DNA of 49,344 bases. Origin: an uncultured Selenomonadales bacterium (GTDB taxonomy: Bacteria > Bacillota > Negativicutes > Selenomonadales > Selenomonadaceae). The stretch lies in the NCBI GenBank assembly GCA_946411735.1, contig CAMKFB010000010.1, positions 1 through 49,344 on the forward strand. Reading direction: 5' to 3'. The translations under genes were made by a program, and so were the position numbers. This document shows, one piece after another, positions 1-49,344 of the stretch (within the stretch, counting starts at the first letter, position 1; each line of letters opens with the position of its first letter). The notes under the pieces are model-generated. The model ran no database searches. It was not told the DNA's origin and worked only from the letters and a program-made list of their open reading frames with translations.

Positions 1-76
1 CGTTGTACTCTTCGATCAGTCGTCGCCCGCCCCACACGTAATTCTTGCACGCCGGCTTCAATTTCAAAATCGACAT
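1..76 (-). CDS. manA: Mannose-6-phosphate isomerase, N-terminal end (partial, runs off window)
   Basis: Only the first 25 codons are visible; the gene continues beyond the left edge. The peptide begins MSILKLKPACKNYVWGGRRL, typical of class I phosphomannose isomerases (zinc enzymes interconverting mannose-6-P and fructose-6-P). It is almost identical to the start of the truncated copy ending at 76, with one visible amino-acid change (K for R at residue 7). The ATG (76-74) shares its A with the TGA of that copy, so the two may be translationally coupled. I infer this is the intact copy, but its 3' end cannot be seen. Confidence 0.75.
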   Translation of the reverse strand, partial: MSILKLKPACKNYVWGGRRLIEEYN

Positions 77-528
77 CAGCCTCGCCCCCTCACGGCACTA
101 TACAAAATCGACAAACGTGCCGTCCGATCGAAACCGTAATAAATCGTCGCGCCCGGCTCCGCGTCGATGATGTACCACATCTCCGTCTTGCCGAATTGCC
201 CCTCGTGCTCGAGCGCGTACGCATTCGACGGATGCACCTGGATCGACAAATCGTCGTGCGCGTCGATCAGCTTGATCAGCAACGGGAACTCCCGAAAGCG
301 CCGACAATTTTCGCCGAGCACCTCCCGCCCCTCCGACTCGATATACTCCGTCAGCGTCCGACCGTCATACTCGCCGCCGACGATCGTCGAGGCGCCGTCG
401 GCATGACACGCCAACATCCACGCCTCCGCCAAAAAATTGCCGCCGAACTCGACGTTGTACTCTTCGATCAGTCGTCGCCCGCCCCACACGTAATTCTTGC
501 ACGCCGGTCTCAATTTCAAAATCGACAT
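76..528 (-). pseudogene. manA': Truncated duplicate of manA (N-terminal half)
   Basis: This 150-codon frame keeps about the first 135 residues of a class I phosphomannose isomerase, including the zinc-site motif QVHPS and GKTEMWYI. After FDRTA it runs into sequence that is the upstream region of the next copy (positions about 117 to 77), giving a short unrelated tail and a TGA. Family members are normally about 310-320 aa, so the C-terminal half is missing. It has its own good RBS region and promoter (549-578), so a truncated polypeptide could be made. The structure is explained by a tandem duplication of about 452 bp that left one 5' fragment and one following copy. Confidence 0.8.
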
Positions 529-548
529 CAGCCTCGCCCCCGCGAGTC

Positions 549-578
549 ATTATACAAAATCGGCAACGGGCTTTTCAA
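549..578 (-). promoter_or_regulatory. Sigma-70 promoter for the manA copies
   Basis: On the minus strand TTGAAA (578-573) and TATAAT (554-549) are separated by 18 bases, about 20 bases upstream of the truncated manA start. The equivalent -10 of the second copy (TATAGT, near 99-104) has lost this -35. Confidence 0.6.
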
Positions 579-600
579 CCGCGCCGAACTGTGTTAAGAT
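572..600 (+). promoter_or_regulatory. Weak promoter for the TetR gene
   Basis: TTTTCA (572-577) and TAAGAT (595-600) are 17 bases apart, ahead of the GTG at 626. They overlap the divergent manA promoter, so a TetR dimer bound here could affect both directions. This is a weak match. Confidence 0.3.
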
Positions 601-625
601 TGTCGACGACAGGTGGTGAGCGAAC

Positions 626-1204
626 GTGGGCTTGAGAGAACGGAAAAAAATTCAGTCGCGACAGCAAATAATCGCGGCGGCGGTCAAACAATTCGACAGC
701 CGCGGTTACAGTGAGACATCGATCGCCGACATAATGAACGAAGCCGGGCTCGGGGTCGGCACATTCTACAATTACTTCGCGTCGAAGGAAGAATTGTTGT
801 TTGCGCTGCTCGAGTGCATCGAAGACGAGCTGATCGAGATCGCCGAGCGCGAAAAACATTCGCCGCTGTCGGCGCTGCAAAAAATCAACATCCGAACGGC
901 GGAGCTGCTCGAGGAGAATAAATTCGTGCTGCCGCTGTTTTTGAGCGCGACGGCGCATGCGGATCGACCCGAGCTGTGGAAACGTCGGTCGAGTCCGCAC
1001 TTCAAAATCGTATTCGAGGAGATCATCAAACTTGGGCAATCCGGCGGGCAAATCCGCGCGGACATGCCCGGCGCGCTGATCGCGGAGCTGTTTCACTCGA
1101 TATACCATTCGGCGGCGCTGAGCATTATGCCGATCTCGTTTCAGACGAACGTTCGGCTCAAGGTGCAGGTGCTCATCGACGGCATAAAAAATGATCGGAG
1201 TTGA
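626..1204 (+). CDS. TetR/AcrR family transcriptional regulator
   Basis: A 192-aa protein. Residues about 9-55 form the TetR DNA-binding domain: a helix with IIAAAVKQFDSRGY, then the helix-turn-helix around TSIADIMNEAGLGVGTFYNYF and the typical SKEELL helix. The rest is an all-helical ligand and dimer domain with no recognisable ligand signature. GTG start preceded by AGGTGG. Its stop lies just before the NirJ1-like gene (TTG at 1210), so both are probably co-transcribed. Its target is unknown; the divergent manA promoter and its own operon are the natural candidates (inference). Confidence 0.9.
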   Translation: MGLRERKKIQSRQQIIAAAVKQFDSRGYSETSIADIMNEAGLGVGTFYNYFASKEELLFALLECIEDELIEIAEREKHSPLSALQKINIRTAELLEENKFVLPLFLSATAHADRPELWKRRSSPHFKIVFEEIIKLGQSGGQIRADMPGALIAELFHSIYHSAALSIMPISFQTNVRLKVQVLIDGIKNDRS

Positions 1205-1209
1205 TAGGC

Positions 1210-2367
1210 TTGATCAGCGTGACGAAGTTGCTGTTCGCCCGCGATTACTACGGCGATCGCTTGCGATACACGCGCAGTCATAATCCCAACGGCGCGGCGG
1301 ACGGCATCGGTCCGGTGGTGGTTTGGAACTCGACCAAGACGTGCAATTTGCGCTGTCGACACTGCTATATGGAGTCGGACGGTCGAAAATACGATGAGCT
1401 TTCGACGGCGGAGGCGAAGAAATTTATCGACGACCTTGCCGATTTCAACGTGCCGGTGCTTTTATTCAGCGGCGGCGAACCGTTGCTCCGCGCGGATTTT
1501 TTTGATCTGGCGTCGTATGCGGCGTCTAAAAAAATTCGACCGACGCTCTCGACCAACGGCATTTTGATCGATCGAGCGACGGCGCAACGGATCAAAGATA
1601 TCGGCGTGGGCTATGTCGGGATCAGTCTCGACGGGCTGTCGGATGTGAACGACAAGTTTCGCGGCGTCGAGGGCGCTTACGCTCGGGCGATGCGCGGCAT
1701 TGAAAATTGCGTGGCGGTCGGTCAGCGCGTCGGGCTCCGATTTACGATCAATCGGCACAACTTTGAGGAGCTGGATCGGATTTTCGACTTCATTGAGGAG
1801 CATCAAATCAATCGGGTGTGCTTTTATCATCTGGTGTACTCGGGGCGCGGTCGGACGGTCGAGGACATCACGCCGCAGGAGACGCGTCGGGCGATGGACA
1901 TCATAATCGCTCGGACGGAGGATTTTGAGCGGCGGGGGCTTGAGAAGGAGATATTGACGGTCGACAATCATTGCGACGGGATATATTTGTATTTGAAGGC
2001 GCTCGAGCGCGGGGATCGAGACGGCGCGGCGCGGATCAAAAATTTTATCGATCTCAACGGCGGGAATCGATCGGGGATTGCGTTCGGTGAGGTCGATCCG
2101 CTCGGCAACGTTCATCCCGATCAATTTACACAGCATCACACGTTCGGGAACGTGCGGGAGAAAAAATTCGGCGACATTTGGTCCGGCGCGGGGCATCCGA
2201 TCTTGCGCGGGCTGAAGGATCGAAAGAAATTGTTGAAAGGGCGATGCTCGACGTGCCGCTTCCTTGAGAATTGCAACGGCAATTTCAGGACGCGCGCCGA
2301 GGCGGTGACGGGCGACTATTGGCAGTCCGATCCCGCCTGCTATCTGACCGATGAGGAGATAAGGTAA
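1210..2367 (+). CDS. nirJ1: NirJ1/AhbC-like radical SAM protein (heme biosynthesis)
   Basis: A 385-aa radical-SAM enzyme. The motif CNLRCRHC (about residues 45-52) binds the SAM-cleaving 4Fe-4S cluster, FSGGEPL is the GGE motif, and a C-terminal cysteine group (CSTCRFLENC and a later ACYL) should hold an auxiliary cluster. The opening ISVTKLL followed by GDRLRYTRS and PVVVWNSTKTCNLRC resembles NirJ1 proteins of heliobacteria and other anaerobic Firmicutes, related to AhbC, which makes Fe-coproporphyrin III from didecarboxysiroheme. The TTG at 1210 was chosen because GGAG lies nine bases upstream and other family members begin MISVTKLL; the frame is open from 1201. The next gene starts immediately after the stop. 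Exact substrate is inferred from the family. Confidence 0.8.
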   Translation: MISVTKLLFARDYYGDRLRYTRSHNPNGAADGIGPVVVWNSTKTCNLRCRHCYMESDGRKYDELSTAEAKKFIDDLADFNVPVLLFSGGEPLLRADFFDLASYAASKKIRPTLSTNGILIDRATAQRIKDIGVGYVGISLDGLSDVNDKFRGVEGAYARAMRGIENCVAVGQRVGLRFTINRHNFEELDRIFDFIEEHQINRVCFYHLVYSGRGRTVEDITPQETRRAMDIIIARTEDFERRGLEKEILTVDNHCDGIYLYLKALERGDRDGAARIKNFIDLNGGNRSGIAFGEVDPLGNVHPDQFTQHHTFGNVREKKFGDIWSGAGHPILRGLKDRKKLLKGRCSTCRFLENCNGNFRTRAEAVTGDYWQSDPACYLTDEEIR

Positions 2368-3171
2368 TTGCCGAAGTACAATGATATAGATTTAAAACGT
2401 TGGCGGGAGTATTCGGCGCTCGAGACGGGCTCGTTGTGGCTGATTGAGCGGCGCGACAACTCCGGCGCGCACGACGGCGGCTACCACGGCAATTTCGTCC
2501 CGCAGATTCCGCATCAACTTTTCGAGCGATACACCAAGCGCGGCGAGTGGGTTCTCGACGCCTTCATGGGATCGGGGACGTCGCTGATCGAGGCGCAACG
2601 CATGGGTCGAAACTCGATCGGCATCGAACTGAAACAATCCGTCGCCGACGACGCTCGAGCGCGCATCGACAGTGAACACATCGAAGGGCTCCGCGCGGAA
2701 GTTTTGATCGGCGACAGTCGTTCGATCGATCTGCCGTCGCAGCTGGCTCGATTGGAGATCGACGGCGTTCAATTCGTGATCTTCCATCCGCCGTATTGGG
2801 ACATCATCAACTTCTCTGACTCGGATGATGATCTGTCGAACGCGGCGACACTCGACGAATTTTTGACATCGTTCGGTCGTGTAATCGACAACACGACGTC
2901 TGTGCTCGAGCGCGATCGATTTTGCGCGGTCGTGATCGGCGACAAATACTCCGGCGGTCGAGTCGAGCCGCTCGGCTTTCACTGCATGAACTTATTCCTC
3001 GAGCGCGATTTTCTCTTGAAGGGCATCATCGTCAAAAACATCGGCGAGACAAAAGGCAAGGCGCGCGATCAAAATCTGTGGCGATATCGCGCACTCAAGG
3101 GCGGCTTCTACGTTTTCAAACACGAGTACATCTTCGTCTTCCAAAATAAAAAATCCGCGCGGAGCGGATAA
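2368..3171 (+). CDS. Orphan DNA methyltransferase (N6-adenine/N4-cytosine class)
   Basis: A 267-aa SAM-dependent methylase. Motif I is DAFMGSGT (about residues 65-72), followed by GIEL, which binds SAM; the catalytic motif reads HPPY followed by W (around 140) where DPPY, NPPY or SPPY is usual. The TTG start directly follows the stop of the NirJ1-like gene, with GAGGAGATAAGG just upstream. No restriction endonuclease is adjacent, so it looks like an orphan methylase or a divergent enzyme acting on another nucleic acid. It sits between two heme-type radical-SAM genes. The 3' end overlaps a terminator hairpin (3153-3169) read on the other strand. Target sequence cannot be deduced. Confidence 0.75.
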   Translation: MPKYNDIDLKRWREYSALETGSLWLIERRDNSGAHDGGYHGNFVPQIPHQLFERYTKRGEWVLDAFMGSGTSLIEAQRMGRNSIGIELKQSVADDARARIDSEHIEGLRAEVLIGDSRSIDLPSQLARLEIDGVQFVIFHPPYWDIINFSDSDDDLSNAATLDEFLTSFGRVIDNTTSVLERDRFCAVVIGDKYSGGRVEPLGFHCMNLFLERDFLLKGIIVKNIGETKGKARDQNLWRYRALKGGFYVFKHEYIFVFQNKKSARSG

Positions 3172-3178
3172 AATTTTT
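3148..3178. terminator. Bidirectional hairpin terminator
   Basis: ATCCGC (3153-3158), a 5-base loop and GCGGAT (3164-3169) form a 6-bp stem. On the minus strand it is followed by TTTTTTATTTT, a good terminator for the VOC gene; on the plus strand it is followed by AAAATTTTT. It contains one copy of the iterated palindrome and lies within the end of the methylase gene. Confidence 0.65.
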
Positions 3179-3191
3179 CTATCGGACAAAA

Positions 3192-3593
3192 TTATTTCTT
3201 GACGTACGGCTCGGCAATGATCTCGATCTCGTTGCCCTCGTGATCCGCCACCACACTCGCATAGTAACCGTCGCCCGTCCAGCGCGCGCCGCTGACGATC
3301 ATATAACCGTCGTCGCGAAGGCGCTCGGTCACCGCATCGACCGAATTGCCGTTGCCCACGCAGATCGCTATGTGGTGGTAGCCCGTTCGATAAGTGCTCT
3401 TGGGCGGATCGGTCATCGTCGGGCGCTGCATAATCTCCAGCCGCGCGCCCTCGTCGAACGTCAGAATGTAGGAGCTGAAGCCCGAATTGAAGTTGTGATA
3501 CTTCTCGCCGGTCTTGGCGTTGAAGTACTTCACGAAGAAGTCGCGCGCCTCCTCCATGTTTTTGACGTACATCGCCGCGTGCTCAATCCTCAT
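3192..3593 (-). CDS. VOC (glyoxalase-like) family protein
   Basis: A 133-aa single-module vicinal-oxygen-chelate protein with two beta-alpha-beta-beta-beta repeats. Likely metal ligands are H5 (RIEHAAMYV), the glutamate of LEIMQ, a histidine in GYHHIAI and the glutamate in GNEIEI, the pattern seen in glyoxalase I type proteins. The substrate could be methylglyoxal-glutathione-like hemithioacetals or something else; this cannot be told from sequence. It is monocistronic, convergent with the methylase and divergent from the NirJ2-like gene. ATG start with AGGCGATTGCG just upstream, a modest RBS. Confidence 0.85.
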   Translation of the reverse strand: MRIEHAAMYVKNMEEARDFFVKYFNAKTGEKYHNFNSGFSSYILTFDEGARLEIMQRPTMTDPPKSTYRTGYHHIAICVGNGNSVDAVTERLRDDGYMIVSGARWTGDGYYASVVADHEGNEIEIIAEPYVKK

Positions 3594-3695
3594 CGCAATC
3601 GCCTCCCCAACATTGATTGCTCATGATATCAAACCTTCCGCGCGGGCGTCAACGAAATTCGCGGCGGGCGAAAAACTTTTCAGGGAGTGAACACT

Positions 3696-4676
3696 GTGAT
3701 CGTATCTTGGAACACGACCAACGCTTGTAATATGTATTGCGCGCATTGCTATCGCGACGCCGGTTGCCCCGCGGCGGAGGAGCTTTCGACCGACGAGGCT
3801 TTCACGCTGCTCGATCAGATCGCCAAAGCCGGATTCAAGATCATGATCTTCTCGGGCGGCGAACCGCTGATGCGCCCCGACATTCTCGAGCTCGTCAAGC
3901 ACGCCGCCGACTTGAATTTGATCCCCGTCTTCGGCACCAACGGCACGCTCATCACTCTAGACATGGCTCAACGGTTGAAGGATGCCGGCGCTCGAGCGAT
4001 GGGCATTTCGCTTGACTCGCTCGACCGTCAAAAACATGATCGCTTCCGTTCGTTCGACGGCGCTTGGGAGGGCGCGGTCAACGGCATGAAAAATTGCCGC
4101 GCGGTCGGATTGCCCTTCCAAATTCACACGACGGTGATGGATTGGAATCAGCATGAGCTTGAGGCGATGACGGATTTTGCGGTCGAGATCGGCGCGAAGG
4201 CGCATCACTTATTTTTCTTGGTGCCGACGGGGCGGGCGGCGTCGATCGAAGAGGAGGCGCTCCGCACTCAACAGTACGAGGACGTTCTTCGGCGGGTGAT
4301 GATCAAGCAGCAATCGGTGCCGATCGAGATCAAGCCGACGTGCGCGCCGCAATTTTTGAGGATCGCCGCGGAGCTCGGGATCAAGACGCGGTTTCGCCGA
4401 GGATGTCTTGCGGGGCTGTCGTATTGCATCATCAGTCCGCGCGGCAAGGTGCAACCGTGCGCTTATCTCAACATGGAGCTCGGCGACGTTCGACGGACGC
4501 CGTTTGATCAAATTTGGCGCTCGAATGAAGTGCTCGCTCGACTGCGGACGCTCGAATACGGCGGCAAATGCGGCGCCTGTCGATATAAAAATTCATGCGG
4601 AGGCTGTCGAGCGCGGGCGGCGTACTATCACGACGGCGACTTCATGGCAGAGGATCAATGCGCGTATCAATCATGA
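3696..4676 (+). CDS. nirJ2: NirJ2/AhbD-like radical SAM protein (heme biosynthesis)
   Basis: A 326-aa radical-SAM/SPASM-type enzyme. CNMYCAHC (about residues 10-17) is the cluster motif, FSGGEPL the GGE motif, and cysteines at RGCLAGLSYC and in CGACRYKNSCGGC near the C-terminus fit auxiliary clusters. The start IVSWNTTNACNMYC matches NirJ2 proteins of anaerobic Firmicutes, relatives of AhbD, which converts Fe-coproporphyrin III to heme b by removing two propionate carboxyls. The GTG at 3696 is preferred over 3687 because GGGAG lies eight bases upstream of it, whereas it abuts 3687. The helicase gene follows after 13 bp. Together with NirJ1 it suggests a siroheme-dependent heme route. Confidence 0.8.
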   Translation: MIVSWNTTNACNMYCAHCYRDAGCPAAEELSTDEAFTLLDQIAKAGFKIMIFSGGEPLMRPDILELVKHAADLNLIPVFGTNGTLITLDMAQRLKDAGARAMGISLDSLDRQKHDRFRSFDGAWEGAVNGMKNCRAVGLPFQIHTTVMDWNQHELEAMTDFAVEIGAKAHHLFFLVPTGRAASIEEEALRTQQYEDVLRRVMIKQQSVPIEIKPTCAPQFLRIAAELGIKTRFRRGCLAGLSYCIISPRGKVQPCAYLNMELGDVRRTPFDQIWRSNEVLARLRTLEYGGKCGACRYKNSCGGCRARAAYYHDGDFMAEDQCAYQS

Positions 4677-4689
4677 GGGGGGCGATTGT

Positions 4690-6609
4690 ATGAAAACACT
4701 TCGACCGTATCAGGAAAAATTTATTAACGATATTCATGAACAGTTTTGCGAGCTGTCCACCGAAAAAAAGAAGCTTGGTCGAAGAGGACGAGTGTGCGGC
4801 GTAATGCCTTGCGGCGCCGGCAAAACTCTCGCGACTGCCTATATGACCAAAAAAGCCTCCGAAGAAAAAGGCAGGCGTGTCGTATTCATGGTGCATCGCA
4901 AAGAACTGATCGAGCAGACGTCGAAAACATTCACCGATCTTGAAATTGAGCACGGCATCATCGCCTCGGGCGTCAAGCCCAATTACGATCTGCCGGTTCA
5001 GATCGCAAGCGTTCAAACGCTCGCTCGTCGACTCGATAAAATTCCGCCGCCGCAATTTTTGATTGTCGACGAGTGTCATCACATCGAAGCCGAAACTTAC
5101 AAGCAGATCGTCAATAAATGGGATTGCGTTGTACTCGGCTTGACGGCGACGCCGGTACGCATGGGCGGTCGCACTTTGCATGACTCGTTTGATGTTCTCG
5201 TGCCGGGACCGACCGTCAACGAATTGATCCAAATACATTGTCTCGCGGAGTTCAAATATTTTGCGCCGCCTTCGACAATCAATTTTCAAAAGCTCCGCCT
5301 AAACGAGTTCGGCGATTTCCGTGATGACGATATGAGCCGCGCGCTCGATCGACAGGACATTATCGGCGACGTCGTAAAATATTATCGCGAGTATGCCGAC
5401 GGGCTTCAGGCGATCGTTTATTGCATCAACGTTCATCATTCAAAGCACACGGCGAAGATTTTCAGCGAGGCGGGCATTCAAGCTCAACACATCGACGCGA
5501 AGACTCCTCAGAACGAACGTCGAGACATCATTGAAAAGTTCCGCGCGGGCGAGATAACCGTGCTGTGCAACGTCAATCTTTTCGGCGAGGGCTTTGACGT
5601 GCCGAATATGGATTGCGTAATCCTCACCCGTCCGACGAAGTCCTTCACGCTGTACTATCAACAGGCGATGCGTGCTCTTCGTCCGACGACGAATAAGCGG
5701 GCGATCATCATCGACCACGTCGAAAACAATAAGCGCTTTCCGAGGCTCGACGATAATATTGAGTGGTCGCTCGATCCGAATAAACTCAAGGGCAAAGGCA
5801 TTATCCCGATCAAAACTTGTCCCGAATGCGGCGCTGACGAGGTTCCCTTCGGAGCACGAACGTGTCAACGCATCATCGCCAATCACGAGTCGATCCAATC
5901 GATCGAGTTGAACGGCGAAACTCTTTCGATCATCTACATCCCGAATGAGCCGTTCAATCGTCACGGCTATCTGGTGCTTGCCGAAAGCAAGACGGCGTCC
6001 AATCTCGAGTTCGTCAGAAGCCAAGCCGATATCGTTGCGGATAAAAAAGTCAAGCGGCGGTGCATCGCCGCGATCGATCAATCTCTCTGCGATACGGACG
6101 GATATCGGCAATTTTACTGTCTGACCGTTAAATGTCTCGACGAGAGCGTTTCGATCAGAGACGCAACCATTTCTCGCGCGGACGGCACTTCGGGAATGTC
6201 GCCTGTTCTTTGCGCCGCTGACGGCAGAGTCCTGAAGTATTTTCTCGATCTCGACGGCAATCTGGTTTGCGGTCACATCTTCAACATCCGCAACACCGAT
6301 ATCGATGAGGACGGCATCATCGTCAAAGTCTACGACTCCGCCCAATCCGATAAGAGCAAGATTATTTATCCTTTTAATCGGATTGTCAAACGCCCGACAT
6401 CGATCGAGGAACTTCTTCGGATTGCAGAAGAGAAGAAGATATCCAATGCTCGGTGGTGGGCTTCCAAGTATGCATTGGAGTACGTGCAGAGTTACGAGGA
6501 TTGCCTGCACATTGCGCGCGTTTGCGAATACAAGTCGGGGTGGGCGTGGCACAAATGGAAAGAGTTGGAACCGAGACGACGGCAGATGTCGCTTGATTTC
6601 GAGCAGTGA
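4690..6609 (+). CDS. Superfamily II DEAD/DEAH-type helicase
   Basis: A 639-aa helicase. It starts with RPYQEKFINDI (Q-like motif), then PCGAGKT (Walker A, about residues 39-45), DECHH (motif II), LTATPVR (motif III) and a C-terminal RecA-like domain with FGEGFDVP (motif V) and QQAMRALRP (motif VI). After about residue 370 comes CPECGADEVPFGARTC, a possible knuckle with three cysteines, then 260 residues of unfamiliar sequence. The architecture resembles phage- or RM-associated helicases, but no nuclease domain is recognisable. The ATG at 4690 follows GAGGGGGCG; the frame is open further upstream through the NirJ2-like gene. Function in the cell is unknown. Confidence 0.85.
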   Translation: MKTLRPYQEKFINDIHEQFCELSTEKKKLGRRGRVCGVMPCGAGKTLATAYMTKKASEEKGRRVVFMVHRKELIEQTSKTFTDLEIEHGIIASGVKPNYDLPVQIASVQTLARRLDKIPPPQFLIVDECHHIEAETYKQIVNKWDCVVLGLTATPVRMGGRTLHDSFDVLVPGPTVNELIQIHCLAEFKYFAPPSTINFQKLRLNEFGDFRDDDMSRALDRQDIIGDVVKYYREYADGLQAIVYCINVHHSKHTAKIFSEAGIQAQHIDAKTPQNERRDIIEKFRAGEITVLCNVNLFGEGFDVPNMDCVILTRPTKSFTLYYQQAMRALRPTTNKRAIIIDHVENNKRFPRLDDNIEWSLDPNKLKGKGIIPIKTCPECGADEVPFGARTCQRIIANHESIQSIELNGETLSIIYIPNEPFNRHGYLVLAESKTASNLEFVRSQADIVADKKVKRRCIAAIDQSLCDTDGYRQFYCLTVKCLDESVSIRDATISRADGTSGMSPVLCAADGRVLKYFLDLDGNLVCGHIFNIRNTDIDEDGIIVKVYDSAQSDKSKIIYPFNRIVKRPTSIEELLRIAEEKKISNARWWASKYALEYVQSYEDCLHIARVCEYKSGWAWHKWKELEPRRRQMSLDFEQ

Positions 6610-6626
6610 GCGTGCTCGGCAATTCG

Positions 6627-6655
6627 TTGCTTGAAGAAAATTTTTGTGCTACACT
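6627..6655 (+). promoter_or_regulatory. Promoter of aroF-tyrA
   Basis: TTGCTT (6627-6632) and TACACT (6650-6655) are 17 bases apart, some 30 bases upstream of the aroF ATG. The sequence TTTTTGTGCTA before the -10 recurs at the MBL gene promoter near 10025. Confidence 0.5.
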
Positions 6656-6684
6656 GTCGCCACCAATCGACAGGAGGAAAGTAT

Positions 6685-7698
6685 ATGATCATCGTAATGA
6701 AGCCGACGGCGACGCAAGAGAACATCGACAACGTGGTGCGCAAGATCGAAGGCGCCGGGCTCCGCACTCATCTTTCGACCGGCGAGGAGGTCACAATCGT
6801 CGGCGTGATCGGCGACAAGAAACTGATTGCCAATCTCGAGGTCAACATGCTCGAGGGCGTCGATAAATCCGTTCGCATCACCGAAAAATATAAACTCGTC
6901 AGCCGCGACTTTCATCCCGCCGACACCGTCATCGACGTCGACGGAGTCACGATCGGCGGTCAAGAGCTGGTCGTCATGGCGGGACCGTGTGCGGTCGAGT
7001 CGCTCGATCAGCTGCTCGAGGCGGCGACGCTCGTCAAACAATCGGGCGCGAAATTCCTTCGCGGCGGCGCTTATAAGCCGCGGACATCGCCGTATGATTT
7101 TCAGGGTCTCGAGGAGAAAGGCTTAAAAATCTTGCGCGAGGCGGCGGATAAAGTCGGGCTGAAGGTCGTCACGGAGATCGTCGACAAAGACGACATCCCG
7201 CGCATGGAGGAGTATTCGGACGTGCTGCAGGTCGGCGCGCGCAACATGCAAAACTTCCAAATGCTGAAGGCGCTCGGTCGAGCGAAGAAACCGATCCTTT
7301 TGAAGCGGGGGCTGTCGGCGACGATCAGCGAGTGGCTCAACGCGGCGGAATATATCATGGCGGGCGGCAACGATCGAGTGATATTCTGCGAGCGCGGCAT
7401 CCGAACCTACGAGACGTTCACGCGAAACACGCTCGATCTGAGCGCGGTGGCGGCGGTCAAAGAGTTATCGCATCTGCCGATCATCGTCGACCCGAGCCAC
7501 GGGACAGGGCGCTGGCAAATGGTTCAGCCGATGGCGCGAGCGGCAATCGCGGCGGGCGCGGACGGGCTAATAATCGAAGTGCACCCGCATCCCGAAGTGG
7601 CGCTGTCGGACGGCAACCAATCGCTCAAGCCGAAGAATTTCGATCGGCTGATGCGCGATTTGTCGGCGATTGCGAAGATCATGGGACGCACATTATGA
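6685..7698 (+). CDS. aroF: 3-deoxy-7-phosphoheptulonate synthase (DAHP synthase)
   Basis: A 337-aa enzyme condensing phosphoenolpyruvate and erythrose-4-phosphate, the entry step of aromatic amino-acid synthesis. An N-terminal ferredoxin-like regulatory domain (residues 1-70) precedes the TIM barrel with [35 protein letters not shown] and VDPSHGTG, which carry the metal and substrate residues of the type I-beta class. The ATG at 6685 follows AGGAGG; length equals the family norm. Its TGA overlaps the tyrA start by ATGA, so the genes are coupled. Feedback control by the N-terminal domain is known in some relatives and only inferred here. Confidence 0.95.
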
Positions 7699-8573
7699 TC
7701 AAACTGGCGATAATCGGCGTCGGGCTGATCGGAGGCTCATTGGGGCTGGCGCTCAAAGAAAAGCTCGGCGATGAAATTTACATCACGGGCTTATGTCGGA
7801 CGCAACGGTCGATGGACAATGCGATGAAACTCCGCGCGGTCGATCACGCGTCGAACGATCTCGAAAAAGTAGTCGGCGGGGCGGATATAATTTTTCTGTC
7901 GCCGCCGGTGCTGCAGATCGTGCCAATGGTCGAAAAAATCTTGCCGTATATCAAGCGCGGGGCGATCCTCACCGACGCCGGCTCGACCAAACAATTCATC
8001 GACGATCGGCTCAAAAAAATCCTGCCGGCGGAGGTATACTACGTGCCGGGGCATCCGATGACGGGGCGCGAAATGAGCGGCGTGACGGCGGCGCGGGCGG
8101 ATCTGTTCAAAGGGAAGGCGTATGTTATCGTCGAAGATTCGGGAGCGCCGCCTGATGTGGTCGAGAGGCTGATGAGCGTGTTGCGCTTGACGGAAGCAAA
8201 ATTCGTGACGCTCGACCTTGCGAAACACGATCGATGCGCGTCAGTGATAAGCCACGTGCCGCACGTGACGGCGGCGGCGCTCGTAACGCTGCTCAACCGC
8301 TCGGGCGGCGATCTCGATTCGTGCATCAAACTGATCGGCGGCGGATTTAAGGACACCACTCGAATTGCGTCGTCGAACGCCGATATGTGGGCGGATATCT
8401 GTATGACAAACGGGGAGGCGATTGCCGCAAACCTTCGCGATCTGCAAAACATTCTCGGCGAAGTGATCGGCGCGATCGAAAATAAGGATCGTCAAGCGGT
8501 GCATGATTATTTTGCGGCGTCGAAGCAGCGGCGCGATTCGTTGCTTGAGGCGGTCGCCTTCGATCCCAACTGA
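7695..8573 (+). CDS. tyrA: Prephenate dehydrogenase
   Basis: A 292-aa NAD(P)-dependent dehydrogenase converting prephenate to 4-hydroxyphenylpyruvate for tyrosine. The Rossmann motif GVGLIGGSLGLAL is at residues 8-20; DAGSTK, PGHPMTGREMSG with the conserved histidine, and KHDRCASVISHVPH follow, all typical of TyrA. The ATG at 7695 overlaps the aroF stop in ATGA. There is no C-terminal ACT domain, unlike B. subtilis TyrA, so tyrosine feedback would have to act elsewhere. Sixteen bases separate it from queC. Confidence 0.92.
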   Translation: MIKLAIIGVGLIGGSLGLALKEKLGDEIYITGLCRTQRSMDNAMKLRAVDHASNDLEKVVGGADIIFLSPPVLQIVPMVEKILPYIKRGAILTDAGSTKQFIDDRLKKILPAEVYYVPGHPMTGREMSGVTAARADLFKGKAYVIVEDSGAPPDVVERLMSVLRLTEAKFVTLDLAKHDRCASVISHVPHVTAAALVTLLNRSGGDLDSCIKLIGGGFKDTTRIASSNADMWADICMTNGEAIAANLRDLQNILGEVIGAIENKDRQAVHDYFAASKQRRDSLLEAVAFDPN

Positions 8574-8589
8574 AAGGAGCATCAACGGC

Positions 8590-9276
8590 ATGAAGGCAGT
8601 AATTCTGTCGAGCGGCGGCATCGATTCAACCACATGCCTTGGGCTTGCCGTCGAAAAATATTCGAGCGCCGACGTCATCACGCTCTCGATTTATTACGGT
8701 CAGCGCCACCAACGCGAACTTCAATCGGCTCGCGCCGTCGCTCAACATTACGGCGTCCCGCATTACGAGTTCGACGCCGCCGCCATTTTCGAGCCCTCCG
8801 ACTCCGCCCTTATCAAAAACTCCGCGCGGAGCCTCGAGCATTCTTCCTACGCTCAACAGTCCGCCGACGGCAAAGTCTCAACCTACGTGCCGTTCCGCAA
8901 CGGTCTGATGTTGTCGATGGCGGCGTCCTTCGCCGACGGATTCTTCAAAGGCGATGAGCCCGTCGAGATTTATATCGGAGTGCACGCCGACGATGTTGCC
9001 GGCAGCGCTTATCCCGATTGCACCGTCGAGTTCGTTGACGCGATCGGTCGCGCGATCTCCCTCGGCACTTACGATCGAATAAAAATCGTCGCGCCCTTCG
9101 TCACGTCGAACAAAGCCGCTGTCGTCAAGCGCGGGCTCGAGCTCGGCGTCCCCTATCATATCACGTGGAGCTGCTATGACGATCTCGACGCGCCTTGCGG
9201 CAAATGCGCAACGTGCCTCGATCGCGCCGCCGCCTTCAAAGCCAACGGCGCCGTCGATCCCGCCGTCAATCCCTGA
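8590..9276 (+). CDS. queC: 7-cyano-7-deazaguanine synthase (QueC)
   Basis: A 228-aa ATP-dependent enzyme converting 7-carboxy-7-deazaguanine to preQ0, a step toward queuosine in tRNA. The PP-loop SGGIDS lies at residues 8-13. The C-terminal zinc site uses the cysteines of WSCYDDLDAPCGKCATC. Length and motifs are normal. ATG at 8590 with AAAGGAGC upstream. queH, the last step of the pathway, lies on the minus strand at 28901; queD, queE and queF are not in the window. Confidence 0.95.
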   Translation: MKAVILSSGGIDSTTCLGLAVEKYSSADVITLSIYYGQRHQRELQSARAVAQHYGVPHYEFDAAAIFEPSDSALIKNSARSLEHSSYAQQSADGKVSTYVPFRNGLMLSMAASFADGFFKGDEPVEIYIGVHADDVAGSAYPDCTVEFVDAIGRAISLGTYDRIKIVAPFVTSNKAAVVKRGLELGVPYHITWSCYDDLDAPCGKCATCLDRAAAFKANGAVDPAVNP

Positions 9277-9303
9277 ACAGTCAATCGGAAAGGGGCGATC
9301 CAA

Positions 9304-9939
9304 ATGCAGGAAAAGGACATAAAGGACTGGCTCAGACCTATTAACAATTCGATCGATCGGGTCGTTCCGACCAATCGCAAGCTGGTCGACTTCATCAACG
9401 CCAAGGCGTCCGGCAACGGCGTCAAGCGTTCGCTGAGCAAGGTCAAGTTCCTCGACAAATCCGAAAAGAGCACCTATCAATGCATCAGCCTGACGATGAA
9501 TGAGCTCAAAAAGAAACTCGGCGAGCGCAAAGTCGGCGACGAAGATCAAAAGGTTGTGATCGCTCGCGCGACGGAGGTTCTCGACGATGCGAAAAAAAAT
9601 GTCGAGCGCGTCTACGGCGAAGTTCGGCGCTATATCATCACGTCGGAGCTTCGGACGAGTTGCGTCCAACATCATTTCAAAAAAATCCCGTCGGTGAGCG
9701 CCGAGCAAAACGAGGCGCTGTCGAAAGAAATGTTTTCGATGGCGCTCGAGTTCGTCAACAAGAGCGACAAGCACAGTCTTGACGACATAGAGGACGAGTT
9801 TGATAAGATCAATCGGATCGCGACGGAGCTGTTCGGTTTGATTGAAAAGACGGGCGGTTTGGCGTCGAGCAAGCCGAAGAACACTCGGGCGCCCGAGAAG
9901 AGTCGGGGACCGTTAAGTATTCTCGACAATTTTTGGTGA
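9304..9939 (+). CDS. Unrecognised helical protein, 211 aa
   Basis: I do not recognise this family. The protein is charged and mostly predicted helical by eye, with alternating K/E/D-rich segments (for example MNELKKKLGERK and AKKNVERVYGEVRRY) and no signal peptide or membrane segment. A single cysteine lies in TSCVQHHFKK. The C-terminal 35 residues are low-complexity (KPKNTRAPEKSRGP), then end in SILDNFW. ATG with GAAAGGGG upstream, 27 bp after queC, so probably co-transcribed with it, and followed by a strong terminator at 9953. It looks like a real gene: good RBS, codon use like its neighbours, clean boundaries. Confidence 0.75.
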   Translation: MQEKDIKDWLRPINNSIDRVVPTNRKLVDFINAKASGNGVKRSLSKVKFLDKSEKSTYQCISLTMNELKKKLGERKVGDEDQKVVIARATEVLDDAKKNVERVYGEVRRYIITSELRTSCVQHHFKKIPSVSAEQNEALSKEMFSMALEFVNKSDKHSLDDIEDEFDKINRIATELFGLIEKTGGLASSKPKNTRAPEKSRGPLSILDNFW

Positions 9940-9952
9940 GAGCGATCGAGGG

Positions 9953-9975
9953 TGCCGCGCGCGGCATTTTTTTTT
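9953..9975 (+). terminator. Rho-independent terminator after the 211-aa gene
   Basis: The perfect palindrome TGCCGCGCGCGGCA (9953-9966) is followed by nine T (9967-9975). Confidence 0.85.
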
Positions 9976-10030
9976 GCGGTCGACAAAAATGATTTTAATA
10001 AAAAAAATTTGCGCCAACGAAAACTTTTTG

Positions 10031-10039
10031 TGCTATAAT
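10031..10039 (+). promoter_or_regulatory. Extended -10 promoter of the MBL-greA-lysS unit
   Basis: TGCTATAAT (10031-10039) is an extended -10 box. No good -35 is seen at the usual distance (TTGCGC lies 19 bases upstream). The GTG start is at 10092. Confidence 0.5.
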
Positions 10040-10091
10040 ATGCCGCGCCGAAAGGCAAGCGAAAAAATTTTTATGGGATGAGGAATAATCA

Positions 10092-10829
10092 GTGGAACTG
10101 ACGTACTTGCTGAACAGCGGCTTTATGATCCGCGCGGGGCGGACGCTTCTGCTGTTCGATGACTACGAAGACCCGTCGGGTGCGGTCGACAAAGCGCTCG
10201 GCGACGGGCAATTCGATTGGCTGTACATCTTGGTGACGCACGCGCATTTCGACCACTTCGGCACGCGCATTCGAGCCTACGCGCATCAGACGACGCGTTA
10301 CATTTTCAGCTACGACTTGCGGCGAACCAAGCGGGTCAAGATGTTTCCGCAGAACAACATCGTCTACATGAAGCGCTACACCGAGTGGAATGATGAGCAG
10401 CTGCACGTGTGGGCGTATGATTCGACGGATGTGGGCGTGTCATTCTTGGTGGAGCTTGCCGACGGCTCGAGGATATTTCACGCGGGCGATTTCAATTGGT
10501 GGCATTGGCTCGGCGACACCGAGGAAAATCAGAAAATGGCGGAGAAAGCGTTCAAAAAGCAGATGCTGCGGCTGAAAAATCTCGAGGCGGATTTGGCGTT
10601 TTTCCCGATTGACGGGCGATTGGGGGAGGCGCAAGAAATGGGCGCGCGCAAATTTCTCGAGCAGACGGATGTGAAGGCGCTGGTGGCGATGCATCGAGTC
10701 GGTTACGAGCGTTGGATTCCGTCGACGAATTTCTTCGGCAAGCGCGCGCCGATTCCGACGTGGTCGCCGCTCACATCAGGCGAGACGCGGCGATTCGACG
10801 GCGGCAAATTTATAGCGGAAATAAAATGA
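10092..10829 (+). CDS. MBL-fold metallohydrolase (UlaG-like)
   Basis: A 245-aa metallo-beta-lactamase-fold protein. THAHFDHFG (about residues 50-58) gives the HxHxDH metal motif, HAGDFNWWHW the later histidine and bridging aspartate, and MHRVGYERW a C-terminal histidine. The start LTYLLNSGFMIRAGRTLLLFD is typical of UlaG/YtnP-like hydrolases. The substrate is unknown. GTG start with GAGGAA upstream. Its TGA lies 15 bp before greA, so it probably heads an operon with greA and lysS. Confidence 0.85.
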   Translation: MELTYLLNSGFMIRAGRTLLLFDDYEDPSGAVDKALGDGQFDWLYILVTHAHFDHFGTRIRAYAHQTTRYIFSYDLRRTKRVKMFPQNNIVYMKRYTEWNDEQLHVWAYDSTDVGVSFLVELADGSRIFHAGDFNWWHWLGDTEENQKMAEKAFKKQMLRLKNLEADLAFFPIDGRLGEAQEMGARKFLEQTDVKALVAMHRVGYERWIPSTNFFGKRAPIPTWSPLTSGETRRFDGGKFIAEIK

Positions 10830-10844
10830 TTGGAGGCAATGACC

Positions 10845-11315
10845 TTGACGGAAAAAAAAGTGATGTTGACGCAAGAGGGCTATGACAAGCTGGCGGCGAA
10901 GTTGGAGCATCTCAAGAGCGTGCGGCGGATCGAGGTGGCGGATCGACTGAAGGCGGCGATCGCGCTGGGCGACTTGAGCGAGAACTCCGAGTACGAGGAC
11001 GCCAAGAACGAGCAGGGCTTTCTTGAGGGCGAGATACTTGATCTCGAGGCGAAACTTCGCAACTGCGAGATCATTGAGGAGGAAGTCAGCAGCCTGATCA
11101 AGCCGGGCTCGACGGTAGTGATTCGCGATCTCGAGACGGGCGAGGTGGAAACGTACATGATAGTCGGTTCGACGGAGGCCGATCCCGACGAGGCGCGCAT
11201 ATCTTACGAGTCGCCGTTGGGGGCGGCACTGTTGCATCAGGAGGTCGGAGCGATCGTCGACGTACACGCGCCGATCGGCGTGATCAAATATGAGATCGTC
11301 GAGATCAAGAGCTGA
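10845..11315 (+). CDS. greA: Transcription elongation factor GreA
   Basis: A 156-aa factor that rescues backtracked RNA polymerase by stimulating transcript cleavage. The N-terminal coiled coil contains LGDLSENSEYEDAKNEQ, with the acidic tip residues needed for cleavage; the C-terminal FKBP-like domain follows from about residue 80. TTG at 10845 is preferred: GGAGG ends eight bases upstream, giving MTEKKVMLTQEG, a usual GreA start. An in-frame ATG at 10839 is too close to the RBS. lysS follows after 14 bp, a common greA-lysS pairing in Firmicutes. Confidence 0.95.
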   Translation: MTEKKVMLTQEGYDKLAAKLEHLKSVRRIEVADRLKAAIALGDLSENSEYEDAKNEQGFLEGEILDLEAKLRNCEIIEEEVSSLIKPGSTVVIRDLETGEVETYMIVGSTEADPDEARISYESPLGAALLHQEVGAIVDVHAPIGVIKYEIVEIKS

Positions 11316-11326
11316 ACGGAGGATGA

Positions 11327-12829
<1,503 letters not shown>

Positions 12830-12834
12830 TCCCG

Positions 12835-12901
12835 CCCACCCACCCTATAAAGGCAAGCCTTTAAAAACCTGAACACGTTAGTGTTCAAAAGGGCGGGTGG
12901 G
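12835..12901. repeat. Inverted repeat with two internal hairpins (three-way-junction shape)
   Basis: An outer stem pairs 12835-12846 with 12890-12901 (11 of 12 positions, one A-C mismatch). Inside are two perfect small hairpins: AAAGGC/GCCTTT (12849-12862, closed further by T-A) and GAACAC/GTGTTC (12871-12886, loop GTTA). No U-run follows, so it is not a standard terminator. It lies upstream of the rpsO promoter, so it is likely the 3' UTR of lysS or a small palindromic element. Confidence 0.65.
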
Positions 12902-12909
12902 GAAAATTA

Positions 12910-12938
12910 TTGACGGCGGCAATCGAGTGTGATACAAT
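12910..12938 (+). promoter_or_regulatory. Promoter of rpsO
   Basis: TTGACG (12910-12915) and TACAAT (12933-12938) with a 17-base spacer, a strong sigma-70 type promoter. Predicted start near 12945 gives a leader of about 72 nt. Confidence 0.75.
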
Positions 12939-12966
12939 TCGTTGGATTTTGAGGAGCGTCCGCGCG

Positions 12967-13010
12967 GTGCGACGATTCAGCGACGTCCACTTCGCCGACG
13001 ACGAAAGGAG
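12967..13010 (+). promoter_or_regulatory. Possible S15 autoregulatory leader of rpsO
   Basis: Two hairpins precede the Shine-Dalgarno: GTG-bulge-GACG paired with CGTC-CAC (12967-12990), and TTCG/CGAA (12991-13005) directly abutting AAGGAG. Ribosomal protein S15 represses its own mRNA through differing leader structures in several phyla; that this leader does so is inference. Confidence 0.3.
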
Positions 13011-13016
13011 ATTAAT

Positions 13017-13283
13017 ATGCTGACAAAAGAGGACAAGCAGAAGATCATGGCGGATAACGCGCGCGGCGAGGGCGATACCGGTTCGCCGGAGGTGCAGGTG
13101 GCGCTGTTGACGGCGCGGATCAACTATCTGACCGAGCATCTCAAGGTGCACAAGAAGGATCATCATTCGCGCCGCGGCTTGCTCAAGATGGTCGGACATC
13201 GCCGCCGGCTGTTGAGCTATCTCAATCGGATCGACATCGAGCGCTACCGCGCGTTGATTGCCAAGCTCAACCTGCGCAAGTAA
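13017..13283 (+). CDS. rpsO: 30S ribosomal protein S15
   Basis: An 88-aa ribosomal protein binding the central domain of 16S r[30 protein letters not shown] and [21 protein letters not shown] are hallmark S15 sequences containing the rRNA-binding H, D and S residues. ATG at 13017, with AAAGGAG seven bases upstream; an upstream extension of the frame has no support. It has its own promoter. pnp, its frequent neighbour, is absent here; the DUF1858 gene follows after 28 bp. Confidence 0.97.
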
Positions 13284-13311
13284 GATCGAAAATGAGAGCG
13301 GAGGTGCCGCG

Positions 13312-13548
13312 ATGAAAGTCACCAAGGACATGAGCATCATCGAGGTCGTGCAGAAATATCCCTACGCCGCCGAAGTTTTCTTCTACGCGGGCATGGGTTG
13401 CCTGGGCTGTGCGGCGGCGCGTTTCGAGAACATCGAGCAGGGCTGCATGGCGCACGGGATCGATCCGGATGCGTTGGTCGAAGCGATCAACGAAGTGATC
13501 GAGGCGGAGGAAAAAGCGCCCGCCGTCGAGCCGCTCCCCGCAAACTGA
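13312..13548 (+). CDS. DUF1858 redox-disulfide domain protein
   Basis: A 78-aa protein consisting of one DUF1858 domain (hybrid-cluster-protein-associated redox disulfide family). It begins VTKDMSIIEVVQKYPYAAEVFFYAGMGCLGC, with the CxxC pair at about residues 29-32, then GIDPDALVEAINEVI. The tail is acidic and proline-rich. Family members occur in anaerobes, often fused or next to redox proteins; the molecular role is not established. ATG with CGGAGGTG upstream. It lies between rpsO and the ACT protein. Confidence 0.85.
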   Translation: MKVTKDMSIIEVVQKYPYAAEVFFYAGMGCLGCAAARFENIEQGCMAHGIDPDALVEAINEVIEAEEKAPAVEPLPAN

Positions 13549-13563
13549 TTCGGAGGCGCGACA

Positions 13564-13833
13564 ATGAAATTGGTAGTGACGGTTGTCGGGCGGGATCGCG
13601 TGGGCATCATCGCCGCCGTGACCAAAATTCTTGCCGACAACAACGTCAACATTCTCAGCATCAATCAGAACATCATGGACGGCTTTTTCAATATGATCCT
13701 GTTGGCGGAGGCGAGCGAGAGTAAAATCAAGCTGGTCGACCTGCAAAAAATTCTCCACACTCAAGGCGAGGAGATCGGCGTGCAGATCAAGACGCAACAT
13801 CAGGACATCTTCGACGTGATGCATAAAATCTGA
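13564..13833 (+). CDS. ACT domain protein (UPF0237 type)
   Basis: An 89-aa protein made of a single ACT-fold unit. KLVVTVVGRDRVGIIAAVTKILADNNVNILSINQ is the beta-alpha-beta part that usually forms a small-ligand site at a dimer interface. It resembles the UPF0237/GcvR-like stand-alone ACT proteins, which in many Firmicutes precede a UPF0210 gene; here no such gene follows, the next gene being hemB on the other strand. ATG with CGGAGGCG upstream. Ligand unknown, amino acid likely. Confidence 0.9.
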   Translation: MKLVVTVVGRDRVGIIAAVTKILADNNVNILSINQNIMDGFFNMILLAEASESKIKLVDLQKILHTQGEEIGVQIKTQHQDIFDVMHKI

Positions 13834-13846
13834 TCGACAATCGGAT

Positions 13847-13879
13847 AAAAAAAAGAGGGCTCCGCGCGGAGTCCTTTTT
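13847..13879. terminator. Bidirectional terminator between ACT gene and hemB
   Basis: A-run, then a hairpin built on the iterated palindrome (GGGCTCCG paired with CGGAGTCC, one G-U pair, 13857-13872), then CTTTTTAGTTTT. It serves both convergent units. Confidence 0.8.
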
Positions 13880-13883
13880 AGTT

Positions 13884-14855
13884 TTAATCGTCGAGCCAAC
13901 GTGCGGCGTCAAGTGCGTGGTAGGTGATGATGATGTCGGCGCCGGCGCGCTTCATGCACGTCAGAGTCTCCATCACGATGCGGTGCTCGTCGATCCAACC
14001 GTTTTTGGCGGCGGCTTTGACCATAGCGTATTCGCCGCTGACGTTGTAGACGGCGACGGGTCGATTGATCTGCGCGCGGACGCGTGTGACGACGTCGAGA
14101 TAAGCCATGGCGGGCTTAACCATGATGATGTCGGCGCCCTCGTCGAGATCGAGCGCGACTTCCTTGAGCGCCTCGCGAATGTTGGCGGGATCCATCTGAT
14201 ATTGCTTGCGATCACCAAATTGCGGAGCGGAATCGGCGGCATCACGGAAGGGACCGTAGAAGCCGGAGGCGTATTTGACGGCGTAGCTCATAATCGAGAC
14301 GTTGATGAGATTGTGAGCGTCGAGCGCCGCGCGGATCGCCGCGATCCGACCGTCCATCATATCGGACGGCGCAACGATGTCGGCGCCCGCCTCGGCTTGG
14401 CTGACGGCGACTTTCGAGAGCAGCTCGAGAGTGCGATCGTTGTCGACGTAATGATCGACCAGGCAGCCGCAATGCCCGTGGCTCGTATATTGACAAAGAC
14501 AGACGTCGCCGACGATAATCAGCTCGGGGACGGCTTTTTTGATTGCGGCGATCGCACGCTGTACGGGGGAGCTCATATCCCACGCGCTCGATCCGATCTC
14601 GTCTTTGTATTCGGGCAAACCGAAAATCTCAACGGCGGGGATTCCGAGCGCGGCGATCTTTTTGGCAAGCTCGACGGCTTGATCGATCGAAAGATGATAA
14701 CAGTCGGGCATCGACGGAATCTCCTCGCGCACATTCGAGCCCGGCACGACGAAGAGCGGATAAACGAAATCCTTGACGGTCAGTTGCGTTTCGCGAACCA
14801 TCGCGCGGACATTCTCCGACAACCTCAAGCGCCTCGGGCGCAATTTCATATTCAT
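13884..14855 (-). CDS. hemB: Porphobilinogen synthase (delta-aminolevulinate dehydratase)
   Basis: A 323-aa TIM-barrel enzyme joining two 5-aminolevulinates into porphobilinogen, the common tetrapyrrole precursor. The cysteine-rich stretch VCLCQYTSHGHCGC (about residues 118-131) marks the zinc-dependent type. SYAVKYASGFYGPFR and MVKPAMAYLD contain the two active-site lysines. The start ATG shares its A with the TAA of the GT9 gene upstream (TAATG), and AAGGAG lies before it, so it is the last gene of the murI-cobA/hemD-GT9 unit. A second ATG two codons later is also possible. Confidence 0.96.
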   Translation of the reverse strand: MNMKLRPRRLRLSENVRAMVRETQLTVKDFVYPLFVVPGSNVREEIPSMPDCYHLSIDQAVELAKKIAALGIPAVEIFGLPEYKDEIGSSAWDMSSPVQRAIAAIKKAVPELIIVGDVCLCQYTSHGHCGCLVDHYVDNDRTLELLSKVAVSQAEAGADIVAPSDMMDGRIAAIRAALDAHNLINVSIMSYAVKYASGFYGPFRDAADSAPQFGDRKQYQMDPANIREALKEVALDLDEGADIIMVKPAMAYLDVVTRVRAQINRPVAVYNVSGEYAMVKAAAKNGWIDEHRIVMETLTCMKRAGADIIITYHALDAARWLDD

Positions 14856-17800
14856 TAAACCACTCCTTTTTCGGGATTGAACAGCACGTATTCTTTATTG
14901 CCTTTGTCGATCTGCTCGAGAAGAGCTTTGTAAGCATCAAACATATCCTGAGGCGTGATCTGAGTGATGCAATGAGGACCGCGCGCTCGACAGCCGCGAA
15001 TGTCTTTCGAGTCGACGCACTCGGGGAGCGCATGCGCGGGGCAAATGACCACCGCCGGCACGCCGTACGGATGCCACAATTGAAGAAACGGGCTCGGTTG
15101 CCTTAAATCAAAAGGATAGCATTGCACCATTAACACCGGAATTTGAGCTGCAACCGCAATAAACACTTGACCGGTGTCGTTGCCGATATACATGTCGCAC
15201 AGGCTAAACATCGCCGCTGCCCGTCGCAATGAAAGCTTGCCCGTCAGATCGATGACGCGCTTCGGATCGACATTCTTCAGTATGATATCGGCTTCCGCTT
15301 TATCGCTCGCGCCGCCCACAATCACGAACCTCAAGTCTCTATCCGCTTCCGTAATCAAATTCATCAGCGCCGCATATGATTCCGGCGGATAATGGCTTCT
15401 GCTCGTCATCCCGCCCACGCAGATTGCATAAATTTTTTTCGATGACGGCATCAATGGTTTCACCGCATCAACATCGCTTTGATCAAACCACACTTCCAGC
15501 TGTCGCTCGACAACCTTAGCGCCCGTCAGATATTCAATGCAACTCAGCGCTTTATCAGCGGCGTGAGTGCCGACATTTTTCTGATCGACAATGTCAGTCA
15601 GCAACGGACTCCACAGTCCGCGATCGTATGATATCCTCCGCGCGGAGCCGCTCATATACGACAACAGAGAAATCGACGGGCGCCCGCCGTAAGTCGGCGC
15701 GAAACAGATGTCGTAATGCCGCGTCAAAAATTTTTTCGACAGCTGCGCGTAATACTTCAGTTTCCTGATGATGTTCGGCATATCATCGACGGTCAACTGC
15801 AAGTAGCCGCCGTGGTCGAGTTTCAACGGGTCGATGACAATCTCATCGACGTAAGGACAACCTTCGGCAAGGGTGTCGGCGCGGGAGCAGGCAACCAATG
15901 TGATGTGCGCCTTCGGATAAACGCGTCGAACTTCCCTTATCATCGGCGTCATCGAAATAAAATCGCCCGCCGCCGACTCATGCAGAATCAAAATGTTTTC
16001 GACAGTCGACTTCGACTCGCGATAGCCCGCACGCTCAAAAATCGGCTCCAAAAAATTTTTCATCTCGACGGCATCAAACCGTTGCGTCTCTTCGACGCGC
16101 CGAATGTATTGCTCAAATCCTTCCTCGACGCTCAAATCCGCTTGAGAATCCCGCTCGGGATCGAAGAGCTCATAAAAATTATTCCCCCGCTTGACCTGCT
16201 CGAGCAAAACTTTGCAGGCGTCAAACAGGTTTTGCGGCGTGATCTGTGTGATGCAATGCGGCTCGCGCGCTCGACAACCGCGATTATCTTTTGACTCCTG
16301 ACAACCCGCCAAAGCGTGCGAAGGGCATATCACGACCGACGGAACCTCGTACGGATACCAAAATTTAAGGTTGGGACTCGGACGGTTGAGATCAAGCGGG
16401 AAGCAATGAATCGCCAACACCGGAGTCTTCGTCGCCGCCGCAAGGTGCACCGTCGCCGTATCATTGCTGATGCACACATCGCATAAGCTGATCGCCGCCG
16501 CCGTCTGTCGAAAGGTCGTCTTACCGGTCAGATCGATCGCCTTCGCCGCGTCAACGTTCTCGAGCACAATTTTTGCCTCGGCGCTGTCGTTTGCATCGCC
16601 CAATATCACGAAGCCGATGTCATCCTCCGCCGTCGCGAGCAGTTTTATCAACGCCGCGTAAGATTGCGGCGGATAATGATTTTTTCGGGCGAGACCGCCG
16701 ACGCCGATCGCAAAAACTTTTTTCGTCGAAGGCATCATCGTCTTTACCGCGTCGAGATCGGTTTGATCGAACCACGTTTCCAATCGTCGATCGACAACCT
16801 TCGCGCCCGTCAAATATTCGACACAGCTCATCGACTTGTCGGCGGCGTGAGTGCCGATGCTTTTCTGATCGACGATATCCGTCAGCAGCGGACTCCACAA
16901 GCCTCTGTTATATGAAATCCTCCGCGCGGAGCCCGTCATATACGCGAGCAACGGCAGCGAAGGACGCGACCCGTAGGTCGGCGCAAAACAAATGTCATAG
17001 CGCCGCGTCAGACATTTTTTCGCGACCTCCAAATGGAATTTCAGCTTCCTAATGATGTTGGCAGTGTCGTCGACCGCCGATTGCAGACGAGCGCCGTCCT
17101 CGAGCACAAACGACTTGACGAAAATCTCATCGATGTACGGACAAAGGTCGGCAAGATTTTCGGCGCGCTTGTCGACAACCAGAGTGATGTGCGCATTCGG
17201 ATAAGCCCGCCTGATATCCTTCAGCATCGGCGACATCGAAATGAAATCGCCCGCCGACGACTCGTGCAGGATCAAAATGTTCGACGCGCTCGGATTTTTC
17301 CACTCGGGCGTGAAACGATAACCCTCTTCGTCGAAGATCGGCTCCAGCCACTCTATCATCTCGGTGCATTTGAACTCCCGGGTTTCCTCGACGTGCCGAA
17401 TGTATTCTTTAAAGCCGTCAACCACGCGCGCGGCGCCCTCGTCCTCGCTCACCGCCGTATCGCCTTCGGGATCGAACAGCACATATTTTTTATCGTCCCT
17501 GTCGATCTGTTTGAGCAAAAGTTTGTAAGCGGCGAACAAATCACGCGGCGTGATCTGCCTGATACAATGCGGTCTGCCGCTTTGACAGCCGCGAATATTT
17601 TTTGAGTCTCGACACTCGGGCAGCGCGCGGCTCGGACAAACCACAATCGACGGCACCTCATAAGGGTACCAACGTTCGAGATTGAAACTTGATCGGCACA
17701 AATCCAACGGGAAGCAGTGCAGAGTTATGAGAGGCGTTTGAGTCGCCGCCGCCAAATGCGTCGAGCCGGTGTCGTTGCCGATGTAGATGTCGCACAAGCT

Positions 17801-18751
17801 GAGCACCGCTGCCGTCTGTCGAAACGTGAGTTTGCCGGTCAAATCGATCGTGTGCGCCGCATCGATCATCGACATCACCGACGCCCCATCCTTAACCTCA
17901 CTCGGACCGCCGAGCAATACGAACTGCACCTCATCATCGGCAGCGAGAATGATGTGGATGAACTTTGCATAAGACTCCGGCGGATAATGATTTTTTGCCA
18001 GCCCACCGCCCAAGCCGAGCGCGAAAAGTTTTTGATGCGGCGGAATGAGCGCGTTGACGGCATCGAGATCGTCTTGGTTGAACCACGCCTCCAACCGTCG
18101 CTCCGTCGCGCGCGTCCCGGTCACATGCTCGACGTAGCTGAGCATTTTGTCGGCAGCATGCGAACCGTAATCCTTTTGAGGAACGATGTCGGTAAGGAAA
18201 GCAAACCACCCTCCGAACTTATGTCCGACGCGGCGGCGCGCGCCCGCCAGGTAAGCAAGCAACGGCGTGGTCGGCGCGGAGTACATGCTCGCAAAGGCGA
18301 TGTCATAGCGTCGCGCCAAAAGTTTTTCGGCGATGTCGAGCAACATCAAACCCGCGCCCGCGTAATTTTGAGGCGCGATTCCATGTCGAGAAAGGTTAGA
18401 GCCTTGAAACATGAAACCCTCGACGATCAGCTCGTCGACGTGAGGACAGCACTCGGCAAGCGCGGCGGCGTTTTGACTGACGACCATCGTGATGTGAGCG
18501 GTCGGGAAGGCGCGTCTGATCTCGCGAATGCCGGCGCTCATCGTGATGAAATCGCCCGCGCCCGCCTCGTGGAGGATCAAAACGTTTTCGACCGCGCCCT
18601 CTTGACGATAGCCCGCGCGCTCGAAAATCGGCTCCATAAAATTTTTCATTTCGGCAATATCAAGTGCCTGTTGTTCTTCGACGCGCTTCAAAAATTCCCT
18701 GCAGCCGTCGACCACAAGACCGGTGTCAGTCGCATCAACAGCTCTGTTCAA
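14855..18751 (-). CDS. Giant protein of three tandem GT9 (heptosyltransferase-like) domains
   Basis: A 1298-aa protein containing three copies of a unit of about 430 residues (roughly 1-440, 441-870, 871-1298). Each begins with a helix such as EYIRRVEETQRF, then EPIFERAGYR, NILILHESAAGDFI with a following REIRR, PHVDEL-like segments, and a C-terminal half with GND-T nucleotide-sugar site, as in GT9 enzymes that add heptoses or other sugars from ADP-heptose-like donors. Each repeat ends with four conserved cysteines. GT9 enzymes are normally single domains of 320-380 aa. TTG at 18751 was chosen because AAGGAG lies eight bases upstream; the GTG at 18760 overlaps the RBS. It overlaps cobA-hemD by 17 bp and hemB by one base. 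Acceptor unknown; LPS or protein glycosylation are options. Confidence 0.85.
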   Translation of the reverse strand: MNRAVDATDTGLVVDGCREFLKRVEEQQALDIAEMKNFMEPIFERAGYRQEGAVENVLILHEAGAGDFITMSAGIREIRRAFPTAHITMVVSQNAAALAECCPHVDELIVEGFMFQGSNLSRHGIAPQNYAGAGLMLLDIAEKLLARRYDIAFASMYSAPTTPLLAYLAGARRRVGHKFGGWFAFLTDIVPQKDYGSHAADKMLSYVEHVTGTRATERRLEAWFNQDDLDAVNALIPPHQKLFALGLGGGLAKNHYPPESYAKFIHIILAADDEVQFVLLGGPSEVKDGASVMSMIDAAHTIDLTGKLTFRQTAAVLSLCDIYIGNDTGSTHLAAATQTPLITLHCFPLDLCRSSFNLERWYPYEVPSIVVCPSRALPECRDSKNIRGCQSGRPHCIRQITPRDLFAAYKLLLKQIDRDDKKYVLFDPEGDTAVSEDEGAARVVDGFKEYIRHVEETREFKCTEMIEWLEPIFDEEGYRFTPEWKNPSASNILILHESSAGDFISMSPMLKDIRRAYPNAHITLVVDKRAENLADLCPYIDEIFVKSFVLEDGARLQSAVDDTANIIRKLKFHLEVAKKCLTRRYDICFAPTYGSRPSLPLLAYMTGSARRISYNRGLWSPLLTDIVDQKSIGTHAADKSMSCVEYLTGAKVVDRRLETWFDQTDLDAVKTMMPSTKKVFAIGVGGLARKNHYPPQSYAALIKLLATAEDDIGFVILGDANDSAEAKIVLENVDAAKAIDLTGKTTFRQTAAAISLCDVCISNDTATVHLAAATKTPVLAIHCFPLDLNRPSPNLKFWYPYEVPSVVICPSHALAGCQESKDNRGCRAREPHCITQITPQNLFDACKVLLEQVKRGNNFYELFDPERDSQADLSVEEGFEQYIRRVEETQRFDAVEMKNFLEPIFERAGYRESKSTVENILILHESAAGDFISMTPMIREVRRVYPKAHITLVACSRADTLAEGCPYVDEIVIDPLKLDHGGYLQLTVDDMPNIIRKLKYYAQLSKKFLTRHYDICFAPTYGGRPSISLLSYMSGSARRISYDRGLWSPLLTDIVDQKNVGTHAADKALSCIEYLTGAKVVERQLEVWFDQSDVDAVKPLMPSSKKIYAICVGGMTSRSHYPPESYAALMNLITEADRDLRFVIVGGASDKAEADIILKNVDPKRVIDLTGKLSLRRAAAMFSLCDMYIGNDTGQVFIAVAAQIPVLMVQCYPFDLRQPSPFLQLWHPYGVPAVVICPAHALPECVDSKDIRGCRARGPHCITQITPQDMFDAYKALLEQIDKGNKEYVLFNPEKGVV

Positions 18752-20225
18752 ATTCAACACTCCTTGTAATCGCCTCGATCAGCCCGTCGATCGTGTATTT
18801 CGTTGCGACGACCGTCGGCTCGATCCCAAAATTGCTCAGCGTATCGGCTGTGATCGGTCCGATCGCCGCCGTCTTCGCGCCGCTCAACCGCTTGACGCCG
18901 AAGCCACGAATAAAATTCTTCACCGTCGACGAGCTCGTAAACGTGATCCAATCGGCGTCCTCGAGAGCAAACTTTTCGTCGACCGCGCTCACCGTTCGAT
19001 ACGCCGCCACCACTTCCACCGACCCGCCCAATCGTCGCAACTCCAGCGGCAATATCGAGCGTGCCTCCTCCGCCCGAGCGATCAAAATCTTTTTCCCGTC
19101 GACCTTGTTGCTCAACAGTTTTATCAGAGCTTCCGCGCGGAACTCGCCCGGGACGTAATCGGCGATCAAGCCGTGCGTCCTCAACGCTTGCTCCGTCGAC
19201 GAGCCGATCGCCGCGATTTTGGCTCCGATTGAGCGAATGTCGAGTCCCTTGCCAAACAAACGCTCGAAAAATTTCTCCACGCCGTTGACGCTAGTGAAAA
19301 TGATTATATCGAACGCCGAAATTCTGTCAAGCGCTTCGTCAAGCCCCGTGTATTTGTCCGTCGGCTCGACTATCTCAATCGTCGGCACTTCGATGCACTC
19401 CGCGCCCAGCGCGCTCAATTTTTTTGTGAGCTCCGATGCTTGCGCTCGAGCGCGAGTGACGACAACTTTTTTTCCGAACAACGGTCGCGTTTCGAACCAA
19501 TTCAGGCGATCGCGCAACTTGACGACCTCGCCGACAACGAAGATCGCCGGCGGCGTGATCCCTTCGCGCTCCACATCTGCCGCCGCACGCTCGACCGTCG
19601 TCAGCAGCGTTCGTTGATTCGATCGAGTGCCGCATCGAATGATCGCAGCGGGAGTCGTCGGAGCGCGCCCGTTGTCGATCAGCCGTCGAGTGATTCGAGA
19701 AATGTTGGCGACGCCCATCAGAAAAATCAGCGTGTCGGCGCCCGTCGACAGCTTATCCCATCGAATGTTGGAGCGCTCGTCATCCATCTCATGCCCCGTA
19801 ACCACCGCAAACGATGTCGCAACCCCGCGATGCGTGACGGGGATGCCGGCATAAGCGGCAACGGCAATCGCCGAGGTAACGCCCGGGACGATCTCGAAAG
19901 GAATGTTGTGCTCGACCAGCGCAAGCGCTTCTTCGCCGCCCCGACCGAACACAAACGGATCGCCGCCCTTCAATCGAACGATGAGCTTGTCGTCGACGGC
20001 GCGCTCGATCAGCAGCCGATTGATCTCCGATTGCGGCATCGTATGATTGCCCGCCGATTTGCCCACATAAATTCTTTCGGCGTCCGCTCGAGCGTAACCG
20101 AGGATCGATTCGTCGGCGAGTCGATCGTAGATGATCACGTCCGCGCAGCGGATCAAATCCAGCGCCTTCACCGTCAACAGCCCCGCGTCGCCCGGTCCCG
20201 CCCCCACCAAATATACTTTGCTCAT
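18735..20225 (-). CDS. cobA-hemD: Fused uroporphyrinogen-III methyltransferase / uroporphyrinogen-III synthase
   Basis: A 496-aa bifunctional protein. Residues 1-245 are the SAM-dependent methylase (SUMT) with VGAGPGD and RLKGGDPFVFGRGGEE, making precorrin-2 from uroporphyrinogen III. Residues about 250-496 are the HemD synthase (VVVTRARAQASELTKKLSALGA and TSVNGVEKFF), which closes and inverts the hydroxymethylbilane ring. Such fusions are common in Clostridia and Negativicutes. This positions the gene at the branch to siroheme, cobalamin and, with NirJ1/NirJ2, heme. ATG, 11 bp after murI, with AGAGAGGA upstream. hemC and a precorrin-2 dehydrogenase are not in the window. Confidence 0.95.
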   Translation of the reverse strand: MSKVYLVGAGPGDAGLLTVKALDLIRCADVIIYDRLADESILGYARADAERIYVGKSAGNHTMPQSEINRLLIERAVDDKLIVRLKGGDPFVFGRGGEEALALVEHNIPFEIVPGVTSAIAVAAYAGIPVTHRGVATSFAVVTGHEMDDERSNIRWDKLSTGADTLIFLMGVANISRITRRLIDNGRAPTTPAAIIRCGTRSNQRTLLTTVERAAADVEREGITPPAIFVVGEVVKLRDRLNWFETRPLFGKKVVVTRARAQASELTKKLSALGAECIEVPTIEIVEPTDKYTGLDEALDRISAFDIIIFTSVNGVEKFFERLFGKGLDIRSIGAKIAAIGSSTEQALRTHGLIADYVPGEFRAEALIKLLSNKVDGKKILIARAEEARSILPLELRRLGGSVEVVAAYRTVSAVDEKFALEDADWITFTSSSTVKNFIRGFGVKRLSGAKTAAIGPITADTLSNFGIEPTVVATKYTIDGLIEAITRSVEFEQSC

Positions 20226-20236
20226 AAAAAATCCTC

Positions 20237-21019
20237 TCAGTTGATATCAATCATGCGATCAAGCCGCCTCAAATACTTTCCAATCCGCTCCAACTCCGCC
20301 GCGTCGTCGACCAATCGCCCCGAATAATAATATCGAACGTCGATCGCTCCGCGCGGAGCCGCCGGCGTGATGTTCATCCGCCGCGCCAATTCCTTCAGCG
20401 TGCCCTCGTTGCCGTCGACGAATTTTATGTCGGACGGCAAAATTTTTCGCAGCGTGTCTTTGAAGTAATTGAAATGAGTGCAGCCCAACACGATCGACGA
20501 AAACTGCTCGAAATCATAGGGCGCCAGCGCTCGACGAAGATACTCCTCGACGGCGGGCGAATCAAACTCCTGCCGCTCCGCAAAATCCACCAGCGAAGGC
20601 AGCGCCAATAACTCAACATACTCCGCGCGGTCGAGCCGAGCGATCAGCCGCTTGATCTTGTCGCCGTTGATCGTGATCGGAGTCGCCGTCACCAGAACTT
20701 TTTTCGAGCCGTAGAGATCGAACGCCAATTTTACCGCCGGCTCCATCCCCACGATTGGGATCGGATATCGCCGACGCATCTCTCGAACGGCGACGCTGGT
20801 CGCAGTGTTGCACGCCACCACCACCGCGTTGACGTCGAGCGACATTAGGAATCGAAATGCCTCGTCGACCAAGCGCAAGACCTCGTCAGGCGCCCGCACT
20901 CCGTACGGCACGTGATCCTCGTCGGCAAAAAAAATGAACTCGTCCGCCGGAAGCATGCTCAGCGCCCGATGCATCACGCTCAACCCTCCGATCCCCGAGT
21001 CGAAAAACGCTGCCCTCAA
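20237..21019 (-). CDS. murI: Glutamate racemase
   Basis: A 260-aa racemase providing D-glutamate for peptidoglycan. FDSGIGGLSV (residues 6-15), ACNTAT with the first catalytic cysteine and LGCTHF with the second are all present, as are the PYG and VGMEPA motifs. TTG start with GAGG nine bases upstream. It is the first gene of the minus-strand unit continuing into cobA-hemD; a -10 lies at 21055-21060. Confidence 0.95.
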   Translation of the reverse strand: MRAAFFDSGIGGLSVMHRALSMLPADEFIFFADEDHVPYGVRAPDEVLRLVDEAFRFLMSLDVNAVVVACNTATSVAVREMRRRYPIPIVGMEPAVKLAFDLYGSKKVLVTATPITINGDKIKRLIARLDRAEYVELLALPSLVDFAERQEFDSPAVEEYLRRALAPYDFEQFSSIVLGCTHFNYFKDTLRKILPSDIKFVDGNEGTLKELARRMNITPAAPRGAIDVRYYYSGRLVDDAAELERIGKYLRRLDRMIDIN

Positions 21020-21054
21020 TTCTCATCGCCTCACTAAAAAATTTCTTGCCGCTG

Positions 21055-21082
21055 ATTATATCAGTTTCAAGCCGCGCGTCGA
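21055..21082 (-). promoter_or_regulatory. Promoter of the murI-cobA/hemD-GT9-hemB unit
   Basis: On the minus strand TATAAT (21060-21055) with TCGACG 16 bases upstream (21082-21077). The start codon at 21019 leaves a leader of about 28 nt. Confidence 0.5.
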
Positions 21083-21105
21083 GAAAAATTTTGTTTACAA
21101 AGCCC

Positions 21106-21133
21106 TTGACAACCGTTTTTTTTTTTTTATAAT
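21106..21133 (+). promoter_or_regulatory. Consensus promoter with 13-T tract, GTPase/radical-SAM operon
   Basis: Both hexamers are perfect: TTGACA (21106-21111) and TATAAT (21128-21133), separated by 16 bases. The spacer is ACCG followed by twelve T, and the -10 begins with a thirteenth T (run 21116-21128). Gain or loss of T would change the spacer length, so this promoter could be phase variable or gradually tuned (inference). The first start codon is at 21171. Confidence 0.8.
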
Positions 21134-21170
21134 GACTTGCCATTTTAAAACTGGAGAGGAGTGATTAACG

Positions 21171-22082
21171 TTGAAAGACTACGCCGCAGAGTTTCAGCGC
21201 AAGATTGATGAGATCAACGACGACTCCAAAAAAATTCTCATCATCAACGCCGGCTCGATGGATCACGGAAAGACCTCGCTGTTCAATTCGTTGCTCGATA
21301 AGGACGCCTTCAAAGCCGACGACATTCGCACGACGGTGATCTCGCAATCCGAACACTGGTTCGGTGATGTCTGGCTGGTCGATACACCCGGGCTCAACGC
21401 CGAAGAAGAGGACGATCGCGAGGCCTATGCCGCCTATCAGCGCGCCAATTTGATTGTCTTCGTGCACACCGCGAAGATCGGCGAGCTGCATCGGGCGGAG
21501 ATCAATGCCATCAATAACATCAAGTCCTTTTTCGAGGACAAAAAATTTTTTTGGGATCATTTCTGCCTGGTGATGACTTTTCTCGACGCCGATTCCGAGG
21601 ACAATGTCAACAGCATCTTGAACAAGTCGCTCGAGGACATCAAGAAACACTGCGGCGGGAACAACTTCAAGACTTTTGTCGTGTCGAATTCGCGCTATAA
21701 GAAGGGCAGCGCCGAAAATAAAAAGGTGCTCATCGCCAAGAGCGGCATCCTTCAATTTCGAGACTATCTCAAGCACAGCCTTCCGAAGTGGCGCAGCGAA
21801 AATAATTATTTCCGCGGTCAACGGATCGATCGGGAAAAGAAAAAGATCAGCGCGTTGTTGCTTTCGGAGCGGGAGAATGTGCAGTTCTCCATCGATCAGA
21901 CCGTCGCGCGGCTCAAAAAACAGCAGCAAGATTTTATCTATCGACTGGAGTCCGTCGTCGACGAGTACAACTCCAACGATATGGAGCTTGATTCGATGCG
22001 CTATCGATTGTCTTCGCTGAAAAACGATCTGTCTTCGCTCCGTCAAAACCATCAGCGGGATCGCGCGCGCTACGACGATTAG
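21171..22082 (+). CDS. Small P-loop GTPase with C-terminal coiled coil
   Basis: A 303-aa protein. The G1 loop is GSMDHGKTS (residues 28-36), close in wording to translational GTPases; IRTT (52-55) may be G2; DTPG (71-74) is G3; a clear NKxD is absent (TFLDAD near 136-141 occupies the place). Residues about 220-300 are highly charged and heptad-like, a probable coiled coil. TTG start preceded by GAGAGGAG. It is the first gene after the consensus promoter and is followed after 13 bp by the small membrane protein. It resembles dynamin-like or septin-like GTPase-only proteins; no exact family is recognised. Confidence 0.8.
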   Translation: MKDYAAEFQRKIDEINDDSKKILIINAGSMDHGKTSLFNSLLDKDAFKADDIRTTVISQSEHWFGDVWLVDTPGLNAEEEDDREAYAAYQRANLIVFVHTAKIGELHRAEINAINNIKSFFEDKKFFWDHFCLVMTFLDADSEDNVNSILNKSLEDIKKHCGGNNFKTFVVSNSRYKKGSAENKKVLIAKSGILQFRDYLKHSLPKWRSENNYFRGQRIDREKKKISALLLSERENVQFSIDQTVARLKKQQQDFIYRLESVVDEYNSNDMELDSMRYRLSSLKNDLSSLRQNHQRDRARYDD

Positions 22083-22095
22083 GGAGGCGAAAAAA

Positions 22096-22497
22096 ATGTT
22101 CATTGCGGCAGGGGCGCTCGTCGGGATCGTCGTCGCCTATGACGATTATTCCGATCATCGCAAACACTCGAATCATTCCAATCACAGCCGGTACGGCGAC
22201 GCGGAGGTCGTCAATCGAATCAATGACATGCAGCGGCGCGTTAACAGTCAGGAGGCGGAAGTCAATCGGACGCGCAATTGGATGCAGATGAATTATCGCG
22301 AGCAGATCGATCAGCTCAAGCGGGAGAAAAATTATCCGGCGCTTTCGGGCGCTTCGATGTACAATGTCGTCTCCTCGGTCAAGGCGAATATGGAGCAGGA
22401 GCTCGAAAACAGCATTGCACAGAAGCGTCGGGAGCTCGCCGACATCGATCGGATGATTGCGCGGATCAACGAAATCGAATTGCAGGCGAAGAGGTGA
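22096..22497 (+). CDS. Small membrane-anchored coiled-coil protein, 133 aa
   Basis: Residues 1-15 (MFIAAGALVGIVVAY) form a short hydrophobic N-terminal segment that could anchor or insert in the membrane. Next comes a His/Ser/Asn/Asp-rich stretch (residues 16-35, with HSNHSNHSR), then about 95 residues of charged helix rich in Q, R and E, a likely coiled coil. No family recognised. AGGGAGGCG upstream of the ATG; it lies between two GTPase genes, 13 and 7 bp away, so it is probably a partner of theirs, for example a membrane tether (inference). Confidence 0.75.
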   Translation: MFIAAGALVGIVVAYDDYSDHRKHSNHSNHSRYGDAEVVNRINDMQRRVNSQEAEVNRTRNWMQMNYREQIDQLKREKNYPALSGASMYNVVSSVKANMEQELENSIAQKRRELADIDRMIARINEIELQAKR

Positions 22498-22504
22498 GCG
22501 ACAA

Positions 22505-24292
22505 ATGAATTACATCGTCAGCACGGTCGAAGAATTTATGTCGAAGCTCGACAGGTTGAAGGGGAAGCTGGCGCCGTTTTCGCAAGAGATCGATCAACGG
22601 AGCGATCAAATTCCGGCGTTGCTCGATAATTTCAAGCGGCGGGTGTTGGAGCCGACGGCGCGATCGGCAAAAGCCGACGAGCATGACGAGGTCGCGCAGG
22701 CGATCAATAAGTCGCTCGAAAATCTCAAAATGATCGTCGAAGGCTGGGATAATCAAATTCAAATCGAGCGCGAGGCAGAAAAATTTCAGCGCAAGCATCA
22801 GCAGTATTTGGTCGTGCTGATCTTCGGGGCGGTCAAGGTCGGCAAGAGTACTCTTGGAAATTTCTTCGCCGGTCAAAAATTTCTCGACGCGCCGTTTGAC
22901 AATCCGTATAAGCATATCGCTCCGCCGGCATTTGAGATCGAAAACGACGAAGGGCGCGCGGAAGGCAATCTCTATCGCGATGAGCGAGGGTATTCATGGT
23001 TTAAGGAAGACGTCACGGACACGACCGGCGCGATCCAATATTTTACGCTGAGCGGCTTGCGTTGGTTTGATTCGCCCGGCACCGGCGCGGTCAAGCGCAA
23101 AGGCGACACGGAAGGCATCGAGGTCGCCAAGCTCGTCGACAAGTACATTCCGTACGCGGATATGTGCATTTTTTTGATGAACAGCTCCGAGCCGCTCCTG
23201 CGAGACGATATGGCGTATATGCAGTCGCTCAACGAAAGTGAGCAGGAGTCGCTGATCGTTGTGACTAAGTCCGACGAGCAGGATGAGGATGAGGATGACG
23301 ACGGCAATCTGATTCAAACGCTGGTGCCGAAATCGGAGGAGACGCGTAAAAAGCAGGAGGACAGCGCCTGTGAGAGATTGCGGAAAGAATATCCGAAGAT
23401 CGACGCGACGAAATTTCGAGCGATGAGCATCTCGACGGCGCTTGCCGGTGCGGCGATCAAAGAAAACGACGAAGAAAAATTCCGCGCGAGCAATCTCGAC
23501 AAGATCATGAAGAAGCTCGTCGAAAAGATCGGCGATATCGACGAAGTCGGCGGCGACAATGCGGTCGAGCGCAAACGGAACGCTCAACGCAAGCATTTTA
23601 ATAAGTTTATCGACGACGTTATCAAGAGCCTTGAAAAATTTGAGCCCGATCTCGATGAGATTCCGCGCGCCATCGAAAAATATAAATCCGAGATGGGGCG
23701 CATTTCGGAGCGAATAGTGAGGAACGTCTTGCGTGAGGTACGCGTCGAAGTCGGCTATCGCGTGAGCGATTGGGAAGCGCAAGTCAATCGCGGCTCGAAC
23801 GTCGGCAATTCGGAGATCAGCGCTGCCGTCGAAAACATTTTGCATCAGAAACTGAATCAGGAGATCAACAATCAGATGCGCAACGTGATCGACGGTTACC
23901 AAGCGCAGGAAATGACGACGGTGCGGGCAAATTTGTCGGTCACGGCGCTGGCGAAACAAACGGTTACGATTGAGCGAAGCTACGACGAGCAATACAAGGT
24001 CGAGCGTCCGCCGAAGGGTTTTTGGGAGAATGTCAACAGCTTTTTGGGCGCCACATACTACGAAACTAAGACGCGACGGCGGACGGAGTCTCGAACGATG
24101 GACGTCGGCACGAATCGCGAGGAGTTCATTGACAGTCTTATGCCGAAGGTCGAGGCGTATGCGCGGGAGCAGGCGAATGCGAGTCTGATCAAGTTGCGCG
24201 ATACGTATTTTGCGGCGCGCGAGATTTTCGAGAAAAAGATGCGCGTCGAGATTGCAAATCTCCGTCGGGAATTGCTTGCGCTGAAGAATTGA
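22505..24292 (+). CDS. Dynamin-like GTPase, 595 aa
   Basis: A long GTPase. Residues 1-100 are helical; G1 is GAVKVGKST (108-116), a G2 threonine lies in DVTDTTGA (169-176), G3 is DSPG (189-192) and G4 is TKSD (254-257), followed by an acidic insertion (DEQDEDEDDDG). The C-terminal 250 residues are predicted helical with coiled-coil character. This layout (helical bundle, G domain, helical stalk) resembles bacterial dynamin-like proteins; no strong transmembrane segment is evident. ATG at 22505 with AGGTGAGCG upstream; a frame extension upstream overlaps the previous gene. Ten bases separate it from the next radical-SAM gene. Confidence 0.85.
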   Translation: MNYIVSTVEEFMSKLDRLKGKLAPFSQEIDQRSDQIPALLDNFKRRVLEPTARSAKADEHDEVAQAINKSLENLKMIVEGWDNQIQIEREAEKFQRKHQQYLVVLIFGAVKVGKSTLGNFFAGQKFLDAPFDNPYKHIAPPAFEIENDEGRAEGNLYRDERGYSWFKEDVTDTTGAIQYFTLSGLRWFDSPGTGAVKRKGDTEGIEVAKLVDKYIPYADMCIFLMNSSEPLLRDDMAYMQSLNESEQESLIVVTKSDEQDEDEDDDGNLIQTLVPKSEETRKKQEDSACERLRKEYPKIDATKFRAMSISTALAGAAIKENDEEKFRASNLDKIMKKLVEKIGDIDEVGGDNAVERKRNAQRKHFNKFIDDVIKSLEKFEPDLDEIPRAIEKYKSEMGRISERIVRNVLREVRVEVGYRVSDWEAQVNRGSNVGNSEISAAVENILHQKLNQEINNQMRNVIDGYQAQEMTTVRANLSVTALAKQTVTIERSYDEQYKVERPPKGFWENVNSFLGATYYETKTRRRTESRTMDVGTNREEFIDSLMPKVEAYAREQANASLIKLRDTYFAAREIFEKKMRVEIANLRRELLALKN

Positions 24293-24301
24293 GGCGCGTC
24301 G

Positions 24302-25444
24302 ATGCAGATTATATTGAAGTTGACGACGGCGTGCAATCTGAGGTGTTCGTATTGCAGTGAGGGCGATCAAGCGCTTGAGCGAATGCCGGAGGAAATTTTT
24401 TATAAGACGGTCGACGAACTGCCGGCGCTACTCGACCACGTCGGCGCGAAGTCGGCGGAGTTTTTGTTTCACGGCGGCGAGCCGATGCTCTACGGTCGAG
24501 AGGCATTGAAACGGCTGATCGATTACGCGCGCGCCGGATTGACGGATTACGATGTAAAGTTTCTGATGCAGACCAACGGTACGCTGATCGACGACGACTG
24601 GATAAAATTTTTCAGGGCGGAGGAGATCGGCGCGGGCATTTCGCTTGATGGTTATCCCGAAATTCATGATCAATGCCGTCGAACGAAGGACGATCGACCA
24701 ACGGCGGAGCTCATCATAAAAAATATCGATCGGCTCCGCGCGGAAGGGCTGAATGTCGGGACGCTGATGGTGCTCAACTCTGCGGTCAATGCAGATCGGC
24801 TGTATGACTTCATTCGCGAGCACAACCTTCAGCCGAAAATACACCCGGTGATTGCGTGCGGTCGCGCGCGCGGGCATGAGAATGTCTGCGATGCTTACGT
24901 CGGAGTGATGAAGCGGCTGCTGGCGCGGGCGTTGGACGAAGAAGAGCCCGGGATCATTCAGCCGCTCGACGAAATTTTCAATGCGATCCTCGGGCTTGAG
25001 CCGATGCGGGAGTGCTCGTATAACGGCAGTTGCGGGCGAAATTTTGTCTGTATTTATCCCGACGGGGAGGTCGGATTTTGCGGGCGGGACAATGCGACGC
25101 GGCACTTGACGTACGGCAATCTTCGCGAGCAATCGATTTTGGAGTTGTATCGCTCGACCAATGCCGAAAAAATTCGGGCGCGGCAGGAGCATCTTCGTCG
25201 AAACGATTGCGCGGGATGTTCGGATTGGGAGTTGTGTCATGGGGGCTGTGCATTTGAGGCAGTCAACGCCTTCGGCACGCTCGAGGCGAAGTATCCCGAT
25301 TGCGCCGCGCGGAAAAATTTCATAGGTTGGTTGCGAACGGACGGCTTGAGAATGTTGAAGGCGAAGCTCGTGCGCGACAAAATCAGACTTCGACAATCAA
25401 TCGCGCTCCAAAAACAGCTGCGCGCGGAGTTAAAAGATTTATGA
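24302..25444 (+). CDS. Radical SAM protein with SPASM-type domain
   Basis: A 380-aa radical-SAM enzyme. CNLRCSYC (C11, C15, C18) is the SAM-cluster motif; FHGGEPM the GGE motif; ISLDG is typical of the sulfatase-maturase/peptide-modifying branch. The C-terminal part has CSYNGSCG, VGFCGR and CAGCSDWELCHGGC, a SPASM domain with two auxiliary clusters. Such enzymes usually modify peptides or proteins (anaerobic sulfatase maturation, RiPP maturation). No sulfatase or obvious short precursor is encoded nearby, so the substrate may be an operon partner. It is inside the GTPase operon and overlaps the following radical-SAM gene by ATGA. Confidence 0.88.
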   Translation: MQIILKLTTACNLRCSYCSEGDQALERMPEEIFYKTVDELPALLDHVGAKSAEFLFHGGEPMLYGREALKRLIDYARAGLTDYDVKFLMQTNGTLIDDDWIKFFRAEEIGAGISLDGYPEIHDQCRRTKDDRPTAELIIKNIDRLRAEGLNVGTLMVLNSAVNADRLYDFIREHNLQPKIHPVIACGRARGHENVCDAYVGVMKRLLARALDEEEPGIIQPLDEIFNAILGLEPMRECSYNGSCGRNFVCIYPDGEVGFCGRDNATRHLTYGNLREQSILELYRSTNAEKIRARQEHLRRNDCAGCSDWELCHGGCAFEAVNAFGTLEAKYPDCAARKNFIGWLRTDGLRMLKAKLVRDKIRLRQSIALQKQLRAELKDL

Positions 25445-27177
25445 CAGACATAGTGTTTTTGAATTTGCATCGACGGTACTTTAATTTTGAGCCGACCTAC
25501 GGCGGTTTTCTCGGGATATATTTGCTCGCCGCCTTCGTTCGTCGTCAAGGATTCGACGCGAAAAGTTTTTCCGGCACTCTCGAACGCGGGCTGACGATTA
25601 TCGACGAACTTTGCTCCGCGCGGAGCGTCGCGATGGTCGGATTGTATTGCGATTTCGAGAATGTCACGGAAAATATTTTTTTAAGCCGTCACATCAAAGA
25701 GAAATACGGGCTGCCGGTGATCGTCGGCGGTCCTCAGGCGACGGCGCTCGATCAAAAATTTTTTACGCAATCGAAATGCGACGCGGTCGTTCGATACGAG
25801 GGAGAATTGACCGTGCTCGAGCTGATGGATTACTTCCTCGACGAGGTCGGCGCGCTCGAAAACATTCGCGGCATTGCTTATTCGACGGTCGACGAGATCA
25901 AGATCAATCCCGAGCGCCCGCTCATAAAAAATCTCGACGCGCTCCCTTTCATCGACGAGGACTGTTATCTCGAGCCGGAGCATTTTTATCGCGGCTTGAG
26001 TTTGATGACGGGGCGGGGCTGTCCGTTTCGTTGCGCGTTTTGCCACGAGGGGACGCATACTCGCGCCGTCCGCTTCCGATCGATTGAAAACATCTTCGCT
26101 GAGATCGATGCTTATCTCGAACGTTGGCGGGCGCAAAAAGATGATGAGCCGCTGTACATTTTTTTTACCGATGACACTCTGACGCTCGAGCCGAATCGTT
26201 TGCGACGGTTGTGCGAAGGGCTTGCCGTGCGCCGAAAAAATTTCGAGTTCAATTGGTTTTGCGAAGGGCACGTTCACACGCTGTATCAAAATCCCGAGAT
26301 GATCGAAGCCCTTGCCGCCGGCGGTTGCTATCGTATTCAATTGGGGATCGAATCCGGCACGGACAAAGTCCTCCGAGCGTATGGAAAGCATTCGACGCCC
26401 GAAGAAATTTTGGCGGTTGCCCGCCGCTGTCGAGACGCGGGCATCAAACAGGTTTACGGCAACATCATTTTATGCGGCGCGCATTTCGATCGGGCGATCT
26501 TTGAAGCGGAAAAACAATTCGCCTTGCGACTTATCGAAGAGGGAGAAGGCGTCGTCGAGATCGGAGCCGTGACGTATTGGCCGATCGCCGAGACTCCGAT
26601 GACGCGTCGCCCGACGGAATTCGGCTTGAAAATCATCGACGAAGAATTTCTCACTTCTGCGGGAGATTTTCCGCAAGTTGAAACGGACGAGCTGGATCGC
26701 TTGACGATCGTCGGGATGCATAATGAATTTGAGCGAGCGCTCGACGACAAAATGACAGAGCTGCTCGAGAACCGACGGATTCCGACGGAGCGAATAATCG
26801 GTTGGCTGCGACATTCGCGCGGATTTTATTTGCAAGGCGCGTGGAGCAGGAAATTGAGTCGGCTGCCGATTTTGAGCGCGTACTACGGCTTGATCGCGAA
26901 CGACGAGGGACGGCATTCGTCGGAGATCGATGATCTGTCGACGGCGCATCCGTTGCGAGTCGTGCCGCTGTACAGACATATCCGCTCGATCGACGAAAAA
27001 GTTATCGAAGTCGGCGGCGAGCGGCTCATCGGTGAGGAAATCGATGTATTACTGCTGACGACGGGGAAATTGAGCGTCGCCGGGATCGCCGTTCGATTGC
27101 ACTTGTCGATTGAGCGCGTGGTCGAGGTGTTGCTCCGCCTCGAACGTCGGCATTTTATTGTATTTGAATTGCATTGA
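25441..27177 (+). CDS. Radical SAM protein with N-terminal B12-binding-like domain
   Basis: A 578-aa protein of the class B radical-SAM shape. Residues 1-150 resemble the Rossmann-like cobalamin domain (YGGFLGIYLLAAFVRRQGF, VIVGGPQAT, RYEGELTVLELMD), but the cobalamin-ligating DxHxxG motif is not visible. CPFRCAFC (C194, C198, C201) is the SAM-cluster motif. A winged-helix-like end (GKLSVAGIAVRLHLSIERVVEVLLRLERR) closes the protein. The ATG overlaps the previous stop as ATGA, and gene 27190 follows after 12 bp. Function unknown. Confidence 0.85.
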   Translation: MTDIVFLNLHRRYFNFEPTYGGFLGIYLLAAFVRRQGFDAKSFSGTLERGLTIIDELCSARSVAMVGLYCDFENVTENIFLSRHIKEKYGLPVIVGGPQATALDQKFFTQSKCDAVVRYEGELTVLELMDYFLDEVGALENIRGIAYSTVDEIKINPERPLIKNLDALPFIDEDCYLEPEHFYRGLSLMTGRGCPFRCAFCHEGTHTRAVRFRSIENIFAEIDAYLERWRAQKDDEPLYIFFTDDTLTLEPNRLRRLCEGLAVRRKNFEFNWFCEGHVHTLYQNPEMIEALAAGGCYRIQLGIESGTDKVLRAYGKHSTPEEILAVARRCRDAGIKQVYGNIILCGAHFDRAIFEAEKQFALRLIEEGEGVVEIGAVTYWPIAETPMTRRPTEFGLKIIDEEFLTSAGDFPQVETDELDRLTIVGMHNEFERALDDKMTELLENRRIPTERIIGWLRHSRGFYLQGAWSRKLSRLPILSAYYGLIANDEGRHSSEIDDLSTAHPLRVVPLYRHIRSIDEKVIEVGGERLIGEEIDVLLLTTGKLSVAGIAVRLHLSIERVVEVLLRLERRHFIVFELH

Positions 27178-27189
27178 AAGGAGATCGAC

Positions 27190-28947
27190 ATGAACGAACT
27201 GAAGGATTATCAGAGCATCTTGAGCGAGCACGGTGCTCGAGCGGAAAAAATTTTTGAGAGGCATCCCGAGGCGTCGAAGGATTTTAAGCGGCATTTCGAC
27301 GAGATCACGAACGAAAAAATCCGCAAGGTCGAGCCGACGATAATGGTGTACGGCATCTACAATGCGGGCAAGAGCAGCATCATCAACGAGTTAATCGGCG
27401 AAGACAGCGCGCCGGTCGAGGACATTCCCAAGACTTCCAAAATCGACCGGTATCCTTGGCGCGGATATGTCCTCTTCGACACGCCGGGGATTCTGGCGCC
27501 GATCGAGCACGAAAACGTGACGGAGGAGCATATCAAGAAGGCGGATATAGTCCTTTTCGTGATGAGCACGACGGGCTCGAGTGAGAAGCTCGAGAATTAC
27601 GCGCGCATGAAAACGATTGCCGACTCCGGAAAGAAAATCATCATCATTCTCAACGATAAGAACGGCGATTTGGGCGTCAACGACGCGGCGATCGAAGAGA
27701 TCAGGCGCAAGGTCGGCGAGAACATGACGAAGTTGCACATTGACAATGTCGATGAAAAGTATTGCATCATCACGGTCAACGCGGCGCGGGCGCGCAGGGG
27801 GCGGCTCAAGAATAAGCCGGGGCTCATTCAAAAAAGCGGCATGCCGGAGCTGTCGACGGTCATTCGCAACGAGCTCAAAAATACGAAGACGTTTTATCTT
27901 CTTTGCAACGGTATTCGGCTGTTGGAAGAAGAATTGGAGCAATTTGCGGACGTGATTGAGCGGCAGAACGATTCGGAGTCGGCGGATAAAATCAATCGGG
28001 CATTGCGGGCGCTCAATCGGCAAAAAAATTTAATGCGGCGCGATATCAACACTCTGATAGACTCGCAAACGCAGAATTTGAGTCAGACGCTGCCGAAGTT
28101 GATCTGGACGAATCGGACGAAAACCGATCAGATTGACGGGATTGTTTCGCGCGAGATCAATCGGATCACGCGGCGCGTTTATGACGAGTTTCAAAGTCAG
28201 TGTGAGGATCTGCGTGAGCTCAACACCGACGTGGAGCAGGAGATAAAAAATTTTGCGGCGGAGAAGGCAACGCTCAACGCCGTCGACGCGGGCGAGTTTA
28301 AAAACATTTTGGCGCGACTCGATGGCGGGACGGCTCCAACGCGGAGCGGAAGCACTTCGACGGATATGATTCCGCTTGTCATGCAGAATATGCTCGACGG
28401 CGGAGCGATGAAAAATATCGACAACGTAGCGAATGTCGGTACGGTCGGATTGACGGCGGGGCTGGTCACCGAGGGCACGAAGGAACTTGCCAAGAGTTTC
28501 GTCAAGACGGAGATCGGCAAGACGATTGCAAAGTCGGCGATCGGCAAGGTCGTCGGCTCGGTGATTCCGATTGTCGGTCCGGTGATGACGGCAATCAGTC
28601 TGTTGAAAATGTTTGGGGGCGGCGACAACGGCAAGCAGCTCGATGCACAAATCGCTCAACAGAATGCACAAGCTCGACAGCAAGCCGATGCACAGATGAA
28701 AGCGGAAATGCAGGCGCGGCAGGAGATCGAGCAGCGTTGCTATTATATGGCGGGTGATCTTGCCGATAAACTCAAGGATTCGCTCAAAGACAGCATCGAC
28801 GAGGCGATCGGTATGTACGAGGCGCCGTACAAAGCAGTCATTGCCGAGCGGCGAAACGATAATGAGCGGCTGAGCGATGATGTTGCGCAACTTCGCGCGC
28901 TCATCGACGAATACAAGGCTCTTCGCGTTGAGCTCGGAGCCCGCTGA
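27190..28947 (+). CDS. Dynamin-like GTPase with hydrophobic paddle-like segment, 585 aa
   Basis: G1 is GIYNAGKSS (55-63), a possible G2 threonine in PKTSK (80-84), G3 DTPG (97-100), and NDKN (155-158) at G4. After a long helical region, residues around 440-480 contain a glycine- and hydrophobic-rich stretch ending VGSVIPIVGPVMTAISLLKMF, like the membrane-inserting paddle of LeoA and other bacterial dynamins. Then comes a Gln/Ala-rich coiled coil (QIAQQNAQARQQADAQ). ATG with AAAGGAG upstream. It is the last gene of the six-gene unit and its 3' end overlaps convergent queH by 47 bp. Confidence 0.87.
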   Translation: MNELKDYQSILSEHGARAEKIFERHPEASKDFKRHFDEITNEKIRKVEPTIMVYGIYNAGKSSIINELIGEDSAPVEDIPKTSKIDRYPWRGYVLFDTPGILAPIEHENVTEEHIKKADIVLFVMSTTGSSEKLENYARMKTIADSGKKIIIILNDKNGDLGVNDAAIEEIRRKVGENMTKLHIDNVDEKYCIITVNAARARRGRLKNKPGLIQKSGMPELSTVIRNELKNTKTFYLLCNGIRLLEEELEQFADVIERQNDSESADKINRALRALNRQKNLMRRDINTLIDSQTQNLSQTLPKLIWTNRTKTDQIDGIVSREINRITRRVYDEFQSQCEDLRELNTDVEQEIKNFAAEKATLNAVDAGEFKNILARLDGGTAPTRSGSTSTDMIPLVMQNMLDGGAMKNIDNVANVGTVGLTAGLVTEGTKELAKSFVKTEIGKTIAKSAIGKVVGSVIPIVGPVMTAISLLKMFGGGDNGKQLDAQIAQQNAQARQQADAQMKAEMQARQEIEQRCYYMAGDLADKLKDSLKDSIDEAIGMYEAPYKAVIAERRNDNERLSDDVAQLRALIDEYKALRVELGAR

Positions 28948-29536
28948 AAAATTTTTTGCGTCGCTTCCTCCACTCGGCGCTGAATCGTTCTTCCTCGCTG
29001 AACACGCAGCCGCAATAATTTTGTTGGTACAGCCCGCGCTCGATGCTCAACTCTCGCCCGCGCTCCCAGCCGACACGCCAATCCTCATAATAAAATTCCA
29101 CGCCGTATTGTCGAGCGAACGCCTCCGCCATCGACCGCATCAGCTCATGATTTTGATAGCGACTGTAGAACAGCGTCGAGGTGAAGGCGTCGAAATTATT
29201 TTCCGCCGCATACTCCGCCGTCCGACCCAGCCGCCACGCATAGCACACTCGACAACGCGCGTGATGCCCGTCGGGATTTTGTATCGTGTCGTCGTCGTCG
29301 ATCAGCGGCAGCGTTCTCGACAGAAATTCCCTCATCCCGTAGTGATTGTCGACGATCAGCTCGATCCCGACCGTCGTCGCAAGGCTCCGCGCGGAGCTCA
29401 ACCGTCGTCGCCACTCCTCGTACGGGTGAATGTTCGGATTGAAGAAAAAGCCGATCGGCTCAACGCCCTCGGCTTTTAATTTTTCCGTCGGATAACACGC
29501 GCACGGTCCGCAACACATGTGCATAAGTAATCTCAT
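28901..29536 (-). CDS. queH: Epoxyqueuosine reductase QueH
   Basis: A 211-aa enzyme (former DUF208) that reduces epoxyqueuosine to queuosine in tRNA, a non-cobalamin alternative to QueG. Cysteine pairs CCGPC (residues 8-12), CRVCY (about 96-100) and YCGCVF (about 172-177) are its iron-sulfur and metal ligands. Start ATG with AAAGGAGCTTGC upstream. Its end overlaps the GTPase gene on the other strand by 47 bp; divergent from the transketolase. It completes the queuosine pathway also represented by queC at 8590. Confidence 0.93.
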   Translation of the reverse strand: MRLLMHMCCGPCACYPTEKLKAEGVEPIGFFFNPNIHPYEEWRRRLSSARSLATTVGIELIVDNHYGMREFLSRTLPLIDDDDTIQNPDGHHARCRVCYAWRLGRTAEYAAENNFDAFTSTLFYSRYQNHELMRSMAEAFARQYGVEFYYEDWRVGWERGRELSIERGLYQQNYCGCVFSEEERFSAEWRKRRKKFFSGLRAQREEPCIRR

Positions 29537-29622
29537 TGCAAGCTCCTTTCTTCGGCAGGATTTTTTTCGATCGCGCCGAAATTATTTCAAAAACGATTGC
29601 TTCATTCGAGAGGAGGGTTTCC

Positions 29623-30450
29623 ATGGATTCAAAAGAATTGCGGGCGATGTGTCGCACCGTCCGCAGAGACATCATCACCATGATTCACACCGCAAAGTCC
29701 GGTCATCCCGGCGGCTCCCTGTCGGCGACGGAGCTGGTGGTCGGGCTCTACTTCGGCGACATCATCAACGTCGATCCCAAAAATCCCGAGTGGGCGGAGC
29801 GCGACCGCTTCATTCTCTCAAAAGGGCACGTCGCGCCCGTCCTCTACAGCGTGCTCGCGCGCAAGGGCTTTTTCCCCGTCGAGACGCTCTCGACCCTCCG
29901 TCGATTCGGCAGCATACTCCAAGGGCATCCTCATAAGGATCACACGCCCGGGCTCGATTGCTCCGCCAGCTCCCTCGGTCAAGGGCTGTCGATCTCCAAC
30001 GGGCTCGGGCTTGCCTTCAAAAAGCTCGGCACCGCCCAACGCGTCTACTGCCTGCTCGGCGACGGCGAATTGCAGGAAGGGCAAATTTGGGAGGCGGTGA
30101 TGTTCGCCGCTCAAAACAAGCTCGACAACGTTTGCGCGATCGTCGACTTCAATCACGTCCAGCTCGACGGCACCATCGAGGAGATTAAGAATCTCGATAA
30201 TCTCCCTGCGCGTTGGCTCGACTTCGGTTGGAATGTGATCGAGCTCGACGGGCATAACGTTGAAGCGGTGGTCGAGGCGTATCGGTTGGCGGCGACGGTC
30301 AAGGGGCGCCCGACGGTTCTGATCGCGCACACCGTCAAGGGCAAGGGCGTCTCGTTTATGGAGAATCAAAGCGATTGGCACGGCAACGCGCCCAATGATG
30401 AGCAGTGTGCAGCGGCACTCGCGGAGATTGGAGGCGGCAGCGATGACTAA
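29623..30450 (+). CDS. tktA: Transketolase, N-terminal subunit
   Basis: A 275-aa half-transketolase carrying the thiamine diphosphate domain. SGHPGGSLSATELVVGLYFG and the TPP motif GDGELQEGQIWEAVMFAAQNKLDN (starting near residue 148) identify it, with GHAP-type KGHVAPVLYS. It transfers two-carbon units in the pentose phosphate pathway together with the next gene product. ATG at 29623 with GAGAGGAGGG upstream. It overlaps the C-terminal subunit gene by 8 bp. Split transketolases are frequent in Firmicutes and archaea. Confidence 0.95.
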   Translation: MDSKELRAMCRTVRRDIITMIHTAKSGHPGGSLSATELVVGLYFGDIINVDPKNPEWAERDRFILSKGHVAPVLYSVLARKGFFPVETLSTLRRFGSILQGHPHKDHTPGLDCSASSLGQGLSISNGLGLAFKKLGTAQRVYCLLGDGELQEGQIWEAVMFAAQNKLDNVCAIVDFNHVQLDGTIEEIKNLDNLPARWLDFGWNVIELDGHNVEAVVEAYRLAATVKGRPTVLIAHTVKGKGVSFMENQSDWHGNAPNDEQCAAALAEIGGGSDD

Positions 30451-31384
30451 AAAAATTCCAATGCGGGACGGCTACGGCAAGGCGCTGCTCGAGCTGATCG
30501 AGCGCAATCCGAAGGTGATCGCGTTGGACGCGGACGTGGCGAAATCGACGCGGACGGTGTGGGTGCGCGACAAATTCCCGTCGAACTTCATCGACGTGGG
30601 CATCGCCGAACAGGATTTGGTCGGGACGGCGGCGGGGCTGGCGCTCGGCGGGATGCTGCCGTTCACCTCGACGTACGGAGTGTTCATGGCGGGGCGCGCG
30701 TGGGATCAAATCCGCACGACGGTCTGTTACAACCGATTAAATGTCAAGATTGCGGGCGCGCACGCGGGCATCTCGGTCGGACCGGACGGCGCGACGCATC
30801 AGGCGCTCGAGGATGTGGCGATAATGCGCGTGCTGCCGAATATGACGGTGGTGGTGCCCTGCGACGCCGAAGAGACGCGCAAAGCGACGTTGGCGATCGC
30901 GGCGCTCGACGGACCGTGCTACATTCGCTTCGGACGGGAGGCGGTGCCGGTTGTGACCGATGAGAGCACGCCGTTCGAACTCGGCAAGGCGCGGCTGTGT
31001 CGCGAGGGCGATGACGTGACGATCATTGCCAACGGCGCGATGTTATACGAGGCGCTCGAGGCGGCGAAAGTGCTCGAGGCGGACGGGCTCGGCGCGACGG
31101 TGCTCAACCTTCACACCGTCAAGCCGCTTGACGTCGAAGCGATCGTCGGCTCCGCGCGGAGAACGGGCTGTGTTGTGACGGCGGAGGAACATCAGATCGC
31201 GGGCGGCATGGGCAGCGCGGTGGCGGAGTGCCTGGCGCTCAATCAGCCGGTGCCGATCGAGTTCGTCGGCGTCAAGGACACCTTCGGCGAATCGGGACAA
31301 CCTCAAGAGCTGATGGATGCATACGGATTGAACGCGGCGGCGATCGTCGAGAAAGCGAAGGCAGTCGTCGCTCGCAAGGTATAA
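30443..31384 (+). CDS. tktB: Transketolase, C-terminal subunit
   Basis: A 313-aa half-transketolase with the pyrimidine-binding and C-terminal domains. FIDVGIAEQDLVGTAAGLALGG holds the glutamate that activates TPP; AGAHAGISVGPDGATHQALEDVAIMR and the C-terminal TVKPLD and TAEEHQIAGGMGSAV follow. ATG at 30443 lies inside the end of the N-subunit gene, with GGAGGCGG upstream. A strong terminator follows at 31396. Confidence 0.95.
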   Translation: MTKKIPMRDGYGKALLELIERNPKVIALDADVAKSTRTVWVRDKFPSNFIDVGIAEQDLVGTAAGLALGGMLPFTSTYGVFMAGRAWDQIRTTVCYNRLNVKIAGAHAGISVGPDGATHQALEDVAIMRVLPNMTVVVPCDAEETRKATLAIAALDGPCYIRFGREAVPVVTDESTPFELGKARLCREGDDVTIIANGAMLYEALEAAKVLEADGLGATVLNLHTVKPLDVEAIVGSARRTGCVVTAEEHQIAGGMGSAVAECLALNQPVPIEFVGVKDTFGESGQPQELMDAYGLNAAAIVEKAKAVVARKV

Positions 31385-31395
31385 AAAAAGTTTTT

Positions 31396-31417
31396 GGGGC
31401 TCTCGCCCCTTTTTTTA
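31396..31417 (+). terminator. Terminator after the transketolase genes
   Basis: GGGGC-TCTC-GCCCC (31396-31409) followed by seven T. It touches the 3' end of ruvB on the minus strand; an A-run on its left side gives some bidirectional character. Confidence 0.85.
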
Positions 31418-32434
31418 TTCCGTCGTCGAAAAAATATTATTGTCCTCGGGATAAGCCGCGCCCATGTGAGCGTAGCCCGCCTTCGTCACAACCCGTCCGC
31501 GCGGCGTCCGCATTATGAAGCCCAGCTGCAACAGATACGGCTCGTAAATGTCCTCGATCGTCTCGCGCGTCTCGCTGATTGCCGCCGCGATCGTCTCAAT
31601 CCCGACGGGGCGCCCGCCGAATTTGTTGATCATCGCCTCCAACATTCGCCGATCGGTGTGATCCAAGCCCGCGCTGTCGACCTCTAATTCCTGCAGTGCT
31701 TGATCCGCCAACCGATCGGTGATCAGATCGCTGCCCTCGACCGCCGCAAAATCCCGTACTCGTTTCAACAGTCGGTTGGCAATGCGCGGCGTCCCTCTCG
31801 AACGTCGGGCGATCTCAAGCGCGCCGCCGTCCTCGATCGCCACGTTCAATATCTCCGCCGCACGCACGATGATCTCTATCAATGACTCCGTCGAGTAATA
31901 TTCCAGCCGCGAGATCACGCCGAACCGATCGCGCAACGGCGGCGACAGCGCTCCCGCCTTCGTGGTCGCTCCGATCAATGTGAACGGCGACAAATCCAAT
32001 CGAATCGAGCGGGCGCCGCTCCCGCGTCCGATGATTATATCGAGCGCAAAATCTTCCATTGCCGAGTACAAAATCTCCTCGACGATGCGCGGCAGTCGAT
32101 GAATTTCGTCGATGAAAAGCACGTCGCGCGGCTGTAAGTTCGTCAGCAGCGCCGCCAAATCGCCGGGCTTGTCGATTGCCGGTCCCGAGGTCTGTTTGAA
32201 ATTCACGCCCAGTTCGTTGGCGATGATCGCCGCCAAGGTCGTCTTGCCCAGCCCCGGCGGTCCGTAGAGCAGCACGTGATCGAGCGCCTCCGCGCGGAGC
32301 CGCGCTGCCTGCACGAACACGGATAAATTTTTTTTGACCTTGTCCTGACCGATGTATTCGACCAGCCGCCGCGGACGCAGACTGTACTGCCATTGATCCG
32401 CGCCCTGCTCCGACGTTGATATCAATCTGTCCAA
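31415..32434 (-). CDS. ruvB: Holliday junction DNA helicase RuvB
   Basis: A 339-aa AAA+ motor that drives branch migration with RuvA. GPPGLGKT (residues 58-65) is Walker A, FIDEIHR (108-113) Walker [10 protein letters not shown] sensor I and RGTPRIANR the sensor II region; a winged helix ends the protein. TTG start with GGAGG upstream, overlapping the end of the beta-lactamase-fold gene by 13 bp. ruvA lies one gene upstream, so the usual ruvA-ruvB adjacency is broken. Confidence 0.97.
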
Positions 32435-33627
32435 TCGTTACCTCCTCCGTCAAGTACCGGCTCCATCACACGCTCCTCCCAGATGTAATGGCTCCCGATC
32501 GCGCCCGTCGCCTTCTCGAGCGGCAGCGCCGTCCCGTTGATCATAAACGCCGCCCCGTTACGAGTCCCGCGCTCGAAATACAAGCCCGAGATCAGCCCGT
32601 ACGCCTCGCCGCCGTGACCTATCAGATCGACCGCCCGCGTCCGACAAAGCCGCGCCCGACCGTCGCCTTCGATCCCGTACACGCCCAGCCCGTAATTGAA
32701 CATCACATCATAAGGATCGCCGTTGGCGCCGTCGTAAATCCATTGCGGCATCATCATTTTTTCGAGCGACTCCGCGCGGAGCAACCGACGTTTTTTGTAC
32801 ACGCCGCCGTTAAGGATCATCCTCAGAAAATGCGACAGCTCCTCGAACGAAATCCTCAGCCCGCCCGCCGGCGAAAAGATCGTCGCATTCGAGCCGACCC
32901 GATAATCCTTTAAATTATAACACCGACCGTCAATCGAAATCGTTTCGGGCGCCGGTTGAGCCTCGTAATCGTCAACCTGTGCCGTCCAAGCCGCCCCGTT
33001 CTTTCGATACAGCGCGCCCAGCGCCTCATAAGACTTCCCGTCGAGATTGCCGACCACATAATCCGCGCGGAGCTCCAACGGCTCAAGCACATTCGCCTTC
33101 ATATATCGGTCGAAACGCTCACCGCTCACGCGCTCGAGCATCGTCCCCAGCACACCGTAATTCAAATTGCAGTACTCGAAATAATTCTTGTCGACCGTCG
33201 CAAAGTGAGCGCCCTCGGGCAAAAAAAATTCCTCGAGACTGCAATCGGGCGGAAGACTGTAACGGTCGCCGTCGCGCAACGTCGAGGTGTGACTTGCCAA
33301 CATTCGTGCCGTGATCGGCTCATCAGGGAAATGCGGATTGCGCAGTCGAAAGCCGAGATATCTGCTCACATCGACGTCGAGATCGATCAGCCCGCGCTCG
33401 ACCGCTTGCATCACGCCGATCATCGTAAAAATTTTCGACACCGACGCGATCCGAAATCGAGTGTTGCGCTCGACAGGCTTGTCGGGAGCGATATGCCGCC
33501 GTCCGAAAAAACCGCCGTAGATCTCTTCGCCCTCCTTGAAAACAATCGCGCCCAGCCCGAGCACATTCGAGCCTCCGTCGCCGATCATCGACGACAGCGC
33601 CGCGTCGAGTTTTGATGTGACATCCAT
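32422..33627 (-). CDS. Serine beta-lactamase/DD-peptidase-fold hydrolase (class C-like)
   Basis: A 401-aa protein of the beta-lactamase/penicillin-binding fold. SVSK gives the catalytic SxxK (S62, K65), YCN (152-154) the YxN motif, and GHGG near residue 340 the third box. There is no signal peptide or membrane helix, so it appears cytoplasmic, unlike secreted beta-lactamases; many relatives are esterases or peptidases. It begins three bases after ruvA and overlaps ruvB, so it is translated within the ruv operon. Resistance should not be inferred from fold alone. Confidence 0.88.
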
Positions 33628-33630
33628 CGA

Positions 33631-34194
33631 TCAATGCAACTCCCTTAATGCGAGTTTGATCAATTCCTCCGTCGAGAGCGGCTCGTCGATTCGGCTCAGC
33701 ACCGAGGATATCTCCGCCTGCGAATAGCCCAGCGCCTCGAGCGCGTCGATCGCGTCCCTCATCGATTGTTGGTCGACCGTCGGCTCGACCGCCGTCGCCT
33801 CTAACTTGTCGTGCAACTCGAGAATCAACCGCTCGACCGATTTTTTCCCCAGCCCCGGCAGCTTCGTCAGTAGCGCCGTATTTTTTTGCGCGATCGCCGA
33901 CGTGATCTCCTCCGCCGTCATTCGCGATAACATCCCCAGCGCCGTTTTCGCGCCGATCCCGCTTACCGTGATCAGTCGACCGAACAGCTCATAATCCGCC
34001 TGCCGCTTGAATCCGTAGAGCGTGATCGCGTCGTTGCCGACCGCCGTGTGGATCAACAGCTCGAGCGGCTGATCGATCCTCAGCTCCGCGCGGAGCCGTC
34101 CGTCGAGCACAACCTTATAGCCCACGCCGTTGACTTCGAGCACGCATCCGTCGCTCAAAATATATTTTACCTTGCCTCCGAGCCAGGCGATCAT
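33631..34194 (-). CDS. ruvA: Holliday junction DNA helicase subunit RuvA
   Basis: A 187-aa tetrameric junction-binding protein. An N-terminal OB fold (IAWLGGKVKYILSDGCVLEVNGVGYKV) is followed by helix-hairpin-helix motifs LITVSGIGAKTALGML and LTKLPGLGKKSVERLI, and a C-terminal RuvB-binding domain (ALEALGYSQAEI). ATG at 34194 overlaps the rsfS stop as ATGA; the frame is open upstream but the family starts here. It lies upstream of the beta-lactamase-fold gene and ruvB. Confidence 0.96.
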   Translation of the reverse strand: MIAWLGGKVKYILSDGCVLEVNGVGYKVVLDGRLRAELRIDQPLELLIHTAVGNDAITLYGFKRQADYELFGRLITVSGIGAKTALGMLSRMTAEEITSAIAQKNTALLTKLPGLGKKSVERLILELHDKLEATAVEPTVDQQSMRDAIDALEALGYSQAEISSVLSRIDEPLSTEELIKLALRELH

Positions 34195-34553
34195 GCTGGG
34201 CGCCCGTCGAAATGCGTCAACGCCGCCGCGCTCCAAAGCTCCTCGAGCGCGTAATACTCCCGATTCGCCTGTCGAAATACATGCGCTACCACGTCGCCGT
34301 AATCGAGCAAAACCCATTCGCCCTCGTTATAGCCTTCCTTGTGCGTGAAGTCGACGCCCGCCTCGTGCAACTCGTCCTCGATCGAGTCGGCAATCGCCCG
34401 AACCTGCGTCGCCGTCTGCGCCGAGCATATCACAAAGTAATCCGTCGACGCCATCACGCCCTGCATGTTCATCGTCACAATGTCGCGCGCCTTCTTGTCG
34501 TCGGCCGCCTTGCATATCCTTTCGAGCAGTTCATTCGTATCCAAATCTGTCAC
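34191..34553 (-). CDS. rsfS: Ribosomal silencing factor RsfS
   Basis: A 120-aa protein that binds ribosomal protein uL14 and blocks subunit joining in starvation. KKARDIVTMNMQGVMASTDYFVICSAQTATQVRAIAD, EGYNEGEWVLLDYGDVVAHVF and FRQANREYYALEELW are diagnostic. Overlaps ruvA by ATGA and follows the LCP gene by 36 bp, in the familiar nadD-yqeK-lcp-rsfS order of Firmicutes. Confidence 0.95.
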   Translation of the reverse strand: MTDLDTNELLERICKAADDKKARDIVTMNMQGVMASTDYFVICSAQTATQVRAIADSIEDELHEAGVDFTHKEGYNEGEWVLLDYGDVVAHVFRQANREYYALEELWSAAALTHFDGRPA

Positions 34554-34589
34554 CTCATTTTAATATTATCGTTCATCCGCGCGCTAAAG

Positions 34590-35621
34590 TCAATCGCCTT
34601 CTTCGCCCGCCCCCACTATCTGCAGCGTCGGGTCGATGTTGGGGAACATCTCCGCGATTTTTATGTCGATCGCATTCATATCCGGCATCCACACCCCGTC
34701 GGCCGTCGCCGTGCCCGGCAACATCGTTGTCGTCGGAGTCTCACTGCTCATATGCCGCAGCACATTCGCCAAATGCGCCGAGTCGAAAATCTCCGCGCTC
34801 GTCGTCAATCGATTGCGGAAGATGTCTGCGATCGCCGGCAACTTCGGGATCGTCTCGAACTGCAAAACTTTTTCGTAGAGCGCCTTGATAAACCGCTGCT
34901 GCCTTTGCACGCGCCCGACATCGCCGAGCTTTTCGCCTTTGAATCGCAAATACTTTTGAGCCGCGTCACCGTCGAGATGCTGATAGCCCTGCTTGAGATG
35001 AATCGACAGCCCCGACGCCTCGTCATCATAATCCATATCCTCCTCGACGTAGACGTCGATGCCGCCCAGCACGTTGATCAAATCCGCAAACGTGCCCATG
35101 TCGATGATGATGTACTGATGAATCGGCACGTTGAGCAGCGTCGAGACCTGCCGCACCATCATCGACGCGCCGCCGATTTGATACATATTGCCGATGCGCC
35201 CCGCCCCCGAGCTCCTCATGTCAATCCAAGTGTCGCGCGGGATCGAGATCAGCCGCGAGCGACCCGTGTCGTTCGAAAAGCTCAGCATGAAAATCGTATC
35301 GGCCGATTGCCCTTCGCCCTCGATATCGCCCGCCCCTTCGTCGATGCCGAGGATCAAAATATTGGTATAGCCGTCGAAGCGCGGATTGGGCGAGCCCTGC
35401 CGCGTCAAGCGCCGTTCGCTGTAATTGTCGTACATCGAACTGAAATCGCCGATCAGCGAAGAGCCGACATTGTAGGCGCCGAGTCCGAGGAGGATTGCGA
35501 CCGACCCGATCAGACCCAGCAATATGAATTGGAACGCGGCGCGGAGAAATCTGATCCGGCGGCGGCGGCGTTGTTTTTCGCGCTTTTGATCGATAGCGTT
35601 TTTTGTCTGATTGTCAGCCAT
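34590..35621 (-). CDS. LytR-CpsA-Psr (LCP) family cell-wall glycopolymer transferase
   Basis: A 343-aa single-pass membrane protein. A basic N-terminus (REKQRRRRRIRF) precedes a membrane helix at about residues 25-50 (FQFILLGLIGSVAILLGLGAY); the outside domain has ADTIFMLSF with the catalytic-site aspartate, ISIPRDTW with the key arginine and RFKGEKLGDVGRVQRQQRF, as in LCP proteins that attach glycopolymers to peptidoglycan or other carriers. ATG at 35621 is chosen; a GTG three codons upstream is also possible, and neither has a strong RBS. It follows yqeK directly. Confidence 0.92.
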   Translation of the reverse strand: MADNQTKNAIDQKREKQRRRRRIRFLRAAFQFILLGLIGSVAILLGLGAYNVGSSLIGDFSSMYDNYSERRLTRQGSPNPRFDGYTNILILGIDEGAGDIEGEGQSADTIFMLSFSNDTGRSRLISIPRDTWIDMRSSGAGRIGNMYQIGGASMMVRQVSTLLNVPIHQYIIIDMGTFADLINVLGGIDVYVEEDMDYDDEASGLSIHLKQGYQHLDGDAAQKYLRFKGEKLGDVGRVQRQQRFIKALYEKVLQFETIPKLPAIADIFRNRLTTSAEIFDSAHLANVLRHMSSETPTTTMLPGTATADGVWMPDMNAIDIKIAEMFPNIDPTLQIVGAGEEGD

Positions 35622-35634
35622 GGCACTCACTTCT

Positions 35635-36204
35635 TCAATGTTGATGCAACAGGATGTAATTGCGGGCGTCGATGGTCTTGGGATGGACGAGCGAGCCCTT
35701 GCTCACCACGAACGCGATCGTCTGATTGAGCCCCTCGAGAAACATCTGCTCGAGCGACGCCTCCTTCGCCAGCCGACGGAGCTCCTCGACGCCGGGATAA
35801 TTCCGATGCGGCTCGATCATATCGGCGAACCAGATGATGATGTCGAGCGGCGACATATTTTGATCGCCGACGGTATGACGGGCGATGGCGCGAATGATTT
35901 CGGGATCGTCGACGCCGTAATCCTCTTTGACCATCACGGCACCGATCGGAGCGTGCAGCAGGATGGGGGCGGCGTATTCGATGTCGGTAATCGGGACAGC
36001 GCGCTTGGCGGCCTCGACGGGCAATTGCTCATTCTCGAATTGGCGTGCGCAATCGTGCAGGAGCCCGGCGATGTAAGTTTTATCGACATCGACGCTGAAG
36101 CGTTTTGCAAGCTCGACGGCGGTATTGGCGACGCCAATCGAGTGCGCGAAGCGATTTTTATTGAGCCGCGACATCAGAGTGCGGCGCATCTCATCAACAG
36201 TCAC
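35635..36204 (-). CDS. yqeK: YqeK-family HD hydrolase (Ap4A hydrolase)
   Basis: A 189-aa HD-domain protein. H of RFAHSIGVANTAVELA, HDCAR (the HD pair), HAPIGA and ARHTVG give the metal-binding histidines. YqeK proteins symmetrically cleave diadenosine tetraphosphate. GTG at 36204 is chosen because AAGGAGG lies nine bases upstream; it overlaps nadD by 11 bp. The frame runs on upstream through nadD without meaning. Position next to nadD is conserved in Firmicutes. Confidence 0.92.
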   Translation of the reverse strand: MTVDEMRRTLMSRLNKNRFAHSIGVANTAVELAKRFSVDVDKTYIAGLLHDCARQFENEQLPVEAAKRAVPITDIEYAAPILLHAPIGAVMVKEDYGVDDPEIIRAIARHTVGDQNMSPLDIIIWFADMIEPHRNYPGVEELRRLAKEASLEQMFLEGLNQTIAFVVSKGSLVHPKTIDARNYILLHQH

Positions 36205-36799
36205 AGTAAAGACCCTCCTTTCTGAGGTACTGCTCGACCGGCTCGGGCACGAGATATTTAATCGATTGATGACGAAGAATTTTATCGCGAATATCGGTCG
36301 AGGAAATTTCGAGAGCGGGCGTTTCGACGTGAATGATGTGATGTTGGAGCTCGACGGGGAAATTTTTGTGGACGTCAGCGAGGTCGAAGTCGGTGCCCTG
36401 CCTGGTGGCGGCGACGAAGAAGCATTTCGAAACGAGCTCAAAGGCGTTATGCCAAGTGTGCAGCTCGAGGGCGGCGTCGGCGCCGAGGATGAAATAAAAA
36501 TTTGTATCGCTCGGGAAAATATTTTTGAGCGCGTCGACGGTATCAACGGCGTAAGAGGGACCTTCGCGGTCGAGCTCGACGGTTGAGACGTGGAAATTCG
36601 GATGTGAGCACGTGGCGAGAATTGTCATGGCGAGGCGGTGAAAGGAGTCGGCGATGTGTCGACCGCGCTTGTGCGGAGGAACGGCGGCGGGAATGAACAG
36701 AACTTGATCGAGCGCGAGCGCATCGTTGACGGCCTCGGCGGTCGCCAGATGTCCGTTGTGAATGGGGTCGAAAGTGCCGCCCATTATCCCGACTTTCAT
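36194..36799 (-). CDS. nadD: Nicotinate-nucleotide adenylyltransferase
   Basis: A 201-aa enzyme forming nicotinate adenine dinucleotide in NAD synthesis. GGTFDPIHNGH (residues 7-17) carries the nucleotidyl-transferase histidines, VPPHK the substrate loop and ISSTDIR the C-terminal signature. ATG shares its A with the stop of a 50-aa membrane peptide gene (TGATG) with AAGGAGG upstream; yqeK follows. Confidence 0.96.
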   Translation of the reverse strand: MKVGIMGGTFDPIHNGHLATAEAVNDALALDQVLFIPAAVPPHKRGRHIADSFHRLAMTILATCSHPNFHVSTVELDREGPSYAVDTVDALKNIFPSDTNFYFILGADAALELHTWHNAFELVSKCFFVAATRQGTDFDLADVHKNFPVELQHHIIHVETPALEISSTDIRDKILRHQSIKYLVPEPVEQYLRKEGLYCDC

Positions 36800-36951
36800 C
36801 AGTCCGTGACCTCCTTTGCAATGAACGCGATCGCCGCCGCCGTCAGCAAAATTATTACGATTGCCCGCGCGTAATCGATCGCATCGTGCCGTCCCTTCGG
36901 CGTGCTCAAATAATTTTTCAGCGTTCGAATGCAGCCGCCGACATCGATCAT
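36799..36951 (-). CDS. 50-aa single-pass membrane peptide
   Basis: A short frame tightly packed between proA and nadD. The ATG (36951-36949) overlaps the proA stop as ATGA, and its TGA overlaps the nadD ATG as TGATG. The peptide starts MIDVGGCIRTLKNYLS, then STPKGRHDAIDYA and a hydrophobic helix of about 18 residues (ARAIVIILLTAAAIAFIA) before KEVTD, i.e. a C-terminal membrane anchor. No family recognised. Coupling on both sides and a plausible transmembrane segment make it a likely real gene. Confidence 0.65.
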   Translation of the reverse strand: MIDVGGCIRTLKNYLSTPKGRHDAIDYARAIVIILLTAAAIAFIAKEVTD

Positions 36952-38204
36952 CGAATTTGCCCGTTGCCTTCGATCAAATACTTCATGGTCGTCAGCGCCT
37001 CGAGCCCCATCGGTCCGCGCGCGTGAAGTTTTTGCGTCGAGATGCCGATCTCCGCTCCGAAGCCGAACTTGAATCCGTCGGTGAAGCGTGTCGAGGCGTT
37101 GATAAAGACCGCCGCCGCATCGACCATCTGTTGAAACTTGCGCGCGTTGTCGCGATCCCGCGTGATGATCGAATCGGAGTGTTTTGTATTGTAGCGATTG
37201 ATGTGCTCGATTGCGGCGTCCACGTCGTCGACTATCTTGACCGACAGGATCAGATCGTTATACTCCGTCGACCAATCCTCCTCGGTCGCTGTCTTCATTG
37301 ACGGGCAAATTTCCCGACAGCGTTCGCAACCGCGAAGTTCGACGCCTTTATTCTCGAGCGCCTTGCCGACGATCGGGAGAAATTCCTTGGCGATATCCGC
37401 ATGAATCAACAGCGTCTCCATAGCGTTGCAGACGGAGGGGCGCGAAGTCTTTGCGTTGACGGCGATCTTGACCGCCATATCGAAGTCGGCAGTCTTGTCG
37501 ACGAAAATGTGGCAGACGCCGGTGCCGGTCTCGATGACGGGCACGGAGGCATTCTCGACCACGCGCCTGATGAGCCCCATCCCTCCGCGCGGAATGATGA
37601 CGTCGATGAGCCCGCGCATTTTGCACATCACGACGACAGAGTCGCGATCGATGATATCAACGAACTCGATCGAGTGTTCGGGCAAGCCCGCTTCGATCGC
37701 CGCCGCCTGCAGCACCTCGACGATCTTGACGTTGGATCGAATTGCCTCGGAGCCGCCGCGCAACAGGCAAGCGTTACCGGATTTAAGGCAGAGCGCCGCG
37801 GCATCGACCGTGACATTGGGGCGCGCCTCGTAGATGATACCGATCACGCCGAACGGCACGCGCACTCGTTTGATGTTGAGCCCGTTGGGGCGTGTGGTTT
37901 TGAAGTCGACGGTACCGACGGGATCGGGCAGCGCGACGGTTTGACGGAGACCCTCCGCCATATCGGCGATCCGCTTTCGATCGAGCGTGAGTCGATCGAT
38001 ATAAGAGGATCGCGTCCCGCGTTCCTTAGCGGCGTCGACATCGAGCGCGTTCGCGGCGAGAATTTCATCGGCGCGCGCCTCGAGTGCCTCCGCCATTTTC
38101 ATCAGTGCTCGATTTTTTACTTCCGTCGGCAGGCTTGCGAGCGTCAACGCTGCTGCCTTCGCCGCTTTCGCCTTCTTCATGATCTCTGCTTTTATGATTT
38201 GCAT
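36948..38204 (-). CDS. proA: Gamma-glutamyl phosphate reductase
   Basis: A 418-aa NADPH-dependent aldehyde-dehydrogenase-fold enzyme of proline synthesis, acting on gamma-glutamyl phosphate. The nucleotide-binding part has GVIGIIYEARPNVTVDAAALCLKSGNACLLRGG; VPVIETGTGVCHIFVD includes the catalytic cysteine; INASTRFTDGFKFGFGAEIGIST closes the domain. ATG at 38204 with GGAG eight bases upstream; the GTG at 38222 is less likely. proB is not adjacent. A good promoter lies at 38249-38277. First gene of the long minus-strand unit to ruvB. Confidence 0.96.
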   Translation of the reverse strand: MQIIKAEIMKKAKAAKAAALTLASLPTEVKNRALMKMAEALEARADEILAANALDVDAAKERGTRSSYIDRLTLDRKRIADMAEGLRQTVALPDPVGTVDFKTTRPNGLNIKRVRVPFGVIGIIYEARPNVTVDAAALCLKSGNACLLRGGSEAIRSNVKIVEVLQAAAIEAGLPEHSIEFVDIIDRDSVVVMCKMRGLIDVIIPRGGMGLIRRVVENASVPVIETGTGVCHIFVDKTADFDMAVKIAVNAKTSRPSVCNAMETLLIHADIAKEFLPIVGKALENKGVELRGCERCREICPSMKTATEEDWSTEYNDLILSVKIVDDVDAAIEHINRYNTKHSDSIITRDRDNARKFQQMVDAAAVFINASTRFTDGFKFGFGAEIGISTQKLHARGPMGLEALTTMKYLIEGNGQIR

Positions 38205-38248
38205 TCTGGTCACTCCGTTCACTCCATTGTCTTACAAATTTTAGTTTC

Positions 38249-38277
38249 ATTATATATTCATATTGGTTGACATGCAA
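38249..38277 (-). promoter_or_regulatory. Promoter of the proA-to-ruvB unit
   Basis: On the minus strand TTGCAT (38277-38272) and TATAAT (38254-38249) with a 17-base spacer, about 45 bases before the proA ATG. Confidence 0.7.
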
Positions 38278-38509
38278 GCTGTGATTGAAAAATATATGGA
38301 TAAAATTTTTCTCGTCACCCGCCACAAGCGAAACGAGGCAATAAAAAAATCCGCCGAAGCGGAATTTATTATGTCAATGGTGCTTAATGTTAATGACGCG
38401 AGCGCAAACTCTCACGATGAAAATTTATATCCATGGATTGCTTACTTATTGATTGTGCCGGTTGATATCGGGCGTTAAGCCGCCGTCAATCGTTCGGACC
38501 AAACGCCGA
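38278..38509. other. Noncoding stretch between flagellin and proA
   Basis: Between the flagellin stop and the proA promoter I see only the flagellin terminator (38342-38366) and an A/T-rich 3' UTR. A plus-strand frame at 38263-38478 exists but crosses the terminator and has no RBS; I do not call it. Confidence 0.6.
38342..38366 (-). terminator. Flagellin terminator
   Basis: On the minus strand TCCGC-TTCG-GCGGA followed by seven T, a compact UUCG-loop terminator about 145 nt after the flagellin stop. Confidence 0.85.
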
Positions 38510-40048
38510 TTACTGCAGCAGGCTCAGGACGGACGAACTGTTCTGGTTCGCCTGCGCCAACATCGACTGCGCCGCCTGGAGCAAGACGTTGTTCTTGGTG
38601 TAGTTCGTCATCTCCTTGGCCATATCGGCATCCCTTATGGTGGACTCCGCCGCCTGGACGTTCTCGCTGGAGGTCGTCAGGTTGGAAGCGGTGTACTCGA
38701 GACGTGCCTCGACCGCGCCGATCGTGGTCTGCTGATCGAGTGCTTTCTGCAGTGCGTTGTCGATTGCGGAGATAGCCGCGTTGGCGAGATCCTTCGATGC
38801 GATGCTCAACTTGGTGCCGTCGGAGCCTTTCAAGCCGAGCGCCTCGGAGCGCATGTCGCGCAGACCGACCTTGATCGCCTCGTTGGAGTTGGCGCCGGTG
38901 TGGAAGTTGAGGGAGTTATCGACGTTATTCTTGTTGGTAGCGTGAATGGTCTCGCTCCAAGCATTGACAGCTGCATTTGCCGCCTTCTTGACGTTGCCCT
39001 GCGAGTCGGTGATGCCGATCGTGAAGCCGGCGATCTGCTTCGATGAGTTGGCAGTATCTGTGTCGGCGGTTCCATAGCCGACGACACCGGAACGCACCGT
39101 CAACCCCCACGTCTTATCGGCGGTCTTGACCGCATCATTTGCCGCGTCAACGCCAATCATGATACCGGCATAAACGTACTGGTTCGCAGTCGCACCGGCT
39201 GCAATGTGAGCATCTTCGCTACTCGCTGCCATCGTTTCCTCGTAGTTATGAGTAGTGCTGTCGAAAGCAATACCCGGATTGGTTGCGGTGTCACCCCACT
39301 CTCCTGCCTTAGAGAAGACTCTTGCATCAGCAGGATCGATCGAAGAGGAGTTGAGCAAAGTAGCGTTATCGGAAACAGTCTTGAAGAGATATTCCTTAGC
39401 CATATTATCGAAGATCGCATTGACGTCGTTAGTACCGACTTGGAACGTGGTGGTATAGGTTCTGCCGTCTTTGACGAAGGACGCGGTAACGCGGTCGGTC
39501 GACTGAATCTCGAGACTTTCACGGTTACGATTCATGAGAGCCGTCAAAGCGGTGCCACCGAGCGTATCGGTTGCAAGGGACTGGTTGGTGAATGCGGAGA
39601 CCGTGCCGTACTCGCTGCGATAGTTCTTGGAGCCGTCGACGAGGTACTTGCCGTTGAAGGTGACGAGCGCATTGTCATCGATCTGGTCGATGAACTGATC
39701 CATCTCTTTCTGGATGATGCGGCGGTCGTCGTCGGTGTTGGAATCGTTGGCTGCGCTGATGGCTTTTTCTTTGAGCGCTTTGAGGATTTCGACGGTGCTG
39801 GAGACAGCGCCTTCAGCCGTCTTCATCATGCTGGAGTCGTTCTGGGTGTTCTGGTTAGCCTGATCGAGACCACGAATCTGGACTCTCATGCGCTCGGAGA
39901 TGGCGTAACCTGCCGCGTCATCTTGTGCGCCGTTGATTTTCATGCCGGTGGAGACTTTCGCGAGGCTCTTCTGGAGAGCGGTGCTGTTGGCGTTCAGCGT
40001 GCTGAGAGTGCGAATCGCGCTCATGTTGTTCTTTACGACCATTGCCAT
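38510..40048 (-). CDS. fliC: Flagellin
   Basis: A 512-aa filament protein. The N-terminal D0/D1 helices (VVKNNMSAIRTLSTLNANSTALQKSL, STGMKINGAQDDAAGYAISERMR) and C-terminal ones (IGAVEARLEYTASNLTTSSENVQAAESTIRDADMAKEM, QSMLAQANQNSSSVLSLLQ) are conserved. Residues about 150-400 form a variable, Ser/Thr/Asn/Ala-rich exposed part that could be glycosylated. ATG with CAAGGAGGAAA upstream. The unit is monocistronic, with its own terminator and a possible sigma-28 box at 40091. Confidence 0.97.
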   Translation of the reverse strand: MAMVVKNNMSAIRTLSTLNANSTALQKSLAKVSTGMKINGAQDDAAGYAISERMRVQIRGLDQANQNTQNDSSMMKTAEGAVSSTVEILKALKEKAISAANDSNTDDDRRIIQKEMDQFIDQIDDNALVTFNGKYLVDGSKNYRSEYGTVSAFTNQSLATDTLGGTALTALMNRNRESLEIQSTDRVTASFVKDGRTYTTTFQVGTNDVNAIFDNMAKEYLFKTVSDNATLLNSSSIDPADARVFSKAGEWGDTATNPGIAFDSTTHNYEETMAASSEDAHIAAGATANQYVYAGIMIGVDAANDAVKTADKTWGLTVRSGVVGYGTADTDTANSSKQIAGFTIGITDSQGNVKKAANAAVNAWSETIHATNKNNVDNSLNFHTGANSNEAIKVGLRDMRSEALGLKGSDGTKLSIASKDLANAAISAIDNALQKALDQQTTIGAVEARLEYTASNLTTSSENVQAAESTIRDADMAKEMTNYTKNNVLLQAAQSMLAQANQNSSSVLSLLQ

Positions 40049-40090
40049 GGTAATTTCCTCCTTGGTTTTAAATCCATTAAACTTGATCCT

Positions 40091-40099
40091 TTATCGGGC
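40091..40099 (-). promoter_or_regulatory. Possible sigma-28 (FliA/SigD) -10 of flagellin
   Basis: GCCCGATAA on the minus strand, about 43 bases upstream of the start codon, resembles the motility -10 consensus GCCGATAA. The matching -35 (TAAA) at 15 bases is not clear; TAGA occurs at a slightly longer distance. Confidence 0.4.
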
Positions 40100-40406
40100 A
40101 GCATCCGTACCGCCCTTCTATAACAAGCAAAGGCAAAACTGCATGCGTCGACCGTCGCCAACGCACATCCGCACCGCCGACGTCATAGCGATCGGTGCAG
40201 TCATACCCTGCTCATTACCCTATGCTCCGCCGGAGCCCGATCCACAGCCATCGATCCTCCGGCTCCAGGCGCGCCGACCGTTTTTTTCTCAACAGCCGTC
40301 TGCCTGTATCAAAAACCTTATCGTCATTTGTCGAAAAAAACTTAAGCCGCCGTTAAAAAATTTTTTAATGCGCCTCTAATTTTCGAGCCGCGTCGCAACA
40401 ATTCAA
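40100..40406. other. Noncoding stretch upstream of flagellin with a hairpin
   Basis: Beyond the flagellin promoter, no gene is convincing up to the PTS promoter. There is a 7-bp hairpin GCCGGAG/CTCCGGC (40229-40263) with GATC/GATC pairing inside its loop, a T7 run at 40280-40286, and an A/T palindrome TTAAAAAATTTTTTAA near 40354-40369. Confidence 0.55.
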
Positions 40407-40435
40407 TTGACAACGGCGGTGTTTTTCAATATCAT
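40407..40435 (+). promoter_or_regulatory. Promoter of the sucrose PTS gene
   Basis: TTGACA (40407-40412) and TATCAT (40430-40435), spacer 17 bases. Confidence 0.7.
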
Positions 40436-40443
40436 ATAACTTA

Positions 40444-40463
40444 ATGTTGATTGCGATCAGCAT
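40444..40463 (+). promoter_or_regulatory. Candidate operator of the sucrose genes
   Basis: A 20-bp dyad ATGTTGATTG/CGATCAGCAT with 8 of 10 half-site positions matching, placed at the expected transcription start just after the -10. This is where a LacI-type repressor such as ScrR could act; no regulator gene is adjacent. Confidence 0.45.
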
Positions 40464-40503
40464 TGGAGATGTCCGATACCAAATGCAAAGGAGGAGAGTT
40501 TTC

Positions 40504-42426
40504 ATGAAGGACATCAAGATCAGCAGTCCGCTTGAAGGCGAGTTGATTCCGTTAAACGAAGTCAACGACCCTGTATTTGCGGGCGGCGCGATGGGGCGCG
40601 GCGCGGCAGTCAAAAACCCGAAGGGTAAAGTCTTCGCGCCATTTGACGGTGAGATCACCGTTTTCTTCCCGACCGGTCACGCGATCGGTCTCAAGTCCAC
40701 CGACGGCATCGAACTTTTGATTCACGTCGGAATGGATACCGTCAAGCTCAACGGTCAGTGTTTCACCCCCAAAAAAGAGGCTGGCGATAAGATCAAGCGC
40801 GGCGAGTTGCTGCTCGAGTTTGATCCCGCCGGCATCGTCAAAGCGGGCTATGAGACAACCACGCCGGTCGTCGTCACCAACCACGCGGAGTTCGGCGACA
40901 TCACTTTCGAGCTTGGCAGCAAAAAAGTCGTCGCGAAGGCGCCCGCGGCGGAGGCAAACGCCGGTCCGGTCGCAAAGGACGCCGACGATTCTCAGTATGA
41001 TGGTTTGCCGGACGAAGAGCGCGTCGCAAAACTCATCATGAAATATGTCGGCGGTCCCGACAACGTTCGCACGGCGGAGCATTGCGCAACTCGTTTGCGC
41101 TTGATCGTCAACGACAAGTCCAAAATCCAAGAGAAGAAAGTTGAGAACATCGAGGGCGTCAAAGGACAATTCTTCGCGGCTCAACAGTATCAGATCATCT
41201 GCGGCACGGGCTTCGTCGACAAGGTCACGGAAGAGTTCATCAAACTGAAACCCTCGCTCGCGGGCGGCGGCGGTAAGGAAGCGGCTTACGAGCAGATGAG
41301 CCTCGTGCAAAAGATCAGCCGCACGCTCGGCGACGTGTTCGTCCCGATCATCCCCGTCCTGGTCGCAACAGGTCTTTTTATGGGCTTGCGCGGCGCAATG
41401 CTCTCGCTCGGCAGCAACTGGGATCCCAACTTCCTGCTAATGACGCAAGTCTTGACTGATACGGCATTTGCATTTTTGCCGGCGCTGGTCTGCTGGTCGA
41501 CGATGAATAAATTCGGCGGCACGGCGGTTATCGGCATTGTTCTCGGTTTGATGCTCGTCTTCCCCGGTCTGCCGAACGCGTACGTCGTCGGCGGATTCGC
41601 CAACGATCTCAAGGATATGGGTATGACGTGGCAAGAGGCAGCGGCGATCCCCGAATACGCCGGCAAGGTTCCTATTCCTCTCGACCTCGGCTTCGTAACG
41701 ATCCCGCTCGTCGGTTATCAAGGTTCGGTTTTACCTGCACTCGTTCTCGGTATATTCGCCGCTAAACTTCAACATTGGCTCAAAACATTCATTCCCGATA
41801 TGATCGACCTGATCGTCACGCCGTTCTTGACGCTGACGATCTCGATGGCGCTCGGTTTCCTCGTTGTCGGTCCGATTATGCACGGTCTTGAGCAAGTGGT
41901 CTTCGGCGCGGTTCAAACATTCCTCGGCATCCAATTCATCGGCGGTCTGGTCATCGGCGGTCTGCAACAGGTCATCGTTATCTTCGGTGTGCACCACGTG
42001 TTCAGCGCGCTCGAGATTTACCTCTTGTCGACCACCGGCGCCGATCCCTTCAACGCAATCATCACCTGCGCGACGATTGCACAGGGCGGCGCGGCAATGG
42101 CGGTTGCGTTCAAAACTGCCGATCCCAAGAAACGCGCTCTGTATGTTTCGTCGGCGATTCCTGCGTTCCTGGGCATCACCGAGCCTGCCATTTTCGGTAT
42201 CAATCTTCGCTTTATGAAACCGTTCGTATTCGGCTGCTGCGGCGGCGCGGTCGGCGGTGCGATCTCGAGCTTTATGGGCTTGGCGGGCACCGGCATGGGC
42301 ATCACGGTTCTGCCCGGTATGCTCCTCTACATGAACGGTCAGATTCTGCAGTACATCATCGTCAACCTGATTGCGTTGGCGATCGGCTTCGGCTTGACGT
42401 ACGTGCTCTTCACACCCGAAGAATAA
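40504..42426 (+). CDS. scrA: PTS sucrose-type transporter, EIIABC
   Basis: A 640-aa sugar permease of the glucose-sucrose superfamily. Unusually the order is EIIA (residues 1-150, active H74 in LLIHVGMD), EIIB (about 170-260, C194 in AEHCATRLRL) and EIIC (about 280-640, about ten membrane helices with GITEPAIFGINLRF). Most sucrose or beta-glucoside enzymes are BCA or BC. Assignment to sucrose rests on the following sucrose-6-phosphate hydrolase. ATG with AAAGGAGGAGAG upstream. An attenuator-like hairpin (42453) separates it from the hydrolase gene. Confidence 0.9.
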   Translation: MKDIKISSPLEGELIPLNEVNDPVFAGGAMGRGAAVKNPKGKVFAPFDGEITVFFPTGHAIGLKSTDGIELLIHVGMDTVKLNGQCFTPKKEAGDKIKRGELLLEFDPAGIVKAGYETTTPVVVTNHAEFGDITFELGSKKVVAKAPAAEANAGPVAKDADDSQYDGLPDEERVAKLIMKYVGGPDNVRTAEHCATRLRLIVNDKSKIQEKKVENIEGVKGQFFAAQQYQIICGTGFVDKVTEEFIKLKPSLAGGGGKEAAYEQMSLVQKISRTLGDVFVPIIPVLVATGLFMGLRGAMLSLGSNWDPNFLLMTQVLTDTAFAFLPALVCWSTMNKFGGTAVIGIVLGLMLVFPGLPNAYVVGGFANDLKDMGMTWQEAAAIPEYAGKVPIPLDLGFVTIPLVGYQGSVLPALVLGIFAAKLQHWLKTFIPDMIDLIVTPFLTLTISMALGFLVVGPIMHGLEQVVFGAVQTFLGIQFIGGLVIGGLQQVIVIFGVHHVFSALEIYLLSTTGADPFNAIITCATIAQGGAAMAVAFKTADPKKRALYVSSAIPAFLGITEPAIFGINLRFMKPFVFGCCGGAVGGAISSFMGLAGTGMGITVLPGMLLYMNGQILQYIIVNLIALAIGFGLTYVLFTPEE

Positions 42427-42452
42427 TCCTCACTCGAAAATAAATTTTTCAA

Positions 42453-42483
42453 CGCCGTCGGCGAATGTCGGCGGCATTTTTCT
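42453..42483 (+). terminator. Intercistronic hairpin between scrA and sacA
   Basis: GCCGTCGG pairs with TCGGCGGC (two G-U pairs) around an eight-base loop, followed by ATTTTTCT. It may terminate part of the transcripts and set a lower level of hydrolase, or protect the upstream mRNA. Confidence 0.6.
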
Positions 42484-42503
42484 AATCAAAAGGAGGTTAG
42501 ACG

Positions 42504-43940
42504 ATGGAGAAGTTCGACAAGCAGGCGATCGACCTGACGGTGCAGGAGGAGCTGCCCTTCAAGCACTACTGGCACAATCAATTCCATCTGGAGATGCCGC
42601 GCGGGCTGATCAACGACCCCAACGGGCTGACGGTGCTCAACGGCGAGTACCACGTGTTTTTCCAATGGAATCCGCTGGGCGTGGTGCACAAGAACAAGTG
42701 CTGGGCGCATACGACCACGAAGGATTTCATCAACTATGCGACGCCGCAGTTGGCGCTCTGGCCGACGGATGTGCACGATAAGGACGGCTGTTACTCCGGT
42801 TGCGGCTTGGTCGAGAACAATTGCGTGCGTGTGCTCTACACCTGCAACTCGAAAGACCCGAATAACATTCGCACGTCGGCTCAACGGTTCGGCACGTTGC
42901 TCAACAGCGGCGCGGTCGAGAAGGATGAGATCATTGTCTCCGACAATCCTCCGGGCTATACGGCGCATTTCCGCGATCCGAACGTGTTCGAGCGGCACGG
43001 CAAGCGGTACTTCGTGATCGGAGTGCAGCGCAAGAACGAGACGGGCACGGCGCTTGTCTACGAGGAGCAGGGCGAAGGCGAGCAGTGGAAAAATCTGGGC
43101 GAGATCAAAACCGATCTGAAGGACTTCGGCTACATGTGGGAATGCCCGGGGCTGGTGAGCTTCGGGGAGTATGACGCGCTGATCTTTTCGCCGCAGGGGC
43201 TCGAGGAGGAGGAGTTCCAATATCAGAACATCTTCCAAGCGGGCTATATCGCCGGCAAGTTCTCGTTGGATTCGATGGAGATGATGCACGGCAAGTTCCA
43301 AGAGTTGGATAAGGGCTTTGACTTCTACGCGCCGCAGGTGTTCAGCAATTGCGATCGGAACATTCTGCTGGGCTGGATGGGCATGCCGGACAAGGACGAC
43401 GAATATCCGACGGGCGATTTGGGTTGGAAGTTTTCGCTGACGATGCCGCGCGTGCTCGAGCTCAAGCAGGGGCATATCTTCTGTCAGCCGGCGGAGGAGC
43501 TCAAGGCGTTGCGGAAGTCGGAGCGGACGCTCGAGGGCAACGGCAATGAATTTATCGAGCAGTTGGCGGCGGGCTCGGAGTCGGATTTGAAGATCAGGCT
43601 CAACGACGCGAAGGAAGTGAGCGTGACGCTCAAATACGGCGCGGAGTCGACGGACATCACATTCGACAAGGCGACGCAATCGGTGACGATCGATCGGACG
43701 CGGATGAAACTGGGCGGGCGCGGCAAGCGTCGTTTCAAGCTGTTCGCGGACGAGACGCTCGAGGTGCAACTGTTTGTGGATCGGACGGCGGTGGAAGTAT
43801 TCTTGCAGGGCGGCGAGGAGACGGCGTCGTTCTTCGTATTTCCCGAGCAGGATATCAAGCCGCAGCTGATCATCTCGAGCGACGAGCCGGTGAACGTCGA
43901 AGGCAAAATCTACGAGCTCGGCTCGATCACGTTCAAATAA
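42504..43940 (+). CDS. sacA: Sucrose-6-phosphate hydrolase (GH32)
   Basis: A 478-aa glycoside hydrolase family 32 enzyme cleaving sucrose-6-phosphate, the PTS product, to glucose-6-phosphate and fructose. NDPNG with nucleophile D38, FRDP with D158 and ECPG with acid/base E213 form the catalytic triad of the five-bladed propeller; a beta-sandwich occupies the last 150 residues. No signal peptide, so it acts in the cytoplasm. ATG with AAGGAGG upstream. Followed by a terminator at 43978. Confidence 0.95.
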   Translation: MEKFDKQAIDLTVQEELPFKHYWHNQFHLEMPRGLINDPNGLTVLNGEYHVFFQWNPLGVVHKNKCWAHTTTKDFINYATPQLALWPTDVHDKDGCYSGCGLVENNCVRVLYTCNSKDPNNIRTSAQRFGTLLNSGAVEKDEIIVSDNPPGYTAHFRDPNVFERHGKRYFVIGVQRKNETGTALVYEEQGEGEQWKNLGEIKTDLKDFGYMWECPGLVSFGEYDALIFSPQGLEEEEFQYQNIFQAGYIAGKFSLDSMEMMHGKFQELDKGFDFYAPQVFSNCDRNILLGWMGMPDKDDEYPTGDLGWKFSLTMPRVLELKQGHIFCQPAEELKALRKSERTLEGNGNEFIEQLAAGSESDLKIRLNDAKEVSVTLKYGAESTDITFDKATQSVTIDRTRMKLGGRGKRRFKLFADETLEVQLFVDRTAVEVFLQGGEETASFFVFPEQDIKPQLIISSDEPVNVEGKIYELGSITFK

Positions 43941-43977
43941 TTAGCGGCTCCGCGCGGAGCAGACGAAAAAATTTTTT

Positions 43978-44005
43978 GGGAGGTCGTGGGCGCCTCCCAT
44001 TTTTT
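43978..44005 (+). terminator. Terminator after sacA
   Basis: GGGAGG (43978-43983) pairs with CCTCCC (43993-43998), followed by ATTTTTT. Another hairpin made of the iterated palindrome lies just before it (43946-43961). Confidence 0.75.
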
Positions 44006-44007
44006 GT

Positions 44008-44024
44008 GATATAATTTGAGAATG
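44008..44024 (+). promoter_or_regulatory. Extended -10 promoter placed for a leaderless comF mRNA
   Basis: TGATATAAT (44007-44015) is an extended -10; the ATG at 44022 begins six bases after the TATAAT, which is where transcription should start. No Shine-Dalgarno is visible. Confidence 0.5.
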
Positions 44025-44714
44025 ATGCTGAAGAAAATATTTATGACGGCGGCGACGGCGGTAATCGATTTTTTGTTCGCGCCGCGCTGTGCGGTATGCA
44101 ATGATTACATAGAAGAGCGACGGGACATGTTTTGTCCGCGCTGTCGAGCGAAGATCCTCGCGGTCGATCAGGCGCTGGAGCCTTCGTCGGCGTTGGACGA
44201 GGTCTGGCGCATCACTCGATATCGGGAGGGCTCGCGGTCGATGTTGCGGGCGTTGAAATTCAACGAGGGGCGCCGCGCGGATGAGATCAATCAGTTGCAG
44301 GCGATCCGACGGATATTGGAGATGGCGGTCGATCGACGGTTGGAAGGATTGTTGGCGCGCTCGGACGTGGCGGTGCCGGTGCCTCTGCATGAAAATCGGC
44401 AATCGGAGCGCGGCTTCAATCAGGTGGAGTTGATATTCGGCGAATGGCTGTCGACGCGCGGGCTGCCGATCGAGAATGTTTTGCGTCGAGTTAAGGACAC
44501 CAAGCATCTGTTTGATCTCAATCGAGAAGAGCGGCGCGCGGTGATCGACGGCGCGTTCGATGTGATCGAAGGAGCGTCCGTGCGCGGCAAGCGAATTTTA
44601 TTGCTCGACGACATCTACACGACGGGGACGACGATGTCGGAGTGCGCGACGGTATTGCGCTCGAACGGCGCGGAAAAAGTATTCGGGTTGGTGCTCGCCT
44701 CCGACTTCGATTAG
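44022..44714 (+). CDS. comF: ComF-family phosphoribosyltransferase-like protein
   Basis: A 230-aa protein. An N-terminal zinc-knuckle (CAVCNDYIEERRDMFCPRC) is followed by a phosphoribosyltransferase fold with VAVPVPLHENRQSERGFNQVELI and the PRPP loop LLLDDIYTTGTTM near residues 190-205. ComF proteins take part in natural transformation, joining uptake to recombination. The start could be ATG 44022 or 44025 (or TTG 44016), none with a visible RBS. trkH follows after 9 bp. Confidence 0.9.
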   Translation: MMLKKIFMTAATAVIDFLFAPRCAVCNDYIEERRDMFCPRCRAKILAVDQALEPSSALDEVWRITRYREGSRSMLRALKFNEGRRADEINQLQAIRRILEMAVDRRLEGLLARSDVAVPVPLHENRQSERGFNQVELIFGEWLSTRGLPIENVLRRVKDTKHLFDLNREERRAVIDGAFDVIEGASVRGKRILLLDDIYTTGTTMSECATVLRSNGAEKVFGLVLASDFD

Positions 44715-44723
44715 GAGATTTTC

Positions 44724-46184
44724 ATGAACAGACGATTGGTATCAGCCCTTCTCGGCTACTTGACGTTATTCAGCGGCGCGGCAATGATGGTGCCGTTAAT
44801 CCTCGCGGCGGTCAACGGCGATTCGGCGTCGGTGGCGGCGTTTTTGCTGTCGATGTTCATGTGCCTTGCTGCGACATTCGAGCTTGAGCGCTTCGGCGGA
44901 GTCAAGGGCAAAGACAATCTGGGCGTGCGCGAAGGCATTGCGATCACCGTGCTCGGATGGGCGCTGATCTCATTGCTCGGCATGGTGCCGTATTTTGCGG
45001 GCGGTTGGCTCAATCCGCTTGACAGCATCGTCGAGTCGGTATCGGGCTTCAGCGGGACGGGCGCGACGGTTTTTGAGGACGTCGAGATTCTCCCGCAATC
45101 GATTTTACTCTGGCGGAGTTTATCCAACTGGGTCGGCGGGCTGGGCGTGATCGTGATCTTCATGGCGATTCTGCCGCAATTCGGGCGTGGCGCGATGTTC
45201 ATCCTCCGCGCGGAATCGACGGGACCGACGAAGGAGCGGCAAATGCCGAGCATACGAGACAATGCGAAGGCGCTGTTCTTGGTGTACGTGACGCTGACGG
45301 CGGCGTGTTCGATCGCGTATTTTCTGTGCGGGCTGACACCGTTTGCGGCGATCAATCACGCGATGACGACGATCGCGACGGGCGGCTACGGCATATTCAA
45401 CGGGACGGTGTCGGAGTACGGCAACGCGTGGCTCGAGATGACAATGAGCTTCTTCATGCTGCTCTCGAGCGGGAGCTTTGCGATGTACGTGGTGGCGGCG
45501 CGCAAGGGCGGTCGAGTGATCCTGCGCAATACGGAATTTCGAGTGTACTTATGGATCGTGGCGATCACATCGACGGTGATCACGATCGATCTGATCGTGG
45601 AGCAGGGCGTCAATCCGCTGGATTCGATACGGACGTCAATTTTTCACGTGACGTCGCTGTCATCGACGACGGGCTTTGTGGCGGCGGACTTCGACACGTG
45701 GCCGCCTCTGTCGAAGGGGCTGCTGTTGATGACGATGTTCCTCGGCGGGTGTGCGGGCTCGACGGCGGGCGGGCTGAAGGTCGCGCGGATCATATTGCTG
45801 TTCAAAATGTTGGTGGCGATCGTCAAACAAAAAATTCACCCGCAAAGCGTGATGCAGGTGAAGATGAACGGTCAAGTGGTCGACGATGAAATCGTATATG
45901 GGGCGGCGCGATTTTTCTTTGCGGTGGTGGTAATGGACATCGCGTTCGCGTTCGTGATGATGTTCGACAGGATCGACTTGGTCAACAGCGTGTCGGTGAG
46001 CGTCTCGACTATGGCGAGCGTCGGACCGGGGTTCGGCATCGAGGGTGCGACGAGCGGCTATTCGCTCCTGCCGTCGATGAGCAAAATCTTTGCGTGCTTA
46101 TTCATGTTCCTGTCGAGGTTGGAAATATTCACGGTGTTGGCGTTATTATCGCCGTCGTTTTGGATGAGGTCGCGGCGCTGGTGA
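44724..46184 (+). CDS. trkH: Trk/Ktr-type potassium uptake protein TrkH
   Basis: A 486-aa membrane protein with about ten membrane helices. The four selectivity-filter segments are visible: SGFSGTGATV, TTIATGGYGIF, SLSSTTGFVAADF and STMASVGPGFG. It forms a K+ channel-like transporter gated by TrkA, whose gene is not adjacent. ATG with TTAGGAGATT upstream, 9 bp after comF. Ends near a terminator at 46211. Confidence 0.93.
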   Translation: MNRRLVSALLGYLTLFSGAAMMVPLILAAVNGDSASVAAFLLSMFMCLAATFELERFGGVKGKDNLGVREGIAITVLGWALISLLGMVPYFAGGWLNPLDSIVESVSGFSGTGATVFEDVEILPQSILLWRSLSNWVGGLGVIVIFMAILPQFGRGAMFILRAESTGPTKERQMPSIRDNAKALFLVYVTLTAACSIAYFLCGLTPFAAINHAMTTIATGGYGIFNGTVSEYGNAWLEMTMSFFMLLSSGSFAMYVVAARKGGRVILRNTEFRVYLWIVAITSTVITIDLIVEQGVNPLDSIRTSIFHVTSLSSTTGFVAADFDTWPPLSKGLLLMTMFLGGCAGSTAGGLKVARIILLFKMLVAIVKQKIHPQSVMQVKMNGQVVDDEIVYGAARFFFAVVVMDIAFAFVMMFDRIDLVNSVSVSVSTMASVGPGFGIEGATSGYSLLPSMSKIFACLFMFLSRLEIFTVLALLSPSFWMRSRRW

Positions 46185-46210
46185 TCAACTGTAACTCCTC
46201 GACCGCAGAC

Positions 46211-46250
46211 AAAAAAAAAAGAGACTCCGCGCGGAGCCTCCAAAAATTTT
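46211..46250. terminator. Bidirectional terminator between trkH and nifJ
   Basis: Ten A, a hairpin on the iterated palindrome (about 46222-46240) and AAAAATTTTTT form a symmetric terminator for the two convergent genes. Confidence 0.75.
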
Positions 46251-46267
46251 TTCTAAGGCGGGAGAAA

Positions 46268-49200
46268 TTATTTGCCCGCCAATTTTTTATATCCCGCGAT
46301 GCGCTCTTCGGCGTCGTGCTGCGTCTTCTCGAATAACGCCTCCGCCGCCTCGGGGAAGTTGCGCTTCAACGACGAGTACCGCACCTCGCCCTGCAGGAAC
46401 TCATTGAACTTCGTAAAGTCCGGCTCCTTGCTGTCGAGCACGAACGGATTCTTCCCCGCCTCTTTCAATTGCGGATTGAAACGCCAATTCGCCCAGTAGC
46501 CGCATTGCACCGCCAATTTGCCCTCGAGCTGCGAATTGCCCATGCCTTTTCTGATCCCGTGGTTGATGCACGGCGCGTACGCTATGATCAGCGACGGTCC
46601 CGGATATGCCTCCGCCTCCGTGATCGCCTTCAACAGCTGATTCTGATCCGCCCCCATCGATACCTGCGCCACGTAGATGTAGCCGTAGCTCACCGCCATC
46701 ATCCCGAGGTCTTTTTTCTTCGTCCGCTTGCCCGTCGCCGCAAATTGCGCGATCGCCGCCGCCGGTGTCGCCTTCGACGCTTGTCCGCCCGTGTTCGAGT
46801 ACACCTCCGTATCGAACACAAACACGTTGACATCCTCGCCGCTCGCCAACACGTGATCCAACCCGCCATAACCGATATCATACGACCAGCCGTCGCCGCC
46901 GATTATCCACTGGCTCCGCTTCACGAAGAAATCTCTGTTGTTGTAAATCTTGTTGAGCAACGCATTGTCGCCGCGCTCCGACTCCAACGCCGCCGTCAAT
47001 CGATCCGCACGCTCCCGAGTGCCGTCGCCGACATCCCGATTATCACGCCAATCGATCAGCGCCGCGCGGAGCCCTTCACCGATCTCGCTCTCGAGCGCCT
47101 TGTCGACATCATTCGCAATCGCCTCGCGCACCGCCTTCACGCCCAGGAACATCCCAAGACCATATTCCGCGTTATCCTCGAACAGCGAATTGCCCCAAGC
47201 CGGTCCGTGCCCTTTGATGTTGACCGTGTACGGCATCGCCGGCGCCGACGCGCCCCAGATCGACGAACAGCCCGTCGCATTCGCTATCATCATCCGATCG
47301 CCGAACAGTTGAGTCAACAGCTTCGCATACGGCGTCTCGCCGCAACCCGCGCACGCTCCGCTGAACTCGAACAGCGGCTTCTCAAATTGGCTGCCGATCA
47401 CCGTCGTCTTCTTCGTCGGATTAACCTTCGGCACGACCTTCTTCGGATCAACGCCGTAATCAAAATACTTTTGCGCCGCCTTCTGCTCGTCATCGGAAGT
47501 CACCATCGTCAGCGCCTGCTTCGGACATACCTGCGCGCAATTGCCGCAACCCAAGCAGTCATACGTCGACACACAGATCGACAGATTGTACGCGCCCTTG
47601 GAGATTTTCGACGGAATCGACTTCATTCCCTCGGGCGCCGCCGCCGTCTCCTCCGGCGTCATAAGGATCGGTCGAATCGCCGCGTGCGGACACACAAACG
47701 AGCACTGATTGCAGCCAATGCACTTCGACGGATCCCACATCGGAACGTTGATCGCCGTCCCGCGCTTCTCGTAAGCACTGCCGCCCACAGGGAACGTGCC
47801 GTCGACCAGATTGTTGAACGTCGAAACCGGCAGCGCATCGCCTTCCTGACGGTTCATCACGTTTTGCACTTCGGTGATGAACTCGGGCGGGTCGACCTGC
47901 TTCAGATTGCGATTCATACTCGTGTCGTCAACATCCCACGTCGAAGTGTCAACCTTGTGCAGCGCCTCGATGCCACGATCGATCGCGCCCCAGTTCATGT
48001 CGACGATGTTTTGACCCTTCTTGCCGTAGGATTTGACGACCGCATCCTTCAGATACTTGACCGCCTCGTCGATCGGAATGATGTCGGCCAGCTTGAAGAA
48101 CGCCGCCTGCATCACCATGTTGAATCGTCCGCCCAGCCCAAGTTCGCTCGCTATCTGCACCGCGTTGACCGTGTACACGTTGATCTCGTTGTCGATGATG
48201 TAGCGCTTCATCGACGGCTTGAGCTTGTGACCGAGCTTCTCGTCGCTCCAGTTCGTGTTCAAAAGGAACGTCCCGCCGCGCTTGAGCCCCGCGATCAGAT
48301 TGTAATGGTGCACGTAGCTCTTTTGCGAGCACGACACAAAATCCGGTTTGGTAATCAGATACGGCGAACCGATCGGGTCTTTGCCGAATCTCAAATGGCT
48401 CATCGTGATGCCGCCCGACTTTTTCGAGTCGTAAGCGAAATACGCTTGCGCATACAGATCGGTGTTGTCGCCGATAATCTTGATCGCCGATTTGTTCGCG
48501 CCCACCGTGCCGTCCGAGCCCAGCCCCCAGAACTTGCAAGCCGTGGTGCCCTCGGGCGTCAAGTCGACGTCGTGATGATCCGTCACCAGAGATTTATTCG
48601 TCACGTCGTCGTTGATGCCCACCGTGAAGCCGTTGAGCGGCTCCGCCTTCGTCAGCTCGTGGTAGATCGCCAACATCTGATCGGGCGTCGTGTCTTTACC
48701 GCCCAGCCCGTAGCGCCCGCCGATGATGATCGGCTTGCTATCGACGTTGGAATCGTAAAACGCCGCGCGGACATCGGTGTAAAGCGGTTCGCCCACCGCG
48801 CCGCTCTCCTTCGTCCGATCGAGCACCGCGATCTTTTTGACCGTTGAGGGAATTGCTTTAAGAAAATGCTTGACCGAGAACGGGCGATAAAGATGCACGT
48901 TGAGCACGCCGACCTTCTCGCCTTGACGGTTAAGATACTCCGCCGCCTCGACCGCCGTTTCGCACGCGGAGCCCATCGCTATGATCACTCGATCCGCATC
49001 CGCCGCACCGCGATAATCGAACAGATGATGCTCGCGCCCCGTGATCTTCGACACGTCCGCCATCGCCGCCTCGACGATATCCGGCAGCGCATCATAATAT
49101 TTGTTGATCGTCTCGCGCACTTGGAAGTAGACATCGGGATTGGTCGCCGTGCCGCGAATGACGGGGTGGTCGGGATTGAGCGCGCGCCGACGGAACGCAT

Positions 49201-49344
49201 CAACCGCCTCATAATCGACAATCTTCGCCAGATCGGCGTAATCGATCGTCTCGATCTTTTGAATCTCATGCGAAGTCCGGAAACCGTCGAAGAAATTGAT
49301 GAACGGTATACGCCCTTTGATCGCCGCCAGATGCGCCACCGCCG
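46268..49344 (-). CDS. nifJ: Pyruvate:ferredoxin oxidoreductase (partial, N-terminus off window)
   Basis: About 1025 residues of a homodimeric PFOR are visible; the family is about 1170-1180, so roughly 150 N-terminal residues are missing at the right edge. It oxidises pyruvate to acetyl-CoA and CO2 with reduction of ferredoxin. CIGCNQCSFVCPHAAI and CLGCGNCAQVCPKQAL bind two 4Fe-4S clusters; CAGCGETPY near the TPP domain and GGDGWSYDIGYGGLDH bind the proximal cluster and thiamine diphosphate. A typical anaerobe enzyme. The frame is open to the end; the GTG at 49339 is internal. Confidence 0.97.
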   Translation of the reverse strand, partial: AVAHLAAIKGRIPFINFFDGFRTSHEIQKIETIDYADLAKIVDYEAVDAFRRRALNPDHPVIRGTATNPDVYFQVRETINKYYDALPDIVEAAMADVSKITGREHHLFDYRGAADADRVIIAMGSACETAVEAAEYLNRQGEKVGVLNVHLYRPFSVKHFLKAIPSTVKKIAVLDRTKESGAVGEPLYTDVRAAFYDSNVDSKPIIIGGRYGLGGKDTTPDQMLAIYHELTKAEPLNGFTVGINDDVTNKSLVTDHHDVDLTPEGTTACKFWGLGSDGTVGANKSAIKIIGDNTDLYAQAYFAYDSKKSGGITMSHLRFGKDPIGSPYLITKPDFVSCSQKSYVHHYNLIAGLKRGGTFLLNTNWSDEKLGHKLKPSMKRYIIDNEINVYTVNAVQIASELGLGGRFNMVMQAAFFKLADIIPIDEAVKYLKDAVVKSYGKKGQNIVDMNWGAIDRGIEALHKVDTSTWDVDDTSMNRNLKQVDPPEFITEVQNVMNRQEGDALPVSTFNNLVDGTFPVGGSAYEKRGTAINVPMWDPSKCIGCNQCSFVCPHAAIRPILMTPEETAAAPEGMKSIPSKISKGAYNLSICVSTYDCLGCGNCAQVCPKQALTMVTSDDEQKAAQKYFDYGVDPKKVVPKVNPTKKTTVIGSQFEKPLFEFSGACAGCGETPYAKLLTQLFGDRMMIANATGCSSIWGASAPAMPYTVNIKGHGPAWGNSLFEDNAEYGLGMFLGVKAVREAIANDVDKALESEIGEGLRAALIDWRDNRDVGDGTRERADRLTAALESERGDNALLNKIYNNRDFFVKRSQWIIGGDGWSYDIGYGGLDHVLASGEDVNVFVFDTEVYSNTGGQASKATPAAAIAQFAATGKRTKKKDLGMMAVSYGYIYVAQVSMGADQNQLLKAITEAEAYPGPSLIIAYAPCINHGIRKGMGNSQLEGKLAVQCGYWANWRFNPQLKEAGKNPFVLDSKEPDFTKFNEFLQGEVRYSSLKRNFPEAAEALFEKTQHDAEERIAGYKKLAGK

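Follow-up and report, generated by a model that had tools for sequence, protein, structure and literature searches.

Most known cases of radical-SAM crosslinking concern small natural products. Triceptide RiPPs usually start from a short precursor with a leader and a C-terminal core, and they usually come with export or protease genes. For the His-x-Ser repeat proteins (Hxs), neither a purpose nor a cellular role is known to us. Eleos consists of LeoA/LeoBC.

SPASM radical-SAM enzymes are described as cross-linking aromatic-x-x triplets into cyclophanes, and the three-residue-cyclophane enzymes in that account act between positions i and i+2: YxdB on Tyr-Asp, and YhhB on Tyr or His to Arg (PMC11002830). 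HxsB and HxsC are named for His-Xaa-Ser repeats in the text cited (PMC9062424), while ApyD is described as making beta-methyltyrosine (PMC10635010). Among multi-GTPase systems, LeoC is reported to supply the membrane anchor in the Leo operon (PMC4159319), and Eleos is termed a dynamins-like defence system (PMC11811056).

The window, i.e., the whole 49,344-nucleotide stretch of DNA that was analysed, carries six genes (A to F) that share traits with each of these systems. Our reading, which we consider probable on balance, is that two radical-SAM enzymes (D and E) act on the stalk of a small protein (B), cross-linking and decorating it; B is an anchor that would serve three membrane-remodelling GTPases (A, C and F). 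The features are as follows:

21106..21133, + strand: sigma-70-like putative promoter, TTGACA-16-TATAAT, 12/12 (consensus match only)
21171..22082, + strand: gene A, small GTPase of 303 aa that begins with TTG and resembles AIG1/GIMAP and LeoA (Pfam, PADLOC)
22096..22497, + strand: gene B, 133 aa, hydrophobic start, (Y/H)xx repeat and coiled coil; proposed substrate
22096..22140, + strand: B residues 1-15, Gly/Ala/Val/Ile-rich hydrophobic start
22138..22200, + strand: B residues 15-35, YDD-YSD-HRK-HSN-HSN-HSR-YGD tandem repeat, proposed site of modification by D
22201..22494, + strand: B residues 36-133, coiled-coil part (coiled coil by reading) with conserved end ARINEIELQ
22505..24292, + strand: gene C, 595-aa dynamin-like GTPase, LeoBC-like (Pfam, PADLOC, motifs)
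24302..25444, + strand: gene D, SPASM radical-SAM enzyme of 380 aa and proposed crosslinker (Pfam, NCBIfam)
24332..24355, + strand: CxxxCxxC motif of D (C11, C15, C18), invariant in 12/12 aligned rows
25441..27177, + strand: gene E, radical-SAM enzyme of B12 type, 578 aa, whose C-terminal part matches winged-helix domains weakly
26020..26043, + strand: CxxxCxxC motif of E (C194, C198, C201), invariant in 14/14 aligned rows
27190..28947, + strand: gene F, dynamin-like GTPase of 585 aa, LeoA-like, the second half containing a hydrophobic stretch (Pfam, PADLOC)

An earlier note on this DNA had described a tightly spaced six-gene operon, and all six open reading frames lie at these coordinates on the + strand, with gaps of 13 bp (A-B), 7 bp (B-C), 9 bp (C-D) and 12 bp (E-F) and an ATGA overlap between D and E (-4 bp). 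The six genes are one real operon. Rfam gave no match at or above gathering score within positions 18000-32000.

The three GTPases that the note had claimed carry the expected motifs: GSMDHGKT and DTPG in A (with TFLD in the G4 position), GAVKVGKS, DSPG and TKSD in C, and GIYNAGKS, DTPG and NDK in F. In Pfam, C and F are over the cut-off for both Dynamin_N and MMR_HSR1, while A is over it for MMR_HSR1 and AIG1 and just under for Dynamin_N (26.9 vs 27); judged by GTPase motifs plus a Dynamin_N match, C and F therefore belong to the dynamin superfamily and A falls just below the line. At 0.001, AIG1 is matched by 10/11 A members and Dynamin_N by all 11. The PADLOC LeoA profile gives 128 bits for F and 54 for A, and LeoBC gives 38 for C (these profiles have no curated cut-offs). 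An orthologous A-C-F set also occurs in Proteobacteria, which fits the note's remark that bacterial dynamins act together, here as three rather than two. In Acetobacter, a C-F pair stands without A or B alongside.

A search of 380 genomes of the class located gene C in 18 (E-values up to 1e-25), duplicate locus copies under two ids being counted once. In eleven of these the full set of six forms one cluster; five are truncated at contig ends, D and E are fragmented in one (G035), and one retains only A, C and F. Allowing for contig ends, the genes thus occur together in 17 of the 18, so the neighbourhood check proposed in the note came out in favour of its unit, and the combination of two radical-SAM enzymes with dynamin-like GTPases is as unusual as it had supposed: no such system was found by title in the open-access literature searched. 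One genome (G003) has the order D-E-A-B-C-F, so linkage outlasts rearrangement. In another (G026), C is on a separate contig from D, E and F. The genome of Anaerovibrio lipolyticus An883 contains the module. Module neighbours change between loci (flanks were compared at 16, several one-sided owing to contig ends), and the distribution is patchy.

Protein B had been called a hydrophobic-start coiled coil. The hydrophobic start (15 residues) stands, but the coil is not a plain one, since a tandem (Tyr/His)-x-x repeat had been overlooked: YDDYSDHRKHSNHSNHSRYGD. Measured in 11 homologues, the start is 13-18 residues long, which is short for a full membrane helix. The repeat is three-periodic and was found in all 13 B proteins compared; of the 124 ORFs in the window that reach 100 aa, only B has at least five tandem [YHW]xx units. 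Across the 13 cores there are 71 aromatic i/i+3 pairs vs 25.5 ± 3.6 in shuffles (0/20000 as high), although the cores are not independent because they are related, and two of them (L021 and L023) are nearly identical. This set excludes a second B paralogue in L026, which has neither hydrophobic start nor repeat, and the G278 copy (L070), whose core is identical to that of L041. When single proteins were shuffled (30-residue stretch, 5000 each), a value as high arose 633 times for L026, 168 for L030 and 0-59 for the other eight; the periodicity is weak for some individual B proteins. Of the 94 aromatic-x-x triplets, 41 end in D, 16 in N, 13 in R and 9 in E; the middle residue is Ser in 49, G in 15, D in 8 and others in the rest. 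No leader was recognised in B. In contrast to usual RiPP cores, the repeat sits toward the N-terminus, with 98 further residues after it. The best PADLOC match of B (Cas12c, 15 bits) was taken for chance.

The note's assignment of D to the SPASM type held, as D is over the Pfam cut-off for both Radical_SAM and SPASM. Its best NCBIfam matches, in bits over cut-off, are DynA (190/450), sulfatase maturase (sulfatase_rSAM, 150/349) and YhhB (139/445); all are under the cut-off, so D was rejected as an equivalog of any of them. Among solved structures, anaerobic sulfatase-maturating enzymes come nearest to D in sequence (148 bits). The best PADLOC match, prokaryotic viperin (pVip, 55.5 bits), covers only residues 4-175 (the radical-SAM core), and it probably reflects shared superfamily. 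At 1e-30, D occurs in 12 of 149 genomes, each time with other module genes adjacent and in none of the 12 seen away from the module; at 1e-45 its own genome is alone among 398 of the phylum. The D tail is basic in 10/12 rows, with two rows shortened by a late Cys, and the B coil is negative in 8/11 (the window's own is +2); a match between tail and coil charge was judged weak and left unused.

Viral origin of the module was also considered and rejected. C gave 27 pattern matches in viral contigs, 0 of them confirmed, and the C of a Raoultella operon (below) had no match among phages; searched as DNA, it had none in E. coli genomes either. D found only distant radical-SAM relatives in viral loci (best-segment identity at most 35% in the 80 loci kept of 109), and in 39 phage records its identity stayed under 60%, being 25.9-28.9% among the ten matches listed.

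For E, which the note had called a B12-domain radical-SAM protein, Radical_SAM is over the Pfam cut-off and B12-binding is under it (27.4 vs 32.1). NCBIfam gives 97.5 bits for ApyD (cut-off 750), too low for an ApyD equivalog, and 98.9 for HpnJ; the best PADLOC match is PDC-M51A (28.9 bits). A PqqD/RRE-type domain at the C-terminus was rejected, there being no PqqD match and only sub-cut-off winged-helix ones. Relatives of E (37-39% identical) lie beside two NHLP-leader precursors and NHLM transporter genes, and others beside a Nif11-leader precursor. This RiPP context, by which E belongs broadly with RiPP-type B12 radical-SAM enzymes, comes from one genome (G313), where two E relatives are in tandem, the NHLP precursors are over cut-off and a Nif11 precursor is beside others. 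As for [YHW]xx runs, L042 has none with at least 4 units and L188 none with at least 5, while L045 has one in a 505-aa + strand ORF (1676-3193), HICYYGYGRWRGHMK, distant from E; runs on the opposite strand of L045 were ascribed to chance.

E also occurs in three genomes with PDC-M09-like proteins, at loci with no A, B, C, D or F profile match; on plasmids, a search at 1e-20 gave one distant match only. M09A was matched in 30 of 290 genomes; 30 loci were fetched and 22 compared, three with E and 19 without E within ~1.5 kb (less at contig ends). The idea that E acts on a hydrophobic start common to B and M09A was rejected, as the 19 homologues lacking a nearby E share that start; a single alignment column separates the 3 from the 19.

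Counterparts without radical-SAM genes serve as natural controls. At the L067 locus (G074), A, C and F are present and B, D and E absent; across that whole genome, the D profile scores at most 72 bits and the E profile at most 35 (vs 677 and 1009 in the window's own genome), and B has no match. In the C tree L067 is nested among six-gene modules (97/96), and in the F tree its placement was not settled. Plasmid operons of Raoultella (16.9 kb) and Photobacterium (13.0 kb) are like the module in their orthologous A, C and F, in gene order and in a small hydrophobic-start protein (B') between A and C, but they have no D or E match. B' has no sequence similarity to B and, where B has (Y/H)xx, holds a Ser run between hydrophobic start and remainder (8 in Raoultella, 13 in Photobacterium). 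The poly-Ser contrast comprises two B' proteins and the joint B/D/E absence one genome. The plasmid-operon C recurs at ≥99% in Klebsiella and relatives (29 records), the operons themselves being read in Raoultella and Photobacterium.

We infer the following mechanism. A, C and F would form a LeoABC/Eleos-type three-GTPase membrane machine, with the small anchor protein B as a ribosomally made substrate of D and E. D would target the tandem (Tyr/His)-x-(Asp/Asn/Arg/Glu) triplets adjoining the membrane, most likely forming a bond between the ring of the aromatic residue (i) and the beta-carbon of i+2, i.e., making three-residue cyclophanes. E, from a B12-dependent branch with RiPP-serving relatives, would add a modification, probably C-methylation. 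B would be neither excised nor exported, and modified B would stay as the anchor, its modified segment a stiff, protease-resistant spacer between hydrophobic anchor and coiled coil. The GTPases may assemble on that coil, and in radical-SAM-less relatives the poly-Ser spacer would substitute. More tentatively, and at slightly under an even chance, up to seven cyclophanes plus B12-enzyme decoration would turn a flexible spacer into a rigid lever or strut, with RiPP-type chemistry serving a permanent structural part.

Other readings must be weighed against this one. D could instead be a sulfatase-maturase-like oxidase that converts the Ser of Tyr-Ser-x/His-Ser-x to formylglycine or similar, with B still the substrate, as its sulfatase-maturase matches and the frequent middle Ser of the triplets (49/94) would suggest. 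However, the middle residue is often something else and the constant feature is an aromatic at every third place, while DynA fits D better and YhhB about equally, so we think this unlikely. Less likely again is that B is an ordinary RiPP precursor whose repeat is modified, excised and exported as a bioactive peptide, the GTPases serving export or immunity: E relatives do lie in NHLP and Nif11 RiPP clusters, and LeoA is tied to vesicle secretion in the account consulted (PMC4159319), but the six genes, the same in 11 complete modules, include no peptidase or transporter, the repeat is placed between hydrophobic start and conserved coil, and the A-B'-C-F orthologues retain the layout of B without the enzymes.

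The targets of D and E might instead be the GTPases or some other molecule, such as a lipid or small molecule, leaving B as an adaptor whose repeat binds metal or membrane. E's company of PDC-M09-like proteins where B is absent agrees with this, and His/Tyr-rich repeats could in general bind metals. Yet G074 lacks B, D and E together and retains A, C and F, orthologues of A, C and F exist without radical-SAM genes, and the B repeat fits known radical-SAM target motifs, which leaves this reading a small chance. That the genes are adjacent by accident or form separate units is scarcely credible. Consensus scans leave room for internal promoters, but the sole + strand promoter-like site listed within 20900-29200 precedes A (with 6 sites on both strands vs 5.3 expected from shuffles, only its perfect 12/12 match has weight). 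Moreover, the cluster goes beyond chance because it is kept at differing chromosomal places, across genera and families and once reordered.

The earlier note had left defence, membrane repair and lipid or protein modification as possible functions. With modification of B by D and E as the preferred reading, protein modification is now best supported, with B as candidate substrate, and the tie to defence is by association: PADLOC Leo profiles, patchiness, changing neighbours and one relative amid CRISPR genes. Against that tie, C had no confirmed relative in viral contigs and the Raoultella C no match among phages. The machine may be an accessory, horizontally moving system, probably acting against phage or membrane damage. 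If our reading is true, peptide-antibiotic chemistry builds a permanent part of a cell machine, a covalently hardened anchor joins the dynamin-like systems linked to bacterial defence, and radical-SAM-tailored dynamin systems are a new class. Because a (Tyr/His)-x-x protein sits in a conserved three-GTPase operon that has radical-SAM-free poly-Ser counterparts, the purpose of the proposed modification is directly testable.

Compared with the triceptide systems (XncB, OscB, YxdB, HaaB and YhhB, as described in the source above), the module likewise has a SPASM enzyme near a ribosomal protein with Tyr-x-Asp/His-x-Arg motifs. D is one gene from B in the usual order, and aromatic-x-x motifs run through 13 cores and 94 triplets (weaker per single protein). 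However, the six genes include no short precursor with leader and C-terminal core and no export or protease genes; B is instead a 133-aa hydrophobic-start coiled-coil protein, without a classical leader, in a GTPase operon. The Hxs system, as far as its source describes it, also has two radical-SAM genes near a His-x-Ser-repeat protein, but E is of the B12 type and both HxsB (73/370 bits, D) and HxsA3 (16/65, B, 1/11 members matching) are under cut-off, so Hxs membership was rejected. With the B12 RiPP methyltransferases, E shares its ApyD match and its relatives' NHLP/Nif11 clusters, but it is far under the ApyD cut-off, the hopanoid enzyme HpnJ scores equally high, and the six genes include neither an NHLP nor a Nif11 precursor. 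The PDC-M09 candidate defence genes have the E gene in common with the module in three genomes, but nothing else of it. LeoABC/Eleos, in the accounts cited, is likewise a multi-GTPase operon that encodes a membrane anchor, and the LeoA/LeoBC profiles match here. However, C and F have their GTPase motifs in a single chain each, instead of the membrane-anchored LeoC/LeoB split, and the module has three whole GTPases, a separate (Y/H)xx anchor (B) and two radical-SAM enzymes.

All six ORFs proposed in the earlier note are present on one strand of the window, and the gene parts and their linkage can be read directly from the sequence.

Genes of the operon, from ORF reading
21171-22082, + strand: gene A, GTPase, 303 aa, TTG start
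22096-22497, + strand: gene B, small hydrophobic-start protein, 133 aa
22505-24292, + strand: gene C, GTPase, 595 aa
24302-25444, + strand: gene D, radical-SAM enzyme, 380 aa
25441-27177, + strand: gene E, radical-SAM enzyme, 578 aa
27190-28947, + strand: gene F, GTPase, 585 aa

The intergenic gaps are short (A-B 13, B-C 7, C-D 9, D-E -4 and E-F 12 bp), and a perfect TTGACA-16-TATAAT, the only promoter-like site listed for the + strand of 20900-29200, ends 37 bp upstream of A. GTPase motifs are present in A, C and F, whose family matches are to dynamin, AIG1 or MMR_HSR1. Of the two radical-SAM proteins, D is of the SPASM type and E of the B12 type, the B12 domain match of E lying below the Pfam cut-off. 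F overlaps the end of a convergent ORF (28901-29536), a putative QueH, by 47 bp (28901-28947). Elsewhere in the window, a 1301-aa ORF (14855-18760, - strand) appears by eye to be three similar copies of ~430 residues each, which we take to be glycosyltransferase-like. The genome has 12 Dynamin_N matches in all: three on the window's contig and nine on C8, C11, C27, C43, C46 and C55, with C27 holding two ORFs (595 and 693 aa) that weakly resemble F.

B had been described as a coiled coil; a coil-like part is indeed present, but the protein is more than that. Each of the 13 B proteins compared opens with a hydrophobic stretch (13-18 residues in the 11 measured), continues with a run of (Tyr/His)-x-x triplets and closes with a coil-like part whose end is conserved. 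In the window the run reads YDD YSD HRK HSN HSN HSR YGD, and B alone among the 124 ORFs of at least 100 aa has five such units. Aromatics three residues apart number 71 in the 13 repeat cores, versus 25.5 +- 3.6 after shuffling (0/20000 shuffles as high), and spacings of 1, 2, 4, 5 and 7 fall below chance. When ten proteins were shuffled singly, 0 to 633 of 5000 shuffles were as high, with at most 59 in eight of them. The 94 aromatic-x-x triplets begin with Tyr in 51 cases, His in 42 and Trp in 1; the middle one is Ser in 49; the third is most often Asp (41), then Asn (16), Arg (13) and Glu (9). Because the cores are related, two being almost identical, this periodicity reflects a constrained pattern rather than 13 independent events. 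Two variants were seen: L026:6252-7159 has tandem B copies, the second keeping the coil part without the hydrophobic start and repeat, and at L022:6502-7047 a longer B has an end that looks, by eye, like a segment of C, as though a piece of C had been duplicated onto it.

The genes keep company. D was found in 12 of 149 genomes (the window's own and relatives; threshold 1e-30), adjoined in all 12 by other genes of the set. C was found in 18 of 380 genomes of the class (1e-25): 11 have A-F complete and together (G000, G003, G010, G021, G049, G056, G065, G147, G219, G266 and G346, with the order D-E-A-B-C-F in G003), five have a module cut by contig ends (G008, G019, G026, G048 and G278), G035 has C and F intact with only fragments of D and E, A and B lying beyond the contig end, and G074 has A, C and F only. 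In a phylum sample of 398 genomes, the window's own was the only match, whether searched with C (1e-20) or with D (1e-45). At L065:7168-8505, D and E are present only as separate fragments beside open C and F, either a decaying copy or assembly errors.

Flanking genes (16 loci, up to three ORFs per side) mostly differ: nine loci have none in common with another, two genes are common to L021, L024 and L026, and one gene each is shared by the pairs L022/L065, L021/L066 and L028/L065, and by L022/L026 at 26% identity. The six-gene block therefore seems to occupy several different places and to move as a unit.

Two natural controls lack the radical-SAM genes. In G074, whose completeness is given as 100%, the locus (L067) holds A, C and F without B, D and E, and this A is 686 aa versus 303 aa in the window. 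Genome-wide profile searches there reached at most 72 bits for D and 35 for E (677 and 1009 in the window's genome), and B had no match in a search that had no positive control. Since L067 nests with six-gene modules L044, L068 and L069 in the C tree (support 97/96), this one case points to joint loss of B, D and E, provided that the tree is rooted on the proteobacterial branch; the F tree does not resolve the place of L067.

The other control comes from plasmids. Searching with C (tblastn) returned 31 plasmid records from Klebsiella, Raoultella, Citrobacter, Acetobacter and Photobacterium, and the Raoultella C returned 37, of which 29 were at least 99% identical. The layout was read in two records, Raoultella L160 and Photobacterium L162, which keep the module's gene order as A-B'-C-F, with no D or E match among their ORFs. 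Profile scores identify their A, C and F as the orthologues; the Raoultella proteins reach 106 bits (A), 159 (C) and 229 (F) against the profiles of the corresponding module genes. B' is laid out like B except that its spacer is poly-Ser (8 Ser in a row in Raoultella, 13 in the Photobacterium protein); neither has a tandem (Y/H)xx. There is no detectable sequence similarity between B' and B, so their equivalence rests on position, size and layout. On an Acetobacter plasmid, C and F are present but A and B are not.

At 1e-100, E was found in 19 of the 379 class genomes. Fifteen of these have it with the module, in three (G017, G057 and G067) it stands beside PDC-M09-like candidate defence genes, and the remaining one is G313. 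Carriers named by a contig scan with E are Selenomonadaceae or Selenomonadales MAGs, several from ruminants and one called Selenomonas ruminantium, plus two isolates, Anaerovibrio lipolyticus An883 and Veillonella caviae DSM 20738; at 12 of the 14 loci the module is present, whole or cut short. The PDC-M09 link is a PADLOC M09A match in both loci scanned, M09B in one, and blastp for the third. At these loci (L188:5223-9847, L045:7114-11734 and L042:1556-5925) the E homologue follows the PDC-M09-like genes, in two of three with a small CxxCxxCC protein between. A Gly/Ala/Val-rich start common to B and M09A was considered as the target of E, but is unsupported because 19 M09A homologues without a nearby E have the same start.

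The G313 loci (L189:6558-15409 and L190:88-9240) are RiPP clusters. A tandem pair of E relatives (37-39% identical) sits between two NHLP-leader precursors and genes for NHLM export. Around a Nif11-leader precursor lie another four ORFs with E matches (27-33%). The scanned products, namely the precursors, the exporter and the HlyD protein, all exceed NCBIfam cut-offs. This adjacency places E in a family with members acting on ribosomal peptides. The best RiPP model for E is ApyD (97.5 bits, cut-off 750), whose product is beta-methyltyrosine (PMC10635010), and the hopanoid model HpnJ scores 98.9.

We propose that B, once translated, would insert via its hydrophobic start, after which D would crosslink the triplets adjoining the membrane and E would add a modification. 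The hardened stalk would set a constant spacing for the coil, on which A, C and F would assemble and, once triggered, remodel or seal the membrane. We strongly infer that B is the substrate modified by D; the bond type, the reaction of E, the permanence of B and the trigger are put forward with less confidence. A secreted product is the alternative, but there is no peptidase or exporter among the six genes and the B layout is retained in relatives without radical-SAM genes; both points favour a structural product.

What the structure would serve can be read in two ways. In PADLOC, A, C and F match the profiles of LeoA and LeoBC, the dynamin-like Eleos is counted as a defence system (PMC11811056), and LeoABC itself was investigated in connection with secretion (PMC4159319). 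The module is patchy in distribution and changes place, L069 adjoins a WYL-domain gene, and the Photobacterium toruni plasmid operon (L162:4615-9310) lies between Csm6/Cas1/Cas2 and RAMP CRISPR genes. Defence is linked to the module by association only, and a membrane-stress role fits too. Separately, Acinetobacter/Diaphorobacter plasmids carry pairs of A- and C-like GTPase and dynamin (L164:4532-7401, L165:4454-7323 and L163:4613-7461) within or beside catechol/benzoate catabolic genes, a setting that hints at membrane stress for those GTPases.

Among the titles listed in a search of open-access literature, none unites this GTPase set, radical-SAM chemistry and a (Y/H)xx anchor protein. The NCBIfam models closest to D are DynA, sulfatase maturase and YhhB, every score being below cut-off, and the solved structures closest by sequence are sulfatase maturases. 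SPASM enzymes of the triceptide group are described as linking residue i to i+2 (YxdB Tyr-Asp, HaaB His-Ala, YhhB Tyr/His-Arg), and the dynobactin enzyme as linking Tyr and His two apart (PMC11002830). The residues linked by YxdB, HaaB and YhhB are like those of the B triplets. The proposed chemistry belongs to a known type, and the GTPase part is related to known systems.
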